In this document: positions 1 through 64,000 of the stretch, in pieces
Position numbering within the stretch: the first letter of the stretch is position 1
Layout of the letters: every line of letters begins with the position of its first letter
Source: Petrimonas mucosa
GTDB lineage: Bacteria; Bacteroidota; Bacteroidia; Bacteroidales; Dysgonomonadaceae
Assembly: GCF_900095795.1 (NCBI RefSeq)
Contig: NZ_LT608328.1
Span: 3,465,001 to 3,529,000, forward strand
Direction of reading: 5' to 3'
Length of the DNA: 64,000 bases
Translations under genes and position numbers: made by a program
Notes under the pieces: generated by a model
What the model was told of the DNA's origin: nothing
The model's input: the letters and a program-made list of their open reading frames with translations, nothing else
The model's database searches: none

Positions 1-1
1 C

Positions 2-547
2 GCTTTGGGGACGAGCATCCAATACGCGGGAACCATGGGTGAAAGCCTGGCTGGGCCGGCACAAAATATTCCGTCTTACACCATGCTTCTCACATTCGTG
101 GGTTACTTCTTAGGAATTGCCCTCATTCCAAAATATTTAAAACAGCGGAACGCGTTGTTAATCTGCGCGAGCATCAACCTCATTTTGTCTGCTCTAATCA
201 TTACCACCACGGGAACCGTGAACTTCCTGGGAATAAGCACCGATATTTCGCTTTGGTACCTGGTAATGATGGGGCTCCCCAACGCGTTGCTCTATGCGGG
301 TATTTGGCCCCTCGCCATCAGCGGCTTAGGAAAATACACCAACTTGGGATCAGCATTTTTGGTAATGGCGTTGAGTGGAAGTGCCATTATGCCCATCGTT
401 TACAACGCGTTTTTCGAACTGAATAACGCGACGTTACCTGCTTTCGAGTCGATGAAGTATGCCTACTGGATCTTGATCCCCTGTTTTGCCTATATCGTAT
501 GGTACGCCGCATGGGGATACCGCATCAAGTCCTGGAAGAAAAATTGA
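2..547 (+). CDS. Sugar MFS transporter, C-terminal part (truncated by window edge)
   Basis: The reading frame is open from the window edge, so only the last 181 or so residues are present and the start lies upstream. The visible part is very hydrophobic, with about five membrane segments and short basic loops such as PKYLKQRN, and ends in a basic tail (RIKSWKKN). The segments and the GLPNALLYAGIWPLAISGLG stretch resemble the C-terminal half of the FucP/NagP-type sugar:proton symporters of Bacteroidota. It lies 55 bp upstream of nagA on the same strand, so an N-acetylglucosamine or related amino-sugar permease is the natural guess. The substrate is inferred from neighbours, not from residues. 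Confidence 0.8.
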   Translation, partial: ALGTSIQYAGTMGESLAGPAQNIPSYTMLLTFVGYFLGIALIPKYLKQRNALLICASINLILSALIITTTGTVNFLGISTDISLWYLVMMGLPNALLYAGIWPLAISGLGKYTNLGSAFLVMALSGSAIMPIVYNAFFELNNATLPAFESMKYAYWILIPCFAYIVWYAAWGYRIKSWKKN

Positions 548-602
548 TGTGATAATTGAATAAAATCAGCAAATTTACAAATCAAATTAATTGATATAAA
601 TT

Positions 603-1793
603 ATGAGCCAACGAACGATAATACAAAATGGGAAGGTGATTTTTCCCGATAAAATAGAAGAGAATCTTTCGATCGTATGCGAACAAGGAAAAATTACAGC
701 CATAGTAAAACCGGAACAGGTAACACCGTCTGCAGATGATCGGGTGATCGACGCGAAGGGCAACTACGTTTCCGCCGGTTTCATTGATATCCACACGCAT
801 GGCGGTGGTGGCCACGACTTCATGGATGGAACCGTGGAAGCATTCCTCGGTGCCGCGGAAACGCACGCGAAACATGGCACTACCGCACTGCTACCCACCA
901 CCCTTACCAGCACAACCGAGGAGTTAATTAAAATGTTTGCCACCTACAAGGAGGCTGTAAAACAGAATAAAAAAGGAGCTAAATTTATAGGCCTCCACCT
1001 CGAAGGCCCCTACTTCGCGTATAATCAACGAGGTGCTCAAGACCCTAAGTATCTACGCAATCCCGAGCCGGAAGAGTACAATAGAATACTGGAAGCATCG
1101 GATGATATTGTTCGGTGGAGCTTGGCTCCCGAGCTGCCCGGTGCGTTAGAATTTGGGAAGGTACTTCGGGAGAAAAGTATCCTCACTGCCGTGGCACACT
1201 CCGACGCTATCTACGAAGAGGTACTCGACACGTTTGACGCCGGCTTCACCCTTGCCACGCATCTGTATTCCGGTATGTCCACCATCACCCGGAGGAACGC
1301 CTATCGTTACGCGGGTGTTGTTGAGGCATCTTACTTAATAGACGATATGGACGTGGAAATCATCGCCGACGGCGTACATTTACCGAAATCGCTTCTACAA
1401 TTCGTCTATAAATTCAAGGGGCCCGACAAAACCGCCCTTTGTACCGATTCGATGCGAGGGGCGGGAATGCCAGACGGGGAATCGATCTTGGGTAGCCTCG
1501 AAAAAGGGCAGAAGGTGATCATCGAGGATGGGGTAGCTAAATTACCCGACCGCACGGCTTTTGCCGGTAGCGTGGCCACTACCGACCGGCTAGTTCGCAC
1601 CATGGTAGAGATAGCAGAAGTCCCTTTGGTGGAGGCAGTTAGAATGATGACCCTCACCCCTGCTCGTATCTTGAAAATCGATCAGCAGAAAGGATCAATC
1701 CAGCAAGGGAAAGACGCGGATTTCGTTATTTTCGACAATAATATACATGTTTCATACACAATCATAGAAGGAAATGTCATACACAACAGCTAG
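603..1793 (+). CDS. nagA: N-acetylglucosamine-6-phosphate deacetylase
   Basis: NagA removes the acetyl group from GlcNAc-6-P in the cytoplasm, giving GlcN-6-P and acetate. The 396-residue length is normal for the family. The amidohydrolase metal motif IDIHTHGGGGHDF puts metal-binding histidines at 64 and 66. LEGPYF carries the metal-binding Glu at about 134, followed by AHS (about 199), ATHLYSGM (about 220) and the catalytic Asp in CTDSM (about 282). There is no signal peptide. It starts at an ATG 55 bp after the transporter and is followed directly by nagB, which is the usual catabolic pairing. Confidence 0.95.
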   Translation: MSQRTIIQNGKVIFPDKIEENLSIVCEQGKITAIVKPEQVTPSADDRVIDAKGNYVSAGFIDIHTHGGGGHDFMDGTVEAFLGAAETHAKHGTTALLPTTLTSTTEELIKMFATYKEAVKQNKKGAKFIGLHLEGPYFAYNQRGAQDPKYLRNPEPEEYNRILEASDDIVRWSLAPELPGALEFGKVLREKSILTAVAHSDAIYEEVLDTFDAGFTLATHLYSGMSTITRRNAYRYAGVVEASYLIDDMDVEIIADGVHLPKSLLQFVYKFKGPDKTALCTDSMRGAGMPDGESILGSLEKGQKVIIEDGVAKLPDRTAFAGSVATTDRLVRTMVEIAEVPLVEAVRMMTLTPARILKIDQQKGSIQQGKDADFVIFDNNIHVSYTIIEGNVIHNS

Positions 1794-1821
1794 TTCAGAT
1801 GTAGTTACATTCACGAAAGGA

Positions 1822-2574
1822 ATGTTAGAAGTTAGAATTTTTCATACCCGCGAAGCGATGGGTAAAGAAGCCGCGATCAATGTATCGGACTCCATTCAAC
1901 GGTTACTTAAACAGAAAGAGGAGATAAACATGATTTTCGCGGCAGCACCCTCACAAAGCGATTTCATGAAGGAGTTGATCGCGGACAAGGCAATCGAGTG
2001 GAATAGGATCAACGCCTTTCACATGGATGAATACATCGGGTTAGAAAAAGAAGCTTCGCAAGGTTTTGGTAATTTTTTAAAACGTAACCTTTTCGATCAT
2101 GTACCTCTCAAAAGCGTGCATCTTATAAACGGCCAGGCCGACGATCCCGAGGAGGAGTGCAAGCGATACAGCAAGCTTTTGGAACAGCACACGGTAGACA
2201 TTGTATGTCTCGGCATTGGAGAAAATGGGCACATCGCGTTCAATGATCCTCCCGTGGCGGACTTTAAAGATCCCAAGCAGGTAAAGGTCGTGGAACTGGA
2301 TATGCCTTGCAGGCAACAGCAAGTCAATGAGAATCTTTTCACGGGTATCGACTTGGTGCCTACTCATGCCATCACGATTACTATCCCCGGGTTATTACGC
2401 GGAGGAGAGATGTTCTGCATGGTTCCCGCGCTGAATAAGGCCGAGGCAGTAAATCACACCCTGAACGGTGAGATCAGCGAAGCGTGCCCCGCCTCTATCT
2501 TGAGGACAAAAAAAGGTGCTATCCTCTACTTAGACCGTGATAGCGCGTCATTATTAGAAACCGAGGAAGCATAA
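1822..2574 (+). CDS. nagB: Glucosamine-6-phosphate deaminase
   Basis: NagB converts GlcN-6-P to fructose-6-P and ammonia, completing the route begun by NagA. Family signatures are visible: NAFHMDEYIGL with the catalytic Asp, and LGIGENGHIAFNDP with the active-site His. I chose the ATG at 1822 because the protein then begins MLEVRIFHTREAMGKEAA, like the usual start of the family, giving 250 residues. An in-frame ATG at 1774 would add 16 residues and overlap nagA by 20 bp; it cannot be excluded. Same operon as nagA, cytoplasmic. Confidence 0.93.
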   Translation: MLEVRIFHTREAMGKEAAINVSDSIQRLLKQKEEINMIFAAAPSQSDFMKELIADKAIEWNRINAFHMDEYIGLEKEASQGFGNFLKRNLFDHVPLKSVHLINGQADDPEEECKRYSKLLEQHTVDIVCLGIGENGHIAFNDPPVADFKDPKQVKVVELDMPCRQQQVNENLFTGIDLVPTHAITITIPGLLRGGEMFCMVPALNKAEAVNHTLNGEISEACPASILRTKKGAILYLDRDSASLLETEEA

Positions 2575-2614
2575 TGTTGCTTCTCGTAGAAGAAATCAAC
2601 AAAAAACAGGTGTT

Positions 2615-3613
2615 ATGAAGTTAAGAATTATTTTATCGGTACTCTTATCGGGATTTTTGTTTGTATCCCACGCCCAAATGAAAATTGGGATAATCGGGTT
2701 GGACACCTCCCACTCCATCGCTTTTACCAAATTTATAAATGGAGCGGATAAAAAGGAGGAATATAAAGATTTTCAGATTGTGGCAGCCTACCCGTATGGA
2801 TCCAAGTCCATTAAATCGAGCTACGATCGTATCCCCGGATACATCGAGCAAGTGAAAGAGATGGGCGTGGAGATTGTCTCTTCCATCCCGGAACTTTTGG
2901 ACAAGGTAGATTGCGTGTTGCTGGAGACGAACGACGGCAATCTGCATTTGGAACAGGCCTACGAGGTATTCAAGGCAGGAAAAATCATGTTTATTGACAA
3001 GCCAATAGGCGCGAACCTGGCCCAAGCTATCGCTATCTACGAGTTATCCAAAAAATACAATGTTCCCATCTTCTCTTCCTCTGCCTTGAGATATGTACCG
3101 GAGAGCCAAAAACTCCGCAATGGAGAGTTGGGGGAAGTACAAGGTGTTAACACGTACACGCCCGGGACGCTTGAACCGTCGCATGCCGATATGGCATGGT
3201 ATGGTATCCACGGCATTGAGGCACTGTTCACCGTAATGGGCACGGGGTGTGTATCCGTGAACCGGATGTCCTCCGAAGGATCGGATGTAATTGTAGGTCT
3301 TTGGGACGATGGAAGAATCGGCACCGTAAGAGCCATCCGGGAAGGACATAGGCCTTACGATGGGCATGCTTTCACCGATAAAGGGATCGTATCGACCGGT
3401 AAATACCAAGGTTATGAACCCTTATTGAGAGAGATATTAAACTTCTTCACGACCGGGATCCCCCCGGTGAGTGAAAAAGAGACATTGGAAATCTTCACCT
3501 TTATTGAAGCTGCTGACGAGAGTAAAGGCGCGAAGGGAAAGATAGTTTCAATGGAAGAGACCTTTAAAAAGGGAGCGAAAGATGCTCGGAAGCTAATCCG
3601 AAAATTAAAATAA
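2615..3613 (+). CDS. Exported Gfo/Idh/MocA family oxidoreductase
   Basis: A 332-residue NAD(P)-dependent oxidoreductase-like protein. A signal peptide (about residues 1-20, ending SHAQ) precedes the Rossmann strand MKIGIIGLDTSHS. The conserved lysine of the family is in the variant motif FIDKPIGA at about 129, equivalent to the usual EKP. The GLDTSHS loop replaces the common GxGxxG, which marks a separate subgroup often found next to other Gfo/Idh proteins. It follows nagB by 40 bp and precedes another Gfo/Idh gene by 9 bp. Export to the periplasm is inferred from the leader; the sugar substrate is unknown. Confidence 0.85.
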   Translation: MKLRIILSVLLSGFLFVSHAQMKIGIIGLDTSHSIAFTKFINGADKKEEYKDFQIVAAYPYGSKSIKSSYDRIPGYIEQVKEMGVEIVSSIPELLDKVDCVLLETNDGNLHLEQAYEVFKAGKIMFIDKPIGANLAQAIAIYELSKKYNVPIFSSSALRYVPESQKLRNGELGEVQGVNTYTPGTLEPSHADMAWYGIHGIEALFTVMGTGCVSVNRMSSEGSDVIVGLWDDGRIGTVRAIREGHRPYDGHAFTDKGIVSTGKYQGYEPLLREILNFFTTGIPPVSEKETLEIFTFIEAADESKGAKGKIVSMEETFKKGAKDARKLIRKLK

Positions 3614-3622
3614 CTTCTTGTA

Positions 3623-5044
3623 ATGAAAAAATGTTTCACCATCATCGCTGCTATAACTCTTTTATTGGTATCCTGTACCGGGAAAACCAATAAAACGGAC
3701 ATGAATCAAACAGTGTTTACGGGAGAAGCGGGGGAGGTAAAACTAATTATCCTCGCGCCGGGTCATTTCCATGCCAGCTTGCTTCAAAAAAGCAGGATGG
3801 AGCAAGTGAATGACTCGGTGCAGGTTTATGCAGCCGCCGAAGATGCCGGACTGCGCCAATATCTCTCCGCGATCGAATCATTTAACCAACGGGAACAAGA
3901 TCCTACTCATTGGAATACAATCCTCTACACGGGTAACGATTTTCTTGAAAGGATGGTATCCGATAAAAAAGGAAACGTGGTTGTCCTCGCGGGGAATAAC
4001 CGGGATAAAACCGAGTATATTCGGGCCGCCGTAGAGGCGGGGGTAAACGTGTTATCGGACAAGCCAATGGCGATAAGCCCTGCAGATTTCCGCTTGCTGG
4101 AAGAGGCATACCAAGTTGCCGATTCGAAAAACGTGATGCTCTATGATATGATGACCGAGCGATACGATATGCTTAACATAATTGAAAGAGAGCTGATCAA
4201 CGATTCCGATCTTTTCGGGGAGTTACAACCGGGAACACCGGATGATCCTGCCGTTTACATGGAAAGCGTTCATCATTTTTACAAAGAGGTGTCAGGTGCC
4301 CCGCTGATTCGTCCCGCTTGGTATTACGATGTAGAACAACAGGGAGAAGGAATTGCCGACGTGACCACCCACTTAATTGATCAGCTGTTTTGGAAATGCT
4401 TCCCAGCTGAGCCGATCAACTATCAACAGGATGTTGGGAATATATCATCCACGCACTGGGCCACGGAGATCACCCTTGCTCAATTCAAGCGATCAACCGG
4501 GGAAGCTAGTTTCCCGGGTTATTTGCAAAAACAGCTTGACAATGGGTTATTAAAGGTGTTTGCCAACGGCACCGTCGTTTTTGATGTAAAGGGTAGCCAC
4601 GTGGGCTTGAAAGTCCTTTGGAATTGGGAAGCGCCCGAGGGAGGTGGCGACACTTTCGTATCCGAAATAAAGGGCACCAAGGCGATACTACGGACAGAAC
4701 AAAACAGAGAGCAAGGGTTCGTGAAACAGTTGTATGTTCAACGACCGAATGATATCGACAAGAGTGCTTTCGAAGAGAATTTAACGAAGTCCATTAACAA
4801 ATTACAAGCGAACTATCCCTTTATCTCTTGTTCGAAAACCGGATCCGAGGGGTCGTACTTGGTCAATATTCCCCGAGAAAACAGAGAGGGACATGAGTCG
4901 CATTTCACGTACGTGGCCGAGCGGTTTTTCCAATATTTGGTCGATCGTGATATGCCGGAGTGGGAAATTTCAAACACGTTGGCAAAATATTTCATCACCA
5001 CAAAGGCAGTAGAGGAGGCCAGAACAACAGACAACAATGAATAG
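3623..5044 (+). CDS. Lipoprotein oxidoreductase, Gfo/Idh/MocA type with long C-terminal domain
   Basis: A 473-residue lipoprotein: the leader ends in the lipobox LLVSC with Cys18 as acylation site. The N-terminal Rossmann part starts LIILAPGHFHASLL, an unusual GHFHA loop, and the conserved lysine lies in LSDKPMAIS at about residue 147. The second half fits the oxidoreductase C-terminal domain found with this subgroup. Its last 8 bp overlap the start of the DoxX gene, so the two are probably translationally coupled. A membrane-anchored periplasmic sugar oxidoreductase is the best reading; cofactor use outside the cytoplasm would need a tightly bound nucleotide. Confidence 0.82.
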   Translation: MKKCFTIIAAITLLLVSCTGKTNKTDMNQTVFTGEAGEVKLIILAPGHFHASLLQKSRMEQVNDSVQVYAAAEDAGLRQYLSAIESFNQREQDPTHWNTILYTGNDFLERMVSDKKGNVVVLAGNNRDKTEYIRAAVEAGVNVLSDKPMAISPADFRLLEEAYQVADSKNVMLYDMMTERYDMLNIIERELINDSDLFGELQPGTPDDPAVYMESVHHFYKEVSGAPLIRPAWYYDVEQQGEGIADVTTHLIDQLFWKCFPAEPINYQQDVGNISSTHWATEITLAQFKRSTGEASFPGYLQKQLDNGLLKVFANGTVVFDVKGSHVGLKVLWNWEAPEGGGDTFVSEIKGTKAILRTEQNREQGFVKQLYVQRPNDIDKSAFEENLTKSINKLQANYPFISCSKTGSEGSYLVNIPRENREGHESHFTYVAERFFQYLVDRDMPEWEISNTLAKYFITTKAVEEARTTDNNE

Positions 5045-5540
5045 CGAAAAAACATACACGAAATCGCAACTGGCCTTTTTACTGGTCCTACGATTCGCGA
5101 TAGGATGGCACGTGTTGTACGAGGGGATATCAAAAGTACTCAATCCCCAGTGGACATCCGCTAATTTTCTACAAGAGTCGAAAGGTATCTTATCAGGCCT
5201 TTCAAGTTGGATTATTTCGAACGCCGATGTACTCGCCGTCGTCGACTTTTTAAACGTGTGGGGACTGGTTTTAATTGGGCTCGGTATTCTATTTGGGTTC
5301 CTTTTTAAGCCCGCCGCTATCGCCGGATCCATTTTGATATTTATCTATTACTTATCCGTGCCCCCCCTCGTTGGATATGAATACACGCTTCCTACCGATG
5401 GAAGCAATTTGGTGGTAAATAGAACACTCATAGAAGCGATCGCGCTTTTTGGATTGATACTGTTTCCAACAAATAAAATTTTCGGATTAGATTATTTTAT
5501 CTATTCTCGTAAGAAAGGAAAACTCCATTATGGAAGATAG
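5037..5540 (+). CDS. DoxX family integral membrane protein
   Basis: A 167-residue protein with about four hydrophobic segments. The first contains LRFAIGWHVLYEGISKVLNP, the typical DoxX opening with GWHxLYEGxxK. The gene overlaps its upstream neighbour by 8 bp and its downstream neighbour by 11 bp, and both neighbours are exported Gfo/Idh/MocA proteins. DoxX proteins are poorly characterised; some are tied to quinone or thiol redox chemistry. The tight sandwich suggests it serves as the membrane partner of these oxidoreductases, possibly as electron acceptor. That role is inference. Confidence 0.87.
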   Translation: MNSEKTYTKSQLAFLLVLRFAIGWHVLYEGISKVLNPQWTSANFLQESKGILSGLSSWIISNADVLAVVDFLNVWGLVLIGLGILFGFLFKPAAIAGSILIFIYYLSVPPLVGYEYTLPTDGSNLVVNRTLIEAIALFGLILFPTNKIFGLDYFIYSRKKGKLHYGR

Positions 5541-7134
5541 TAACAAGAAAGAGAGGGAGAACCTCGAGAGCCAACCTTCGCAAGATAAGCCTGAACAAAA
5601 GCCGGCAAAAGACATTTCGCGGCGAAACGCGTTGAAAGCGTTCGCGGGGATACCTGTTGCCGGAATATTTGGCTACGAATTGTTCAAGAAAATCAATCAC
5701 GACACGGGTAAAAGGGACCGTATCACACGTGAACTTGGCCTGGATAAAATGGAATTCCCTATTCCCGATTACGGGAAAAAGGGTTCCCCCGATATTCTTC
5801 GGGTAGGCATAATCGGATTCGGGCGTCGCGCTGAACAGCTCTCTGCTGCTCTCGGATTCATGCACCCCGAGGAGGTAAAAAGAAGAAAAAACAATAATAG
5901 CCTGCAGAGCTGGCTTGAACAGGAGGATCTTGGCGTTGCTATTACTGGAATTTGCGATGTATTCGATCTGCACGCTGAACATGGTATGACCATCGCTAAC
6001 AACAGCCTGCGTCACGGGGCATCGAAGCTCCCTATCAAACGCTATCGCACGTACCAAGATATGCTTGCCGACAAAGATATTGACGCGGTTATTATTTCCA
6101 CACCGGATCATCATCATGGTTTCATGGCAATTGATGCCGTTAGGGCAGGAAAACACGTTTATCTTGAAAAAAGTGTCGCGCACACCGAGGAAGAGTTGAA
6201 CTTATTATACAACACGGTAAAAGAGAGCAATATTACTTTCCAGCTGGGCCATCAAATAACGCAGAGTACCGTTTTCAAACAGGCAAAAGAGATTATCGAC
6301 AAGAACGTGTTGGGTAAGATTACCCTGATTGAGACCACCAGTAATCGCAATACCGCCGAGGGTGCCTGGATCCGGCATTTAGATGCGGACGGGAATCTAA
6401 AGCCGGGCGATGAAAAGAGCATCGACTGGGAACAATGGCTAGGGAACACCCCCTATGTGCCTTTCAGTGTCGACCGGTTCTACAACTGGACAAAATGGTT
6501 TGCTTACGGTACCGGATTAATTGGCCAGCTATTTACCCATGAGTTCGACGCGGTAAATCAACTCATGCGAATTGGCATTCCTCATTCGGTCTCCTCATCG
6601 GGAGGGATATACTATTGGAAAGACAATAGAGAGATACCCGATAGCCTGCATTGCGTATTTGAATACCCCGATAAAGATTTAACCCTGTTATATAGCGGGA
6701 ATCTGGCATCCAGTAGAAGCCGGGGACGTGTATTCATGGGGCACGACGCTTCAATGGAACTCGGGAACAACATTAAAATAACGGTCGATAGAAACTCAAC
6801 GCAGTACAGGAAAGGGATATCATCCGGGTTAATTGAAACTTCATCACCCATGCTTACTTTCAATCCCGGTGCCGGACAAATCGACGCGGTGACTTCTGCT
6901 TCAGAAAAGTACTACGCTGATCGCGGATTGACCAACACGGTGATCAATGGACGGCAAATTGACGTTACCCATTTGCACGTGCGCGAGTGGCTGGATTGCA
7001 TCCGAGAAAATAAAACTACCAGCGCGAACATAGAGGTCGCCTACGAAGAGGGGATTGCCTGCTTAATGGCGCACCGTTCATATCTTGAAAAACGTCAAAT
7101 GTTTTGGGACGCAGAAAACAGAAAAATCGTTTAA
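5530..7134 (+). CDS. Tat-exported Gfo/Idh/MocA family oxidoreductase
   Basis: A 534-residue protein. After a hydrophilic 28-residue lead there is a twin-arginine signal (SRRNALKAF, Arg31-Arg32) followed by a hydrophobic stretch. Tat export fits a protein folded around a bound nucleotide. The Rossmann start is LRVGIIGFGRRAEQ, and the STPDHHHGFMAIDAV segment is typical. The conserved EKP motif reads YLEKSVAH, with Ser in place of Pro, while the lysine is kept. The start overlaps the DoxX gene by 11 bp. The extra length over the usual 430-450 residues lies mainly in the leader and a C-terminal part with unknown role. Confidence 0.88.
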   Translation: MEDSNKKERENLESQPSQDKPEQKPAKDISRRNALKAFAGIPVAGIFGYELFKKINHDTGKRDRITRELGLDKMEFPIPDYGKKGSPDILRVGIIGFGRRAEQLSAALGFMHPEEVKRRKNNNSLQSWLEQEDLGVAITGICDVFDLHAEHGMTIANNSLRHGASKLPIKRYRTYQDMLADKDIDAVIISTPDHHHGFMAIDAVRAGKHVYLEKSVAHTEEELNLLYNTVKESNITFQLGHQITQSTVFKQAKEIIDKNVLGKITLIETTSNRNTAEGAWIRHLDADGNLKPGDEKSIDWEQWLGNTPYVPFSVDRFYNWTKWFAYGTGLIGQLFTHEFDAVNQLMRIGIPHSVSSSGGIYYWKDNREIPDSLHCVFEYPDKDLTLLYSGNLASSRSRGRVFMGHDASMELGNNIKITVDRNSTQYRKGISSGLIETSSPMLTFNPGAGQIDAVTSASEKYYADRGLTNTVINGRQIDVTHLHVREWLDCIRENKTTSANIEVAYEEGIACLMAHRSYLEKRQMFWDAENRKIV

Positions 7135-7179
7135 AATCAAAGAGTAATACAATAAAAAACGTTTGAAAAATATAACAAT

Positions 7180-8535
7180 ATGACAACAAGAAGACAATTT
7201 ATTAAAAATGTAGCCATAGGAACTGCCGCGGTTTCCGCGAGTAAAGTAGGCGGTGTTTTACCCAGCTTCAGCGCGTCGAGTTACCGAAACATCGTGGGTG
7301 CTAATGATCGCATCCGCATCGCGGGTATTGGTGTAAATGCCAGAGGCAACGCGTTGGCTAGAGGATTCGCCAACGAAAAGGAGCGGGGTTGCGTCGTGAC
7401 CGATATTTGTGACGTAGACTCGAGAGCGATAGAAAAGGGAATTAAAACGGTTCAAGATGCAGCCGGCAACAAGCCAAGAGGGCATGAGGATATTCGAAAG
7501 ATGCTGGAATCGAACGATTTCGATGCTGTTTTTATAGCTACTCCTGACCATTGGCACGCTCCGGCCGCATTGATGGCCATGAAAGCAGGAAAGCATGTTT
7601 ACCTGGAAAAGCCAACCAGCCATAGCCCCGAGGAGAATGAAATCTTGATCGCTGCTGAAAAAAAGTACCGGAAGGTAGTCCAAGTCGGCAACCAACGCCG
7701 TTCATGGCCAAACGTGGCACATGCCATAAAAGAGATCCACGATGGCGTGATTGGTGAAGTTCATTACGGGAAAAGCTGGTATTACAACAAACGCCCTTCC
7801 ATGGGAACCGGAAATGTTATTTCTCCCCCCGATTGGCTGAACTGGGAACTTTGGCAAGGGCCTGCCCCTCGCGTCGACTATAAAGACAATATTGTTCATT
7901 ACAACTGGCACTGGGTGTGGCATTGGGGAACCGGTGAAGCACTGAATAACGGCATGCACTTTGTGGATCTTCTTCGCTGGGGCATGAAGCTCGATTATCC
8001 CGTGTCGGTGGATTCCATCGGTGGCAGGTACCACTATCAGGACGACTGGGAAACACCCGACACCCAACTGGTCAACTTCAAGTTTGCCAACGGCAAAGTG
8101 ATGACCTGGGAAAGCCAAAGCTGCGTTCGTTCAAGTATATCAGGACATGGCAGTGGAGTAACTTTCTACGGGGATAAAGGTAGCCTCACGATAGGAGGCG
8201 GTAATGAATACAGGGTGTTTGACCTGGATAATAAACTGGTTAAACACGTGGATAGCAAGATGGTATTCGAAGAAGGGAACCTGGTGAATCCCACGCAAAG
8301 CCTTGATGCATACCACTTCCAAAACTTTTTCGACGCCATTCGTAAAGGAGAAAAATTAAACTCTCCCCTCACCGAAGCATGCATAAGTACACAATTGGTA
8401 CAGCTATCTAATATTTCACACCGGGTAGGAAGATCGTTAAATATCGATCAAAGAAAAGGTACTATCGTGAAAGATAGAGAAGCGAACAAACTGTGGAAAA
8501 GAGATTATGCAAAGGGTTGGGAAATGAAAGTATAA
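7180..8535 (+). CDS. Tat-exported Gfo/Idh/MocA family oxidoreductase
   Basis: A 451-residue protein with an immediate twin-arginine signal (MTTRRQFIKN, Arg4-Arg5). It has the Rossmann region IRIAGIGVNARGNAL, the substrate-side segment TPDHWHAPAALMAMKAG and the canonical motif HVYLEKPTSH with the catalytic lysine near residue 143. A second half rich in Trp and His (YNWHWVWHWGTGEALNNG) is typical of the Bacteroidota subgroup often linked to glycoside oxidation. It lies 45 bp after the previous oxidoreductase gene and 15 bp before the HGSNAT-like gene, so it is probably co-transcribed. Confidence 0.92.
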   Translation: MTTRRQFIKNVAIGTAAVSASKVGGVLPSFSASSYRNIVGANDRIRIAGIGVNARGNALARGFANEKERGCVVTDICDVDSRAIEKGIKTVQDAAGNKPRGHEDIRKMLESNDFDAVFIATPDHWHAPAALMAMKAGKHVYLEKPTSHSPEENEILIAAEKKYRKVVQVGNQRRSWPNVAHAIKEIHDGVIGEVHYGKSWYYNKRPSMGTGNVISPPDWLNWELWQGPAPRVDYKDNIVHYNWHWVWHWGTGEALNNGMHFVDLLRWGMKLDYPVSVDSIGGRYHYQDDWETPDTQLVNFKFANGKVMTWESQSCVRSSISGHGSGVTFYGDKGSLTIGGGNEYRVFDLDNKLVKHVDSKMVFEEGNLVNPTQSLDAYHFQNFFDAIRKGEKLNSPLTEACISTQLVQLSNISHRVGRSLNIDQRKGTIVKDREANKLWKRDYAKGWEMKV

Positions 8536-8550
8536 CATATATCCTGCTCT

Positions 8551-9669
8551 ATGAATAAAGAGGCTATCACGCGAGATAAATCCCGGGTGCGTTCCATTGA
8601 CGCGCTCCGGGGTTTTGATATGTTTTGGATTATGGGAATTGGCAGCGTGATAGTTCGTATGGCTGCCATTGAAAACACACCATTTTGGAGCGGGTTCGCC
8701 GCTCAGTTCGAACACCCGTACTGGAATGGTTTCACGCTATGGGATATGATTTTCCCCCTGTTTATGTTCCTGTCGGGCATGTCATCCCCTTTCTCTATCG
8801 ACAAACAACTGGAAAGCGGAAGAACTCGCAAGCAAATATTGTGGAAGGTCGTAAAGCGGGGCCTCATACTCATATTACTGGGCATCATCTACAACACGAA
8901 AGGAATTGAGTTACGGCCTCTCACGGAATACCGATACGCGAGTGTACTGGGTAAAATTGGTGCAAGCTATGTTTTCGCGAACATCATCTATTTATACGCT
9001 AAACCCAATGCCAGAATTGTATGGTATGGGGCGTTGCTTATCGGGTATTGGCTGTTATTGAAATTCACCGCGGCTCCCGGATTCCCGGCGGGTGACCTCA
9101 CGGAAGCGGGTAACTTTGCCTCCTACTTCGATCGGATCGTGTTACCGGGAGTATTGTCACGAGAAATTCACGATACCGTGGGTTTACTCTGTACCATCAC
9201 GGGAGTATCCACCACCCTACTGGGAGTGCTCGCGGGAAGTTTTTTAAAGAAACACCCGATGGCCCCGATCAAAAAGACGCTGTGGTTTTGTATTGCCGGC
9301 GTGGGACTAATTTTGCTGGGACTCCTTTGGAATCTTGATTTCCCGATCAATAAAAACTTGTGGTCGAGCTCCTATACAGTACTTACAGGCGGTATTAGCC
9401 TATTGTTGTTCGCTCTTTTTTACTACATCATCGACATCAAGGGGTATTATAAATGGTCCTTCTTCTTTAGAGTAATTGGCATGAACTCGATATTTATCTA
9501 CTTATCGCCAATCTTCATTAACTACTCCTATATTGCCAGGGCAGGCCTTCGATGGGTGGGGCAGTTAGCCGGCCCGTACGAAGCCCCGGTAATGGGACTT
9601 TGTACCGTATTCGTGTCGTGGCTGGTATTGTACTTCATGTACAAGAAAAAGATTTTTATTAAAGTATAA
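8551..9669 (+). CDS. HGSNAT-like (DUF5009-type) membrane acetyltransferase
   Basis: A 372-residue membrane protein with about ten hydrophobic segments. The family opening RSIDALRGFDMFWIMGIGS is clear, and FEHPYWNGFTLWDMIFPLF holds the conserved His (about residue 55) that serves as acetyl carrier in heparan-alpha-glucosaminide N-acetyltransferase. Characterised relatives move acetyl groups from cytoplasmic acetyl-CoA across the membrane to amino groups of glucosamine ends. With nagA/nagB in the same cluster, acetylation of periplasmic glucosamine-containing oligosaccharides before uptake is a plausible role, but this is inferred from context. 15 bp after the oxidoreductase gene. Confidence 0.85.
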   Translation: MNKEAITRDKSRVRSIDALRGFDMFWIMGIGSVIVRMAAIENTPFWSGFAAQFEHPYWNGFTLWDMIFPLFMFLSGMSSPFSIDKQLESGRTRKQILWKVVKRGLILILLGIIYNTKGIELRPLTEYRYASVLGKIGASYVFANIIYLYAKPNARIVWYGALLIGYWLLLKFTAAPGFPAGDLTEAGNFASYFDRIVLPGVLSREIHDTVGLLCTITGVSTTLLGVLAGSFLKKHPMAPIKKTLWFCIAGVGLILLGLLWNLDFPINKNLWSSSYTVLTGGISLLLFALFYYIIDIKGYYKWSFFFRVIGMNSIFIYLSPIFINYSYIARAGLRWVGQLAGPYEAPVMGLCTVFVSWLVLYFMYKKKIFIKV

Positions 9670-9672
9670 CCG

Positions 9673-10821
9673 TTGAAAACCTCCATCTCTTATATCGTAT
9701 TGCTCGTTTGCCTGTTTATTGTAGAACATGCAATTAGTCAATCGTACTATCACGAATATAGGAGGAAAAGCAACGCCTGGAGTAACCTATCCTCCTGTTT
9801 TAAACCTCCGGAACATCTAGAAGATCAACTGGGTGATTACCGATCTCCACTTATGTTTTATGATGGGCAAACCGTGGAAACGAAGGAAGATTGGACAAAA
9901 CGTCGTGATGAAATTCGCTCACGGTGGATGAATATGATGGGCGAATGGCCTTCGATACTAGAAGAGCAGGAGTTTGATATTGTTGATGAAGAGAAGATAG
10001 AATCTTTTACGCGTTATAGAGTGCGATTTTATTGGACTCCAAATGAACAGACCGAAGGTTACTTATTTGTACCTGACAAAGAAGGAGAGAAGCCGGCTGT
10101 AATTTCCGTGTTTTATGAGCCTGAAACCGCCGCTGGAATAGGAGGGAAACCATACAGGGACTTTGCATATCAATTAGCCAGAAGAGGATTCGTTACATTA
10201 TCATTGGGTACTTCGGAAACGACAAAAAACAGGACCTACTCTATGTACTATCCTACCAGAGAAGATGCAGACATTCAACCTTTATCCCTATTGGCATATG
10301 CTGCCTCGAATGCCTTAGAAGCATTGGCAAAAATGGACGATGTTAACGCGGATAAAATCGGTATAGTGGGACATTCTTACGGTGGGAAATGGGCCATGTT
10401 TGCATCCTGCCTATACGATAAGTTCGCCGCTGCGGCATGGAGCGATCCGGGCATCGTATTCGACGAAACCAAGGGATCGGCGGTTAACTACTGGGAACCG
10501 TGGTACCTGGGCTACTACCCTCCTCCCTGGGAAAAAATATGGAGCAAAACCGGAGAGCAAGCCAAAGGACTCTATCCGAGATTGCGTGAGGAAGGATTCG
10601 ACCTGCACGAATTACACGCGCTTATGGCACCACGTCCTTTTTTGGTCTCAGGCGGCTCATCTGATCCTATTGAAAGGTGGATTCCACTGAACCACACCAT
10701 CGCGGTCAACAATCTACTAGGATATACCCAGCGGGTTGCCATGAGTAATAGAGCGGAACATAGCCCCGATGCGCATTCAAATGAAATTATCTATTCATTT
10801 TTTGAATGGTTTTTGAAATAA
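9673..10821 (+). CDS. Secreted alpha/beta-hydrolase, acetylxylan-esterase/dienelactone-hydrolase type
   Basis: A 382-residue exported hydrolase. Translation most likely starts at TTG 9673, only 3 bp after the previous stop, because the residues from there form a good signal peptide (MKTSISYIVLLVCLFIVEHA). The nucleophile elbow is IGIVGHSYGGKWAM (Ser around residue 236). A late GGSSDPIERW and AEHSPDAHS supply the likely acid and His of the triad. Family members are esterases or peptidase-like hydrolases; an acyl-sugar or xylan-type deacetylase fits the neighbourhood. Codon use is somewhat more AT-rich than in the flanking oxidoreductase genes. Confidence 0.8.
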   Translation: MKTSISYIVLLVCLFIVEHAISQSYYHEYRRKSNAWSNLSSCFKPPEHLEDQLGDYRSPLMFYDGQTVETKEDWTKRRDEIRSRWMNMMGEWPSILEEQEFDIVDEEKIESFTRYRVRFYWTPNEQTEGYLFVPDKEGEKPAVISVFYEPETAAGIGGKPYRDFAYQLARRGFVTLSLGTSETTKNRTYSMYYPTREDADIQPLSLLAYAASNALEALAKMDDVNADKIGIVGHSYGGKWAMFASCLYDKFAAAAWSDPGIVFDETKGSAVNYWEPWYLGYYPPPWEKIWSKTGEQAKGLYPRLREEGFDLHELHALMAPRPFLVSGGSSDPIERWIPLNHTIAVNNLLGYTQRVAMSNRAEHSPDAHSNEIIYSFFEWFLK

Positions 10822-10872
10822 TATGCCTTTAGAATCTCGATTGAACCTTACCAACTCAAAAATATAAATTTT

Positions 10873-10959
10873 ATGGACCGAAGAGATTTTCTGAAAAATG
10901 CAAGCATAGCGGGAATGATCACGATAATCCCGAGTCATGCCGTGTTAGGATTATATAAA
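10873..10959 (+). pseudogene. Tat-leader relic of a lost Gfo/Idh/MocA-type gene
   Basis: The 29 codons from ATG 10873 spell a complete Tat signal, beginning MDRRDFLKNASIAG and ending PSHAVLG, which is the standard leader of Bacteroidota Gfo/Idh/MocA proteins. It runs in frame into a second start (10960) with its own lipoprotein leader. A protein with two successive export signals makes no sense, so a deletion probably joined the first codons of an oxidoreductase gene to the upstream side of the esterase gene. The relic may still be translated as an N-terminal extension. Confidence 0.65.
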
Positions 10960-11760
10960 ATGAAACCAGTAAATTTTCTACTACTTGTTTTGGTTCTCTT
11001 TTTAGGATCTTGTAAGGCGCTGGCTACGGCCGAAAAAACGCCGGATCCTGATTTTCATCTATACTTATTGGTCGGGCAATCAAACATGGCCGGCAGGGGA
11101 GCGATCGACTCACTCTCTTTCCCTGACAATCCGCGGATATTGATGCTAACCGAAGAGAATGAATGGGTAGTAGCAAAAGATCCTCTCCATTTCGACAAGC
11201 CTAACATCGCCGGAGTTGGGCCGGGTTTAGCGTTTGCCCAAGAGATGATGAGATCCGAAAAAGACAAGAAGGTTCGAATAGGATTGATCCCTTGCGCTGT
11301 AGGCGGAACGAGCATCGATATGTGGCAGCCGGGAAAAGATGCTTACAATGGCCAATATTACCCGTACGACGACGCGATCGCAAGACTTCATGCAGCAATG
11401 AAATCAGGGGTTGTAAAAGGGATAGTATGGCACCAGGGAGAGGGTGACAGTAACCAAGAAAAAGCAGCAGTTTATATCGAAAAACTTGAGGAATTAATCG
11501 ACCGATTTCGGAACGAGTGTGCCAACCCAAATATTCCATTCGTGGCCGGGGAGCTAGGCCATTACAGAGACAATTATATGTTAATCAACCGTGAATTAAA
11601 AAAATTGCCGGACCTAATTCCACACACGGCTATTGCCACGGCAGGAGACTTAAATCACAATGGCGATGGCACACATTTAGATAGTGAATCTGCCAGAGAA
11701 TTAGGCGAAAGGATGGCTATTGAAATGAAACAGCAATTATTAAACCCGCACTACAAATGA
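10960..11760 (+). CDS. Sialate O-acetylesterase-like (SASA/SGNH) lipoprotein
   Basis: A lipoprotein of 266 residues from ATG 10960. The leader MKPVNFLLLVLVLFLGSC has a clear lipobox. The SGNH block I motif is YLLVGQSNMAGRG, with the catalytic Ser. IVWHQGEGDSN is the block III region, and DLNHNGDGTHLDSESARELG gives the C-terminal Asp/His. Family members remove O-acetyl groups from sialic acids or other sugars; here a carbohydrate O-acetylesterase in the periplasm is a safe call, the exact sugar is not. A longer in-frame start at 10873 exists but encodes a foreign Tat leader. Confidence 0.86.
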   Translation: MKPVNFLLLVLVLFLGSCKALATAEKTPDPDFHLYLLVGQSNMAGRGAIDSLSFPDNPRILMLTEENEWVVAKDPLHFDKPNIAGVGPGLAFAQEMMRSEKDKKVRIGLIPCAVGGTSIDMWQPGKDAYNGQYYPYDDAIARLHAAMKSGVVKGIVWHQGEGDSNQEKAAVYIEKLEELIDRFRNECANPNIPFVAGELGHYRDNYMLINRELKKLPDLIPHTAIATAGDLNHNGDGTHLDSESARELGERMAIEMKQQLLNPHYK

Positions 11761-11988
11761 AAACGAAAAAGCGGTATAATTGGCTTCAACTTCAAAGGAT
11801 CTATCTCGGGCATTCACGAAATACTGCGTCGACAGGGATTAATGGATGGAGTATGGTGTTTGAATCCAAATGAACGTCTATCGCCGGGTCAAACCGAGGA
11901 ACTAGACCGGGTAACGGCTCAATATAAACAGTGGACGGATGACGAGTACGTGAAAGAATTCATTTTATCAGATAATGGAACTGCATGA
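11761..11988 (+). pseudogene. C-terminal remnant of a DHDPS/N-acetylneuraminate-lyase family aldolase
   Basis: Directly after the esterase stop codon, the same frame stays open for 75 codons and reads like the end of a dihydrodipicolinate synthase/N-acetylneuraminate lyase family protein: IIGFNFKGSISGIHEILRRQ, then GLMDGVWCLNPNERLSPGQT, ending in KEFILSDNGTA. It lacks a start and the catalytic barrel. Its final 14 bp overlap the start of the next gene. A deletion must have removed most of an aldolase gene between the esterase and the amidohydrolase. The family call rests on recognising the C-terminal pattern by eye. Confidence 0.6.
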
Positions 11989-13159
11989 TAAAATAAAAAT
12001 GATGGCATCCGAGATAAAGGATGATGTGATCGCGATAAGACGGGAATTGCATAAAAACCCGGAACTTTCATTCAAAGAGTACCGCACATCGGCATTCATC
12101 AAAGCATCTTTGGACGAATTGGGTATCCCCTGGGTGTCTATCGCAAACACGGGTGTGCTGGCTACCATCGAAAACCAACCGGATAGTGGTGAAATCATCG
12201 CGTTGCGTGCCGATATCGATGCGCTCCCGATTCAGGAAGAGACGGGTTTCGAGTTCCAATCCATCAATCCTGGAGTGATGCATGCTTGTGGGCATGATGT
12301 TCACACCGCCTCTCTTTTGGGTGTTGCACGAATATTACAGCTATTAAAAAGCGAATTTAAAGGGACCGTCAAACTGATTTTTCAACCCGGGGAAGAGATT
12401 CTGCCCGGGGGTGCTACTAAACTCATAAAAGAAGGGGCATTATCCAACCCGAAGGTACAGACAATTATCGGACAGCATGTGATGCCTTCGTTAACAAGCG
12501 GAAAAGTAGCGATCCGTAAAGGAAAAATGATGGCCTCGATGGATGAAATCCGAATTACGGTGAAAGGAAAAGGAGGGCACGGAGCTCAGCCCCATGAAAA
12601 TCGGGATCCTGTTATCGCTGCATCTATGATGATCGTCGCCCTTCAGCAGGTAATAAGTAGGCATAGCGATCCGAGGATTCCCTCGGTTCTTTCCTTTGGA
12701 AAAGTCATCGTGAACGGTGCTATTAATATTATCCCCGATTCGGTACATGTGGAGGGAACCTTCCGAACCTTCGATGAATCGTGGCGAGATAGGGCCCATG
12801 GAATTATAAAAAACATGGCTTCTTCTATAGTTTCCGGGCTTAATTGTTCGTGCGAAGTGGATATCAAAAAAGGGTATCCGTCGCTTTATAACAACGAGAA
12901 ACTGACCGATGCTATCCACTCTTTTATGAAAGAATACGCCGGACCGCAAAATGTATTAGAAGCGGATATATGGATGGCATCCGATGATTTCGCGTATTAC
13001 TCTCAACAGGTTGATGCGTGTTATTACATGCTTGGAACGGGATTCGAGGATAAAACCAATGGGAGCCTGCATACTTCAACCTTGGAGATTAATGAAGAGG
13101 CTCTTGAGTTCGGGATGGGGCTGATGGCTTACCTTGCCATGAGAAACTTACTACAATAA
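11975..13159 (+). CDS. M20 family amidohydrolase (amidohydrolase/carboxypeptidase type)
   Basis: A 394-residue cytoplasmic metallohydrolase of the hippurate hydrolase/N-acyl-amino-acid deacylase group. The metal site motif is MHACGHDVHTASLLG; FQPGEEILPGGATKLI supplies the catalytic Glu pair, and GGHGAQPHENRDP belongs to the lid/dimer domain. DDFAYYSQQVDACYYMLGTG is the C-terminal metal and oxyanion region. The ATG at 11975 lies inside the upstream aldolase remnant, suggesting the two genes once overlapped. Substrate is probably an N-acyl amino acid or amino-sugar-linked amide; not resolvable from sequence. Confidence 0.9.
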   Translation: MELHDKIKMMASEIKDDVIAIRRELHKNPELSFKEYRTSAFIKASLDELGIPWVSIANTGVLATIENQPDSGEIIALRADIDALPIQEETGFEFQSINPGVMHACGHDVHTASLLGVARILQLLKSEFKGTVKLIFQPGEEILPGGATKLIKEGALSNPKVQTIIGQHVMPSLTSGKVAIRKGKMMASMDEIRITVKGKGGHGAQPHENRDPVIAASMMIVALQQVISRHSDPRIPSVLSFGKVIVNGAINIIPDSVHVEGTFRTFDESWRDRAHGIIKNMASSIVSGLNCSCEVDIKKGYPSLYNNEKLTDAIHSFMKEYAGPQNVLEADIWMASDDFAYYSQQVDACYYMLGTGFEDKTNGSLHTSTLEINEEALEFGMGLMAYLAMRNLLQ

Positions 13160-13163
13160 CGCT

Positions 13164-14486
13164 ATGACTAACAACGCTCTTCACTCATTAAAGGGAACGA
13201 TTAAGATTGAATCAGTTGATTCACAATTTGAAAGAGAGCCTCTGCTAAGTCCTTTTGGCTTTAAGGGAGGTTGTTTGTCGGAGTTATGGCAATCCGTCAG
13301 TTACTTGAAGAGCGAAAATGGACACCATTCCATCGGCTTAGGGACGCAGAGTGTGTTGTGGTCCGATGAAAATGTGTTTTCATCGAGTTCAGAAGCGGGT
13401 GGAAATGCAAGTATGTATGCATTAACGGAACGAGCCCTTCAATTACTCCGAGGCCTTTCATTCTCCTCTCCCATGGATATTATTGATCCCTTGTTCGAGG
13501 AGATATATCGATATGGAGAAGTCATCACTAATAGCCCAAATTTACGAAAAACGTTTGCCTTAAACTCCTTGGTGTCTATCGACAATGCTCTTTGGCTACT
13601 TTACGCGAAAGAAAATGGAATCACCACTTTCGATGAATTAATCCCGACAGAATACGCCTCTACTTTCTCAGAAAAACACGAAAAGCTGGCAGCTATCCCA
13701 CTCATTTCATACAATGTAACTCCTGAAAAACTTAGGGAAGAAGTGGAGAGGGGCTATTTCTTCATGAAAATTAAGATAGGTCAATCCGGAAGCCAGCAAG
13801 TGATGTTAGAAAAAGACAAACAGCGGTTATTGGAAATACACTCGGTTTTGAAGAATATTCAAACTCCCTATACCCAAAATGGAAAATTGCCCTACTATTT
13901 CGATGCAAACGGCAGATACGAAACAAAAGAGTTACTGAATCAGTTTTTGGATTACGCTGAAGAGATAGGTGCATTTGACCAGATCGTGGTTATAGAGGAG
14001 CCTTTTCCTGAACAACTGGAAATGGATGTGTCGGATATACCGGTTCGTCTGGCCGCGGACGAGAGCGCGCACACGGAACAAGATACCCTCGAGCGAATTC
14101 AGATGGGGTACGGTGCGATTGCACTAAAGCCCATTGCCAAAACCTTGAGCATGACCCTGAAAATAGCTAAAGCGGCTAACGACCGGAATATTCCATGTTT
14201 TTGTGCTGATCTAACAGTGAATCCTGTGTTGCTGGAATGGAACAAAAACATCGCGGCACGTCTTCATTCTTTCCCGGGATTGGAAAAATTGGGCTTAATC
14301 GAAAGTAATGGGCACCAAAACTATGTGAACTGGAAAAAGATGCAACAATATTACCCGAGGCATCAAGCTCCCTGGGTAGAAGTAAACGAAGGATTTTACA
14401 ATACCGGCAAAGAGTATTTCAAGACAGGCGGGGGCATATTCGACCCCATTCCTCATTACGAGGCAATGTTTAATAAACAGTACTGA
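13164..14486 (+). CDS. Enolase-superfamily enzyme (mandelate racemase/muconate lactonizing type)
   Basis: A 440-residue cytoplasmic protein starting 4 bp after the amidohydrolase. The barrel carries MKIKIGQSG (Lys on strand 2), YYFDANGRYE and VVIEEPFPE (metal ligands Asp and Glu), LAADESAHTEQD (third ligand) and AIALKPIAKTLS (Lys). This pattern fits muconate-lactonizing or Ala-Glu-epimerase-like members, acting as sugar-acid dehydratase or epimerase. The last two codons and the stop (CAG TAC TGA) belong to the IS4 element inserted at 14478; without it the protein would end ...MFNK followed by TAA. The enzyme is therefore intact with a two-residue tail. Confidence 0.85.
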   Translation: MTNNALHSLKGTIKIESVDSQFEREPLLSPFGFKGGCLSELWQSVSYLKSENGHHSIGLGTQSVLWSDENVFSSSSEAGGNASMYALTERALQLLRGLSFSSPMDIIDPLFEEIYRYGEVITNSPNLRKTFALNSLVSIDNALWLLYAKENGITTFDELIPTEYASTFSEKHEKLAAIPLISYNVTPEKLREEVERGYFFMKIKIGQSGSQQVMLEKDKQRLLEIHSVLKNIQTPYTQNGKLPYYFDANGRYETKELLNQFLDYAEEIGAFDQIVVIEEPFPEQLEMDVSDIPVRLAADESAHTEQDTLERIQMGYGAIALKPIAKTLSMTLKIAKAANDRNIPCFCADLTVNPVLLEWNKNIAARLHSFPGLEKLGLIESNGHQNYVNWKKMQQYYPRHQAPWVEVNEGFYNTGKEYFKTGGGIFDPIPHYEAMFNKQY

Positions 14487-14547
14487 CCGACTAAAAAATA
14501 AGGCGCAAAAAAGATAGGGACTTAACCGAAGTCTCGTCCCTAAGTTG

Positions 14548-14555
14548 TAAATTTG
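14548..14555 (+). promoter_or_regulatory. Putative -7 box of IS4 copy 1 transposase
   Basis: TAAATTTG matches the Bacteroidota -7 consensus TAnnTTTG and lies 27 bp before the ATG at 14583. Upstream, GGGAC (around 14517) can pair with GTCCC (around 14536), and a nested GACTT/AAGTC pair lies inside. No good -33 TTTG is visible at the right distance, so this is moderate evidence. Confidence 0.4.
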
Positions 14556-14582
14556 GATTGTCTAAAAACTAAATTTCCAACC

Positions 14583-15812
14583 ATGGGCAAAGATAAGTCA
14601 AAAAATTTAGTCGGTCAGCCACTGTTCAAACAAATTGTGAAAATGTTGCCAAAAGATGAATTTGATCTCTTGGTGTCGAAGTGCGGGAGCGACCGTTACT
14701 ATAAAACATTTTTTTCTTGGGAACAGCTTATAGTGATGCTCTTCGGCATCTTTTCACGTTGCGATTCCATGGGGGAAGTCTGTGACGGGATGCGGGCATT
14801 GGGTGGGAAGCTGAATTACCTTGGTATGGACGTGGCTCCTGCAAAGAGCACGGCGGGCGACGCTTTGCGTGATCGTGATGAAGAACTTTTCAGGCTATAT
14901 TATTTTGCCCTGATATCCTATTTTCGTCCGCTTTTATCGGTCAGCCGAAAAAAAGACGTCAGTTTCGATGAGTTTTACGCTTTCGATTCCACCACGATGA
15001 CCCTTTTTTCACAAGTGATGCAAGGGGTGGGACGCAACCCCAAGGGTGAAGGCAAGAAAAAAGGAGGCATGAAAGTACACATGCTGACCGACGTGCACAC
15101 GGAGACGGCCGTTTTTGCCAAGATCAGCGAGGCAAAAATGCATGACAAGAAGTTCCTGGCACATTTAAATCCCGGAAGGGGTAGCATGTTGGTCTTTGAC
15201 AAGGCATATAATTACTACCTGCAATTTGCTGAATGGACACTACAGGGCGTGAATTTTGTTTGTCGCTTGAAGGATAATGCCAAAGTGCAGGTGCAGGAGG
15301 TTTTGTTTGAAAGGACGCTCTCCAAAGAAGAGTTCGGCGTTTACAAGGTCGAACACATCCATTTGGATTACAAACAAGATAAGCAGGTAAAAACGGTTTG
15401 TTTGCGATTGGTTCATTATAAAGATGAGCAGAAACGAAAATATAAGTTCATAACCAACAATTGGTCGATAACGCCCCAAGAGGTTGCTTTGATTTACAAG
15501 TATCGCTGGACTATCGAGCTATCGTTCAAAAAATTGAAACAGAACTTTCAACTGCATTTTTTCTATTCGGATACGGAGAATGGTATAAAAACGCAGGTTT
15601 GGTGCACGTTGATCGCACATTTGTTGCTTCAAGTCATCCAGGTGGTGAATGAAAGCAAGAAAGCGTTCTCAACTATTGCAGCTTTGATAAGGATACACCT
15701 GATAAGTCATTTGGAGTTGGCTTGGGTGGTGACCGAAGGCAGAAAGGCATACACTAAACGGGGAAAAAGACGGAACAAAAGTCCCACGGCCATACAAATG
15801 TCGTTGTTTTAA
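14583..15812 (+). CDS. IS4-family DDE transposase
   Basis: A 409-residue transposase starting MGKDKSKNLVGQPLF. The DDE core has DEFYAFDSTTMTLF (first Asp), MLVFDKAYNYY (second Asp) and the IS4 signature Y-(2)-R-(3)-E-(6)-K in YKYRWTIELSFKKLKQ. The N-terminal FFSWEQLIVMLFGIFSRCDS block is the DUF4372-type domain of Bacteroidota IS4 elements. I chose the ATG at 14583 rather than an upstream TTG at 14553 because the latter lies in the presumed -7 box and the shorter form matches the start of the second copy (MGKVSENKFVGQPIL). Confidence 0.95.
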   Translation: MGKDKSKNLVGQPLFKQIVKMLPKDEFDLLVSKCGSDRYYKTFFSWEQLIVMLFGIFSRCDSMGEVCDGMRALGGKLNYLGMDVAPAKSTAGDALRDRDEELFRLYYFALISYFRPLLSVSRKKDVSFDEFYAFDSTTMTLFSQVMQGVGRNPKGEGKKKGGMKVHMLTDVHTETAVFAKISEAKMHDKKFLAHLNPGRGSMLVFDKAYNYYLQFAEWTLQGVNFVCRLKDNAKVQVQEVLFERTLSKEEFGVYKVEHIHLDYKQDKQVKTVCLRLVHYKDEQKRKYKFITNNWSITPQEVALIYKYRWTIELSFKKLKQNFQLHFFYSDTENGIKTQVWCTLIAHLLLQVIQVVNESKKAFSTIAALIRIHLISHLELAWVVTEGRKAYTKRGKRRNKSPTAIQMSLF

Positions 15813-15955
15813 AGGGGGTAGGTTTTATGAAAACAAAAAATGAAATTATAACAATATAGATATCTGATAATTATAAAAAGGGATCGGCAAAACGCAGGTT
15901 TTGTCGGTTAATAGTGTTTAATAAATAAGCATCACATCAAAATGAAGTATAAAAA

Positions 15956-17377
15956 ATGAAAGAAAAAACAACGCGAAGGGATTTTCTAAAAAAATCAACG
16001 ATGGCTGCAGCTGGTTTATCTGTTACAGGGGTAGCGCACAATTCAGTAGCCGCACCAATTATAGACACTAAAAAAAGAGTTATCGGTGCAAACGATAAGG
16101 TTCGTGTAGGTTTTATCGGTGTCGGTAACCGGGGGACACAACTCTTGCATCTGTTTATGGAGCAACCGGACTGTGAGGTAGCAGCTCTGTGCGATGTGTA
16201 TGAGCCCTATGTAACTCGCGATTATTCAGCCGTACACGAGCGTTACAAGAAAGACATGGGTTCTCGCATACCTAAAATGGGTGAGAACTTTCCAAAAAGC
16301 GTTCAACAATTCTCCGATTATAGGAAGATGCTCGAAGACAAAAGCATCGATGCGGTATGTATCAGCACCCCTGATCATTGGCACGCGCTTCAAACAATCG
16401 ATGCAATTGACGCGGGTAAGGACGTATTCGTGGAAAAGCCATTATCTAAAACGATAGCGGAAGGACGACGAATGGTTGAAGTGGGCAATAGCAGTAGGCA
16501 AATTGTTACCGTAGGACTGAATAGACGTGGAGCACCCACCTTTCAAAAACTGGCGAAAGAAATTCCAGCCGGAAAAATTGGTAAAATCACGTTCGCTTCA
16601 GCATGTCACGTGAGTAACATGTTTCCGAACGGGATTGGAAAATTACAACCCGAGACTCCACCGGCTAATTTCGACTGGGATATGTGGTTGGGACCGAGGG
16701 CGTATAGGCCATACCAGTACAATATTGCCCCTTACATGTTCCGCTGGTGGGAAGATTATGCAAACCAAATTTCAAACAATGGCGTGCATTACTTAGACTT
16801 ATTACGTTGGTTACTGAATGAAGAAGCACCCATTGCAATCAGTGCACACGGTGGCAAATACGTTGTAGACGATGACCGCACCATACCCGATACAATGCAC
16901 GTAACCTACGAATTTAAATCCGGTGTAATTGTTTCCCTCAGCATACTCGAGGCAAGCACCGGCAGTTTCATCCCGCATGGTTTTTTAGAATTCAGAGGAA
17001 CCAAAGGGACCCTACACGCGGGCGAAAATGATTATAAGGTCACTCCTACCCGTGCCGGACAATTTCAGACGTGGAAGCCTCAGATCGAACCGGAGGATTA
17101 CTCACTCGACAAAGTCGATACGCTTCTAATTGATGGAAGTTATAAAAACAGCGCGTCGAGCTTAATCCGTAACTTCTTAGATTGTGTTAAGTCACGCGAG
17201 CAACCTTGGGCAACTTTGGAAATTGGACACCGTTCCACCACTATGGCTCATTTAGGCACGATTGCCATGATGACTCGTGAACGACTTGAGTGGGATGCTG
17301 TAAACGAACGATTTACTAACTCGGATATCGCCAACAAGTATTTATCGTATGAATACCGCAAGCCTTGGAAATTGTAA
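15956..17377 (+). CDS. Tat-exported Gfo/Idh/MocA family oxidoreductase
   Basis: A 473-residue protein with a twin-arginine signal (TTRRDFLKKS, Arg7-Arg8). It has the Rossmann segment VRVGFIGVGNRGTQLLHL with a proper GxGxxG-type loop, STPDHWHALQTIDAIDAG and the catalytic-lysine motif DVFVEKPLSK (Lys near 160). ISNNGVHYLDLLRW is typical of the sugar-binding half. It once followed the enolase-superfamily gene by about 30 bp before IS4 copy 1 inserted. The next gene encodes a DUF1080 protein, a pairing seen in clusters that oxidise glycosides at C3 and then cleave the keto-glycoside; that role is inferred. Confidence 0.92.
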   Translation: MKEKTTRRDFLKKSTMAAAGLSVTGVAHNSVAAPIIDTKKRVIGANDKVRVGFIGVGNRGTQLLHLFMEQPDCEVAALCDVYEPYVTRDYSAVHERYKKDMGSRIPKMGENFPKSVQQFSDYRKMLEDKSIDAVCISTPDHWHALQTIDAIDAGKDVFVEKPLSKTIAEGRRMVEVGNSSRQIVTVGLNRRGAPTFQKLAKEIPAGKIGKITFASACHVSNMFPNGIGKLQPETPPANFDWDMWLGPRAYRPYQYNIAPYMFRWWEDYANQISNNGVHYLDLLRWLLNEEAPIAISAHGGKYVVDDDRTIPDTMHVTYEFKSGVIVSLSILEASTGSFIPHGFLEFRGTKGTLHAGENDYKVTPTRAGQFQTWKPQIEPEDYSLDKVDTLLIDGSYKNSASSLIRNFLDCVKSREQPWATLEIGHRSTTMAHLGTIAMMTRERLEWDAVNERFTNSDIANKYLSYEYRKPWKL

Positions 17378-17528
17378 ACTTAATTTCACTTCTTAATGTA
17401 TGAGCGATAAACATCGTTTTATCTGCCGTTTTTTGTATTTTTGTTTTATTTGCAATATTTCATTCTTGGAGTGATCCTTTATGGGTTTGGAATACTACAT
17501 ACGATAATAATTTAGATAAGTTTTTAAT

Positions 17529-18275
17529 ATGAAAACAATTCATCTGTTTTTTTTCAGCGCGATGATTAGCTGCTTTTGCCTACAAGTGACTGCAAAAGAG
17601 AGTTACAAGAGTCCTATCGCGGGGAATGAAGATTTAATGGCCAGGAGCCAATGGCAACCACTTTTCAAAACGGCCAAAGACACTGTGCATTGGACAAGCA
17701 TACGCGACACTCCCTTCCCGAACGAAGGCTGGGTGGTTAAAAAGAAAGAACTGGTACTACTCCCGGGGCGAAAAGGAGGAGATATTATCACGAAAAGAAA
17801 ATACAGGGATTTTGAATTTACATTGGAGTTTAAAATGACCCGACTGGTTAACTCCGGGGTAAAATATTTTGTGAACCAAATCGAAAACAACCAGAATGGA
17901 AGAATGGAGTGGATCGGGTTCGAGTACCAGATAATCGATGATTTCCATCAGGACGAGATTCAAGGTTTTGACGATGAAAAAGGTTCTACAGCCGCGCTCT
18001 ACCTGCTTTACGCGCCCAACGAAAATAAAAAACTAAAGCCACTGGGGAAATGGAACTCGTTGAAAATTAAAGTCGAAGGAAATAAAGTCGAGCACTGGCT
18101 AAATGGAGAGTTGGTAGTAATCATGGATATCGATTCACAAGATTTTAAGGATCGAGTAGAGGAGACGAAATTCAGGAATTACGACGACTTCGGCAAAAAA
18201 CGAGAGGGGCATATCCTCCTACAGGACCATGGAGATCAAGTTCATTACAGGAATATCATGATTAAAGAGCTATAA
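17529..18275 (+). CDS. DUF1080 (3-keto-disaccharide hydrolase-like) exported protein
   Basis: A 248-residue protein with a signal peptide (MKTIHLFFFSAMISCFCLQV, cleavage after TAK). The mature part has the concanavalin-like beta-sandwich pattern of DUF1080: NEGWVVKKKELVLLPG, then DFEFTLEFKMTRLVNSGVKY, GFEYQIIDD, GKWNSLKIKVEGNKVEHWLN and GHILLQDHGDQVHYRNI near the C-terminus. Members of this family have been linked to cleavage of 3-keto glycosides made by Gfo/Idh/MocA oxidases, which fits the gene just upstream. The 151-bp gap before it is AT-rich and contains TATTTTTG (17436-17443), a possible -7 box without a convincing -33 box. Confidence 0.88.
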   Translation: MKTIHLFFFSAMISCFCLQVTAKESYKSPIAGNEDLMARSQWQPLFKTAKDTVHWTSIRDTPFPNEGWVVKKKELVLLPGRKGGDIITKRKYRDFEFTLEFKMTRLVNSGVKYFVNQIENNQNGRMEWIGFEYQIIDDFHQDEIQGFDDEKGSTAALYLLYAPNENKKLKPLGKWNSLKIKVEGNKVEHWLNGELVVIMDIDSQDFKDRVEETKFRNYDDFGKKREGHILLQDHGDQVHYRNIMIKEL

Positions 18276-18336
18276 CGGAAACAACCACGATGATCAGATA
18301 AAATCGCTGTGCTAAGGGTTATCCAAGAAAAAGAAG

Positions 18337-18472
18337 GGTGAAGCACTGTGGAAGCAGGGTGAAGCACTGTGGAAGAATGATGAAGCTATAAGGAAGAATG
18401 ATGAAGGATAATGAAGTTATGAGAAAGAATGATAAAGCTATGAAAAAGATCGGTAAAGCCATGATAAAGAAT
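18337..18472 (+). repeat. Degenerate 21-bp tandem repeat over a translation start
   Basis: Six head-to-tail units lie at 18337-18357, 18358-18378, 18379-18399, 18400-18430 (this one with a 10-bp extra GATAATGAAG), 18431-18451 and 18452-18472. The consensus is roughly GRTGAAGCTATGAGGAAGAAT. Units 1 and 2 are nearly identical and later ones diverge. The array ends inside the signal-peptide codons of the DUF4886 gene, and each later unit carries an in-frame ATG, so several alternative starts (MRKNDKA, MKKIGKA, MIKNG) are created. This looks like slippage or minisatellite growth. Confidence 0.85.
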
Positions 18473-19396
18473 GGTTTAATCTTCGGGGTATTAATTATTC
18501 TGACTACCCTCAATGCTTGGTCGCAGGATACAATACGAGTACTCGCTATTGGCAACAGTTTTTCGGTCGACGCGGTAGAAAACAATTTATTTGAGCTGGG
18601 ACAAGAACAAGGGGTCACCTTTATCATCGGTAACTTATATATCGGAGGCTGTTCGCTTGAGAGGCATTGGGAGAACGCGCAGAACAACAAGGCCGACTAT
18701 TCGTATCGTAAGATCGATAGCGAGGGGAAAAAAAACACCTCTCCTAATGCAACCCTTATTCAGGGCATAACGGACGAAGAGTGGGATTACATCACTTTTC
18801 AGCAAAATAGCCCAAACTCGGGATTCATCGACACCTATTTCCCCTATTTGGCTCAATTAACGGCTTTCACGAAAAAACAGACGAGTAATCCGCGCGTTAA
18901 ATTCGCATTCCACCAGACTTGGGCATACGCGAATGATTCAAACCATTCAGGATTTCCACGGTACAATAGCGATCAGGCACAAATGTATCACGCGATCGTG
19001 AAAACATCACGGGAGGCCGCTCGCGAAGTTGGCATCGAAAGAATCATCCCCGCGGGAACCGCTATCCAAAACGGGCGATCGAGCTTTATCGGAGATCGTT
19101 TTTGCCGTGACGGGTATCACCTGAGCTTAGACTTGGGACGTTACACTGCTGCCTGTACTTGGTTCGAATTTCTTACCGGTAAATCGGTGGTGGGTAACCC
19201 CTTTTCCCCACGCACGATTACACCTCTTGAGGCCACCACCGTTCAGCGAGCGGCTCACGAAGCGGTGCTAAACCCATTTGAAATAACGTCTATCGATTTA
19301 GAGAATGAGCTGGCCTCATCGGGTCTGGCTTCATCGGATATTATTGAAAGAAACTCCGAATTAAGCTCCCTAGAATGCCAGGAGCAAAGCTTATAG
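18461..19396 (+). CDS. DUF4886 (SGNH-hydrolase-like) exported protein, probably a truncated N-terminal module
   Basis: An SGNH-type hydrolase of 311 residues from ATG 18461, where MIKNGLIFGVLIILTTLNAW forms a signal peptide. Upstream in-frame ATGs from 18398 only add repeat-encoded residues. Block I is VLAIGNSFSVDAVENNL with the candidate Ser, WDYITFQQNSPNSG is the central region, and FCRDGYHLSLDLGRYTAACT supplies Asp/His. The C-terminus is abnormal: it reads DIIERNSELS and then a short junk tail to a stop. The same ten residues occur again in the reading frame of the next gene, so the two were probably one protein (see the repeat at 19337-19431). Confidence 0.82.
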   Translation: MIKNGLIFGVLIILTTLNAWSQDTIRVLAIGNSFSVDAVENNLFELGQEQGVTFIIGNLYIGGCSLERHWENAQNNKADYSYRKIDSEGKKNTSPNATLIQGITDEEWDYITFQQNSPNSGFIDTYFPYLAQLTAFTKKQTSNPRVKFAFHQTWAYANDSNHSGFPRYNSDQAQMYHAIVKTSREAAREVGIERIIPAGTAIQNGRSSFIGDRFCRDGYHLSLDLGRYTAACTWFEFLTGKSVVGNPFSPRTITPLEATTVQRAAHEAVLNPFEITSIDLENELASSGLASSDIIERNSELSSLECQEQSL

Positions 19397-19431
19397 AGCA
19401 GATATTATTGAAAGAAACTCCGAATTAAGCT
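19337..19431 (+). repeat. 31-bp direct repeat flanking a 33-bp spacer (64-bp insertion)
   Basis: Positions 19337-19367 and 19401-19431 are identical 31-bp sequences (GATATTATTG...AATTAAGCT). Both copies are read as DIIERNSELS, the first in the DUF4886 frame and the second in the frame of the large esterase gene. The repeat period is 64 bp, not a multiple of three, so it shifts the frame and brings in a stop. Removing one copy and the spacer would join the two ORFs. Just upstream, CTGGC(C/T)TCATCGG also occurs twice, so the area seems prone to slippage. Confidence 0.9.
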
Positions 19432-19433
19432 GG

Positions 19434-22400
19434 ATGCTTTCCGTTTTACCACCCGATAGAACAAACTACGGGAGGGTCTCCTTCCTCGACAAGACGTTTA
19501 ATGACTGGCTAAGGCGAACAGGCGAACTGCCGCCAGACTTCGACGAGATGCCTTCCATCCCGTTTCTTCCGAATCCCCTGATAATAGACGAAGGGGGCAG
19601 CAACAAGCCGGTGAAATCGATGAATCAATGGAATTCAAAGAAAGAGTGGATGAGGGAACAGCTCGCTCGATACATCACCGGAACAACTCCTCCCCCACCC
19701 GACGACCTCCAGGCTAAAATACTGGAAGAGCGGAAAGATGGGGAAGTAACGCTCCGGATCGTTGAATTGTCGTTCGGGCCGGATCAAAAAGCGACCCTCA
19801 CGCTCGAGTTAATGATTCCTCCCGGGGAAGGGCCCTTCCCGGTATTCCTCACCAATTGGAATCACCGCGAGTGGGCACAAATAGCCGTCAGAAGAGGATA
19901 TATCGGTTGCCTGTACGCGGGTGCCGACACCAAGGACGACACGGAGGTGTACTCCGAAATATGGGCAGGTCAGTACGATTTCACACGATTAATGAGAAGG
20001 GCTTACGGGGCTTCAAGGGCGGTAGATTATCTATTCACGTTGCCCTACGTGGATAGGGATAAAATCGGTATCACCGGTCACTCCAGGAACGGCAAAACAT
20101 CGTTGATGGCAGCAGCTTTCGACGATCGAATAGGAGCTTGCATCCCCAGTAGCGGGGGTACGGGAGCCGAGGTGCCCTGGCGATACAACGCGCATAAATA
20201 CGACGTGGAAGATATCGCCCTTTTGGCTTGCGCTCAACCCGCTTGGCTGCATCCTCGCCTGCGCTTTTTTATAGGGAGGGAACATAAGCTGCCGGTGGAT
20301 CAAAACTCCTTCATGTCATTAATCGCTCCCCGGGGATTGATGCTGAGCACGGCCGTAACGGAATCAGCAAGTAATATATTTGGCATAGAACAAGCCTATC
20401 ACTCTACCAAAAACGTGTATGAGTTCTTGGACGCGGAAGAGAATATCGCGATTGCTTCCCGATACGGCTTGCATGGCGTGAACGCGAATGATATCGAGGG
20501 ATACGTTGATTTTTTCGACTTCGTCTTTCACCGAACCGATCGAGCCCCTGAAAACCGGTTGTTCTATAATTACACCTTTGATGAATGGCGTGCGTCTAAT
20601 GGCGATGACGTGAACCCGCTCGACCACGAGAGAACGGTGATTAACCTGGATACTTACACGAGCAGCGGGCAGCAATGGAAAGAAGGCAAACAGACCGTTA
20701 TAGAAAACCTACAATGGCTGTTGGGCGAAGAACCAGCCGGTGTTACGAATCCGGGTCCCGGGCGATTAGATAAAGGAGGCGCGGGGGAAAATCGCTTCGG
20801 ATCATTCCTGACACGCCCTCGCGAAACAGGCTCGATGAAAGTCATGGCCATTACTCCCTACAATGGCTTTGGCGACAACCTATTCGGCTACCTCTATTAC
20901 CCGGCGGACGAGTCAGGAAAACCGGTAAATAAAAATCTCCCGGTGGTCATTTACCTCCACGAGTATGATTACTCCAAAGGTTTTTCCTCGATGAGTTTCG
21001 ACCATGAAATTCAATCGGTTTTCGAGAACATCACGAAAAGAGGATATGTCGTGTTCGCGTTCGATATGATCGGCTTTGGAAACCGACTGGAGGAAGGGCT
21101 TCACTTTTATGACCGATACCCCCGCTGGTCGAAAATGGGGAAAATGGTAGCCGACACGAAAGCAGCCGTCGACGCGCTAACTCATCTCGACTTCGTGGAT
21201 GGCTCCAAGATAGTGGTTTCCGGGTATTCACTCGGGGGAACGGTGGCGTTACTATCTGCCGCGCTCGACGAAAGAATCGCGGGAGTAGTATCGGTAGCGG
21301 GTTTTACCCCCATGCGAACGAACACGCTGGATCGAGGAACCGAAGGAATCATGTCCTACTCTCATCTGCACGGCCTGATCCCCAAGCTGGGCTTTTTCGT
21401 GGGGCATGAGAATCAAATCCCGGTGGACTTCGAGGAGATAATCGCGTCGATAGCTCCCCGTCCCGCCTTGCTAATTGCTCCAGAACGAGATAAAGATGCT
21501 CACCCGGGTGACATCCGCGATCTCGTGGAGAAGGTAAAAAAAGTGTATGAACTCCACGACGCGTCTGAAAATCACGTTCAACTATTCATGCCGGACGATT
21601 ACAATCGATTTTCCACGGTTTCACGCCAAAAGATGTACAGCTGGCTGGAGAAGTTGCCTGACCTCCCGGTGGTGACCTCGATGGATGAGCCTGACACGGG
21701 AAAAGCGCTTGCTGAAGATGCTGCTTGGTGCTGGTTTTCAGATCCAAGGGCGGTGTATCACCACGGAGAAAAAGAAGCCGTTTATTTTGGCTACATCAAC
21801 TCCAAGGGGGATGTAAAGACCCAATCGCTCGATTTAAAATCGAATGAAACCCATGAGTTCACGTTGCACGAAAAGCTGCAAATCGACGACCACAATGTCC
21901 CCGCCATCGTACTCCTCCCCGATGGTAAACTCCTGGCATTTTACTGCGAACACAACGGCAACATATTCATGAGGAAGAGCAAGAACCCCGAAGATATTCG
22001 CGCGTGGGAAGAGGAGGTGATTTTACTTCAGAAAGACGCGAAAAACCAATACTGCTACGTCAATCCTGTTATGCTAAGCGAGGAGGATAACCGCATCTAT
22101 CTTTTTGGCCGAAACGTGGTGCGCAACGATAAAGGAACCTATACCGATACCCGCACCTACTGCATTTATAGCGACGACCTTGGCGAAACATGGAGCAAAG
22201 AGTTAAATATACTGGACAACCTCGGGTTAAACAGTCGCCAGTACTTTAAAGTGGCGACCGACGATCGATCGAGAATCGATTTTTTATTCACGAACGGGCA
22301 CCCCTCGCAGCAGGAGAATGTATCGGTGCATCACATGTATTACGAGAATGGTAATTTCATGCAAACCGATGGTAGCTATATCGCGTCGTTCGAGAAAGAT

Positions 22401-22925
22401 AAGCCGGTGGGGATCGATCAAATAAATAAAATTCACGATGCCGAAAAAGAGTCCGTACGCGCGTGGATCTGGGACATCGTGCTTGATAAGGAAAACAAGC
22501 CGGTAATCACCTACACTTTGTACCCTTCCCCAACAACCCACCTCTACTATCATGCCCGATGGGATGGTAGCAAATGGATAAAAAACGAAATTGTGGATGC
22601 AGGGAAATACATCACGATTTTGAGGGAGAACGACAAGCTACGCGAACCTCACTATTCAGGGGGACTCGTGTTGGATTACAACAATCCGAACACGATTTTT
22701 CTATCCCGGGAAATAAATGGCACGTTCGAAATCGAAAAAAGGACCATAAACTTTCGAGGCGATCAAACGATAACACCCATTACCTCGAGCTCCAAAGCGG
22801 ATAATTTAAGGCCCTACTTGGTAGCAAAAAAGGAGAAGGGCCCTTCTCTTTTATTATGGATGGAAGGCCATTACTATCATTACACCAATTTCAACACCAA
22901 TATCAGGCTAAAAGTCGACGAATAA
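19434..22925 (+). CDS. Three-module carbohydrate-active protein: two esterase-like alpha/beta-hydrolases plus BNR repeats
   Basis: A 1163-residue protein. Residues about 60-370 are an alpha/beta-hydrolase with IGITGHSRNGKTSLM (Ser near 216), the GxSRxGK elbow typical of CE15 glucuronoyl esterases. Residues about 395-740 are a second hydrolase with VVSGYSLGGTVALLSAA (Ser near 597). Residues about 750-1163 are a BNR-type beta-propeller (AWCWFSDPRAVYHHG, IDDHNVPAIVLLPDGKLLAF). The two hydrolases share the local pattern FxGxExxxPVD and IAPR, suggesting an internal duplication. There is no signal peptide at ATG 19434, odd for such an enzyme; it was probably exported as the C-terminal part of a fusion with the DUF4886 module upstream. 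It may now be cytoplasmic or not expressed. Confidence 0.8.
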   Translation: MLSVLPPDRTNYGRVSFLDKTFNDWLRRTGELPPDFDEMPSIPFLPNPLIIDEGGSNKPVKSMNQWNSKKEWMREQLARYITGTTPPPPDDLQAKILEERKDGEVTLRIVELSFGPDQKATLTLELMIPPGEGPFPVFLTNWNHREWAQIAVRRGYIGCLYAGADTKDDTEVYSEIWAGQYDFTRLMRRAYGASRAVDYLFTLPYVDRDKIGITGHSRNGKTSLMAAAFDDRIGACIPSSGGTGAEVPWRYNAHKYDVEDIALLACAQPAWLHPRLRFFIGREHKLPVDQNSFMSLIAPRGLMLSTAVTESASNIFGIEQAYHSTKNVYEFLDAEENIAIASRYGLHGVNANDIEGYVDFFDFVFHRTDRAPENRLFYNYTFDEWRASNGDDVNPLDHERTVINLDTYTSSGQQWKEGKQTVIENLQWLLGEEPAGVTNPGPGRLDKGGAGENRFGSFLTRPRETGSMKVMAITPYNGFGDNLFGYLYYPADESGKPVNKNLPVVIYLHEYDYSKGFSSMSFDHEIQSVFENITKRGYVVFAFDMIGFGNRLEEGLHFYDRYPRWSKMGKMVADTKAAVDALTHLDFVDGSKIVVSGYSLGGTVALLSAALDERIAGVVSVAGFTPMRTNTLDRGTEGIMSYSHLHGLIPKLGFFVGHENQIPVDFEEIIASIAPRPALLIAPERDKDAHPGDIRDLVEKVKKVYELHDASENHVQLFMPDDYNRFSTVSRQKMYSWLEKLPDLPVVTSMDEPDTGKALAEDAAWCWFSDPRAVYHHGEKEAVYFGYINSKGDVKTQSLDLKSNETHEFTLHEKLQIDDHNVPAIVLLPDGKLLAFYCEHNGNIFMRKSKNPEDIRAWEEEVILLQKDAKNQYCYVNPVMLSEEDNRIYLFGRNVVRNDKGTYTDTRTYCIYSDDLGETWSKELNILDNLGLNSRQYFKVATDDRSRIDFLFTNGHPSQQENVSVHHMYYENGNFMQTDGSYIASFEKDKPVGIDQINKIHDAEKESVRAWIWDIVLDKENKPVITYTLYPSPTTHLYYHARWDGSKWIKNEIVDAGKYITILRENDKLREPHYSGGLVLDYNNPNTIFLSREINGTFEIEKRTINFRGDQTITPITSSSKADNLRPYLVAKKEKGPSLLLWMEGHYYHYTNFNTNIRLKVDE

Positions 22926-23053
22926 CCGCCCAAAAGGTATCATATTGTAAGATTTTTTTGTAATTTTACAGCTAAAATTATTTCCTGTTACTATTTAAAA
23001 TCACTGTTGTCCGATAAAACTTTTTTCTGAAGAAGTACGAGGGCAAATCTGAG

Positions 23054-23084
23054 TTTGCCCATCGTACTAATAATTGTAGCTTTG
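23054..23084 (+). promoter_or_regulatory. Bacteroidota-type promoter of the IS4 transposase
   Basis: TTTG at 23054-23057 and TAGCTTTG at 23077-23084 are separated by 19 bp, an exact match to the -33/-7 arrangement. The -33 box lies in the right arm of a short inverted repeat, GGGCAAA (23041-23047) and TTTGCCC (23054-23060). Since transcription would start downstream of 23084, the transposase must start at ATG 23109, not further upstream. Confidence 0.6.
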
Positions 23085-23108
23085 TATTTAGCACAAAACA
23101 AGACTACA

Positions 23109-24323
23109 ATGAACAAAAGTACTTATTTTTTCGGACAATCGGTTTTCGGACAGCTCATATCTATGATAGATTCAGGAATCATCGCTCGAAACAGCAAACG
23201 CCACAAGGCTGATCATTACGTGAAACGTTTCATGGCCAAGGATCACCTCATAAGCATGTTATTTTGTGTTTTCGCCAAATGCTCCTCCCTGCGAGAGGTG
23301 GCGGGCGCAATGCTCGGTCTTTCAGGCAAGACCAGGCATTTCCAACTCGGCCACATACCCTACAGGAGCACATTGTCGGACGCCAACAAGCGCCGGAGTG
23401 TTGATTTCTTCTCGGGCGTGTATCACGATTTGCTCCGCGAGTATCAACACGTGATCTCGGACACCCGGTTCAAGGCCGTGTTGAACAAGCAGGTCGAGAT
23501 CTTCGACAGCACGGTCATCAGCTTGTTTCAGGACATCCTGAAGTGCGTCGGCAGAACACCCTCTAACGGTAAACGCAAAGGGGGGATCAAGGTGCACACC
23601 GTCATCAATGTGGACGAGCCCGTTCCCAAGATGGTATGGTTCACGTCCGCCGCCACGCACGACCACGCGCTGTTGAAGAAACTCAGCCCCGACGACAACA
23701 CCATTTACGTCTTCGACAAGGGATACAACGACTACAAGGCCTTCAAGCTGTTCGGCAAGAAGGGGGCCGGCTTCGTCACCCGCATCAAGGACGACGCCGT
23801 TTACAAGGTGGAACAAGAGCTTCACGTTGAAGAATGTATTCATAGCGGCGTGCTGGAGGACACCATCATAGAGGTGACCGTCAAGGAGGACGATGGGCAG
23901 GGCAAGCTGATGTTGCGCAAGGTGGTGTTCTACGACAGGGTGTTGAAACGCAAGTTCGAGTTCCTCACCAACCTGTTCGACCTTCGTCCCGACATGATAG
24001 CCGCCCTTTACAAGATTAGATGGCAAATTGAATTGCTGTTCAGGCAGTTAAAAGGTAACTTCCCCTTGAAGTACTTCCTCGGGGACAACGAGAACGCGAT
24101 AAAAACACAGATATATTGCGCCTTGATCGTGAACCTCTTGCTCACGGTTGTTCAAAAGCGGTTGAAACGGCGCTGGGCATTCTCGAACCTGGTATCATTT
24201 TGCAGGATACACCTGTTCAATTACTTGCATTTGATGAGATTTTTAGAAAATCCGGAACGAGACTGGCAACGGGATGACAAGAATTTAGGGATGCTCACCC
24301 TTTTCAGGGGGGCTTACTTTTGA
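23109..24323 (+). CDS. IS4-family DDE transposase
   Basis: A 404-residue transposase starting MNKSTYFFGQSVFGQLISMI. DDE residues are in VEIFDSTVISLF and IYVFDKGYNDY, and the IS4 YREK signature is YKIRWQIELLFRQLKG. The N-terminal FMAKDHLISMLFCVFAKCSS block matches the same domain as in the other IS4 transposases here, but the sequence belongs to a different group. Its codon use is GC-richer than the surrounding operon, consistent with independent origin. The gene appears intact. Confidence 0.95.
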   Translation: MNKSTYFFGQSVFGQLISMIDSGIIARNSKRHKADHYVKRFMAKDHLISMLFCVFAKCSSLREVAGAMLGLSGKTRHFQLGHIPYRSTLSDANKRRSVDFFSGVYHDLLREYQHVISDTRFKAVLNKQVEIFDSTVISLFQDILKCVGRTPSNGKRKGGIKVHTVINVDEPVPKMVWFTSAATHDHALLKKLSPDDNTIYVFDKGYNDYKAFKLFGKKGAGFVTRIKDDAVYKVEQELHVEECIHSGVLEDTIIEVTVKEDDGQGKLMLRKVVFYDRVLKRKFEFLTNLFDLRPDMIAALYKIRWQIELLFRQLKGNFPLKYFLGDNENAIKTQIYCALIVNLLLTVVQKRLKRRWAFSNLVSFCRIHLFNYLHLMRFLENPERDWQRDDKNLGMLTLFRGAYF

Positions 24324-24445
24324 GAATAATAGAAAACTAAAAAAACATGTCTGATAATATGACGGTTGGAAGTCAAGCAAAATTAAAATCAGTTTTTATC
24401 GGACGGCAATGATTTAAAATAAACTAGGTGATAGCCTATAGAATT

Positions 24446-24961
24446 ATGATGAAAAAAATCAATCTTTTCACCGCACTTTTGTGTGCTTTAGTTATCGTTA
24501 CTACCCCCTCGTTTTCACAAGAGGCCAAAGACAGCATTAAAACTTACCCGGGTGGGGAGGCTCACAGCGTTAAAACCTACCCCCATGATTTCACGTGTGA
24601 TCGACCCAAAAACGTGATTCTTTTCATCGGTGATGGCATGGGAGTTGCCCAAGTGTATGCCGGGCTTACGGCTAACAAGGGCAATCTGTTCCTTGAAAAC
24701 TTCAAACATATTGGATTCACGAAAACATATTCTGCAAACCGTTATATAACCGACTCCGCTGCTGCTGCCACCGCGATCGCCACCGGTCAAAAAACCGACA
24801 ATGGAGTTATAGGCATGGATCCGGATCAACAATCGGTAAAAAATATCACGGAAAGTGCTTCCAAACGAGGAATCGCCGCGGGTATAGTCGCCACATCCTC
24901 CATCACGCACGCTACCCCGGGTGCATTCGTGGCACACCAACGCAATGTAAGCATTCGGTAA
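24446..24961 (+). pseudogene. Alkaline phosphatase, N-terminal fragment (split by IS66)
   Basis: The first 167 codons of a PhoA-type alkaline phosphatase. It begins with a signal peptide (MMKKINLFTALLCALVIVTT), followed by NVILFIGDGMGVAQVYAG (metal-binding Asp) and the phosphorylation site TDSAAAATAIATGQKTDNGV. The gene reading frame is real up to AFVAHQRN at 24946, where the IS66 element begins; five IS-derived codons then lead to a stop at 24961. A GTG at 24428 is the first possible start, but the ATG at 24446 gives the better leader. The remainder of the gene resumes at 27561. Confidence 0.92.
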
Positions 24962-25015
24962 ACCCCGTCCTATTTTAACTTCTGATCCTTGCTATATTTG
25001 CCCGCAAAAAATAAT

Positions 25016-25375
25016 ATGTGGACATTAAAGCAGTTTGAGGAGATTTTTGATCGTTACCAGGCCAGCGGGCTTCGGATAAAAGAGTTCTGTCGGAATGAGT
25101 CGATCGTGGAATCCAAGTTTTATTACTGGCAGAAGAGATTGCGAGAGCATTACTACAGGACAGGGCGTGAGTCTGGTTTCGTTCCGATCGTCTTTACCGG
25201 CTCCAATCCATCGCCGGTAAGCAAAGATGTTGTCCATCATCAACCGATTCCGGTGCATGTTGACCCCACCCCGGGAAATGTTCTCGAAATAGTCTATCCC
25301 AATGGAGTAAAAGTGCGTGTTCCAAAGGGGACTGATCCAACACAGCTGCGTTCATTAATCCTCCTGACCCAATAA
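25016..25375 (+). CDS. tnpA: IS66 accessory protein TnpA
   Basis: A 119-residue protein from ATG 25016 (MWTLKQFEEIFDRYQASG). It has the usual IS66 OrfA pattern: an HTH-like N-terminal part with IKEFCRNESIVESKFYYWQK and a C-terminal VYPNGVKVRVPKGTDPTQL. A TATATTTG -7-like box lies just before it (24993-25000), so a longer start at 24989 is unlikely. It is followed 3 bp later by tnpB. Confidence 0.92.
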   Translation: MWTLKQFEEIFDRYQASGLRIKEFCRNESIVESKFYYWQKRLREHYYRTGRESGFVPIVFTGSNPSPVSKDVVHHQPIPVHVDPTPGNVLEIVYPNGVKVRVPKGTDPTQLRSLILLTQ

Positions 25376-25378
25376 GCC

Positions 25379-25729
25379 ATGTTCAATCTGAACGCCTCGA
25401 TGCGTTACTGGCTTTACCCGTTTCCAACGGACATGCGAAAAGGGTTCTATACTTTAAGTGGGTTGGTCACTGAGGGGATGGGACAGGATGTACGCAGCGG
25501 TGACGTATTCATCTTTCTGAACCGTCACTGCACAAGCATGAAAGCATTACACATGGAACATGGTGGACTGGTGATCTATTACATGAAACTTGAGAAAGGC
25601 AATTTCGCACTGCCCCCGCTTGATGAAAAAGGCAAAACTCACCCCTTTTCCTGGCAAAAACTAATGCTGATGGTACAGGGTATTGACGCTGAAAAATGTC
25701 ACTATAAAAAACGTTGGAAAAGCTCATAA
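25379..25729 (+). CDS. tnpB: IS66 accessory protein TnpB
   Basis: A 116-residue protein of the IS66 Orf2 family. Recognisable parts are YPFPTDMRKGFYTLSGLV, VFIFLNRHCTSMKALHMEHG and GGLVIYYMKLEKGNFALP. It is short, basic and without export signal. TnpB works with TnpA and TnpC in transposition, though its precise role is not known. It lies between tnpA (3 bp away) and tnpC (81 bp away). Confidence 0.95.
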   Translation: MFNLNASMRYWLYPFPTDMRKGFYTLSGLVTEGMGQDVRSGDVFIFLNRHCTSMKALHMEHGGLVIYYMKLEKGNFALPPLDEKGKTHPFSWQKLMLMVQGIDAEKCHYKKRWKSS

Positions 25730-25755
25730 ACAGACGGTTTTAGTCATCTTTTCTC

Positions 25756-25786
25756 TTGCGTATATTACTCCTTTTTTGTATCTTTA
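25756..25786 (+). promoter_or_regulatory. Putative internal promoter for IS66 tnpC
   Basis: TTG at 25756-25758 and TATCTTTA at 25779-25786 are 20 bp apart, close to the Bacteroidota -33/-7 layout. They sit in the 81-bp gap between tnpB and tnpC, 25 bp before the tnpC start at 25811. The -7 box deviates at the last base. Confidence 0.4.
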
Positions 25787-25810
25787 CTCTCGTAATCTGA
25801 CAGGAAAAAG

Positions 25811-27460
25811 ATGCAAGAAAACAAAGAAAATCCGAACGAGCTTCTCGAACTCCTTTTGGAGAAATGCGACCGTTTATACCAGGAGAACATGCTCCTGAAG
25901 GGTAAACTGGAAGATCGCACGGATGTTGATGCATTAAAATCCTCTTACGAGAAAACCCTGTCCGAGAAGGATACCAGGATCGTCGACCTGGAAAAGCAGG
26001 TAGCTTATCTCAGGCGCCGCATATGGGGTAAATCCAGCGAGCGTTATATCCAGGCAGATCCACAGCAACGACGAATAGACTTTGACGGCCTTGACCTGTT
26101 GCCCGGGGAAATAGAGCTTGCAGAGGCAGCCAGGGAAGAGATAGAAGCCTTCAGGGAAAGACGCGTGAAGGAGCGGGTGAAACGAAAACCGGTTCGCAAG
26201 CCTTTACCCGAAGACCTACCTCGTATTGAGGAGCACCTTTACCCCGCTGAAATTAGTGACAACAAGGATGCATGGACCGAGCTGGAGCCCGAGATCACCG
26301 AAGTGCTGGAGTATGAACCCGGGAAATGCTATGTCAGGAAGATTGTCCGTCATAAATATGTTTTAAAAAACAAGCCATCACAGGAGTCTGGAGAGGAGCC
26401 TTCTCCCATTGTTACGGCATCCCTGCCGACAAGATACCGGCCTATCGCACGCAGCTATGCCGGAGCCTCACTTTTGGCGGAGCTGATGATAAACAAGTAT
26501 GTAAATCATCTCCCTTTTTACCGCCAGATACAGATGATGAAGCAGATGGGTGCCAATCTGCCACCACCCACGGTCAATGATTGGTTCAAAGATACGGCCG
26601 ATTTACTAAGACCGCTTTATTATCGTCTCAAGGAGCTCGTTCTTGCCACCGATTACATCCAGGTGGACGAGACAACCGTGCCCGTGATCAATAACGAGAA
26701 GCATAAAACCGTCAATGGATACATGTGGATGGTGCGTTCCGTCATGGACTCACAGCTCTTCTTCCATTATGACCATGGTTCAAGGGCCCAGAATGTTGCC
26801 TTGTCCCTGTTGAAAGACTTCAGTGGTGCCATGCAGACGGACGGGTACGGCGTGTACAAGATCTACGAGCAGAAACTGGGCGTACTGCCCCTTGGATGTT
26901 GGGCCCATGCCAGAAGGAAGTTTGAAGAGTCATTGAAAAATGACAGGTCCAGGGCCGAATATGCCCTTGAGCAGATCGGCCTTCTCTACGAGGTGGAAAG
27001 GGAAGCCGATGATAAGAAACTCTCTTGCCAGGAGAGGGCGAATCTCAGGGAGAGTCATGCTTACCCCATCATGGTTGCCTTTGAAAAGTGGCTGGTGCGT
27101 GAATATGAAAAGGTTCTGCCCAAGAGCCCGATAGGAAAGGCGATAAAGTACACTTATGACATCTACCACCGTTTGACACGTTACCACCTGGATGGCAGAT
27201 ACCGCATTGACAATAATCTCGCCGAAAACAGCCTGAGAGGCCTGGCCCTGGGAAGAAAGAATTACCTTTTTTGCGGTAACCATGATGCTGCCGAGGATGC
27301 TGCAGTCATGTATTCATTGCTGGGGTGCTGCAAGGCTGCCGATGTGAACTTCCGTGACTGGATGGTTTATGTGCTGAGTCGTATCCACGACTATGACGAA
27401 GACTACACCAGAGATCTTGCAGAACTGCTCCCGGGCAACTACTCCAGGAGAAACCCCTAA
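25811..27460 (+). CDS. tnpC: IS66-family DDE transposase TnpC
   Basis: A 549-residue transposase. An N-terminal coiled coil (residues about 1-70) leads into VAYLRRRIWGKSSERYI, then a zinc-finger-like/linker segment with PEITEVLEYEPGKCYVRKIV. The catalytic core has DYIQVDETTVPVINNEK (first Asp), MQTDGYGVYKIYEQ (second Asp) and YRIDNNLAENSLRGLALGRK (Glu). LFCGNHDAAEDAAVMYSLL is the typical C-terminus. The gene is intact, unlike its counterpart at 49893-51411. Confidence 0.97.
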   Translation: MQENKENPNELLELLLEKCDRLYQENMLLKGKLEDRTDVDALKSSYEKTLSEKDTRIVDLEKQVAYLRRRIWGKSSERYIQADPQQRRIDFDGLDLLPGEIELAEAAREEIEAFRERRVKERVKRKPVRKPLPEDLPRIEEHLYPAEISDNKDAWTELEPEITEVLEYEPGKCYVRKIVRHKYVLKNKPSQESGEEPSPIVTASLPTRYRPIARSYAGASLLAELMINKYVNHLPFYRQIQMMKQMGANLPPPTVNDWFKDTADLLRPLYYRLKELVLATDYIQVDETTVPVINNEKHKTVNGYMWMVRSVMDSQLFFHYDHGSRAQNVALSLLKDFSGAMQTDGYGVYKIYEQKLGVLPLGCWAHARRKFEESLKNDRSRAEYALEQIGLLYEVEREADDKKLSCQERANLRESHAYPIMVAFEKWLVREYEKVLPKSPIGKAIKYTYDIYHRLTRYHLDGRYRIDNNLAENSLRGLALGRKNYLFCGNHDAAEDAAVMYSLLGCCKAADVNFRDWMVYVLSRIHDYDEDYTRDLAELLPGNYSRRNP

Positions 27461-27560
27461 AAACTCCACATCGACTCCGAATGTTTTGGAGGTTTTTGAA
27501 AGTCCACTTTCTTAGACCAGGAAATCATAGAATCAAATACGGACATCACCGAATGCTTAC

Positions 27561-28219
27561 AACGCAATAGAAGTCAAGAAGAGGAGATCGCGCTGGATTT
27601 TCTGGCCTCCGGTATTGACGTTTTTATAGGGGGAGGAGTCGATTTTTTCACCAAACGGGAGGACGGGCGCGATTTAATCAACGAATTCACTCGCCAAGGA
27701 TACGCCGTTAAACAGGACTTGGAAGAGATCCGCTCGTTTGAAGGCTCCAAACTGCTTGGACTCACCGCACCGAGAGCCAATGGTAGGCTAAGCGATCGCG
27801 GCGACATGCTTCCCATTTCAACGGAAACGGCTATCAACGTATTAAAGCAAAACGAAAAAGGCTTCTTCCTAATGGTTGAAGGTTCGTTTATCGATTCAGG
27901 AGGGCATGCCAATAACACGATCCAAATCGTGGAAGAGGTGTTGGATCTGGATCGTGCGATCGGGAAAGCACTCGATTTTGCAGCAAAAGATGGCCAAACA
28001 TTAATCGTTGTAGCGTCGGATCACGAAACAGGAGGCATGACAATTAACGGGGGCTCGTTTGAAAGCGGCATGGTAAAAGGGGAATTTACAACAGGTGGCC
28101 ACACCGGTGTCATGACCCCCATTTTCGCGTACGGGCCAGGGGCTTCGGAATTCGGGGGAATTATGGAAAATACAGACATCCACGCGAAAATCTATAAATT
28201 ACTTTTCGGAGAAAAATAA
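27561..28219 (+). pseudogene. Alkaline phosphatase, C-terminal fragment (split by IS66)
   Basis: Continuation of the phosphatase gene, with no start of its own. The frame picks up at the target duplication (CGC AAT) and reads RSQEEEIALDFLASGIDVFI. Metal and active-site motifs follow: FFLMVEGSFIDSGGHANN, LIVVASDHETGGM and TGGHTGVMTPIFAYGPG, which supply Glu, Asp and His ligands. Together with the first fragment it makes a complete enzyme of about 386 residues that would cleave phosphate monoesters in the periplasm. As interrupted here it should be inactive. It ends 4 bp from the convergent gene on the other strand. Confidence 0.92.
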
Positions 28220-28223
28220 CACT

Positions 28224-29678
28224 TTACAAGGTACCTCCAATTTCCGCTACATACACTTCAAGTGCACCCAGCGTTTTTTTACTTACCCCATCCACGTTAA
28301 GGGAAACAGGGGTGGTTTTACTCGTGTTTGTAGCGATGATGTACTTTTTTCCTTTGTCCCCTTTTATCATCACATGAAGGTCGTTTATAATGGTTGACTC
28401 GGTAGTGTTCATTTTGAAAATGTGCACGTTTTCATTGAGTTCTATCAGCATGGGGGTTAATGCATCAAAAACGTACGGTTCTTTCGTAGTATCACTCCAA
28501 AACATAACACCTGTTGCCCCGTGTACAATGGAAGTATATATTTGGCATTTTACTTCATTTACATAATCTTCCGCCGACATGCTTGCAGGTTTTGAATAAC
28601 CGTTGCCATCAAAATATATCCAAACAGGCATATCCCCCACCCCGGCCCTTATCGCGTCCACCGTGATACCTGATAAAATAGGGTACCTGAAAAAATCGTT
28701 GTAAGCATTTAATGAAAAGAGATTCCCACTATTTTTATACGCTGCAGCAATCTGCTTAACGTTTTCGAACCACATTTTTTTGTAAGATTCAAAATCAATA
28801 TTGTTGTAGGAATATCGTCCATTTCTGTCGAAATTATACACAGGAGTGCCGTCATATGCTTCAAAAAAACCTAATAACGGTATTGTTTTATTGGCTCTAG
28901 CCTCTTCGCTCAACAGCTCGTAAGGTGGGTCTTCAGGCATCGACGAGTGCTCCTTTAGGTAGTTCTGCTCAAAAAAGAAAGCACTCCCCCTACCGTGCCC
29001 TAAAAGGTCGACAAGCACAAGGGGGTCGTTCTCTTTTTTCTTTATTCTATCATATAACTTTTCTCCTATCGAAGGAGGAGTGTAGTAGTGCCCCAAACCG
29101 CCCAGTGCTATCTCGTCTATCGTATTATATTCCAAATCAAAGTTCCTAAATTTGTTTTTAAGAACATCTATTCCATTATCAAGCTCAGCCACCAAATTCA
29201 CATTATTAACATTTTGTTTCAGGAACTGAGTTCCATAATAATCTTTGTCAACCCCCTGTGGTATATTTTGTTTAGCCAAGTAATTCTGAATTCTCCACCT
29301 TAAATAGTTGCTAGGTATCAAGATTTTATCAGACATGTAAGGTTTAACGAACTTATCATCAATAATAATGGTGTTAACATGAGCCGTTTTTTCTTTGAAA
29401 ATAGCTTCGTTTCTACTATCGGGGTCCGGATCGCGATGATGAAGATAGCCCGGGAAGTTGTAGTGTACAATACCGAAAAACTTTTCGCCTCTCCCCGATA
29501 GGTTGTTCTTCCTGTACACCCAGCTTTCAGTATCCTTTATTTCAGGTTTAGGATTTTTATCAGGATCTGTTTTGTTATCAACTATCTCTTTATCAGCGCA
29601 TGAAATATTAATTGATAAAAACAGCATCGCCGCTGTAAAAATCAATGTTATTCTAATAAATCTGTTTATTGTTTTCAT
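28224..29678 (-). CDS. PUL lipoprotein, possible (beta/alpha)-barrel glycoside hydrolase of unknown family
   Basis: Last gene of the - strand PUL. From the ATG at 29678 it encodes 484 residues with a lipoprotein leader (ILIFTAAMLFLSINISC is close to the lipobox) and an acidic linker. A region with HVNTIIIDDKF, DPLVLVDLLGHGRGSAFFF, IPLLGFFEAYDGTPV and MPVWIYFDGNGYSKP resembles alternating strands of a TIM barrel, with TGVMFWSDTTKEPYVFDAL near the end and a small C-terminal beta domain. I do not recognise a CAZy family. Position at the end of a GH-rich operon supports a glycan-related role. An upstream in-frame start at 29747 lacks a good leader. Confidence 0.7.
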   Translation of the reverse strand: MKTINRFIRITLIFTAAMLFLSINISCADKEIVDNKTDPDKNPKPEIKDTESWVYRKNNLSGRGEKFFGIVHYNFPGYLHHRDPDPDSRNEAIFKEKTAHVNTIIIDDKFVKPYMSDKILIPSNYLRWRIQNYLAKQNIPQGVDKDYYGTQFLKQNVNNVNLVAELDNGIDVLKNKFRNFDLEYNTIDEIALGGLGHYYTPPSIGEKLYDRIKKKENDPLVLVDLLGHGRGSAFFFEQNYLKEHSSMPEDPPYELLSEEARANKTIPLLGFFEAYDGTPVYNFDRNGRYSYNNIDFESYKKMWFENVKQIAAAYKNSGNLFSLNAYNDFFRYPILSGITVDAIRAGVGDMPVWIYFDGNGYSKPASMSAEDYVNEVKCQIYTSIVHGATGVMFWSDTTKEPYVFDALTPMLIELNENVHIFKMNTTESTIINDLHVMIKGDKGKKYIIATNTSKTTPVSLNVDGVSKKTLGALEVYVAEIGGTL

Positions 29679-29766
29679 TGCATATTTTATTTTACGTGCA
29701 CGACTAATAAAATGGAATCGGGCGCTGTTTACTTGCATCTTAAGCAATTAGTTGAACGGACAAACT

Positions 29767-29797
29767 GAAAACGATGGCTAAGCAAACCATCGTTTTC
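29767..29797. terminator. Intergenic hairpin between two PUL lipoprotein genes
   Basis: A perfect 11-bp stem: GAAAACGATGG (29767-29777) and CCATCGTTTTC (29787-29797) with a 9-base loop. It sits in the 147-bp gap between two - strand genes. A T-rich run follows on the + strand side only, so for the PUL transcript it may act as a processing or attenuation hairpin. Confidence 0.6.
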
Positions 29798-29825
29798 AAT
29801 TTTTAATTAATACCGTTCTAACTCT

Positions 29826-30491
29826 TTAAGGGTAATCTGTAAAATATAGCTGTCCCCCGTTAGTACCATCACTAAACACGATGTAATTTGAATCAGTGTC
29901 GGCTCGTAGCACTTTAAACGTTGTTAAATCGTTTTCTTCAGGCTCAATGTCACCACCGATAATTCTAATTTTAGCGCCGGTTTTTTCCCCTTCAGAAAAC
30001 CCACCGGTCCATGTGAGTATATATTGAACATTGGCGTTAGTGATGTCAGTCAAAACCACAACACCCGGCATCACTGTAAGTCCGGCTCCCCCGGCTCTAT
30101 CGAATCGAACATTCTGTCCTTTCCAAGTAAATGTGGGTGTAGTTGGAGTTACCACCGATACTACGACATCAATTGTAGCTGTTTTGCCAAGTGCATCAGT
30201 AACTGTAATAACAGCGGTGCCTTCATTTTTACCGATTATTGTTATTACAGCTCCGGTACCTTCGTTAGATGCAGTTGCAATATTTTCATCCGAAGATTCT
30301 ACACTATAACCACCGTTTCCGTTTCTAACATGAACAGTTGCAGAAGCCAACTCTGTTGATATAAGATTCAAATACACTTCATTAGACACCAACTCAAGAT
30401 CCATGATTGGCCTCACGAACTCTTCCGCTTCACATGCCGTAAACAGGAGAATTAGGCTTAATCCCAATATATTATAAATTGTTTTTTTCAT
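29826..30491 (-). CDS. PUL lipoprotein with Ig-like (BIG-type) domain
   Basis: A 221-residue lipoprotein; the leader ends LILLFTACEAEEF, with an acidic patch right after the Cys that matches the surface-export signal of Bacteroidota lipoproteins. Residues about 40-110 have a bacterial Ig-like pattern (VESSDENIATASNEGTGAVI, then NEGTAVITVTDALGKTATI). The last 100 residues (FTWKGQNVRF to GQLYFTDYP) are beta-rich and unknown. It lies 31 bp after the repeat-rich protein gene. Probably a surface glycan-binding protein in the position often held by SusE/SusF-like proteins. Confidence 0.72.
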   Translation of the reverse strand: MKKTIYNILGLSLILLFTACEAEEFVRPIMDLELVSNEVYLNLISTELASATVHVRNGNGGYSVESSDENIATASNEGTGAVITIIGKNEGTAVITVTDALGKTATIDVVVSVVTPTTPTFTWKGQNVRFDRAGGAGLTVMPGVVVLTDITNANVQYILTWTGGFSEGEKTGAKIRIIGGDIEPEENDLTTFKVLRADTDSNYIVFSDGTNGGQLYFTDYP

Positions 30492-30522
30492 TTTGTTTGT
30501 TATTTCGTATTATAAAATCTTG

Positions 30523-32409
30523 TTACTTTTGAACGATAATTCTCATCATATAGGTACCATCTTCGCTTGTTGCTTTTACTTCAATCGCACCCGATTGATC
30601 GGTCAACTCGTAAGTATACTCTTCATCCATCTCTACTTCTACATCGTTTACAAATAACTTGGTGAAATGTGAAAGATACTCCTCGGGGCCCACGAGAGTT
30701 ACATAGTTTCCAATGACGCTTATTGTAGGCATCTCTAACCAATTGAATACATCTCCGGCGGGCATTACAGTTATAGTAATTGTTTTTGTAAAGGGTTTAA
30801 AGTTATCATTACCCTCTTGCGTGGCGGTAATTTTCACATCACCGTGTCTTAGCGTACTCACCTTATTTCCATCAAGAGTTGCAATTGCATCTTTTCCTGC
30901 TTCAATAGTGTAAGTTACTGCAAGACCCTGATCTGTTTTTTCAGGTAGTAAAATTTCATTCGCTTGATATGTCTCGATATCTTCCAGTGCAGACAATGTT
31001 TGATCTCTCAAAGGAATGCTGGAAGCTGTTAGAGTGTTGCCAGCAGCGTCTTTAACTACATAGTTTTTAGCATTGGCCATAGTAATATGATCATTGATTG
31101 CTAAATTGCCATCTGCACCATCTAAATTTATCAAAGTTATATTTCCAGGCGTTTTTGAACTTCTATCTGCTAACTTATTAATTACACTTGTAATATTTTC
31201 AATAGAAAGATTATTTCCGGCGATATTCAAATCTTCTATCAATTCCAAATAATTAGCTGTCAGTTTTAAATCATTTAATTTATTGTTTGATAAATCTATC
31301 GATGAAGTATAGTTATAGAAAACATTTTGCAAGTAATCAAACTTTGTTAACTCATTGCCTGATAATTTAATACCTTTAATACGCCCGTAAACAGTTATAT
31401 TTTGACTTTCAATAGTATAAGTAGCATCTGAACCGAAAGTGGTAACAGCTTCACCGCTATCTTTTGTTCCATTACCGTTTAAATCTATCCAGATGGAGTT
31501 TTTATCTAACTCCTCGGCATCAATATTAAGAGAAATCTGTGAACCCACCTCTTTCTCAGTGGTAAATGATATCTTGTAGCGATCGGTGACTTGTGAAATA
31601 TCAGTAACTGGTGTAGTTCCGGTTCTTACATCCATGGCAACCCATCTACTATTTTTGAATATTGGATGATCCACGTGATGTTGATGTACCTGATTACCTT
31701 CAGGAGTTGATGCACCAGCATTTGAATTAACAAAGTAGAAGTTGCCAGTACCAGTTGTACCCGGTTGTGCAGGTAAATGTTCAAGGATATGGTCAATATT
31801 TTCTGATGAAATAAAATTGCGAGAAAAATTAAACTGTCTCAAAACAGGATACTCTCCACTCATTAAAATACCCGTTAAATTATTACCGTCAACGTTTAAT
31901 TGTTGCATTTTAGACATATTTGATACATCTAAAACTCCCCCAAATCCGTTATTCTGGGCTTGGATATGATAAAATTCGGTCTGACCCGTTAAATCTAATT
32001 CTTTGATTTGGTTATTCTGTATGTTTAAATAAGTCATACCGGGATTCTTTGTAATATCAATAGAAGTAAGACCTCCATTATACGCTCCAAACTGTGTTAC
32101 TTTTCCATATATATTCACTGTTTGGGTTTCTAATTTATAGTTTACCTGTCTATCACTACCCCAGTTGCCCCATCTCTTACCTGCTGCTTCTATAGCATCT
32201 TTAACCCCTTCATTTGCATCACGAACTCCGTTGTTATTCAAGTCGATCCAAATACTCTCTTTATCACCATCAAGTGCATCAAAAGTGAGGGTAATATTAG
32301 ATCCCACAGTTTTAGTTGTGATAAACGTGATACTTGGCTCTTCTTGTCCAAAGGCTAGCCCGGAAATTGACAAGAATAAAATAAAAGCTAATAGTTGTAT
32401 CTTTTTCAT
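30523..32409 (-). CDS. Large secreted repeat protein with LRR-like and Ca-loop-like segments
   Basis: From ATG 32409 this gives 628 residues with a signal peptide (MKKIQLLAFILFLSISGLAF). The protein has two related halves. Each starts with a TxKxVGSxIxLxxDA strand and a calcium-loop-like motif (IDLNNNGVRDANEG and IDLNGNGTKDSGEA), then leucine-rich repeat units such as LTSIDITKNPGMTYLNIQNN and LEDLNIAGNNLSIENI. A beta domain with ATLDGNKVSTLRHGDVKITA and a C-terminal cadherin-like module follow. It is not an enzyme by any motif I can see; a surface glycan- or protein-binding role is likely. An in-frame start at 32436 adds nine residues. Confidence 0.7.
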   Translation of the reverse strand: MKKIQLLAFILFLSISGLAFGQEEPSITFITTKTVGSNITLTFDALDGDKESIWIDLNNNGVRDANEGVKDAIEAAGKRWGNWGSDRQVNYKLETQTVNIYGKVTQFGAYNGGLTSIDITKNPGMTYLNIQNNQIKELDLTGQTEFYHIQAQNNGFGGVLDVSNMSKMQQLNVDGNNLTGILMSGEYPVLRQFNFSRNFISSENIDHILEHLPAQPGTTGTGNFYFVNSNAGASTPEGNQVHQHHVDHPIFKNSRWVAMDVRTGTTPVTDISQVTDRYKISFTTEKEVGSQISLNIDAEELDKNSIWIDLNGNGTKDSGEAVTTFGSDATYTIESQNITVYGRIKGIKLSGNELTKFDYLQNVFYNYTSSIDLSNNKLNDLKLTANYLELIEDLNIAGNNLSIENITSVINKLADRSSKTPGNITLINLDGADGNLAINDHITMANAKNYVVKDAAGNTLTASSIPLRDQTLSALEDIETYQANEILLPEKTDQGLAVTYTIEAGKDAIATLDGNKVSTLRHGDVKITATQEGNDNFKPFTKTITITVMPAGDVFNWLEMPTISVIGNYVTLVGPEEYLSHFTKLFVNDVEVEMDEEYTYELTDQSGAIEVKATSEDGTYMMRIIVQK

Positions 32410-32466
32410 TTTCTTATAATTTAAATTTGTTTTCATCCATTTTATATGTAATGGTAAAGCTTCTTG

Positions 32467-34137
32467 TTATTTGTAATCTGTTAAAGAAAGTGGCATAAGC
32501 GTTGGAAATGTCCAAGTAAAATGATCTTTATAAACAATCGGCCTACTCCCTGCCACGTAATCCACATATTCTTGATTTTTGTATATACCATATAATGCTT
32601 CCATCAGGTTTCCCGGCCATTTAGTAGGGCTACCTTTTGTAGGATTATCATGCCACTCCCATTTGCTGGGATCTTTTACATGTTCTAAAAGGAAGTCTAC
32701 CGCCTTTTGGATGGATGCCCCTTCATTCGACTCCATCTCAAATATGTTTTCGCCCGTTATATTGTAAGCAATCCAAACTGCAGCGGTAAGAGGAGATAGC
32801 GAGAAGTAAGTGTACCACATTCCATCCGCGTTTCTCCCAACCTCTTCAGGCATATGTCCATCCGGCGCTATTTTTATGAAAAGGTCTGATTTGATGAGAC
32901 GAATATTTTCATTCACTTCCGCGTTATTTTCAGTTATCGATGCACTGAGTAATGAAGCATATCGTCCCCAGTCGGCCCAGTTGTTCTTTCTGTTTCGAAT
33001 GCTGTTCCCCGACTTTTGATACACCTCTTGTACCCATCTGTTAAACTGATTTTGCTCTACTACGCCCCATAGTTCAGTACCATTCATTAGTTCTGCCGCT
33101 ATCACTAATCCACATGCTGACCGTGCCATTGCTAATTGCCCATCATATCCTGAATAAGATTTATTAATTGTATACCAAGCTTTTAAAAAGTAGAGAGCCT
33201 TTTCGCCATACTTTGTATCGCCTGATAAACGGTAAGCCAAAGCCGTAGCATATGCTGCATAGGCATCATTATCCATGCCGGCCACATTTGCCCTGTGGGT
33301 TACCGGATCTTGATAGTAACCGGGAATATAAAAATCTGCTATTGCATTATGTTCCTGCTCACTATCAATGATCAAGTCGGCATCCTTAATTAAGCTTCTA
33401 TACGCGGTAGAATAGGGCTCAACTCTTCTTACAATGTTGTACTTCACGAATCTGAGCTGCTCAATCGGGTGCATATTATGTACACCCGCTACTTTTACCG
33501 CGGAAGGATCCAACGTTTGAAATGAAATTTTATCCAAATAAATTACATGGGAGTTATTGTCAATCACGTATGGCAAGACATCATATTTTGTGTTGGGCTT
33601 CAAGCCATCTACAATAACATCTGCCTGAAAGTTCTCATTTTTTACAGGGCTAGCCGAGGTAGCCGATGTTTCACTATAATGTACCCCCCATTCTTTGTAA
33701 GGCGCGACACGTGAAAAATTAACAATAGCAGAGTTTTCTGATATCATTATCGGGTCCAGCGTAACATTTGGAACCATCTGAGCAAGAGTCGTGAACTGTT
33801 TCTCAGATCCATACTGTATAGTGCCATCGTCAACAAAAGCCCGGTACCTGTAAGTTTTGTTAGGAACTAAATTGTTGAGCTGTACTCCAAAATCATTGCC
33901 CGATGTCATAGTGCGCTGAAACGGTTTGAATCCACTACCATCGTCGAGCTCTATTCCATATCGTGCAATAGTACCGCTCCCTTTGTCGATAATTTTCCCC
34001 TTGCACAAGGCAGTATGATCGGTTACTTCCGACGCTTCCAAAGTCTCAACTTTGGCTGATGTTACTGCCTCCGGTTTATCGCACGAAATGAACACGGCGA
34101 ATAGGCAAAGAGCAATATATTTGAATAAAATTTTCAT
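32467..34137 (-). CDS. Polysaccharide lyase-like lipoprotein (alginate-lyase superfamily) with N-terminal FN3-like domains
   Basis: A 556-residue lipoprotein (leader ending AVFISCDKPEAV). Residues about 25-210 form two FN3-like modules (GIELDDGSGFKPF, LNNLVPNKTYRYRAFVDDGT, LKPNTKYDVLPYVID). Residues about 220-556 are an all-helical (alpha/alpha)-toroid of alginate-lyase type: MDNDAYAAYATALAYRLSGD, YSGYDGQLAMARSACGLVIA, NNWADWGRYASLLSASI and GHMPEEVGRNADGMWYTYFS. The Asn/His/Tyr-rich segments fit a lyase that eliminates at a uronate. The specific polysaccharide cannot be read off. It lies 7 bp after the GH109-like gene. Confidence 0.78.
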   Translation of the reverse strand: MKILFKYIALCLFAVFISCDKPEAVTSAKVETLEASEVTDHTALCKGKIIDKGSGTIARYGIELDDGSGFKPFQRTMTSGNDFGVQLNNLVPNKTYRYRAFVDDGTIQYGSEKQFTTLAQMVPNVTLDPIMISENSAIVNFSRVAPYKEWGVHYSETSATSASPVKNENFQADVIVDGLKPNTKYDVLPYVIDNNSHVIYLDKISFQTLDPSAVKVAGVHNMHPIEQLRFVKYNIVRRVEPYSTAYRSLIKDADLIIDSEQEHNAIADFYIPGYYQDPVTHRANVAGMDNDAYAAYATALAYRLSGDTKYGEKALYFLKAWYTINKSYSGYDGQLAMARSACGLVIAAELMNGTELWGVVEQNQFNRWVQEVYQKSGNSIRNRKNNWADWGRYASLLSASITENNAEVNENIRLIKSDLFIKIAPDGHMPEEVGRNADGMWYTYFSLSPLTAAVWIAYNITGENIFEMESNEGASIQKAVDFLLEHVKDPSKWEWHDNPTKGSPTKWPGNLMEALYGIYKNQEYVDYVAGSRPIVYKDHFTWTFPTLMPLSLTDYK

Positions 34138-34144
34138 GTATCTT

Positions 34145-35515
34145 TTATTTCGCGAACTTCAATCCATCCAATTGATCCCAATCCCCTCGCGTAAAGTCGG
34201 GTATTCTCACCGGAATTCCTCCATTTGATGCTGATATTTCTGTAAGCTCAAAAAGGCACGACCATTCTGCTGCATCGTAAACATCTATGTCGAGAGGAAG
34301 GCCATTCTGCAAGCAGTAAATCAATCTATAATCCATTATGAAGTCCATGCCTCCATGTCCTCCCACGCTCTTTGCATACTCGCCAATCTCCGTTATAAAA
34401 GGGTGCTCATACTCTTTAATTAGCTTGTTATACTCGTCCTTTTTAAGAAAATTATGAGCATCCGGTTCAAGGGCGATCCCTGGATTGGGATACTTTTGAG
34501 CAAAACCTTTTGTTCCGCTCAATGTATGCAAGCGACTGTAAGGCCTGGGGCTGGTAACGTCATGCTGAATCATGATAGTTTTCCCTTTTTCAGTTTTGAT
34601 AATGGTGGTATTCATGTCGCCCATCTTGTACTCTTTTGCGGCTCTTTCTGAATCCTCTCCAAACTGATCTTTAAGATACTGAGTCATACCAAACTGATCG
34701 GATGAAACTGAAACCAGGTAGTTCATTTTATCGCCCCTGTGAATGTTCAAGGCCTGGCAAACGGGCCCCAACCCATGCGTGGGATAGGGATTGCCGGTGT
34801 AGTCTTCATAAAAGGGTGTACGCCAATTCGTGGTACTTCTTAGTTGTCCTCTAAGATCATGTATATAAGCACCTTCAACATGAACCAACTCTCCAAACAC
34901 CCCCTGCTGGGCCATGTTTAACGTGTTTAGTTCGAAGAAGTCGTAGCAGCAATTCTCTAAAATCGTGCAATGCAAACGCATTTTTTCAGCCGTATCTACC
35001 AGCTGCCAACACTCGTCCACGGATATTGCCGCGGGCACTTCAATGGCCACGTGCTTACCCTGTTCCATGGCATATACAGCCATGGGAGCATGGTTTGCCC
35101 AGTCTGTTGTAATATACACCAGATCTATGTCGTCTCTTTCAACAACTTCCCTCCAGGCATTTTCCCCCACGTATTCGTCTGCCGGGGGAAAGTCCCTACC
35201 TGTAATAATATCTTGTGTTCTTTTTACAGCACCCTCGCGTACATCGCAGATAGCTTTTATTTCTACACCCTCCATAAAGGTAAACCTGCGCGACGCTTTG
35301 GAGCCTCTGTTTCCTGTACCAATAATAGCTACCCGAACCGTGGGGATAGGGTCAACGGCAAGTTGTAATACATTGTTTTGACCAGCAGGACGAGGACCTC
35401 CTAAGTTGATATGTGCATCGGGTGGAGTATTTGCGTTTTGATTCTGTGTTGTACTACATGAAACAAAACTTAAAACTAATATTGATAATATGATATTTAA
35501 AATACTTCTCTTCAT
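34145..35515 (-). CDS. GH109-like alpha-N-acetylgalactosaminidase lipoprotein (Gfo/Idh/MocA fold)
   Basis: A 456-residue lipoprotein (LVLSFVSCSTT, Cys20). The NAD-binding loop is VRVAIIGTGNRGSKASRRF, and in place of EKP it has KHVAIEVPAAISVDE, the EVPAA form typical of GH109. Further GH109-like motifs are LENCCYDFFELNTLNM and NPYPTHGLGPVCQALNIHRG. Family members use a bound NAD+ to cleave alpha-linked GalNAc by an oxidation-elimination route. Together with the neighbouring GH123-like gene it suggests a GalNAc-containing substrate. Likely periplasmic or surface-attached. Confidence 0.87.
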   Translation of the reverse strand: MKRSILNIILSILVLSFVSCSTTQNQNANTPPDAHINLGGPRPAGQNNVLQLAVDPIPTVRVAIIGTGNRGSKASRRFTFMEGVEIKAICDVREGAVKRTQDIITGRDFPPADEYVGENAWREVVERDDIDLVYITTDWANHAPMAVYAMEQGKHVAIEVPAAISVDECWQLVDTAEKMRLHCTILENCCYDFFELNTLNMAQQGVFGELVHVEGAYIHDLRGQLRSTTNWRTPFYEDYTGNPYPTHGLGPVCQALNIHRGDKMNYLVSVSSDQFGMTQYLKDQFGEDSERAAKEYKMGDMNTTIIKTEKGKTIMIQHDVTSPRPYSRLHTLSGTKGFAQKYPNPGIALEPDAHNFLKKDEYNKLIKEYEHPFITEIGEYAKSVGGHGGMDFIMDYRLIYCLQNGLPLDIDVYDAAEWSCLFELTEISASNGGIPVRIPDFTRGDWDQLDGLKFAK

Positions 35516-35540
35516 ATTTTAGTAAGTCTTTTTTTCTATT

Positions 35541-37334
35541 TTATTCTGAAAGCTTGTTTATAACCTCTTTGGCTTCTTTCAGCATCTGTTCTACCGTCGT
35601 AGTCGGTTTTCCTATTACATTAAATTTCTGAACCTCACTGTTCAGCTCTTCAAGTTTAGCTAATGATTCGGCACTGTTATTATTTTGAAATTCAGCCTTA
35701 AGGATCTTGATCTTTTCAATATCCTGAATCCCTTCTATTAGCCTCTCGAACCGGATAGAACTCCTTCCATCAGGATAAACAAAGTATGTGTCGCCTGAAG
35801 GGAATTTTCTAAATCTTGAATCCACAACAGGATCTTCAGGCCATGAATTATAAGCCCATCTAAGCATACCATCGTATCCGGCTGCATAAGAATACCATGC
35901 CGAGTAACAAGATTCTGCAGATGGTGAGAATGTGAACATATTAGGGAATGGATCACTGCAGCACACGTAGTATGTGGTTATCAGATTGTTTTTCCTTCTA
36001 AATTCTATGTCTTTCTCATTAACCTTTGCATTAACTTTTACTGTAATATCCTTAATCATAGGATAGTTCTGATAGCTTTTATGATTATCTGCTAAAGAAA
36101 TACCAAGATTAGGTGCATACTCTTCAAGAAGTTTAACTGCTTCGCTCATCATCTCGGGTGATCTCTCATCCATGGCAATATTTGTGATTTCCAGCCAACC
36201 TTTTTCGGTAAGATGTTTTGTGAAATCTGTAAGAAAAGGAGCCCATAACTCTTTAAATACTACCGTTCCCGGATCTGCAACAACAGTAATTATAGAATCA
36301 GTTGCTGCATCAAAATACTCCAGTTCGTTGTTCCAAGGCAATAGTGAGTAACAATTAATCATTTTATCAATACCAAGATCAATCATAAAGCTCACCCATT
36401 TATCAAAAACTGTGTAATCGTAGCTCCATGTGTTATCCTCGTTCTTTGTCCAGATAATCATGCTTTCATAAGCATCATAACACTGATTATGCCATGGATC
36501 CTTATTGAGGTTGGTTGTAATTACTTTCTGGCCCGCGTTGGCCAGCATTTGCATCAAGGGTTTCATTTTCTCAAAATGCGCATCGCTCCAAAATTCAAGG
36601 CCTGCATAGCGCGCGACTGCCGAGGGGTGTTGCCAGAGATCAAGATGATACGTCCACTCGTAAGCGGGAGGCAAAGTGCGATCCTGTACGCTCAGTGAAA
36701 TGGGAAACTCTATTAAATCTCCATTTTTTGAGTTTACAGTAAACACTCCTTCATATCTACCCGCGGAAGCGGATGAAGGTATCTCAATTGTGAGCCAAAC
36801 GGGACGCACTTGATTGGGTTCCATGTTGAACCTGTTTAGCGAATCAAGTAAGTCTGGCATTAAAACAAGTCCAAACTCGTTCTCTTCTTCACGCATTCGG
36901 CACACGAAATTTTCCTCTTCACTCATGGTGTACCGCACGAAACGAGCCCGCGCTATGCTTGATTGCAGCGTGTTTCCCTCTGTTTGAAAATCACTAAATG
37001 CATATCCTACATTATCTGTTGCAACAGAGCTCCACAGTAATACCTGAGCCGACAAAGTTTCCCCTTTCCAGCCCGTTAAAACGATATTATTTTCCTGTTC
37101 TACTTCAGGTAGTATCGAGCGAGGATGTTTTAAATCGATGCTTACTACAGAGCCTTTCAATCCTTCTTCTACGCCACTCCAGTTAGAGAGAGTATCTCCC
37201 GTGGGGTCATCCATTTCTGTATGGGTTATTATTCTGCCATTGCTGCTTGTTGTGTTACAGCCGGCAGCAACAACCCCTATGCACAGAAGTGACAAAAAGA
37301 GAAGGCTTTTTGACATTAATTTCAGAAGTTTCAT
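35541..37334 (-). CDS. GH123/DUF4091-like lipoprotein glycoside hydrolase
   Basis: A 597-residue lipoprotein (leader ending GVVAAGCNTTSS, Cys26). An N-terminal beta-sandwich (about 60-220, ending SLSVQDRTLPPAYEWTY) is followed by a barrel with LDLWQHPSAVARYAG, IDKMINCYSLLPWNNELEYF and ITNIAMDERSPEMM. The adjacent Asp-Glu in MDER (about residues 387-388) matches the catalytic pair of GH123, which uses the substrate acetamido group. The C-terminal GYDGMLRWAYNSWPEDP is characteristic of DUF4091/GH123. Probable beta-N-acetylgalactosaminidase. It is the first enzyme gene after susD. Confidence 0.83.
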   Translation of the reverse strand: MKLLKLMSKSLLFLSLLCIGVVAAGCNTTSSNGRIITHTEMDDPTGDTLSNWSGVEEGLKGSVVSIDLKHPRSILPEVEQENNIVLTGWKGETLSAQVLLWSSVATDNVGYAFSDFQTEGNTLQSSIARARFVRYTMSEEENFVCRMREEENEFGLVLMPDLLDSLNRFNMEPNQVRPVWLTIEIPSSASAGRYEGVFTVNSKNGDLIEFPISLSVQDRTLPPAYEWTYHLDLWQHPSAVARYAGLEFWSDAHFEKMKPLMQMLANAGQKVITTNLNKDPWHNQCYDAYESMIIWTKNEDNTWSYDYTVFDKWVSFMIDLGIDKMINCYSLLPWNNELEYFDAATDSIITVVADPGTVVFKELWAPFLTDFTKHLTEKGWLEITNIAMDERSPEMMSEAVKLLEEYAPNLGISLADNHKSYQNYPMIKDITVKVNAKVNEKDIEFRRKNNLITTYYVCCSDPFPNMFTFSPSAESCYSAWYSYAAGYDGMLRWAYNSWPEDPVVDSRFRKFPSGDTYFVYPDGRSSIRFERLIEGIQDIEKIKILKAEFQNNNSAESLAKLEELNSEVQKFNVIGKPTTTVEQMLKEAKEVINKLSE

Positions 37335-37351
37335 ATCAGAATTTTAAATAC

Positions 37352-37385
37352 CGGGCTGCTTTAGCTTGTTGGTTAAAGCAGCCCG
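37352..37385. terminator. Strong hairpin between susD and the enzyme genes
   Basis: CGGGCTGCTTTA (37352-37363) pairs perfectly with TAAAGCAGCCCG (37374-37385) around a 10-base loop, in the 60-bp gap between susD and the GH123-like gene. On the transcribed (-) strand it could end part of the transcripts or stabilise the susCD message, giving more SusCD than enzymes. Confidence 0.7.
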
Positions 37386-37394
37386 AGTAAAAAA

Positions 37395-39239
37395 TTAATA
37401 TCCCGGATTTTGTACGAGCATGCGACTGTTTTGCAACTCATCAAGTGGAATTGGCGCGAAATACATGCTATTATCCCATCTACGAGTCTCAACTTCCGTT
37501 CTCGTGTAAAAATCAGCAAGCGTTTCAGCATTCATATCCATTCCATGGAATACACCGCCTTGTCCTCCATTCCCGGCTCCATCGCCCGCTATCATCCATC
37601 TTCTGATATCAAAATAGCGTTGACCTTCCGACGCTAACTCAACACGCCTCTCGGCAACAATGGCTTCACGTTGTAGCTCCTTGTTGCCTCTTATTTGAGG
37701 TTTAATATCTGCCAACAGAGGAATTCCGGCTCTTTCTCTCACATAATCGATGTAAGTTATTACGCGTGGATCGTTTGGATTAACCTCGTTCAGGGCTTCA
37801 GCGTACAATAAATAAAATTCAGCTAATCTCATTAATATTCCAGGCCTATACATGCTTTTAGGATGTGTTCCTTGATTATATACAGATCTATGAACTTTTT
37901 TATATGAAAGATATCCTGTTTTGACATGATTTGGGGATGAGTTGTCGGAGTTCCCTCCTTTATTAAACCAAACTTGTTCACCCCCCACGTGCCATCTGCG
38001 TCCATTGTAGAAAACATTCTGGTAAAATCTCGGTTCACGGTTGATATACATTCTGAATGTTCCAACTTCTGCATTTCCCGTCAAGTCCTCAGCCGGATCT
38101 TCAACAAAACCATCTTCAGAATAAAGTGGCGATTCTTCAATAGGTAATCCATCAATCATGAAGAAATCATCTACCAGTTCTTGTACAACAGCCATATGAC
38201 CAGTTCCCTGATTACCTCCTCTAACACCTCGTGGTAAATGAAGTCCGTCAAAACCAGAAGGTCCTGTTACATTTCCCCAGTTAACGCTCGAACGTGCAAA
38301 AATAACCTCTTTATTATATGAATTATGGAGTTCGTATATACTTCTATCAGCATCAATATTACCGTCACCGTCGGTTACTTTAAATAATTCATAATGACCT
38401 GCGTTTGCATAATCAATAAACGCCTGAGAAGCATCAAGTGCTTTTTGCCATTTACTTGCATCATAATCGGGAAACAATCTTTTGCCGTCTGTATTAGTAA
38501 GCCTTAGTGCCTCGCCATGTCCTCCATTAAATAGTGGACTTGCGGCATATATCATTAATTTTGCCCTGAGAGCCAATGCCGTGCCCTTCGTGGGTATAGC
38601 TAAAGTAGTTTGATCATTTAGGTTCGGATCCCTCAGGCTATTCGCGATATCCGTCAGTTCACTATAAATGAAATCCACCACCTCATCAACAGAATTTCTT
38701 GCATAATCAATATCAGTATTCGTTGGAGATTCTACAAAATCCATAATTGGAATGGGACCGTAAAGCTCAAATAATAAAAAGTGATAATAAGCTCTTAAGA
38801 ACCTTGCTTGAGCCTTTAAAAACTCAAGTTCCACTTCATCGATAAAGTCCGTCTCGCCCGTCTCTGGAATAACTTGTGCTCTTTCGAGAAAAATATTCGC
38901 TTGACGGATATACTGCCAGTAGTTATTCCATCTGTGTGCGCGAAAGAACGAAGATGTAGGCTGCTCAATATTCCAATCGGTTGATTGGGCGTTTTGATCA
39001 AGCTCGTCTGCTAAAATGGGCCATGGATTACCGTAGCCGTTTGCGCCGAAAACATTGGCCACATTTGGAATACCCAAATATGCATCCATCAACCATCGGC
39101 GGGTATCTTCAGGATTACTGAAGATAGATTCATAACTTCTCTGTTCAGCCAACTCCTTTGATACATCCAAAAAGGCGTCCGTGCAGGATGAAAGGAAGAG
39201 CGTGACAACTGTTAGAAATAAAAAATATATTTTTTTCAT
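37395..39239 (-). CDS. SusD/RagB family nutrient-binding outer membrane lipoprotein
   Basis: A 614-residue lipoprotein (VTLFLSSCTDAFLDV). SusD hallmarks are visible: NPEDTRRWLMDAYLGIPN near the N-terminus, FLKAQARFLRAYYHFLLFEL in the TPR-like core, GTALALRAKLMIYAASPLFN, and the C-terminal VAERRVELASEGQRYFDIRR followed by PIPLDELQNSRMLVQNPGY. It forms the lid of the SusC channel in the outer membrane and captures oligosaccharides. It follows susC by 39 bp. Confidence 0.97.
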   Translation of the reverse strand: MKKIYFLFLTVVTLFLSSCTDAFLDVSKELAEQRSYESIFSNPEDTRRWLMDAYLGIPNVANVFGANGYGNPWPILADELDQNAQSTDWNIEQPTSSFFRAHRWNNYWQYIRQANIFLERAQVIPETGETDFIDEVELEFLKAQARFLRAYYHFLLFELYGPIPIMDFVESPTNTDIDYARNSVDEVVDFIYSELTDIANSLRDPNLNDQTTLAIPTKGTALALRAKLMIYAASPLFNGGHGEALRLTNTDGKRLFPDYDASKWQKALDASQAFIDYANAGHYELFKVTDGDGNIDADRSIYELHNSYNKEVIFARSSVNWGNVTGPSGFDGLHLPRGVRGGNQGTGHMAVVQELVDDFFMIDGLPIEESPLYSEDGFVEDPAEDLTGNAEVGTFRMYINREPRFYQNVFYNGRRWHVGGEQVWFNKGGNSDNSSPNHVKTGYLSYKKVHRSVYNQGTHPKSMYRPGILMRLAEFYLLYAEALNEVNPNDPRVITYIDYVRERAGIPLLADIKPQIRGNKELQREAIVAERRVELASEGQRYFDIRRWMIAGDGAGNGGQGGVFHGMDMNAETLADFYTRTEVETRRWDNSMYFAPIPLDELQNSRMLVQNPGY

Positions 39240-39278
39240 ATTATATATACATATTATGTGTTCGTGATAAAATATTTG

Positions 39279-42200
39279 TTAGAAGGTAACCTCTAAACCC
39301 ATTGTCCAAGTCCTGGATAGCGGATATCGGGTACCACCACCCCCGGAGTTTCCAATTTCCGGATCAAACATTTTCACCTGATCCCATACATGAAGGTTAT
39401 AGCCCGACACATAAATTCTGGAAGCAGAAAGGCCAACCTTGCTTAACAATTCTTTCTGGAAGTTATATCCAAATTCCAGGTTCTTAAACCTCAAGAAATT
39501 CCCATTTCTGTACCAATACGTGCTAGAAGTCCAGTTGTTACCCGTGTTACTTATCCGTAATCTTGGATAAAACGCGTTCGGATTTTGATTTTCCTGTGTC
39601 CATCTGTCTTCAACAATTTCTTGACGAACATTACTCTCGATAAGCCCCCAGTAAAATGGCTGGAAAACCGAAGCACTACTATTCAAATTTACTGTAACAT
39701 TGGCTACTCCTTGGAAAAACGCGTTAAAATAAAGACCTTTCCAATCTAACCCAAACCCAAAGCCATAGACCACTTCAGGAACTTGAGGATGGAATCCGTC
39801 GGGATCATATACTCTATCTTTATCATCAAGCAAACCATCACCGTTTATATCCATATATTTTATATCACCCGGGTAAGTTTTGTCATCCCACGGAGTTCCT
39901 ACCAATCCATCTTTCAGTTCGTACTGTTTTCTACCGTTGGCATCGGTGGTAATATTAAAATCATCCTCCGTGAAAAGCCTTTCAGCAATCAACGGCAATT
40001 GACTTCCATGGTTTACTAATCTTTTACCGGTTCTTTCCATCCATGGATATACCTGCGGAAGCTCGTCATACTCTAAAATCTTATTCCTGGCATACGTTAG
40101 GGTACCCTTTGCTGATAACTTGAAATCTCCAATAATATGGTTTAAATTAACACTTCCATCTAACCCTTTATTCGATACGATACCAAAGTTCTGCCATGGA
40201 TTCTGCCTAAAACCTGTTACACTCAACACTGTATTTCTCCGAAGCAGGATATTTGAACGCTCGTCGTTAAAGAAGTCAACCGAAATGTCTACTCTGTTAC
40301 TCCATAACCCTAAGTCGATACCAATATTCCTTTTATCTTCAATTTCCCATGTTAAACCGGGAGATTCGAATCTGTTTTCTATCAACCCTGTCTTACTATT
40401 CTGTGTCCCTCCAGACGTAATACCCCATGCATACGAACCTGAGTCGCCAAATGTTGGCATGTACATAAACCGGTCTCCTCCGGTAGCATCATTACCTGTT
40501 CTTCCTACCGAAGCTCTCACCCTGAGCTTCGAAACAACATCCAGTAATTCATAAGGGAAATAGGGCTCGCTTGAAATGTTCCATGCTAAACCAACCGCGG
40601 GAAAAAATCCATACCGGTGCCCTTTCGCGAACTGTTCACTTCCGGTAACCCCGAAATTGAACTCTACTGTATACCGGTTATCGTACGTGTACGTTCCTCT
40701 ACCAACAAACGATTCTTTGCGAAAAGCTAAAGCATCATTATGCAACTGCCTATGCTGCCTATTACCAAGCAACAGCCCGGTAACAAAGTGAGGGCCAAAA
40801 TCGCGCGAGTAATCAATAGCAGCCTCCAAGTAAATCTTCTTGGTGCTATTATTTGATGAAGCAGGATTACCAAATTTGACTTCATCCTCAATTTTTCTAT
40901 AAATAAGATTGCCTTCATCATCTCTACCTTCTGCAAAATATGTAGCAGGATTCTTCGTTCTCGAGTTGAAGTAATTATTATCAGAGTCATAACTTACCAT
41001 CCCCCTTGCTTTCAACCCGGGAGTAATAAAATCGAGCTTCTGTTCAAGATGCACGCTCGACTGTATAAATGAACGGTACGTTTTCATGTAACCGTGCTCT
41101 GTTAAATACACCCATGGATTCTGCCTGTTATTAGTACGTGACGGATGCTGTGGGAAAGTTCCATCGGAATACATGGGGGGTATTAAATAAGGGGGTATAC
41201 GTGATATTCTGTCAAAAATATCTTGTGTAGATTCATAGGGCCTGTTCTGCGTTAAATACTGTCCACTAAAATCCACCCGCATAAGCGTGTTTTCGGTAAC
41301 ATCAATATCGATATTACTTCTTAGACTGTATCTCGAGACCCTTGCATTATTATCGTATTCCGGATTTGTTTTAAAGTATCCGCTTTCACCGTAATATGCA
41401 CCCGATACGAAATACCTCGCCCGGTCTGTACCACCCCTGAAGTTTAACGTGTGCCGCGTATTATACGTATTGTCATTAATTAGCGCGTCCCACCAGTTTG
41501 TACTTGGGTATAAATCCGGGTCTGCACCTGTTCTGTACAATTCAAGAATTTCGTCGGAAAATAATGCAGGTTCACCGTCGTTTATAAGGCCTTCGTTGTA
41601 GAGCGAAAGGTAATCGTACGAATTAGCGTATCTTGGTGTTCGGGTAGGCGTCAGATAGCTCACTTCACCTCGGTAAGAAATCTTGGCTTTTTGTGCACGT
41701 CCACGCTTAGAGGTGATTAAAACAACTCCGTTCGCGCCTTGCGCGCCATATACCGCGGTGGCGGCAGCATCTTTCAGTACCGTGAACGACTCTATCTCAT
41801 CGGCTTCAATATCATTCAAACCTCTTGGTATACCATCCACCAATACGAGTGGCGATGTACCTCCCGCGAACGAGCTGATACCTCTGATCCAAAACTCTGC
41901 TTGGTCGTACCCCGGCTCGCCGGATCTTTGTACAGAAATAATACCCGGTAGTTGACCCGCGAATGTGTTGGAGAGTTTACCTACCGGTGCTCTTAACTCG
42001 GCACCCTTAACCGATGCAACCGCGCTGGTAACACTCCCTTTCTTTTGTTGACCGAAACCAACAATCTGAACCTCGTCGAGCAGTTGGCTGGACTCAATTA
42101 GCACGATGTCAATCGTATTTCTTCCCTCGACAGCAACACTTTGCGCCTGCATCCCTATAAATGAAAACTGCAGGGTTGCCGTGGGGCTCACATCAATAAT

Positions 42201-42689
42201 GTAGTTGCCATCATTATCGGTAATCACTCCCCTCGAAGAACCTTCTACGGTAATGGTAACGCCCGGAAGTGGAAAGCCGTCCTGATCCGTTACAGTTCCT
42301 CTAACTGTCACGGTCTGTTGTTGTGGAGCTGCTACTTCTTTCTTATCTAGGAAGATATAATTTTTATCAACCCGGTAAGTTAAAGAGGTGTTCGCCACGA
42401 GATGATCGAGTATTTCATAAATATCTCCATCGGATAGATCGATGCTTTGCTTGTTCGAATTCTCAAGATCTTCACTGTTGTAAAAGAATACAAAACCCGA
42501 TTGCTCTTCTATTGTTGAAATAATCTCTTCTATTGTTGCATTTTGAGCCATCACCGACATTTTTTCGTCTTGTGCATAGCTACCCGTGGCATAACTGCTA
42601 AAAACTCCGAGAAGTACAAGTAAAAAGGTAAACTTCATTGTTAGTGAAATTTTTCTCCATAATGTGCTGGAGTTTATTGTTATTTGCAT
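39279..42689 (-). CDS. SusC/RagA family TonB-dependent transporter with STN signalling domain
   Basis: From ATG 42689 (MQITINSSTLWRKISL) this gives 1136 residues. An in-frame start at 42839 adds 50 poorly conserved residues. After the signal peptide (TFLLVLLGVFSSYATGSYA) comes an STN domain (NATIEEIISTIEEQSGFVFF), a carboxypeptidase-like repeat (VRGTVTDQDGFPLPGVTITV), the plug with ISSFAGGTSPLVLVDGIPRG and YGAQGANGVVLITSKRG, and a 22-strand barrel ending in TWTMGLEVTF with a terminal aromatic. The STN domain is what talks to FecR, so this transporter should trigger its own sigma factor on substrate uptake. Confidence 0.96.
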   Translation of the reverse strand: MQITINSSTLWRKISLTMKFTFLLVLLGVFSSYATGSYAQDEKMSVMAQNATIEEIISTIEEQSGFVFFYNSEDLENSNKQSIDLSDGDIYEILDHLVANTSLTYRVDKNYIFLDKKEVAAPQQQTVTVRGTVTDQDGFPLPGVTITVEGSSRGVITDNDGNYIIDVSPTATLQFSFIGMQAQSVAVEGRNTIDIVLIESSQLLDEVQIVGFGQQKKGSVTSAVASVKGAELRAPVGKLSNTFAGQLPGIISVQRSGEPGYDQAEFWIRGISSFAGGTSPLVLVDGIPRGLNDIEADEIESFTVLKDAAATAVYGAQGANGVVLITSKRGRAQKAKISYRGEVSYLTPTRTPRYANSYDYLSLYNEGLINDGEPALFSDEILELYRTGADPDLYPSTNWWDALINDNTYNTRHTLNFRGGTDRARYFVSGAYYGESGYFKTNPEYDNNARVSRYSLRSNIDIDVTENTLMRVDFSGQYLTQNRPYESTQDIFDRISRIPPYLIPPMYSDGTFPQHPSRTNNRQNPWVYLTEHGYMKTYRSFIQSSVHLEQKLDFITPGLKARGMVSYDSDNNYFNSRTKNPATYFAEGRDDEGNLIYRKIEDEVKFGNPASSNNSTKKIYLEAAIDYSRDFGPHFVTGLLLGNRQHRQLHNDALAFRKESFVGRGTYTYDNRYTVEFNFGVTGSEQFAKGHRYGFFPAVGLAWNISSEPYFPYELLDVVSKLRVRASVGRTGNDATGGDRFMYMPTFGDSGSYAWGITSGGTQNSKTGLIENRFESPGLTWEIEDKRNIGIDLGLWSNRVDISVDFFNDERSNILLRRNTVLSVTGFRQNPWQNFGIVSNKGLDGSVNLNHIIGDFKLSAKGTLTYARNKILEYDELPQVYPWMERTGKRLVNHGSQLPLIAERLFTEDDFNITTDANGRKQYELKDGLVGTPWDDKTYPGDIKYMDINGDGLLDDKDRVYDPDGFHPQVPEVVYGFGFGLDWKGLYFNAFFQGVANVTVNLNSSASVFQPFYWGLIESNVRQEIVEDRWTQENQNPNAFYPRLRISNTGNNWTSSTYWYRNGNFLRFKNLEFGYNFQKELLSKVGLSASRIYVSGYNLHVWDQVKMFDPEIGNSGGGGTRYPLSRTWTMGLEVTF

Positions 42690-42921
42690 ATATTTGTATG
42701 TTTTTGATGAATTAAAAAATAACATTCCCCATGTATTCGACTCACTTGGGAACTTTAATTTATTAAAAATATTAATTTTCTTTTGGGAGGTTGTTGGCGC
42801 AGCTTCCCATTTTTTTTCTTCTTCTCTCTTATCTTTCATAGGCGCATTCTCTTTTTTCGTTTATTTTTATCGTTTATTTTATCTTCTCTACTATTATTTC
42901 TGTATTATTATTTCCGTATTA

Positions 42922-43941
42922 TTACTTTCGTTCCATATAAACCGTATCGTTTTCTATATGGTAGCTAAATTGCTTTTTAAAGTTGATTATATCTACAATT
43001 TCCTCGATGGACTGACTGGAAAAGAACTTACCCGTATACACCTCTTTATTAAGAGCCTCATCCATAATCACGAAGGTAACATCATATATCTTTTCTAAAC
43101 GATTCGTTATCTCGGCCAACGATTTATTCCTGAACGAATACTCGCCGTTCATCCATGAAGTAGTAACTGCAGTTTCAACGTTTGAAATTTGGGTAGTACT
43201 CGAAATTTTATTAAACGTGGCTTGATCCCCCGGCTGTAAAACGAATTCATTTTGCACGTCTTCGTTACTTTCAGGAGTAACCAGTTTTACTTTTCCCGAA
43301 ACAAGTGTGGTAACAGCAACATCATCTACATCGTATGCCTGAACATTGAATTCAGTTCCCAACACTTCAATATATATTTTATCGGAATGCACGATAAACG
43401 GTTGTTCACTATTTTTCGCGACAATAAAATAGGCCTCACCATTCAAATAGAGGTCGCGACTTTTTTTATTGAATCTCTTTGGATATTTTATTGTTGATGA
43501 AGCATTAAGATGAACTTTCGAACCGTCGGGCAATTCAACCACCGTTAATTCTCCCGGAGATAAACTTTGAATCTCTATCCAAGTATTATTGTCACTATTT
43601 ATTTTAATACCAACAGCAAGCAGTAATAATGCCACCGCGGCTACTCCCGAAAATATAATCGAGCGCGTCTTCTTTTTACGCTCACCGCTCCTCGACTTCG
43701 TGGACTTCATCGATAAAGTAGTTTTCTTCAATAATCGATTCCAGCTTTCGTGCAATTCCTCCTTCTCCGGCCGCTGATCATGATTCGTGAGGTCATAGAT
43801 CTGTTTCATTTGTAAAAAAAACTGTTTGTTCTCGGACGACTCGTTGTACCACTGCATAAACGCGCGCATTTCCTCCTCCGTTTGAGTTCCATTTAAAACA
43901 TGTACCGTTATTTCAGGAATATTGTCCCTTAAAAATCTCAT
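42922..43941 (-). CDS. FecR-family anti-sigma factor
   Basis: A 339-residue inner-membrane protein. A cytoplasmic N-terminal part (residues 1-92) is followed by one membrane helix (SIIFSGVAAVALLLLAVGI, about 93-111) and a periplasmic FecR domain with LSPGELTVVELPDGSKVHLN, YPKRFNKKSRDLYLNGEAYF and VLGTEFNVQAYDVDDVAVTT. The C-terminal DUF4974-like part (NKSLAEITNRLEKIYDVTFV) contacts the STN domain of SusC. Its partner sigma gene would normally lie just upstream, but is now 4.7 kb away beyond two IS elements. The 3' end is followed by a short tandem TATTATTTC(C/T)GTAT repeat (about 42889-42920). Confidence 0.95.
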   Translation of the reverse strand: MRFLRDNIPEITVHVLNGTQTEEEMRAFMQWYNESSENKQFFLQMKQIYDLTNHDQRPEKEELHESWNRLLKKTTLSMKSTKSRSGERKKKTRSIIFSGVAAVALLLLAVGIKINSDNNTWIEIQSLSPGELTVVELPDGSKVHLNASSTIKYPKRFNKKSRDLYLNGEAYFIVAKNSEQPFIVHSDKIYIEVLGTEFNVQAYDVDDVAVTTLVSGKVKLVTPESNEDVQNEFVLQPGDQATFNKISSTTQISNVETAVTTSWMNGEYSFRNKSLAEITNRLEKIYDVTFVIMDEALNKEVYTGKFFSSQSIEEIVDIINFKKQFSYHIENDTVYMERK

Positions 43942-44180
43942 TTAAAATTCCCAACTCAAGTTAATAGTTTTCAAAGCGGAATTTCTCTTTTTTTTCGAGA
44001 GATACCGTTTTATTTTCTTTTCATCTTCACTGTTTCTTGCACGTTTAACGTGTTGATTTACTTTTTATGGTGGCGTTTTTATATATATTAACATTACCAC
44101 TCTTCCAAGGCATGGCAATTCCTTGTCATAAACCCTTTTACGACACGAAAGATGGCGATGGACGATTAAGTGAAAATCCG

Positions 44181-45667
44181 TCATCCGGTCATCGTTGTCG
44201 TTATTCGCTGCTCAAAATCACGCCACCCCGCTTTTCGGTAATACTCCTTAGGCATTTTTACCGTGACCTGCCTGCCGGATTTCACCACTTTTCCCGGCAC
44301 TCGGATAAACCATTCTCGGAAGGTAGAGTGCTCTTGACGCCAAACCCAAAAGTCGCCCCGGTATCGCATGAGCACCGATAAACTGTAGGCAAATGACGAA
44401 AGTTGCCAAAGAATATCGTTTACCCAAAAATCACGCGTGATGGTTTTTCCCGCACAAAGCGAGTTTTTGGTTTGCTCGATCCAATTCTCACTCTCTGATC
44501 GGGATCCATAAAGGGTATGGAGCTGCAAGGCATCCAATCCTTTCAGGTTCGAGCAATAGCAAAAGTACTCATACTCGGGTACAAATTGTTTCTCTCCAAA
44601 ATAATCGACTTCAACGGACGGAGGATTTGCGAGGTTGCGGGGGGGGATATCCACTATCCCTTGTAATCTCGCAAATCCTGTGTTCTACGATGTCGCCGTT
44701 AGGCGAGGAGTAGAATGCAGGATGTAATCCTCCGTCCGTTCTCCCGACGAGCCGAAGGCGATGTCGGGAGAACTATTTGCTTTACGACACGCACGGCATA
44801 AAACATGCGGGGATTCCTCCAACCGCTACATTGATGTGTAAACTGACAGGTCGCCGTCCGTGGGCCAATCGGCTGCCAAGTCTGCCCGGCAAGTAAATCT
44901 TTCAGGTTTTTCAGCTTTACTTTCACCAAATATTCATGTTTACCGTCTTCTAACAAATTAAATAATCCACCATTGAAAAAACCGCTGTCGGCCCTGAAAA
45001 ACACCTTCTCCACCTTTTGGGGAAGAGCGGCCAAGGTTTCTTTGACAAACTCACAAACTCCGTTTGAGGTGTAAGCTGAACCCGGGCGGAGCCATGAATT
45101 GACAAGCAGTTTCATCTCCGTGACAAAACATAAGATGGGGTGATAGCTTTTCGAACCCTTCTTATGCGAGTTATAACCCACCTCAGCCCCTTGTTGGTTG
45201 CCGTAAACGGTAAATGTGCTTGAGTCGCAATCAAGTGTCAAGCGGCTTAAACCGCAACGGGAAACTTGCAAGCCGGTAAAATCCAATAACAACTCGTGAA
45301 GCGAACGGGCGCCCCTTTCACCCAAACCTGTCAAATGGCGGCGTATGGTGTCCTCGTCAATGTTCTTGGGTAACTTCAACAAGCGGGAAACCAAGGCGTC
45401 AAAGGTGAAATTTTCAATCCGCTTCAAACGGTGAACACCGCACAACGATGCCAACAGGACACTTGAGAGTATTTGGGCTGTGCTGAAACGGCTTGCATTG
45501 TGGCGGATGGTTGGAAAAAGATGTTCCAGCTTGCCATAAATACCGCAATGGTTGATAAAATCAGAGGTTACGCTTAACCCTGAATATGATGTTAATTGTT
45601 CTGAACTGAACTTTTTCTTTACTGAACAGGCAGTAAATGAGATTTTTTTACTATTTTTGTCTTGCAT
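44181..45667 (-). pseudogene. IS1380-family transposase, interrupted by a 158-bp palindromic insert
   Basis: The N-terminal part runs from ATG 45667 (MQDKNSKKISFTACSV) with LSRLTLDCDSSTFTVYGNQQ (first Asp) and KVEKVFFRADSGFFN (second Asp), through VKQIV at about 44771. Then a palindromic insert shifts the frame and gives a stop at 44699. The rest (EVDYFGEKQFVPEYEYFCY, SRSESENWIEQTKNSLCAG with the Glu, WVNDILWQLSSFAYSL) resumes at 44612 and ends at 44181. Deleting 158 bp restores VKQIVEVDYFGEKQF in frame. The transposase is therefore broken. Confidence 0.9.
44613..44770. repeat. 158-bp multi-palindromic (MITE/REP-like) insert in the IS1380 transposase
   Basis: Several nested inverted repeats fill this stretch: AACGGACGGAGGATT (44613-44627) with AATCCTCCGTCCGTT (about 44726-44740), GGATTTGCGAG with CTCGCAAATCC, a GTAGAA/TTCTAC-type pair with two mismatches, and GTTCTCCCGAC...GTCGGGAGAAC at the far edge (about 44739-44773). 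A 3-bp AAC repeat flanks it. It carries no ORF. Its removal repairs the transposase exactly, which shows it is an insertion rather than part of the IS. Confidence 0.8.
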
Positions 45668-45732
45668 GTGTCGGGTGAGTGTTATTTTTTATTTAACACC
45701 TTAAAGATAAATACTTTATCTGACACATGCAA
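45662..45732 (-). promoter_or_regulatory. Inverted repeat that can hide the IS1380 transposase start codon
   Basis: TTGCATGTGTC (45662-45672) and GACACATGCAA (45722-45732) are perfect complements, and the transposase ATG (45667-45665 on the - strand) lies inside one arm. A transcript entering from outside the IS would carry both arms and fold so that the start codon is buried; one starting between the arms would not. A smaller AGATAAA/TTTATCT pair lies between. The same arms are kept in the relic at 49314-49384. Confidence 0.6.
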
Positions 45733-45986
45733 CTTTTATTTGAGACTTTTAGGTGTCCATCATAATTAAGTCTCTTTATTAAGAAGTTTGTAACTCCCCC
45801 TTTATCGTTGGAATTTATCCTTCCTCTATTTTATATACGATTGTTAATTAAAAACTACGTAGAGTTTTTCAAAAAAAATCAGTATCAACCGACTAAAATC
45901 AAAATCAATCGGTTCTTATTTTTAAATACCTGACAAGTAGATCATTACGGCTCCTGTCTTTCATTTCCAAAAAGTGCTCCCCCCCC

Positions 45987-47272
45987 TCAAAACAGTGATA
46001 ATTGGGCGGCCGTGGGACTTTTATTGCGACTTTTCAGTCGTCTGGGATAAGTGCGCCTGCCTTCGGTCACCACCCACGTCAAATCCAGATGGCTTATCAA
46101 ATGCATCCTCAACAACGCGGCTATGGTTGAAAACGCCTTTTCGCTTTCCGACTTGGTCTGAATCACCTGTAAAAGCAAATACGCGATCAGGGTACACCAT
46201 ACTTGGGTCTTTATCCCGTTTTCAGTGTCGGAATAAAAATAGGTGAGTTGGAAGTTTTGCTTCAATTTTTTGAATCCCGTTTCGATAGACCACCTATTTT
46301 TATAAATCAAGGCAACTTCCTCGTCTGTTATTTCCCAATTATTGGTGATGAACTTGTATTTACGCCCCTGTTCATCCCTGTACCAAACTAAACGAAGGCA
46401 TAAGGTCCTCGTCTGTCTGACTTTCTTCCTTTTTTTCTTGCCTTCGGTCCCCGTCTCGACCTTCTCGATATATTGAACGTGGATATGTTTCACCTTGTAA
46501 ACGGCATGTTCCCCTTTTTCCAGCTTCTTCTCGTGAAGGACTTCCTGAACCTCGTACCTTGCATTGTCTTTCAGCCGACAAACGAAATTCACGCCTTGTC
46601 GCGTCCATTTGGCGAACTGCAGGTAGTAATTGTATGCCTTGTCGAAGACCACCATGCTGCCTTCACTTAAATTCAGGTATTGCAAGAAGTTCTTGTCGTG
46701 CATTTTCGCCTCGCTTATCTTCACGAATCGCGGCGTGTCAGCATGGACGTCGGTCAGCATGTGGACTTTCAGGCCGCCTTTCTTTTTCCCGTCGCCTTTA
46801 GGGTTCCGGCCACGCCTTTCATCACGTCGGAAAACAGCGTCACCGTACTCGAATCAAAGGCATAGAACTCCTCGAAACTGATACCCTGCTTCCGGCACTT
46901 TTTTTTGCGGCTGACCGACAAAAGCGGGGAAAAATGGGCGATCAGTGCAAAGTAGAACAGACGGAACAGCTCCTCGTCCCTGTCACGCAATGCATCTCCG
47001 GCAGTGCTTTTTGCAGGCGAACTCTCCATGCCCAGGTAATTCAACTTGCCACCCAAGGCACGCATGCCGTCACAGACTTCACCCATCGAGTCGCAACGGG
47101 AAAAAATGCCAAAGAGCATCACGATCAATTGATCCCAGGAAAAAAACGCCTTGTAATATTTATCACTGCCGAGCCTTATTACCAGCTCATCGAACTTTTC
47201 CCTCGGGAGAATATTCACTATTTGTCTTAAGATCGGCTGACCGACAAATTTATTTTCGCTAACTTTGCCCAT
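45987..47272 (-). pseudogene. IS4-family transposase with a one-base deletion
   Basis: Starts at 47272 (MGKVSENKFVGQPILRQIV) and aligns by eye along its length with copy 1 at 14583-15812. At about 46809-46811 the sequence reads GGCGTGGCCGG where GGCGTGGGCCGG would be expected. The missing G shifts the frame, giving a false end (LKATGKRKAA) at 46769. The correct frame continues MLTDVHADTPRFVKISEAKM at 46760 and includes the YREK signature YKNRWSIETGFKKLKQ. ISAs1 also lies 8 bp before the start codon, so this copy has two defects. Confidence 0.92.
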
Positions 47273-47280
47273 GGTTGGAA

Positions 47281-48518
47281 CAGGGTCAACGCATTTAAAT
47301 TTTCAACAACTGTAGCAAAAAGTTGTCATCCCACCCGGCCTTGAGACGTTTTGAAACCAAAGAACCCTTCGATGTGTCTTGTTTTAGAAGGTTGAGTGCT
47401 ATTTTTCTGATGAAGGAAAAGTTTTGGGCGGAGTTCTTCGCCCTTTTCCTTTGCCGGTCTTCGTCAAAAACCATGTCCAATGTCCAGTGGAGTTTGTTTT
47501 CAATGCCCCAGTGCTGACGTATAAAAGTGTTGAAGTTTGCTGCTTGGTCAATGACACTGCTAATGTAGAAACGGGTTTCGGTCTCCTGTTTTTTACCCGT
47601 GTCCCTGTGGGCAGTAATCCTGACAATCGTCTTGAGTCCTTTCCAGTGTTCCCTGTTGTCGATGAAACCCAGGTTCGAGATAATTTCACAGGTACGTGTT
47701 TCAATCCGTCCGTGCCCTTTTTCCGTCACCTGATCGACCGAGTCCGGATTATGCCGGTTGAAACTGTCCTCCACCTGGGACAAAAGCTCTTTCTGGTTAC
47801 CCTTGACCGAAAGGATATAATCCGCTTTATTTTCTATGATTTTTTCAGCAATCTTCGTTTGGGTACCAATGGCATCTATGGTAATAATGCTTCCTTCTAT
47901 GTCAAGCAGGTCCAGCAATAACGGGATGGCCGTGATCTCATTGCTTTTCTCATCCACCTTGAGTTGGCCCAGGACCAATTGGTTTTCTGATGCCCAGGCG
48001 CTGACCATGTAGATGGCGTTCTTTTCATGAAAGCTGTCTTTGGACCCTTTTATACACTTGCCGTCCAAGCTGATAACCTCTTTTGTGATATGCTCATCCT
48101 TTAAAGAATCAACCCATTTGATGAAAGCTTCTTCAAAAAGACGTGGACGTAAACTGGAAAACACCCTGTTAATCGTATCGTGTGAGGGGATACCGTTGGG
48201 CAGTTTGAGGAACGTTTTCAGGAATGAAAGTTTTGTCTTGCCGAAAAGTTCAATTGAATCCCACGATTCCGCCCCACAAATAACGGCGAGTATCGACAGG
48301 ATTATGATGTCGGATAGCAGGTGTTTCTTGTTCCTGTTGATTCGGTGGTCGGGAATGCACTCAAAATACCGGTGCAAAGAAGTGGCTGGACTTGTCATGT
48401 CTTTTTTGAGGCAAAGATACGCATTTACATTGCCTCAAAACAACACAAGTTATTAACAACCAGACGGATAAATTGTTGATAACACTGTCTTTTCTGATTT
48501 TTTTATGCGTTGACCCTG
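47281..48518 (-). mobile_element. ISAs1-family element nested in IS4 copy 2
   Basis: A 1238-bp element with perfect 14-bp terminal repeats, CAGGGTCAACGCAT (47281-47294) and ATGCGTTGACCCTG (48505-48518). A perfect 10-bp target duplication ATGGTTGGAA lies at 47271-47280 and 48519-48528. It landed between the IS4 left end and the IS4 transposase start, and the duplication includes two bases of that start codon. Confidence 0.97.
47295..48398 (-). CDS. ISAs1-family transposase
   Basis: A 367-residue transposase with the family pattern: FECIPDHRINRNKKHLLSDI and AVICGAESWDSIELFG at the N-terminus, EVISLDGKCIKGSKDS (first Asp), IITIDAIGTQTKIAEKII (second Asp), KADYILSVKGNQKELLSQV and QHWGIENKLHWTLDMVFDED (Glu). 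It reads intact, and its stop codon abuts the terminal repeat. It transposes the element at 47281-48518. Confidence 0.96.
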   Translation of the reverse strand: MTSPATSLHRYFECIPDHRINRNKKHLLSDIIILSILAVICGAESWDSIELFGKTKLSFLKTFLKLPNGIPSHDTINRVFSSLRPRLFEEAFIKWVDSLKDEHITKEVISLDGKCIKGSKDSFHEKNAIYMVSAWASENQLVLGQLKVDEKSNEITAIPLLLDLLDIEGSIITIDAIGTQTKIAEKIIENKADYILSVKGNQKELLSQVEDSFNRHNPDSVDQVTEKGHGRIETRTCEIISNLGFIDNREHWKGLKTIVRITAHRDTGKKQETETRFYISSVIDQAANFNTFIRQHWGIENKLHWTLDMVFDEDRQRKRAKNSAQNFSFIRKIALNLLKQDTSKGSLVSKRLKAGWDDNFLLQLLKI

Positions 48519-48698
48519 ATGGTTGGAAATTTAGTTTTTGACAATCCAAATTTACAACTTAGGGACGAGACTTCGGTTAAGTCCCTATATTTTCTTCATT
48601 TTTTAGTCGGTCAGTACTGAAAAAAAATAAAAAAACGCTTGCAGACTGCGTCAATAAGTTATTATCGGACAATCCCCTAACGGTCGCGTTATTTAAAT

Positions 48699-49283
48699 TT
48701 AAAATAAAAAAAATGCTGAAAAAAAAAGTGTTGCTGAAATCGACTTGAGCAGTTTTAAATTATTCCGAATTAGCTTTAAGGCGTTGTAAATGTGAGTCTC
48801 AACGGTCCTCACGGAAACATTCATCTCCTCTGCTATCGTCGCGCTCTTTTGCTTTTCTAAATAGGCCTTTTCGAAAACAATCTTGCATTTAGGGGGTAAT
48901 TTCTCGATAGAATCATAAATTGCCTGCAGGTTATAATTTTCCGAACTCTCATTTTCTGAAAGCTCATAATATTCCATGGCATCAATTTTAAGTTGATGCT
49001 CTGCTTTACTCAAAAATGTTTCGGCCACCTTTTTGTGTTTTAAATAGTCATAGCAAGCATTTTTGACCATTGCCAAAAGGTAGTTCTGTAGATTCTTCTC
49101 AACCATGATGGTTGATTTTTTATCCCAAACATCAAGAAAAATATCATGAACTATATCTTCAGCCGTGGTCGCGTCAACATACTTTCTGGCAAAATTAATC
49201 ATATCCGCTGCATAGGAAAGATAAAATTCTCGAAAATATCTTGTCGCCAACTTACCGTCTGGTGATTTTTTTTGTTCTGTCAT
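48699..49283 (-). CDS. ECF-type RNA polymerase sigma factor (Bacteroidota PUL type)
   Basis: A 194-residue sigma-70 family protein. Region 2 includes FARKYVDATTAEDIVHDIFL and DVWDKKSTIMVEKNLQNYLL (core binding and -10 recognition); region 4 includes LPPKCKIVFEKAYLEKQKSA and IAEEMNVSVRTVETHIYNAL, an HTH. A short hydrophobic tail (SATLFFSAFFLF) is typical of this family. It should activate the SusCD operon when released by FecR. IS4/ISAs1 and IS1380 now separate it from fecR (43941). An IS1380 end lies 9 bp upstream of its start codon, so its native promoter appears displaced. Confidence 0.95.
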   Translation of the reverse strand: MTEQKKSPDGKLATRYFREFYLSYAADMINFARKYVDATTAEDIVHDIFLDVWDKKSTIMVEKNLQNYLLAMVKNACYDYLKHKKVAETFLSKAEHQLKIDAMEYYELSENESSENYNLQAIYDSIEKLPPKCKIVFEKAYLEKQKSATIAEEMNVSVRTVETHIYNALKLIRNNLKLLKSISATLFFSAFFLF

Positions 49284-49292
49284 ATGTTACTA

Positions 49293-49435
49293 CCTAAAAG
49301 TCTCAAATAAAAGTTGCATGTGTCAGATAAAGTATTTATCTTTAAGGTGTTAAATAAAAAATAACACTCACCCGACACATGCAATACAAAAATAGTAAAA
49401 AAATCTCATTTACTGCCAGTTCAGTAAAGAACTGA
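49293..49435 (+). mobile_element. Relic of an IS1380 left end with first transposase codons
   Basis: The sequence from 49293 matches, in opposite orientation, the end of the IS1380 at 45753-45640: the terminal CCTAAAAGTCTCAAAT, both hairpin arms (49314-49324 and 49374-49384) and the start of the transposase (ATG 49379, MQYKNSKKISFTASSVKN). Similarity stops at about 49430, and a TGA follows at 49433-49435. It is therefore a truncated second copy, lying head-on against the sigma factor gene. Confidence 0.88.
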
Positions 49436-49570
49436 AATTCCCGCTTTTTTCTAACCAGATTATTGTCAATCACACGTAATTTACTGATAAATAGTGAAAA
49501 TATTTTGGAAAACCCTTGTTTTTCTCAAACAATATGATTACATTTGTAACCATATTGAAGATTCATTGTC

Positions 49571-49738
49571 ATGGGAAAAAGGGTCATCGAGATCAAGGCG
49601 AAGAATGGAACGGTATATCTCTACGAGGATGAGTCATACTGGGACAGGGAAAAGGGTTACTCAACGCACAAGCGCACCTGTATTGGCAAGAAGGGGGCAG
49701 ATGGTGAGGCTATTTACAACGTATCCCGTCGGCTATGA
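49571..49738 (+). pseudogene. N-terminal fragment of a transposase, cut by IS66 copy 2
   Basis: From ATG 49571 the frame reads MGKRVIEIKAKNGTVYLYED, then ESYWDREKGYSTHKRTCIGK and GADGEAIYN, up to 49720, where the IS66 terminus begins; a stop in IS sequence follows at 49736. This opening resembles the first 50 residues of a DDE transposase type common in Bacteroidota, but I cannot assign an IS family. The downstream part of that gene is not on the other side of the IS66. Confidence 0.55.
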
Positions 49739-49892
49739 GCGTGTTGCAGGAATGGGTAAAAATTAGCATATCCCTCTCCGGTCCACCTCCTATGGTTTAT
49801 TCTCTGCTTCAACCGGCACATTGAATCAATGGCGGTATGACAATATTGTATTCGATCGTTGATCGGGGGTATCGTGCATGTAAGGATCCGTC

Positions 49893-51411
49893 TTATCCAA
49901 GGATATTCTCTTTCCAATTGTGTGGGAGCAGCTCTTCCAGTTTATTCGCGTGATGATCGGGTATTCTGTTGAGGACATCAGTCATCCATCGCGTTGGATT
50001 CACGCCGGCTTCGCGACAACAGGCGAAGAAAGAATACATCATCGCGTTACGCTCGGCTCCCTCGTGGCTCCCGCAGAATAAATAGTTACGGCGTCCCAGG
50101 GCAAGTTTCCGGATTTTATTTTCAATCTCGTTATTGTCTATCTCGAATTTGCCGTCCGTCATCGTCCTTTCCAACCTGTCCCAAATTTTCAGAGTGTAGG
50201 CAACCGCGATTCCTATGGGAGATTTAGGCAGGACTTGCCCCCGCTGGTCTTCCAGCCATCGTTTCAGCTCTTCCATCACCGGTATTGATTGTTGTTCGCG
50301 CAGCCGGTGCCGTTCCTCGAATGGCATCTTTTCTTCGCGTGCCCGTTTCTCTACCCGGTAGAGTTTCGCGAACAAGTCAAGGGCTTGACGCGATCTCGAT
50401 GGCGAGTTCTCCTTGGCGTGTTCAAATTTTCGCCGGCTATGGGCCATGCATGCCAAAAGTGTGATGTGCTCCGCGTCCTTATACTGGTCATACCCCCGCG
50501 TACGCGTCAGTTTGGAGCGCGCCGCGGTACCCGTCAAGAAATCCGGCGGCGACATCCCCCGAGCGGGATTTTCCGTACCTGAAGCACGCCATGCCTTCCA
50601 CGGGGGCATGAAACACCCACATGTACCCCTTGTGCGTGGCACCGGGCTTATCCGAGGTAAGAACAGGTATCGGGGACTCGTCCACCTGAAGGTAGTCGCG
50701 TTTCATTATTTCATGGATCAGTGTATCGTGTAACGGCTCAAGCAAGCGGCAGACGGCGGCGTACCAGCCCTTGAGCGTCGACTCGGCAACCGGTATCTTT
50801 TGCCGCTTGAATATCTCGGCCTGGCGATAGAACGGGAGGTGGTCGATGAATTTGCTCGCGCAGATATGGGAGAGAATGCCCGCCCCGGCATTTCCTTTCA
50901 CGATGGGCAACGAGGGCATGGGGGCTACAGTAACGCAGCCTTCACCTTCCGTGCCCAGCACCACGTACTTGGGACGGATAATAACCCGCACGTAAACGTC
51001 GGCGGGCTTGTACTCCAGCAGCTCGGTGACAGACTCCCCTATCTTGACGGCTCCATCGGGGATAAGGTCAGGTTCAATCACCTCCTCTTCCCGTCGCAGG
51101 TGCTCGGGAAGACGGCTCCGGACAGGCTTTTCGCGTGTCTTTTCGCGTTCGTAAGTGATGGTTTCCTTGTTCGCTTCCGCTTTTGGCTGAATATCGCGAA
51201 GTGAATCCCGCGTGCCGGCAAAGAGGTCCAATTGCCCGTCATCGGTTTTTTCCGACCTGAAGCGTTCACTTCTCACACCGTAAAGCATCCGTTTTAGCTC
51301 GGAGAGTTGAAACCTCAGGTATTCGCAATCGGACTTGATGGACAGCAATTCGTTATATTCCCCGCGGGAAATAACAACCTGGTCATTCAATTCCGTATTG
51401 CTTGTTTTCAT
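49893..51411 (-). pseudogene. tnpC: IS66 transposase TnpC, frameshifted in a G run
   Basis: From ATG 51411 (MKTSNTELNDQVVISRGEYN), with the coiled coil and ELKRMLYGVRSERFRSEKTD, then DYLQVDESPIPVLTSDK (first Asp) and GALQTDAYAG (second Asp). Immediately after, a run of five G (CCCCC on the + strand, 50493-50497) has one base too many and the frame ends. The original frame continues YDQYKDAEHITLLACMAHSR and holds GKFEIDNNEIENKIRKLALG (Glu) and ends at 49893. One-base length change in a homopolymer could be real decay or a sequencing error. Confidence 0.88.
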
Positions 51412-51462
51412 GGTGTAAAGATACAACTTATCAATGAGATGAACAAGCACGAAAGTCTTTAT

Positions 51463-51825
51463 TCACGCGGTTTTTGGAGCAATATTGAAGCTTTTCCGGC
51501 GGGTGGTTTTTTCCATGGAAATACCCTCGACCATCATGACCAAATCGCGCCAAAGAATACTGCATCCCTTGCCGGAAGAATGGACGCGGGGAAGGGAAAA
51601 GCGGCCGCTTTCCAGGCGCTTGTGGTACAGCACGAGCCCGCCCCGTTCCCAATGGAGCAGCTTGATGGTCGTCCTGGACCTGTTGACAAAGATGAACACT
51701 TCCCCGCCTAACGGGTCGCGTCCCAATTCCGATGAGACAAGCCCGCATAAACTGTCAAATCCTTTACGCAGGTCGGTGGGTGAGAGGCAGAGGTAAAAAC
51801 GCTGGGATTCGTTAAGTGAGAACAT
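51463..51825 (-). CDS. tnpB: IS66 accessory protein TnpB
   Basis: A 120-residue IS66 Orf2 protein with YLCLSPTDLRKGFDSLCGLV, GEVFIFVNRSRTTIKLLHWE and GLVLYHKRLESGRFSLP. Clearly homologous to the protein at 25379 but from a different IS66 subgroup. It ends 51 bp before the tnpC start and begins 11 bp after the tnpA stop. The frame is intact. Confidence 0.93.
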   Translation of the reverse strand: MFSLNESQRFYLCLSPTDLRKGFDSLCGLVSSELGRDPLGGEVFIFVNRSRTTIKLLHWERGGLVLYHKRLESGRFSLPRVHSSGKGCSILWRDLVMMVEGISMEKTTRRKSFNIAPKTA

Positions 51826-51836
51826 CGTCCGGGAAA

Positions 51837-52187
51837 TTAAAAAGTGAGCAGTTCCCCGAGTAGCGTGATGTCGGTTACCCCCTCGTCCACGCGAAGAGTT
51901 ACCCCGCCGGGATAGGCGATCTCGAACCGGGGCATCCGCCGGGAGGACGGCTTGCCGATAACAGTTACCGGCTGCAAGAGGGATGGCTCCTTTGCAGGGG
52001 GTGTTTTTGAGGCTTCATGTTCCGGATGGACTTCAAGATACAATTTTCTCCATTTGTAAAACTGCCATTCACTCATGTTTTTGGACCGGTAAAAATCCGT
52101 GGCCCGCTGACCACTTTGAAAGTACTCTTCGATCAGGGAAAACGCTTCGTGTTGAGTAAAACGACGATTCATTTTGTTAGTGTTCAT
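51837..52187 (-). CDS. tnpA: IS66 accessory protein TnpA
   Basis: From ATG 52187 (MNTNKMNRRFTQHEAFSL), 116 residues; ATG 52172 is an alternative. The N-terminal QSGQRATDFYRSKNMSEWQF and YKWRKLYLEVHPE form the HTH-like region. The C-terminal RFEIAYPGGVTLRVDEGVTD matches the usual ending of IS66 OrfA proteins. It lies 64 bp inside the element's upstream end. Confidence 0.9.
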   Translation of the reverse strand: MNTNKMNRRFTQHEAFSLIEEYFQSGQRATDFYRSKNMSEWQFYKWRKLYLEVHPEHEASKTPPAKEPSLLQPVTVIGKPSSRRMPRFEIAYPGGVTLRVDEGVTDITLLGELLTF

Positions 52188-52251
52188 CTTTTTTTGACAA
52201 AGATCACGGTTTAATCGAAGCAATCCAATACGCCTATGACCGACGGCTTAC

Positions 52252-52396
52252 GACCGAACATCATGGCAAGCAACTGATTCCAGCAAGTGAAATGTTTCAC
52301 GTACTTGTCACCATCATATTTGCGCACGATGTAGTTAAACTTATTCCTGTCGAGGAAACAGACCAATTGGGCGAAAACGAATTTATCCTTATGCAT
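52252..52396 (-). pseudogene. N-terminal fragment of an IS4-family transposase, cut by IS66 copy 2
   Basis: From ATG 52396 the frame reads MHKDKFVFAQLVCFLDRNKF, then GDKYVKHFTCWNQLLAMMFG, up to the IS66 terminus at 52251. This is the start of an IS4 transposase with the same FxxWxQLLxMMFG block as the other IS4 proteins here. IS-derived codons follow to a stop. The remaining three quarters of the gene are missing from the window. Confidence 0.85.
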
Positions 52397-52631
52397 TGTA
52401 GTTCTATTAAAATTCAAGAAGTACAAAGATGAGAATTGAAATCCGTTTAATCGAAAAATTACTTTAACTAACTAAATTTCAAATATTTCAAAGAACTCTA
52501 CGAGATTTTAATAGGACAGTAATGATATTAGAAAAAATGCATTCATTCCAGGTTAAATGTCCCGTCAGAACACTATAAAAGTTGACGGTTAACCAGGAAG
52601 GGTATCAGTTAATTTGTATATATATTTGTTA

Positions 52632-52692
52632 ACAGATAACACCAATCGTTGAAGTGATTGGACGAGGTGTTAATTTCACTGTTCTTATCTGT
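52632..52692. other. AT-rich gene-free stretch with one stem-loop
   Basis: Between 52397 and about 52905 I see no gene. The one clear structure is ACAGATAA (52632-52639) pairing with TTATCTGT (52685-52692). Inside, CCAATC can pair with GATTGG, or alternatively AACACC with GGTGTT. It may be part of an IS end or a terminator; nothing else supports a function. The rest of the stretch is AT-rich and unstructured to the eye. Confidence 0.35.
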
Positions 52693-52905
52693 AGAACACA
52701 TTTATTAATTTTTACAAAAATAGATTTACAGATAATTAAACTGAAAAAAAGATGGTTGACTTATATAACATTTTGGTTGATTTTTATTATATTTCCTCTA
52801 TAAATCCATTTGTTTCCCTGCATAATAAACCCATTGAAACTGGTTTGCTATATTTTAGACACATAGATTTACTGACGAAAGAAGAATGAACTTTCGTCAA
52901 TGTAA

Positions 52906-53061
52906 ATTAATTTCCTCTTCGAACTCTTACGGTTCTTGATCGGCGTTCAATACGGATTGTCTGCCACGGTCAGTTTGCGAACCGGGGTATAAAATCCACC
53001 ACAAATATAAAGGCCTTACAAACAATCCGACTGCTCCGGAAAAGCGGAACAGGAGTCCGCC
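52906..53061 (-). ncRNA. Structured non-coding flank of the IS110-type gene, candidate bridge RNA
   Basis: Base composition changes at about 52905 from AT-rich to mixed, and the next 156 bp up to the transposase stop carry no ORF but several pairings: GGATTGT (52954-52960) with ACAATCC (53022-53028), CGGT with ACCG inside that, and CTCCGG.../CGG..GGAG around 53033-53055. IS110-family elements encode a bridge RNA in a non-coding end. The upstream side of this gene is only 86 bp, so the downstream side is the better place. This is inference only. Confidence 0.3.
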
Positions 53062-54204
53062 CTACGAAGCAGTTTTTTTCTTCAGATGATACGTTTCATC
53101 AAAGTTCTCATGTCTGGAAAGCAGTGTCCAGATAACGGTAAGCATCTCCCGGGCAACGGCTACGATAATGGCGTTATGATGTTTTTTCATCCCTTTCAAA
53201 TGCCAAAACCGGAAGTAAAACACCGAACCTTTCGTTCGGGCAGCACCATTGGCACATTCCATCAAGGCTTTACGCAGATACTTGTTCCCGTGTGTTATTT
53301 GGCGGCTCTTAATTTTTCCTGCGCTTTCATCATTGCGCGGTCGGAGTCCTGCCCATGACACCAGGGCTGCTGCAGTAGCAAAAAGTTCCATATTATCGCC
53401 TATTTCCGAAATGATAATGGCTGCCGAGACAAGCTTTATACCCGGCACGGTCAGTAAAAACGAGAAGGCTTCGGGGTAGAGTTGATTGCACATGCGCACC
53501 ATGGCATCAAGGCATTGTTGTTTTTGGAGTTGAAGCATGTCAAAGCTTTGAGTGTACTGCTGCAATAAATCGCTGTCACTTTCACAAATACACCCTTCCA
53601 ATGCCTCGTGTACGGCTGATTTCCCGTATCGGTTAACCGTGCGTCCATGAATGAGTTTGACCAGCGCATCGGCTGATGTCTCTCCCGCAATCAGGGCATC
53701 CACTACTTTACGGTAACTCTTGCTTTTGGTACGTGAAACATAATTGCTCAAACGAATGTTGCAGCGTTGTAGAAGCATGTCGATACGTTGCTCGCAGCGA
53801 ACCAAATCTTTGTTTATCTCGTTAATGCGACGCCCATATTGACGAAGTCGCTGAATGTTCCCGTCCGGAACAAAACTGTCTCTGACTAATTCTTTAAGCA
53901 ACGCGGTTGCAATCCATTGCGCGTCCTTCACATCGCTCTTGCGTCCGGGCAATTGTTTAAGAAACTGAGGGTTTACCAGATGAAGAGAGAAATCGTTTTC
54001 AAGCAACCGCCAAATCGGAATCCAATAAATACCGGTACTTTCCATACAAATATCACTCACGTAATGTGTATGCAGTACAGAGGACATTCGTTTTATTTCA
54101 CGTGTAGTTACACCAAATTTTTCTTCTGTCTTTTTGCCTTGTTCGTCCAAAATGCACATAAATATGCTATCTTTGTGGATGTCGAGACCGCTGACTGTTC
54201 TCAT
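53062..54204 (-). CDS. IS110-family (RuvC-like DEDD) transposase
   Basis: A 380-residue recombinase. The RuvC-like N-terminal domain starts VSGLDIHKDSIFMCILDEQG (first Asp), has DICMESTGIYWIPIWRLLEN (Glu) and GRKSDVKDAQWIATALLKEL (Asp pair). A helical middle part leads to the C-terminal domain with LLTVPGIKLVSAAIIISEIG, ALVSWAGLRPRNDESAGKIK and HGNKYLRKALMECANGAART, where the catalytic Ser lies. IS110 elements lack terminal repeats, so the ends were not set. The gene is intact. Confidence 0.94.
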   Translation of the reverse strand: MRTVSGLDIHKDSIFMCILDEQGKKTEEKFGVTTREIKRMSSVLHTHYVSDICMESTGIYWIPIWRLLENDFSLHLVNPQFLKQLPGRKSDVKDAQWIATALLKELVRDSFVPDGNIQRLRQYGRRINEINKDLVRCEQRIDMLLQRCNIRLSNYVSRTKSKSYRKVVDALIAGETSADALVKLIHGRTVNRYGKSAVHEALEGCICESDSDLLQQYTQSFDMLQLQKQQCLDAMVRMCNQLYPEAFSFLLTVPGIKLVSAAIIISEIGDNMELFATAAALVSWAGLRPRNDESAGKIKSRQITHGNKYLRKALMECANGAARTKGSVFYFRFWHLKGMKKHHNAIIVAVAREMLTVIWTLLSRHENFDETYHLKKKTAS

Positions 54205-54290
54205 AAAAGATAAAATTTTAAAAGTGAAACAATTGTGCCTTTAAGCACCTTTATCATCTATCAATAGTTCGTTAAAAATATAGTTTGGAG

Positions 54291-55502
54291 TCAAGCAGCA
54301 CTTGCTGCAAACTCAATGAGTTCCTTGACAAGTTTATCATTTAATCTTCTGTTCGGTTTAATGCCGGACACGCAAATAAATCGTTCAAGCAAGTAGGCGT
54401 TGTGTATCATCGTTTTACATGATGCCATCGAAAAAGGAATACCTCTTTCCCTTGCCAGCACCTTTGCCAGGTTTATTGAGGTAAGAGACGCATTAAAGTT
54501 GAACGATAGCTTTGCTACGTCCCTTGCCTGCGATTGCATCAGTCCTGTGAAGCCTTTGGCATCCCTGAAGCAAAACTCGATCTGAAAACGGGTGCGGTAA
54601 AATTCTATAACATCTTTTCCACTCATCTCAGGATTGGTAGAGAAGAACAGTTTGGGATTTTTCCCATCCTTGGAATACCAGATGACAAGCCTGACCATCT
54701 GTTTAAATGATTTGGAATAGGCTACCAAGGTGTAGAGATCACCGTTATCAATATTGATCTTTTGCACTCTGGTTGTATCCAGGTTGGCCATGTCAATCTT
54801 TCCGTCGTAGAGTTTAGGCCTGCCTTTCTTGCCTGTCGGTTTCTGCAGTGTTGGATAATAAAGTGCGGCGTCATCCCTGAAACGGCTGACCAGATCAAAC
54901 TTCATCTCTTGCAGACCCGTAACGAAGTTGTTCTTTGCGAAGTAGGCATCAGCAACCACGTGACGGCTTGCCCGATGGAGTTTCTCCTGCATCGATTTAA
55001 GGACCAAAAGGTACCAGTCAATCAGGTTGGCATCACGACTCTCCAGGGTTTGACGGTCCGGAGTCTGAACGGCCTGTAGACTGATGCAATCCTTGTTGTC
55101 GACGTCTATAAGGCCCACTCCCAGGATTTCCAATCCTCTTTTCGCCTGACCGGCTGCACCCGACCAGAAGTAACCAATCCAAGGGGTATTCTTTCCTGAT
55201 TTGGATATATAACTGGGATCAATGGCAATTGCCTTGCGATCTCCGGTTAATACCCTATCAGACAAAGACAAGTTAAACTCCAGCCAATCAAAATCCTTCG
55301 AGAAGTTCTGGCGAAATCGCTGTTCACACGACTTGCCATATCTCCCCAATTGTAGGAAATTAATCCTGCCGGGAATGACCAGATACAAAATAAGCGTCTC
55401 CATAAGGAATGATTTGAAACTTTTGTTTAACTTCGTAGTTAGTTCACCTAGAACATCACTACAGATACCTTTATATTGGTTAAGTATGCTGGTTCTATCC
55501 AT
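54291..55502 (-). CDS. DDE transposase, IS4-like
   Basis: A 403-residue transposase. Acidic residues lie in RKAIAIDPSYISKSGK (first Asp) and HVVADAYFAKNNFV (second Asp); YRTRFQIEFCFRDAKG fits the Y-(2)-R-(3)-E-(6)-K signature of IS4-type enzymes. The N-terminal part (MDRTSILNQYKGICSDVLGE) differs from the other IS4 proteins in the window. It follows the IS110-type gene by 86 bp on the same strand. I could not find matching terminal repeats, so the IS boundaries are open. Confidence 0.85.
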   Translation of the reverse strand: MDRTSILNQYKGICSDVLGELTTKLNKSFKSFLMETLILYLVIPGRINFLQLGRYGKSCEQRFRQNFSKDFDWLEFNLSLSDRVLTGDRKAIAIDPSYISKSGKNTPWIGYFWSGAAGQAKRGLEILGVGLIDVDNKDCISLQAVQTPDRQTLESRDANLIDWYLLVLKSMQEKLHRASRHVVADAYFAKNNFVTGLQEMKFDLVSRFRDDAALYYPTLQKPTGKKGRPKLYDGKIDMANLDTTRVQKINIDNGDLYTLVAYSKSFKQMVRLVIWYSKDGKNPKLFFSTNPEMSGKDVIEFYRTRFQIEFCFRDAKGFTGLMQSQARDVAKLSFNFNASLTSINLAKVLARERGIPFSMASCKTMIHNAYLLERFICVSGIKPNRRLNDKLVKELIEFAASAA

Positions 55503-55607
55503 CTTTATTAGGTTTTGATCAGCTATAAAGATACTGATAATCAGCTACTTAACCATCTTTTTTATGTTAAACTATGTTATGTAAATCATTGAATTTTAAT
55601 TGGTTAA

Positions 55608-55640
55608 TTGAATATTTACCGAAGTATTGATGTAAGTTTG
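55608..55640 (+). promoter_or_regulatory. Putative promoter of the XRE regulator pair
   Basis: TAAGTTTG (55633-55640) matches the -7 consensus exactly, with TTG (55608-55610) 22 bp upstream as a weak -33 box. Two direct repeats TTAACATTA (55656-55664 and 55668-55676), one helical turn apart, lie between the promoter and the first gene and could be an operator for the regulators themselves. Confidence 0.45.
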
Positions 55641-55714
55641 TTACACATTATTATTTTAACATTAATCTTAACATTAGTGCAGTGAGAAGAGGTGTTAATG
55701 CGGATAACGCGAAT

Positions 55715-56077
55715 ATGGGTCTTAACCTGCAACGCATCCGGAGATACCTGGGAGTTAAACAGACCACACTTGCAGCTGAACTCGGCATGAGCCAGCCGGA
55801 GATATCGAGGCTCGAACGTCAGAAAGTGATCGACGGAGAGCGGCTGCAGCAGATCTCCGATATACTGGGCATTTCGCCAGAAGTGATCATAACTTTCGAC
55901 GTCAACAAAACCATTTCAACCATCAACGCTTCACCGGCAGGACAAAACAAGAGAGTGACTGGGAAGCCCGACCTGTCTGAGAAGATCGTGGAGCTCTACG
56001 AGCGACTATTGGAGAGTGAACGGGAGAAAGGTAAACTGATGGAGCAACATGGAGAGACATATCGGACGAAAAATTGA
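55715..56077 (+). CDS. XRE-family HTH regulator with C-terminal coiled coil
   Basis: From ATG 55715 this gives 120 residues; a GTG start at 55682 would add 11. The HTH of XRE/Cro type covers about residues 1-60: LNLQRIRRYLGVKQTTLAAE, LGMSQPEISRLERQ and LQQISDILGISPEVIITF. After a linker, LSEKIVELYERLLESEREKG is a likely dimerising helix. The last 29 bp overlap the next gene, so the two are probably translated together. Targets are unknown; the direct repeats upstream suggest self-control. Confidence 0.85.
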   Translation: MGLNLQRIRRYLGVKQTTLAAELGMSQPEISRLERQKVIDGERLQQISDILGISPEVIITFDVNKTISTINASPAGQNKRVTGKPDLSEKIVELYERLLESEREKGKLMEQHGETYRTKN

Positions 56078-56336
56078 GAAGATCCGTCAGCTCCGTGGCA
56101 TGACGCAGAGTGAACTGGGTCAGCTGCTGGGAGTAACCAAACAGGCGGTGTCGAAGATGGAAAAAACAGAACGATGCAAGGAGGAGAAACTGAGAAAGGT
56201 GGCAGCGGCATTGGGGGTAACCCCGGAGGGGCTGAAGAGTTTCAGCGAGGAGAGTATCTTCTACGAACATGAAATTGGGAGGACCATTGAACGGTACGAA
56301 AAGCTTCTGGACCAGATGAAAAGAGAAGAAAAATAA
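56049..56336 (+). CDS. Second XRE-family HTH regulator
   Basis: A 95-residue protein starting inside the previous gene. The HTH is IGRKIEKIRQLRGMTQSELG, QLLGVTKQAVSKMEKTER and LRKVAAALGVTPEGLKSF. The C-terminal helix GRTIERYEKLLDQMKREEK resembles that of the upstream protein (KIVELYERLLESEREK), so the pair looks like an old duplication or a heterodimer. It ends at a bidirectional hairpin facing the PUL on the other strand. Confidence 0.88.
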   Translation: MERHIGRKIEKIRQLRGMTQSELGQLLGVTKQAVSKMEKTERCKEEKLRKVAAALGVTPEGLKSFSEESIFYEHEIGRTIERYEKLLDQMKREEK

Positions 56337-56339
56337 AAA

Positions 56340-56368
56340 GGGCTGCCTCTTGCAGCCCCTTTTATTTT
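56340..56368. terminator. Bidirectional intrinsic terminator
   Basis: GGGCTGC (56340-56346) and GCAGCCC (56352-56358) form a stem with a 5-base loop, preceded by an A run and followed by CTTTTATTTT. It lies in the 52-bp gap between the convergent XRE and PUL operons and can serve both directions. Confidence 0.85.
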
Positions 56369-56388
56369 CCGATTGCTTCTCCTGCCGA

Positions 56389-57432
56389 TTACCAGAAGAT
56401 GGCCTGATCCTCGTCGGGGATGAGGGTACTGATGTTACGCTGCATCAGCATGGTTCCCTTGCACCTGTAGGGGAAGACCATGTTTTGGCTCGAAACCGGA
56501 TCCTTGTAGCGATACTCCATCGTCAGGGTGAAGAAGCGCTTGATGATGTGGGGACGGTCGATATCATACTCCTCCTTGATCTCGTAGGTGGGTTGACCGA
56601 TCACCTCAAACTCCAGTTCAGGATTGTCTGCCCAGAGCTCCAGCTGTCCCCTCTTCAGATAGAGACCGGTCATCTCGCCCGAGATCGGATCTTGGATCTC
56701 GCTCACCTCGTCGGGTGGGAGGAACTTGCACTTCACCTTGAAGTAACCGCGGTTCTCGGCCAACTCTTCGGTGATACCGGCGTAGAAGAAGATGGTGTTC
56801 TCATCCACCACCCTCGCCTCGCGCGTGCTGGCGGTCATGTACTTGGTGGTGTTGTCACCGAAGTAGACATACATGCTGGCGGCATTGTAGATGCCCGAGT
56901 AGTCGTTGAAGGGCATCACCCACAACAGCGCCTTGTGACGCCCCTTGTAGGTGTTCATCGTGTAGGACTTGTCGGGCATGATGGTGAGCGGCAGCACCCA
57001 TTTCTCCACCAGATCCAACCCTTTCAGATTGAAGTTGATGGGGAAGAGTGCCACGTCGGTTCCGGCCGGTATCCGGCAGTTCTTGGAGGGAAGTTCATAG
57101 AAATCCTCCGACAACTGTCTGTAATAGAGGTCGGAGCGACCTGCATACTTGTCGATATTGAGCTGATTCAGTGTATCGTTATCCACATCGATGCGGACCG
57201 AATAGTCGCGATCGTTATTCCTGGATCCGCTCACGATCACCGGAAGCTGGTAGGTCACCTTTACGCTGTCGGGCTGGTACCGCAAGTAGATGACACTTAC
57301 ATCGTCGCGGTTGATGGGCGCCTTCAGCGAGACCATCCGGGTGTACAACTCATTTTCCCACTCGTCGTTGCAGCCGGTTGCCAGAATCAGGAGGCAAAGC
57401 AGCAAGATGCGGTATATGGATATTTGTCTCAT
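56389..57432 (-). CDS. DUF4973/DUF1735-type PUL lipoprotein
   Basis: A 347-residue lipoprotein (LLILATGCNDEWENEL; acidic residues after the Cys suggest surface exposure). An N-terminal DUF1735-like beta domain (DSVKVTYQLPVIVSGSRNND) is followed by a DUF4973-like part (WVMPFNDYSGIYNAASMYVY, ILIFFYAG-like strands, TLTMEYRYKDPVSSQNM). Such proteins follow SusD genes and probably bind glycan. It is the last gene of the second PUL, 24 bp after susD. Confidence 0.82.
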   Translation of the reverse strand: MRQISIYRILLLCLLILATGCNDEWENELYTRMVSLKAPINRDDVSVIYLRYQPDSVKVTYQLPVIVSGSRNNDRDYSVRIDVDNDTLNQLNIDKYAGRSDLYYRQLSEDFYELPSKNCRIPAGTDVALFPINFNLKGLDLVEKWVLPLTIMPDKSYTMNTYKGRHKALLWVMPFNDYSGIYNAASMYVYFGDNTTKYMTASTREARVVDENTIFFYAGITEELAENRGYFKVKCKFLPPDEVSEIQDPISGEMTGLYLKRGQLELWADNPELEFEVIGQPTYEIKEEYDIDRPHIIKRFFTLTMEYRYKDPVSSQNMVFPYRCKGTMLMQRNISTLIPDEDQAIFW

Positions 57433-57456
57433 AGTTCAATTTGCAGTTTAGATAGT

Positions 57457-59481
57457 TTAGTCATACATGGGCCAGCCGGGAGCCTGGGTGAGGCGGGCAT
57501 TGCGTTTCAGTTCATCATACGAAACGGGCCAGAAATATTGTCTCATGGACCATGCGGTCTGTACGCTCGAAACGACAACCTGTTCATAGAAATACTCCCT
57601 GTACTCTCTCGGTACGGTGGTGTTGCAGCCGTAGATCATCTGGCTCTCTTCCTCCGGAGCATCTTTCCAGCGACGCAGGTCGTAATAGCGCTGGTTTTCA
57701 CCCAGGAATTCGATCTGGCGCTCACGCTTGATCTGTTTCCTCAACTCATCCGCACTGGCATAGGGATCGCCGATGCCGATCTCGTCGTAGTTGGGAACCC
57801 CTGCACGGAGACGGACCGGCAGGATGGCCCTCTTCATCTCCTCCACGTCGCGCGACACGTTATAGGTCTCGCTGCCGTCCCACGAGCGGATCTGATAGGT
57901 GGAGGTGAGCTCGTTCAGCGCCTCGGCATACATCAGCAGGATGTCGGCATAACGGATGGCGGGGTCCACCTTCGGATAGTCGGCACCATCCTTGTAGCTC
58001 TCCTTCGGATTGACATACTTCATCATGCCGATGCCGGTGGGGATCCAGCGGTCGTCGGTGCTGACGATCTTGCGCCCATCATCCTCTCCATAGTAGTAGA
58101 AGGTCTGGAAATCGCGATTGTTGGCATCCTTGGCGCTGGTGCAGCTCCAGTTGGCACCGTTGAAGGCGACCGAGGCGTAAAACCGCGGTTCGCGGTTGGC
58201 ATACTCCAGCCAGACATCCTTGCGCAGGAAGGGGTACTCGCCATCGTAGGTGGTGAACCCTTTCGGTGCGGTGGCCCGGTCGAACGGACTGCCGTCGTTC
58301 ATGGCGTAGGCGTCGCACTGCTTGCCGGTGATACCGTGACAGTTCCATCCGCCAGCCTTGGCGACCGGCATCTGGTGACGCGACATCGACTTGATCCCAT
58401 ACTCGTCGTTCAGCTGGTTGTCGCCGCGCGAGAAGATCAGCTCGGGATTCTCGCCCACATAGAGGTCGCCGTTGAAGAGAGCCCGGTAGGAGTCGAGCGG
58501 GTCGATATCCTTCCATCCACCCTCTTTCCAGGTGAGTTCAGAGTAGACGGGATGGTAGGGCGGATCAACCGTCTTGGGATAGGCACCCCATAAGCCGCCA
58601 GTGTTCCGCTTGGGAGAGGTGTAGATCTCGTAGACATTCAACCGGATCACGTCGAGGGCGGCAGCGGCAGCCTTGGCCCACTTCTCCTCGTCGTAGGTGC
58701 TGGAGATGAGCTGGCGCCCCTTGTCATCGGTGAAGGAGGCCATCTCGGGATTGCCGTTCATCAGCGGGCTGGCGCCGTAGAGGTAGGCTTTGGCCCGGAC
58801 GGCCAGTGCGGCACCGCGGGTAGGACGGGAAGCACTGCGCGAGCTCCGTTTCAGCGGCAGCAGTTCGGCAGCCTTCAACATCTGCTCGGAGATGTACTCC
58901 ACACACTCCTCATAGCTGTTTCTCGGATAGGCCAGCTCCTTGTAGGGGGCCTCGTAGTCGAGCCCTTCGTCGGGCAGGATGGGTACCGGGCCATACTTGC
59001 GCAGCAGCAGCCAGTAGAGGTAGCCGCGGATAAAATAGGCCTGCCCCTTCAGGTCGTCGCACATCTCCTCGGTGATCTCCGGACCGGGGTGAACATGCTG
59101 CAGGAAGATGGAGGCCTGACGGATACCTTCGTACGACTGGTCCCACGGACGGGCAATCAGGTCTCTCACGTTGCCGCCATACTGGGGCCCATATTTACCG
59201 AACTTGAAGTCGGAGAAGGTGACACCGGCACCCTTCTCGGTAAAGATCATGTCGTCTGAATAGTTGGTCAGGGTAAAGCGGACGTGGCCGATCTCCAGGT
59301 TATAGGAGAGCAGCTGGTAATAGGCGTTGGCCAGCCACTGCTCGGTATAGTCGCGACTGTTGAAGATGCGCTCCATGTCCTGCCGGTCGTTGAAGTAGCG
59401 ATCCACATTGAGGTAATCGGAACAGGAGACCAGGAAACATCCGATACCGATAATCATGCTGAGAAATATATTCTTTTTCAT
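57457..59481 (-). CDS. SusD/RagB family outer membrane lipoprotein
   Basis: A 674-residue lipoprotein (GIGCFLVSCSDYLNVD). SusD landmarks are YTEQWLANAYYQLLSYNLEI, LKGQAYFIRGYLYWLLLRKY, GAALAVRAKAYLYGASPLMN, YADILLMYAEALNELTSTY and the C-terminal ERQIEFLGENQRYYDLRRW with PVSYDELKRNARLTQAPGWP. It pairs with the SusC protein 11 bp upstream. The codon use is GC-rich enough to leave long open frames on the opposite strand, which are not genes. Confidence 0.97.
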   Translation of the reverse strand: MKKNIFLSMIIGIGCFLVSCSDYLNVDRYFNDRQDMERIFNSRDYTEQWLANAYYQLLSYNLEIGHVRFTLTNYSDDMIFTEKGAGVTFSDFKFGKYGPQYGGNVRDLIARPWDQSYEGIRQASIFLQHVHPGPEITEEMCDDLKGQAYFIRGYLYWLLLRKYGPVPILPDEGLDYEAPYKELAYPRNSYEECVEYISEQMLKAAELLPLKRSSRSASRPTRGAALAVRAKAYLYGASPLMNGNPEMASFTDDKGRQLISSTYDEEKWAKAAAAALDVIRLNVYEIYTSPKRNTGGLWGAYPKTVDPPYHPVYSELTWKEGGWKDIDPLDSYRALFNGDLYVGENPELIFSRGDNQLNDEYGIKSMSRHQMPVAKAGGWNCHGITGKQCDAYAMNDGSPFDRATAPKGFTTYDGEYPFLRKDVWLEYANREPRFYASVAFNGANWSCTSAKDANNRDFQTFYYYGEDDGRKIVSTDDRWIPTGIGMMKYVNPKESYKDGADYPKVDPAIRYADILLMYAEALNELTSTYQIRSWDGSETYNVSRDVEEMKRAILPVRLRAGVPNYDEIGIGDPYASADELRKQIKRERQIEFLGENQRYYDLRRWKDAPEEESQMIYGCNTTVPREYREYFYEQVVVSSVQTAWSMRQYFWPVSYDELKRNARLTQAPGWPMYD

Positions 59482-59492
59482 CTTTCTTCCGT

Positions 59493-62400
59493 TTAGATAT
59501 TGACTGTAAACCCGAATGTCACTGTTTTACCCAACGGATATTTCATACCGTTGGAGCTACCCATCTCCGGATCCCACAACTTGAATTTCGAGAAGGTCAG
59601 CAGGTTCTGACCGATGAAGTGGAACCGGACGCGCTCCATGTACCACCGGGTGGTCAGCGCCTTGGGGAGGGTGTAACCCACCTCCAGCGTCTTCAGGCGC
59701 AGATAGGAGCCGTCGCGCAACCAGTAGGTGGAGGGACGGTAGTTGTTGGCGTTGCCACCGTAGCTGAGACGGGGATAATCGGCATTGGGATCCTCGTTGA
59801 CACCCAGAATCCAGCGGTTGCCTTCTGCCATGTCAGCCAAGATGTTGCCCCATTCGCCGTTGATGAAGGGATAGACGGTGAAGCCGTTGATAAAGAAGTG
59901 GGACTTGCCGGCACCCTGCATGTGAACATTGAAGTCAAATCCGTGCCAGTTGGCCGAAACGCCGAAACCGTAGATCAGGTTGGGACGGGTGGTGGCGCCG
60001 ATGGGCACTACGTCGTCGTCGTTGACGATACCGTCGCCGTTGATATCCTTATACTTGATGTCACCGGGCATCACGTCCATGGCGTTGCCGAAGTCCTGAC
60101 GGGGGCTGTTGCGGATATCCTCATAATCCTTGAAGAGACCGAGGGCAATCAATCCCTTGGCCTGGTCTACCCGGAAACCGGTCCGGCGGAGGTAGGGATA
60201 GCGGTTCACCAGCTCGTCGGCCTCGGTGATCTCGTTGCGGCTGTAGGTGAAGTTACCGCGGACCTGCATCGATACCTCGCCGATCTTATGGTCGAGCTTG
60301 AAGTTTCCGTCGAAACCGTTGTTCTTCACACTTCCGATGTTGGCCGAGGGGTTCTGCCCCTGGATACCCACCATGTCGGGCAGATAGGAGCGAACCATAT
60401 AGATACCGTCGCGCCGCTCGTTGAAGTAGTCTACCGTCAGGCCGAACTTGTCGCCCCAGAGGTAGAGGTCGAGACCCAGGTCATGCTTCTTGGCAATCTC
60501 CCAGGTGACGTTGTTGGAGGATACCCGGGTATAGGTAAGACCGGGATAGCGGAAGGGACTGTTCAGGTCGCCCCAGTTGTAGCCGATCTCCTCGCTGCCT
60601 GCCGGCGTGCTCCGGCTGTAGTTGCCAAAATCGGCCAGGTAGGGGAAGCGGGAGGTAGAGTTGTCGGTTCCCACCTCACCGTAAGAGTAGCGGATCTTGA
60701 GCATGCCGAGCCAGTCGATACGCTCCTGCACAAACGGCTCTTCAGCCACATTCCACGCAGCCGAATAGGAGGGGAAGAAGCCGAACTGGTGCCCCTTGGC
60801 GAAGTTTTCGGAACCGTTGTAGCCGAAGTTGTAGTTGAGCAGGTAGCGGTTCATGTAGCCATAGGAGAAGTTACCGGCCAGACCCTGATGGCGGCGGGCG
60901 ATGCCTGCCATGATGTCGCCACCGATGCTGGAGGTGTTGACATAGTTGTCCTGCGTGTACTTCAGCACGCTACCCACGTTGTGGGCGTCGAAGGTGCGGC
61001 CATAGGAGACCTCCGCCTCGATGAACTCCTTCCGGTCGCCACTGGCCGAGGAGTATTGCGCCAGCAGACGCTCGGGCACCATCCGGTTGAAGACAATGTT
61101 TCCGTTGGTGTCGCGCTGACGCTCGGCACGCCACATCTCGGGGTTCTTCCGCCGCTGGATGTAGTTGTAGTTATAGGTGTCGTAACCGAACCGCCCGATA
61201 AACTTCAGACCCTCGGTGATGAAGTCCAGTTTCTGGTCGAGCGTGATGTTGGAGTTGATGGTGTTCTGCCAGATCTCGCTGTAACCGGTCTGCGTGGCGG
61301 CAATCCAGGGGTTGTAACGCCGCTCAAGCATCTCCGACTCCTCCTGCTGGATCACCGGCACATAGCCGTTGGTGTAGTATACCGGCGTGGAGATGGGGTT
61401 GTAACCGAAGATGGAGTACCAGATGTTGTCTGAGGTGGTACCTGCATGGTTCGACTTCTCCAGGGCTCCGCCGATACCCACTTGGATCAGCGTGGAGGTG
61501 GTGATGTTCATGTCCATGTTGAGGCGGTAGTTGTAACGCTGGTAGTTGGCGTTGGTGTTGTACTCCTTCATGGTCTTGTCGACATTGTACATACCTCCTT
61601 CATCGAGGAAGCTGCCCGAGAGGTAGTAACGTGCCTTGGAGCCACCGCCCTTGGCACTGATGGAGGCGCGGTAGGTGGGTGCGCCATCCTTGAGCAGCAG
61701 ATCCATCCAGTTGACGTTGGGATAGATGTCGGGGTCGAGCTGATCGGCAATCATCATCAGCTCATAGTCGTTATATACCGCTTTCTGGTTGCGGGTAGTG
61801 CGGGCCTCGTTGGCCATGGAGGCGTAGGTGAGCCCGTCCACAAACCGGGGTGTCTTGGTGCGGGTGGTCCAGGTGTACTCGCTCTTGACGTTCACCTCCA
61901 CCTTGCCTTCCGAACCGCGCTTGGTATTGATCAGGATCACGCCGTTGGCACCGCGCGAACCGTAGATGGCGGTTGCCGAGGCATCCTTCAATACGGAGAA
62001 CGACTCTATATCCTCGATGTTAAGTTCATCCATGCTACGCTCAAACCCATCGACCAGGATAAGCGCGCTGGAGCTGCCACCGAAGGTGGAGATACCGCGG
62101 ATCCAGAACTCGGAGGTGTTGGAACCGGGCTGTCCTGACCGCTGCATGGCCATAACACCGGCCACGTTACCGGCCAGCGCGTTGGTCAGACTCGAAACGG
62201 GCGTTTTCAGGGTCCCCACCTCCACGGTGGTGATCGCACCCGTCACGGTCACCTTCTTCTGCGGTCCCACACCGGTAACGGTCACCTCATCGAGGGCAGT
62301 GGCCTTCGATTCCTGCATGATTATATTCAATACGGTGTTTTCATCCTTGACCAGGTGTTCCTGAGTTTCATAGCCGAGATAGGAAAACACAAGGTACTGG

Positions 62401-62606
62401 AAAGCTTCCATCTTGATTTTATAATTTCCGTCGATGTCGGAAGCCACACCCAAACCGGGTTTCTCCTTGACCACAACCGTTGCACCGATCAGTGGTTCAC
62501 CCTTCTCATCGACGATGGTACCGGTAACCTCTACAGTTTTTTGCTGGGCAAAGATGCTCCAGGTGCCGATCACGGTACATACAATAAGTAGGATATATTT
62601 TTTCAT
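59493..62606 (-). CDS. SusC/RagA family TonB-dependent transporter (no STN domain)
   Basis: From ATG 62606 this gives 1037 residues with a signal peptide (KKYILLIVCTVIGTWSIFAQ). It goes straight to the carboxypeptidase-like repeat (VTGTIVDEKGEPLIGATVVV), then the plug (SGQPGSNTSEFWIRGISTFG, SALILVDGFERSMDELNIED, YGSRGANGVILINTKRG) and the barrel, ending VTFGFTVNI. The lack of an STN domain means it is not controlled through FecR, unlike the PUL at 28-49 kb. A start at 62618 adds four residues. Confidence 0.96.
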   Translation of the reverse strand: MKKYILLIVCTVIGTWSIFAQQKTVEVTGTIVDEKGEPLIGATVVVKEKPGLGVASDIDGNYKIKMEAFQYLVFSYLGYETQEHLVKDENTVLNIIMQESKATALDEVTVTGVGPQKKVTVTGAITTVEVGTLKTPVSSLTNALAGNVAGVMAMQRSGQPGSNTSEFWIRGISTFGGSSSALILVDGFERSMDELNIEDIESFSVLKDASATAIYGSRGANGVILINTKRGSEGKVEVNVKSEYTWTTRTKTPRFVDGLTYASMANEARTTRNQKAVYNDYELMMIADQLDPDIYPNVNWMDLLLKDGAPTYRASISAKGGGSKARYYLSGSFLDEGGMYNVDKTMKEYNTNANYQRYNYRLNMDMNITTSTLIQVGIGGALEKSNHAGTTSDNIWYSIFGYNPISTPVYYTNGYVPVIQQEESEMLERRYNPWIAATQTGYSEIWQNTINSNITLDQKLDFITEGLKFIGRFGYDTYNYNYIQRRKNPEMWRAERQRDTNGNIVFNRMVPERLLAQYSSASGDRKEFIEAEVSYGRTFDAHNVGSVLKYTQDNYVNTSSIGGDIMAGIARRHQGLAGNFSYGYMNRYLLNYNFGYNGSENFAKGHQFGFFPSYSAAWNVAEEPFVQERIDWLGMLKIRYSYGEVGTDNSTSRFPYLADFGNYSRSTPAGSEEIGYNWGDLNSPFRYPGLTYTRVSSNNVTWEIAKKHDLGLDLYLWGDKFGLTVDYFNERRDGIYMVRSYLPDMVGIQGQNPSANIGSVKNNGFDGNFKLDHKIGEVSMQVRGNFTYSRNEITEADELVNRYPYLRRTGFRVDQAKGLIALGLFKDYEDIRNSPRQDFGNAMDVMPGDIKYKDINGDGIVNDDDVVPIGATTRPNLIYGFGVSANWHGFDFNVHMQGAGKSHFFINGFTVYPFINGEWGNILADMAEGNRWILGVNEDPNADYPRLSYGGNANNYRPSTYWLRDGSYLRLKTLEVGYTLPKALTTRWYMERVRFHFIGQNLLTFSKFKLWDPEMGSSNGMKYPLGKTVTFGFTVNI

Positions 62607-62629
62607 GTTTTCAGTCAATTAATTGTCAG

Positions 62630-64000
62630 TTATTCTACCGAGATGGTCCTGATTCGCTTGTTGCTGCGATCGGCCACGTAGAAGACCTCTTCCTCTTCAT
62701 CGTAGCAGATACCTGTTGGATCCCAAAAACGGGCCGTGGCACGGGCATCACCGTCGATCCAGCCCTCCACCTTACCGTCGATCCCGACGCTGCCCCTACC
62801 GGCAAACGTGCTCACCTCGCCATCGGGTGTAATTTTCCGGATGGCATGGTTGTAGTGATCGCAGACATAGAAATCGTAGACATCCTCCTTGCCCTGGGCC
62901 ACATACTCCTTGTTCTTCACGAAGACGCCCTGACGGGGACGGTTGAAACGGGCGGATGTACCCGGCGCGTCCACATAGCCAGACCCGCCGCCGATATCAC
63001 CCACATGGAGTACCGACGACACCAGCTCCTTCTTCTCCCTGTCATAGGCACAACGGTAGATGCCGTTGAAACCGGTCATGTAGACATAGAGGTCCTCGGG
63101 GTGACGGAACATGAAGACATGGTCGTTGGAGTTGCTTTTGACGCTGAAGAGCGCCTTCCCGTCCCACATCCCGCTGGGAGCATCATAGATCTGACGGGCC
63201 TTGTAGACCATCGAGGTCTCCCAGGTGTTGTAGAAGATGGTGCCATCCTGCATGGAGACGGCCGAATAGGAACATTGACCGTAGAGATAGGGATAGACCT
63301 TGCGGAAACCTTCGCTGCGCAGGGCATAGAACATATTGGGCATCTGATGGCGGTCGTTCCAGTTGCCACGGCCGTTGTCATCCACCAGGAAGAGGGTGTC
63401 GCGCGTGGGGGTGTCGAACAGCATCGACTTCACCTGATGCACACCTGCCTGACCTTTCATGAAGACGGTAGAGACTTCGCGGGTAGTGAGGTTGATCTTC
63501 CGCAACGCTGCCAGGTTCTCCTCATCGATACAGTAGATGATCTTGTTGCCCTCCTCGTCGACATCGAACTCCAGCCACCAGGGGTTCTGGAACTCGGCCT
63601 CCTCGAAGGTGCCGTTGACAATGCTCGACGAGTTGGTCTGCGGATCTATCTTACCGGTGAGGGTGTTGACCTGCAGTGCCGAGTTGAGGGTGAATTTCTC
63701 ATCAAATGTATACTCCTTCTGGAGTCTGCCAGACTGGTCCATGATCCGGACCATCACATCGCCACGTTCGGAACGGCGGGGAACCATCGCACAGATTCTG
63801 GTACCCGACGAACCGATCACGGGAGCAGGCACGCCACCGATAATCACTTCAATCTTCGAAATGTCGGTGCCGAAATTGCTCCCTTCACAAAAGATCAAGG
63901 TGCGCACACTTCCCTTCTTCGGGAAGAAATCGGTGAATGTTATCGGTTTGGAGGGGTCGGTTGCTTCAACCTTTTTCGGACCCTCATAACCGCCCTCGTC
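62630..64000 (-). CDS. IPT/TIG and NHL-repeat surface protein (truncated by window edge)
   Basis: Open to the window edge, so the start is missing. The visible part begins with an IPT/TIG domain (DPSKPITFTDFFPKKGSVRT, IFCEGSNFGTDISKIEVIIG, PAPVIGSSGTRICAMVPRRS). It continues with NHL-type beta-propeller repeats (DNGRGNWNDRHQMPNMFYAL, RFNRPRQGVFVKNKEYVAQG, VCDHYNHAIRKITPDGEVST, ARFWDPTGICYDEEEEVFYV, ADRSNKRIRTISVE). Such proteins sit on the cell surface next to SusCD and help bind glycan. It is first in the visible part of this PUL, 23 bp before the SusC start; placement before SusC is less usual. Confidence 0.85.
   Translation of the reverse strand, partial: DEGGYEGPKKVEATDPSKPITFTDFFPKKGSVRTLIFCEGSNFGTDISKIEVIIGGVPAPVIGSSGTRICAMVPRRSERGDVMVRIMDQSGRLQKEYTFDEKFTLNSALQVNTLTGKIDPQTNSSSIVNGTFEEAEFQNPWWLEFDVDEEGNKIIYCIDEENLAALRKINLTTREVSTVFMKGQAGVHQVKSMLFDTPTRDTLFLVDDNGRGNWNDRHQMPNMFYALRSEGFRKVYPYLYGQCSYSAVSMQDGTIFYNTWETSMVYKARQIYDAPSGMWDGKALFSVKSNSNDHVFMFRHPEDLYVYMTGFNGIYRCAYDREKKELVSSVLHVGDIGGGSGYVDAPGTSARFNRPRQGVFVKNKEYVAQGKEDVYDFYVCDHYNHAIRKITPDGEVSTFAGRGSVGIDGKVEGWIDGDARATARFWDPTGICYDEEEEVFYVADRSNKRIRTISVE

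Follow-up and report, generated by a model that had tools for sequence, protein, structure and literature searches.

Conserved pairing of a DoxX-family membrane protein with a predicted exported sugar-oxidising-type enzyme carrying a shared anchor helix

In many bacteria a small membrane protein (DoxX) was found to travel with an exported sugar-oxidising-type enzyme that carries a shared anchor helix, which suggests a new way for enzymes outside the cell membrane to pass electrons from sugars into it, although the electron step itself is untested. The window analysed was a stretch of 64,000 nucleotides from Petrimonas mucosa, in which a lipoprotein oxidoreductase (Gfo1, 3623-5044), DoxX (5037-5540) and a second oxidoreductase (Gfo2, 5530-7134) lie consecutively on the + strand. 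The conserved unit is DoxX plus the downstream Gfo2 and not the triplet: of 109 DoxX loci, including that of the window, 94 have Gfo2 downstream, 4 have a Gfo gene upstream, 9 have DoxX fused to another head, 1 ends at a contig edge and 1 has no partner.

The preliminary description of this region had reported that DoxX overlaps its two neighbours by 8 bp and 11 bp, and this observation is correct, the overlaps lying at 5037-5044 and 5530-5540, respectively. Overlap as such is however weak evidence, as 19 of 91 DoxX-Gfo2 pairs overlap, 55 are 0-20 bp apart and 17 are further apart when the first ATG within 45 residues upstream of the twin arginine (RR) is taken as the start; the strong evidence is the conserved adjacency and the shared helix. 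Profile searches assigned Gfo1 to PF16490 (364.9 bits) with a match to PF01408 (33.0 bits) covering only profile positions 53-115 of 120, DoxX (167 aa) to PF07681 (27.7 bits, cut-off 23.6) and Gfo2 (534 aa) to PF01408 (53.8 bits, cut-off 24). Gfo1 has a lipobox (LLVSC, read by eye) and belongs with the PF16490 proteins represented by PDB 4oo3, a “hypothetical protein” (473 bits). Five exported Gfo/Idh/MocA genes, a GH109 relative and a sixth Tat-leader relic had also been described in the window; five Gfo-type ORFs were found on the + strand (starting at 2615, 3623, 5530, 7180 and 15956) and one GH109 relative on the - strand (34145-35515), whereas the relic was not checked, a single narrow pattern being no test of it.

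The interpretation offered previously, a periplasmic sugar-oxidising unit of two secreted oxidoreductases, one lipid-anchored and one Tat-exported, coupled to DoxX as a membrane electron outlet, is supported only in part. Conservation of the Gfo-DoxX-Gfo order in other genomes had been put forward as its test, and the comparison supported DoxX with the RR-leader oxidoreductase as a real, widely conserved unit but did not support the symmetrical arrangement: Gfo1 lies upstream in a few close relatives (loci L002, L005 and L031; L numbers denote the DoxX loci compared) and was not found in the roughly 1.5 kb upstream of DoxX in two others (L003 and L004). Gfo1 is a local addition and not part of the conserved core. 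The Tat-exported partner is better read as a helix-anchored partner. A predicted contact between the proteins had likewise been named as decisive, but none could be shown, since in a model of a DoxX fusion (pTM 0.56) the RR helix and linker lie at pLDDT of about 50 or less, no complex was modelled and co-evolution was not analysed because too few pairs were at hand. DoxX as an outlet for the electrons, probably to quinone, is plausible but remains an inference.

The 109 loci comprised 29 of a set of 30, L028 being omitted as a DoxX hit under 60 bits, and a further 80 that are the best of at least 557 confirmed and therefore favour DoxX proteins close to that of the window; the window's own locus (L001) and two places taken to be represented twice (L022/L032 and L007/L075) are included. 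As the sample was based on DoxX, heads without DoxX were not counted. The DoxX alignment contained the window and 21 of the 30 loci, leaving out L001 (self), L003-L006 and L016 (near-copies), L007 and L011 (a stop in the match) and L028 (a fragment). The Gfo2 alignment contained the window and 60 of 80 references, which were themselves selected from 95 by dropping 15 and keeping only rows with RR followed 8-10 residues later by P or A; the presence of RR in 61 of 61 rows is thus partly by construction, and the one row dropped for lacking RR (L026) has its N-terminus cut off by the end of the locus.

DoxX is a four-helix membrane protein, N-in/C-in by its charge pattern, and is the constant partner of the module. 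No Cys column exceeded 5 of 22 rows in its alignment and no His was invariant (at most 16 of 22), hence it has no obvious redox centre of its own. No PDB relative was found by sequence at E values up to 1. The two other PF07681 proteins of the genome lie outside this subfamily, and no Gfo-type neighbour was found in the 6-7 kb around each.

Gfo2 fulfils the sequence criteria of a Gfo/Idh/MocA oxidoreductase, with the NAD motif (G96, G98), E213, the catalytic lysine (K214) and the catalytic histidine (H337) retained in 61 of 61 rows, and its model matches the fold. Its best PDB sequence matches were 8tdh and 8tdf, the Alistipes glucoside-3-dehydrogenase AL3 (88 bits). However, it does not reach the NCBIfam glycoside 3-dehydrogenase equivalog (BT_2158_fam, NF058561; 112.4 of 750 bits), and in Foldseek searches other Gfo enzymes ranked above the glucoside 3-dehydrogenase, the matches including GFOR (1rye, 1h6d) and DgpA (7xre). 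Oxidation of the C3-OH of glycosides was not assayed, and is suggested only by homology and by linkage to DUF1080 genes.

The RR leader of Gfo2 looks more like an uncleaved anchor helix than a cleavable Tat peptide: the model shows one helix at residues 31-68 (5620-5733, + strand), and a signal-peptidase AxA site was present within residues 47-70 in only 8 of 61 rows. This helix is similar to the linker of the DoxX fusions. A 28-residue profile built only from the fusions found 93 of 108 Gfo2-type N-termini (ORFs over 250 bits, containing copies, the window's own among them), and its six other hits were DoxX partners or pieces of them. This profile test was relied upon because leader conservation was not proof by itself; against a small set of control Tat leaders, the Gfo2 leader was clearly better conserved only at 30-40% body identity (0.468 against 0.285, 17 control pairs) and not at 40-50% (0.463 against 0.52, 3 pairs) or 50-60% (0.538 against 0.583, 19 pairs). 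On a quick DoxX tree, from which L001, L007, L032, L122, L123 and L124 were left out as copies, head type required 2 changes against 22.3 for shuffled labels.

The head of the fusions resembles an aldo-keto reductase (AKR), the top Foldseek matches of its model being 4exb and 4exa (TM by target 0.75-0.77, 12-14% identity). Other TIM barrels also matched (for example OMP decarboxylase, to 0.69), the head had no Pfam match and the AKR catalytic tetrad Asp-Tyr-Lys-His was not mapped, so that membership of the AKR superfamily is left undecided and the head is referred to as AKR-like. The neighbours of three fusion loci (L057, L077 and L082), examined by eye, showed no shared gene cluster.

The surroundings of the unit fit sugar oxidation. 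On the + strand of the window an amidohydrolase, NagA-type by context (PF01979, 603-1793), a NagB-type glucosamine-6-phosphate isomerase family protein (PF01182, 1774-2574) and Gfo0, a Gfo/Idh/MocA-like protein with a signal-like N-terminus by eye (2615-3613), precede Gfo1, and Gfo3, a Tat-leader Gfo/Idh/MocA protein (7180-8535), and a NagX-like transmembrane acetyltransferase relative (8551-9669; 287.6 bits, below the equivalog cut-off of 480) follow Gfo2; Gfo0 and Gfo3 are likely in the same operon. A 3-keto-disaccharide hydrolase gene (PF06439/DUF1080, 17529-18275, + strand) lies beyond a transposase gene here but directly after the NagX-like gene in the related cluster L031. Such genes lie near the unit about ten times more often than expected, with 11 observed against 1.02 expected in 29 loci (P 1.2e-8), and in each of the 5 genomes with a single PF06439 match it lies in the cluster. 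The 29 loci were taken from 33 with full flanks (L039, L042, L077 and L082 were left out; none had a DUF1080 hit), and as only hits over 50 bits to one DUF1080 query were counted, while the expectation used the more sensitive PF06439 count, the enrichment is if anything low.

Of 30 genomes searched, TatC was found in 29, the exception being G643 (1.4 Mb; G numbers denote genomes). The search for quinone biosynthesis gave a mixed result: a menaquinone-route gene was found in 22 of 30 genomes (menB over cut-off in 17, PF02621 in 5 others), whereas 8 showed neither, two of them (G013 and G034) listed as 99% complete; UbiA-type genes are present in those 8 but are not specific.

The explanation preferred, with moderate confidence, is that DoxX and Gfo2 form one inner-membrane enzyme, a membrane-docked exported glycoside (3-)dehydrogenase. 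In this view, DoxX is a four-helix bundle with both ends in the cytoplasm, and Gfo2 would be exported folded, probably by Tat with NAD bound, would stay attached by its uncleaved RR helix packing against DoxX as a fifth helix, and would oxidise a glycoside outside the membrane, most likely at C3 of a hexose and, in the Petrimonas-type cluster, probably an amino-sugar glycoside. The 3-keto product would be cut by a DUF1080 enzyme, isomerised and imported, and reduced again inside by another Gfo enzyme; because the bound NADH cannot exchange with the cytoplasm, DoxX would take the electrons and pass them to the quinone pool. The sequences establish the conserved pairing, a shared helix on two different heads, intact NAD-motif and catalytic residues, the DUF1080 linkage and TatC in 29 of 30 genomes, while bound NAD, C3 specificity, the substrate, Tat export, contact between helix and DoxX, electron transfer and quinone as acceptor are inferred. 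A further-reaching reading is possible but tentative, namely a new class of respiratory enzyme in which the permanently bound NAD of an extracytoplasmic dehydrogenase is reoxidised through a DoxX subunit into the quinone pool, with interchangeable Gfo/Idh/MocA or AKR-like heads docked by one conserved RR helix; DoxX would then be a general nicotinamide-to-quinone adaptor. To our knowledge, how exported nicotinamide enzymes regenerate their cofactor is unsettled for the 3-keto-glycoside pathway, and this unit names a membrane partner, a docking helix and a second, different head, so that the question becomes testable with one pair of genes. It would also give a redox role to one branch of the DoxX proteins and add a five-helix fusion family to the candidates for joint Sec-Tat insertion.

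Of the alternatives, the strongest, although considered unlikely, is that DoxX is only a membrane dock and Gfo2 is redox-neutral, its bound NAD being reduced by one sugar and reoxidised by another, as in glucose-fructose oxidoreductase, GH109 and DgpA, so that no electrons leave. This is consistent with the Foldseek matches to GFOR and DgpA, the lack of a conserved Cys or invariant His in DoxX and the GH109 genes flanking the unit in L032, but a mere dock does not readily explain why one DoxX subfamily serves two different nicotinamide-type folds or why DoxX is kept beside the head in 107 of 109 loci of this DoxX-based sample, in which heads without DoxX were not counted. Two further readings are each doubtful. 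In the first, quinol feeds electrons through DoxX to the exported head, which reduces a keto-sugar or another carbonyl, as MsrPQ uses respiratory-chain electrons for repair; the split and fused forms with an RR helix, as described for MsrPQ/NapGH relatives (PMC5449189), and the aldo-keto-reductase-like fold of the other head are in its favour, but the neighbouring DUF1080 genes fit oxidation outside and electron transfer from quinol to NAD+ is energetically uphill by the established redox potentials. In the second, DoxX carries a small molecule (keto-sugar, proton or nicotinamide) or hands electrons to O2 or a soluble carrier rather than to quinone; the function of most DoxX proteins is unproven and the 8 genomes without a detected quinone route would be consistent with this, although the Neomarinimicrobiota clusters already contain what reads by eye as an MFS carrier next to the pair. 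Ordinary operon packing without a joint function, for which only the low number of overlapping pairs speaks, is very unlikely, as adjacency in records named for many phyla, the fusions and the shared helix argue strongly against it.

A literature search for DoxX together with Gfo/Idh/MocA returned no papers, and related searches showed nothing on this pairing among the entries inspected. Gfo2 shares the Gfo/Idh/MocA fold with AL3 and with B. theta BT2158, a periplasmic glycoside 3-dehydrogenase (PMC11300592), but carries a docking helix with a DoxX partner. LacABC, a lactose 3-dehydrogenase named as three components lacABC, is a case of membrane-bound sugar 3-oxidation in the periplasm with DUF1080 nearby (PMC9007349); DoxX does not occur in the main text of either paper. 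MsrPQ, NapGH and the dual Sec-Tat five-helix proteins (PMC5449189, whose main text also does not mention DoxX) similarly combine a polytopic membrane partner with a Tat-type exported oxidoreductase, split or fused, with RR just before the last helix and positive charges after it, but have a heme or Fe-S membrane part where DoxX is found here and Moco or Fe-S heads in place of nicotinamide-type heads. The fused form of the present unit showed RR directly before the last helix in 23 of 23 fusions and an average of 3.13 K+R in the nine positions after it; the mean hydropathy of this helix was 1.23, within the range of the other helices (1.00-1.63), which does not settle whether it has the low hydrophobicity expected of such proteins. 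Tat dependence of insertion was not measured, the presence of TatC being only permissive. Thiosulfate:quinone oxidoreductase DoxDA and the mycobacterial DoxX membrane-associated oxidoreductase complex also place a DoxX/DoxD-type membrane protein in a redox complex, but with other partners, and the DoxX of the window does not reach the thiosulfate:quinone oxidoreductase equivalog (DoxD, NF041179; 18.6 of 300 bits). Finally, open frames of about 700 aa initially resembled a third type of head, but in the loci opened (L145, L146, L147, L148, L149 and L151) they were DoxX and Gfo2 as separate ORFs read through a stop.

The three ORFs were recovered at the positions assigned to them in the preliminary description, with Gfo1 (the lipoprotein oxidoreductase) at 3623-5044, DoxX at 5037-5540 and Gfo2 (the downstream oxidoreductase) at 5530-7134, and the reported overlaps of 8 and 11 bp were confirmed. 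Pfam assigned PF16490 (364.9 bits) to Gfo1, PF07681 DoxX (27.7 bits, cut-off 23.6) to the central gene and PF01408 (53.8 bits) to Gfo2. The surrounding + strand genes comprise NagA- and NagB-type genes, two further Gfo/Idh/MocA-type genes (Gfo0 and Gfo3), a NagX relative (287.6 bits, below its cut-off of 480) and an alpha/beta hydrolase. Further on come an esterase, a peptidase, a transposase, another Gfo gene (Gfo4) and a 3-keto-disaccharide hydrolase at 17529-18275, next to which lies a DUF4886 protein (351 bits) at 18398-19396. Transposase genes were identified at 14553-15812, 23055-24323 and 25811-27460, one lying between the DoxX cluster and the 3-keto-disaccharide hydrolase and two beyond it. 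A single ORF of 1163 aa at 19434-22925 matches a glucuronoyl-esterase-type domain, further alpha/beta hydrolase models and BNR_4, an unusual chain of carbohydrate-esterase-like domains. The G+C content of the stretch 56001-64000 is 0.56, against 0.38-0.49 in the rest of the window, with long overlapping ORFs on both strands, and this stretch was possibly acquired. The window is part of a 3.7-Mb single-contig genome, and the nearest named DoxX matches, although nearer records may be left out of that comparison, are those of Proteiniphilum sp. UBA4977 (81%) and Petrimonas sp. IBARAKI (71%).

Conservation of a Gfo-DoxX-Gfo gene order, which had been put forward at the outset as a test of the proposed unit, was assessed by searching for the DoxX of the window in other genomes. 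It was found in 21 of 61 genomes (itself and relatives) and in 11 of 296 genomes of a phylum sample (itself included, four of them weak). In named genomes at least 557 stretches were confirmed, of which 80 were retrieved; their records are named Bacteroidota, Aminicenantes, KSB1, Neomarinimicrobiota, Latescibacterota, Acidobacteria, Calditrichota, Chlorobiota and Planctomycetes (Sedimentisphaerales), among others, although MAG names may err. Of 109 loci examined (individual loci are designated by L numbers), 94 have a Gfo2 homologue directly downstream, 4 have a Gfo gene directly upstream (L026, L029, L079 and L104), 9 have DoxX fused to another domain, 1 ends at the contig edge (L088) and 1 (L052, positions 5145-9747) has neither Gfo2 nor a fused head, DoxX being followed there by ORFs that read as a transporter, a Gfo protein and a weakly DUF1080-like protein (24 bits). 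The upstream gene varies: it is Gfo1 in the window, L002, L005 and L031, GH109 in L022/L032 and of Gfo3 type in L037, L038, L039 and L105, whereas weak Gfo matches lie 250-400 bp off in L010, L012 and L014 and none was seen with these queries in most others. The conserved core is therefore DoxX-Gfo2, not Gfo-DoxX-Gfo, and the earlier interpretation, which coupled both exported oxidoreductases to DoxX as a periplasmic sugar-oxidising unit with a membrane electron outlet, is supported only in part. The two other PF07681 proteins of the same genome score 11.5 and 0.6 bits with the subfamily profile, and no Gfo-type gene was found in the 6-7 kb around each.

In the fused proteins DoxX is followed by a linker of the pattern RR-x-x-L-K-x-L-A-x-x-P-x-L-G and then by a head of about 300 residues. 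The same pattern opens Gfo2, with P42 in 61 of 61 aligned rows, K36 and G45 in 60 of 61 and RR in all, although RR and P count for less because rows were chosen to have RR and a P or A after it. Two tests tie the two together. First, a profile of nine fusions was run over 295 genomes of the order and hit through its linker columns alone in 42 listed places, each next to a DoxX match, with E values of 2.3e-10 to 2.6e-4 (2.7e-5 for the window's own). In 41 of the 42 the open frame is 495-577 aa, the size of Gfo2, but the frames were not each inspected, and since this search scores only pre-selected candidates it does not show absence elsewhere. Second, a 28-residue model built from 23 fusion linkers only was run over the N-termini of 6,293 ORFs from the loci collected at that stage and hit 93 of 108 Gfo2-type ORFs at E under 1e-3, missing 15, together with six others, namely four cut or split Gfo2 ORFs, a fusion fragment and the upstream DoxX partner of L079. 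The latter (L079:2777-4270) is a more distant Gfo protein (81 bits to Gfo2) that carries the helix at E 1.1e-4, so that the helix is not tied to close Gfo2 relatives. None of the 16 other Tat-leader Gfo proteins of the same loci (17 when the L079 partner is counted) was among the hits, and the helix is therefore a mark of DoxX partners. AxA occurs in residues 47-70 of only 8 of 61 rows, positive charges follow the helix and the predicted model shows one helix spanning residues 31-68 at pLDDT 62-79, so the helix was interpreted as an uncleaved anchor. Against 17 control Tat leaders the contrast in conservation is clear at low body identity only. Across 1,760 pairs, leader identity (51%) is close to body identity (53%), while the next stretch has 22%.

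Gfo2 is a Gfo/Idh/MocA enzyme with intact Gly-x-Gly, Glu-Lys and His in 61 of 61 rows; the residue four positions before that His, usually Asp in the family, is Asp in 40, Gln in 19 (the window's among them) and Asn in 2. Its best PDB sequence matches are 8tdh/8tdf, titled glucoside-3-dehydrogenase of Alistipes, but by fold RgNanOx, GFOR, levoglucosan dehydrogenase and DgpA match as well or better, so fold alone does not set the substrate. The fused head has no Pfam match. In its predicted model 18 of 28 ten-residue blocks of the head exceed pLDDT 85, and the best PDB matches are an aldo-keto reductase (4exb/4exa, TM by target 0.75-0.77), then L-galactose dehydrogenase and other TIM barrels such as OMP decarboxylase. 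As TIM barrels resemble each other, the designation AKR-like is a lead supported by rank rather than proof; if it is right, one DoxX subfamily serves two unrelated nicotinamide-type oxidoreductase folds. The genome of the window also holds an AKR-like head of the fused type without its DoxX part (L160:4279-6503, on the same contig outside the window; also L140), and since an insertion-sequence-like pair of ORFs lies directly upstream, the fusion gene looks disrupted. On a quick DoxX tree of 122 rows, in which 48 of 117 inner branches are poorly supported, the head label needs 2 changes against 22.3 for shuffled labels, indicating a stable partnership with rare switches.

DUF1080 (PF06439, 3-keto-disaccharide hydrolase) genes lie within the 8-kb flanks at 10 of 29 loci, amounting to 11 genes against 1.02 expected from genome-wide counts (P 1.2e-8), and in each of the 5 genomes with a single PF06439 match it is in this cluster. 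In six Neomarinimicrobiota-type loci (L072, L083, L085, L100, L108 and L109) the order is DoxX, Gfo2, a carrier of MFS type, another Gfo, DUF1080 and a protein, with an RR leader in most, taken to be a sugar isomerase, the carrier, second Gfo and isomerase having been assigned by manual examination. In L099 the order is DoxX-Gfo2-DUF1080. Periplasmic sugar 3-oxidation by LacABC goes with DUF1080 (PMC9007349), where DoxX is not mentioned. NagA and NagB relatives lie near the unit in L038, L039 and L049 as in the window, and GH109 genes in L032, which points to amino-sugar glycosides in this branch.

DoxX has positive charge at the N-terminus, the second loop and the C-terminus, and net negative first and third loops, hence an N-in/C-in arrangement in which an RR helix after it puts the head outside. 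Five-helix proteins with RR before the last helix that need both Sec and Tat have been described together with split relatives (PMC5449189), namely MsrPQ, which uses electrons from the respiratory chain, and NapGH, a quinol dehydrogenase; the DoxX unit shows the same split and fused forms and works like MsrPQ or NapGH in design, but is a member of neither. TatC is present in 29 of 30 carrier genomes searched. The module is firm, it being very likely that DoxX and the RR-helix head work as one unit, and sugar oxidation in a 3-keto pathway is likely for the Gfo2 form, whereas electron flow through DoxX is a reasonable inference, about as likely as not, that has not been tested. Outside the cytoplasm a bound NADH must be reoxidised either by another sugar or by a membrane partner, for which DoxX is the constant candidate. 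Support for quinone as the acceptor is moderate, with menB over cut-off in 17 and PF02621 in 5 other genomes of 30, while 8 showed neither; a UbiA-type gene is in each of those 8, but this is not specific. DoxX has no conserved Cys, so a disulfide route is unlikely.
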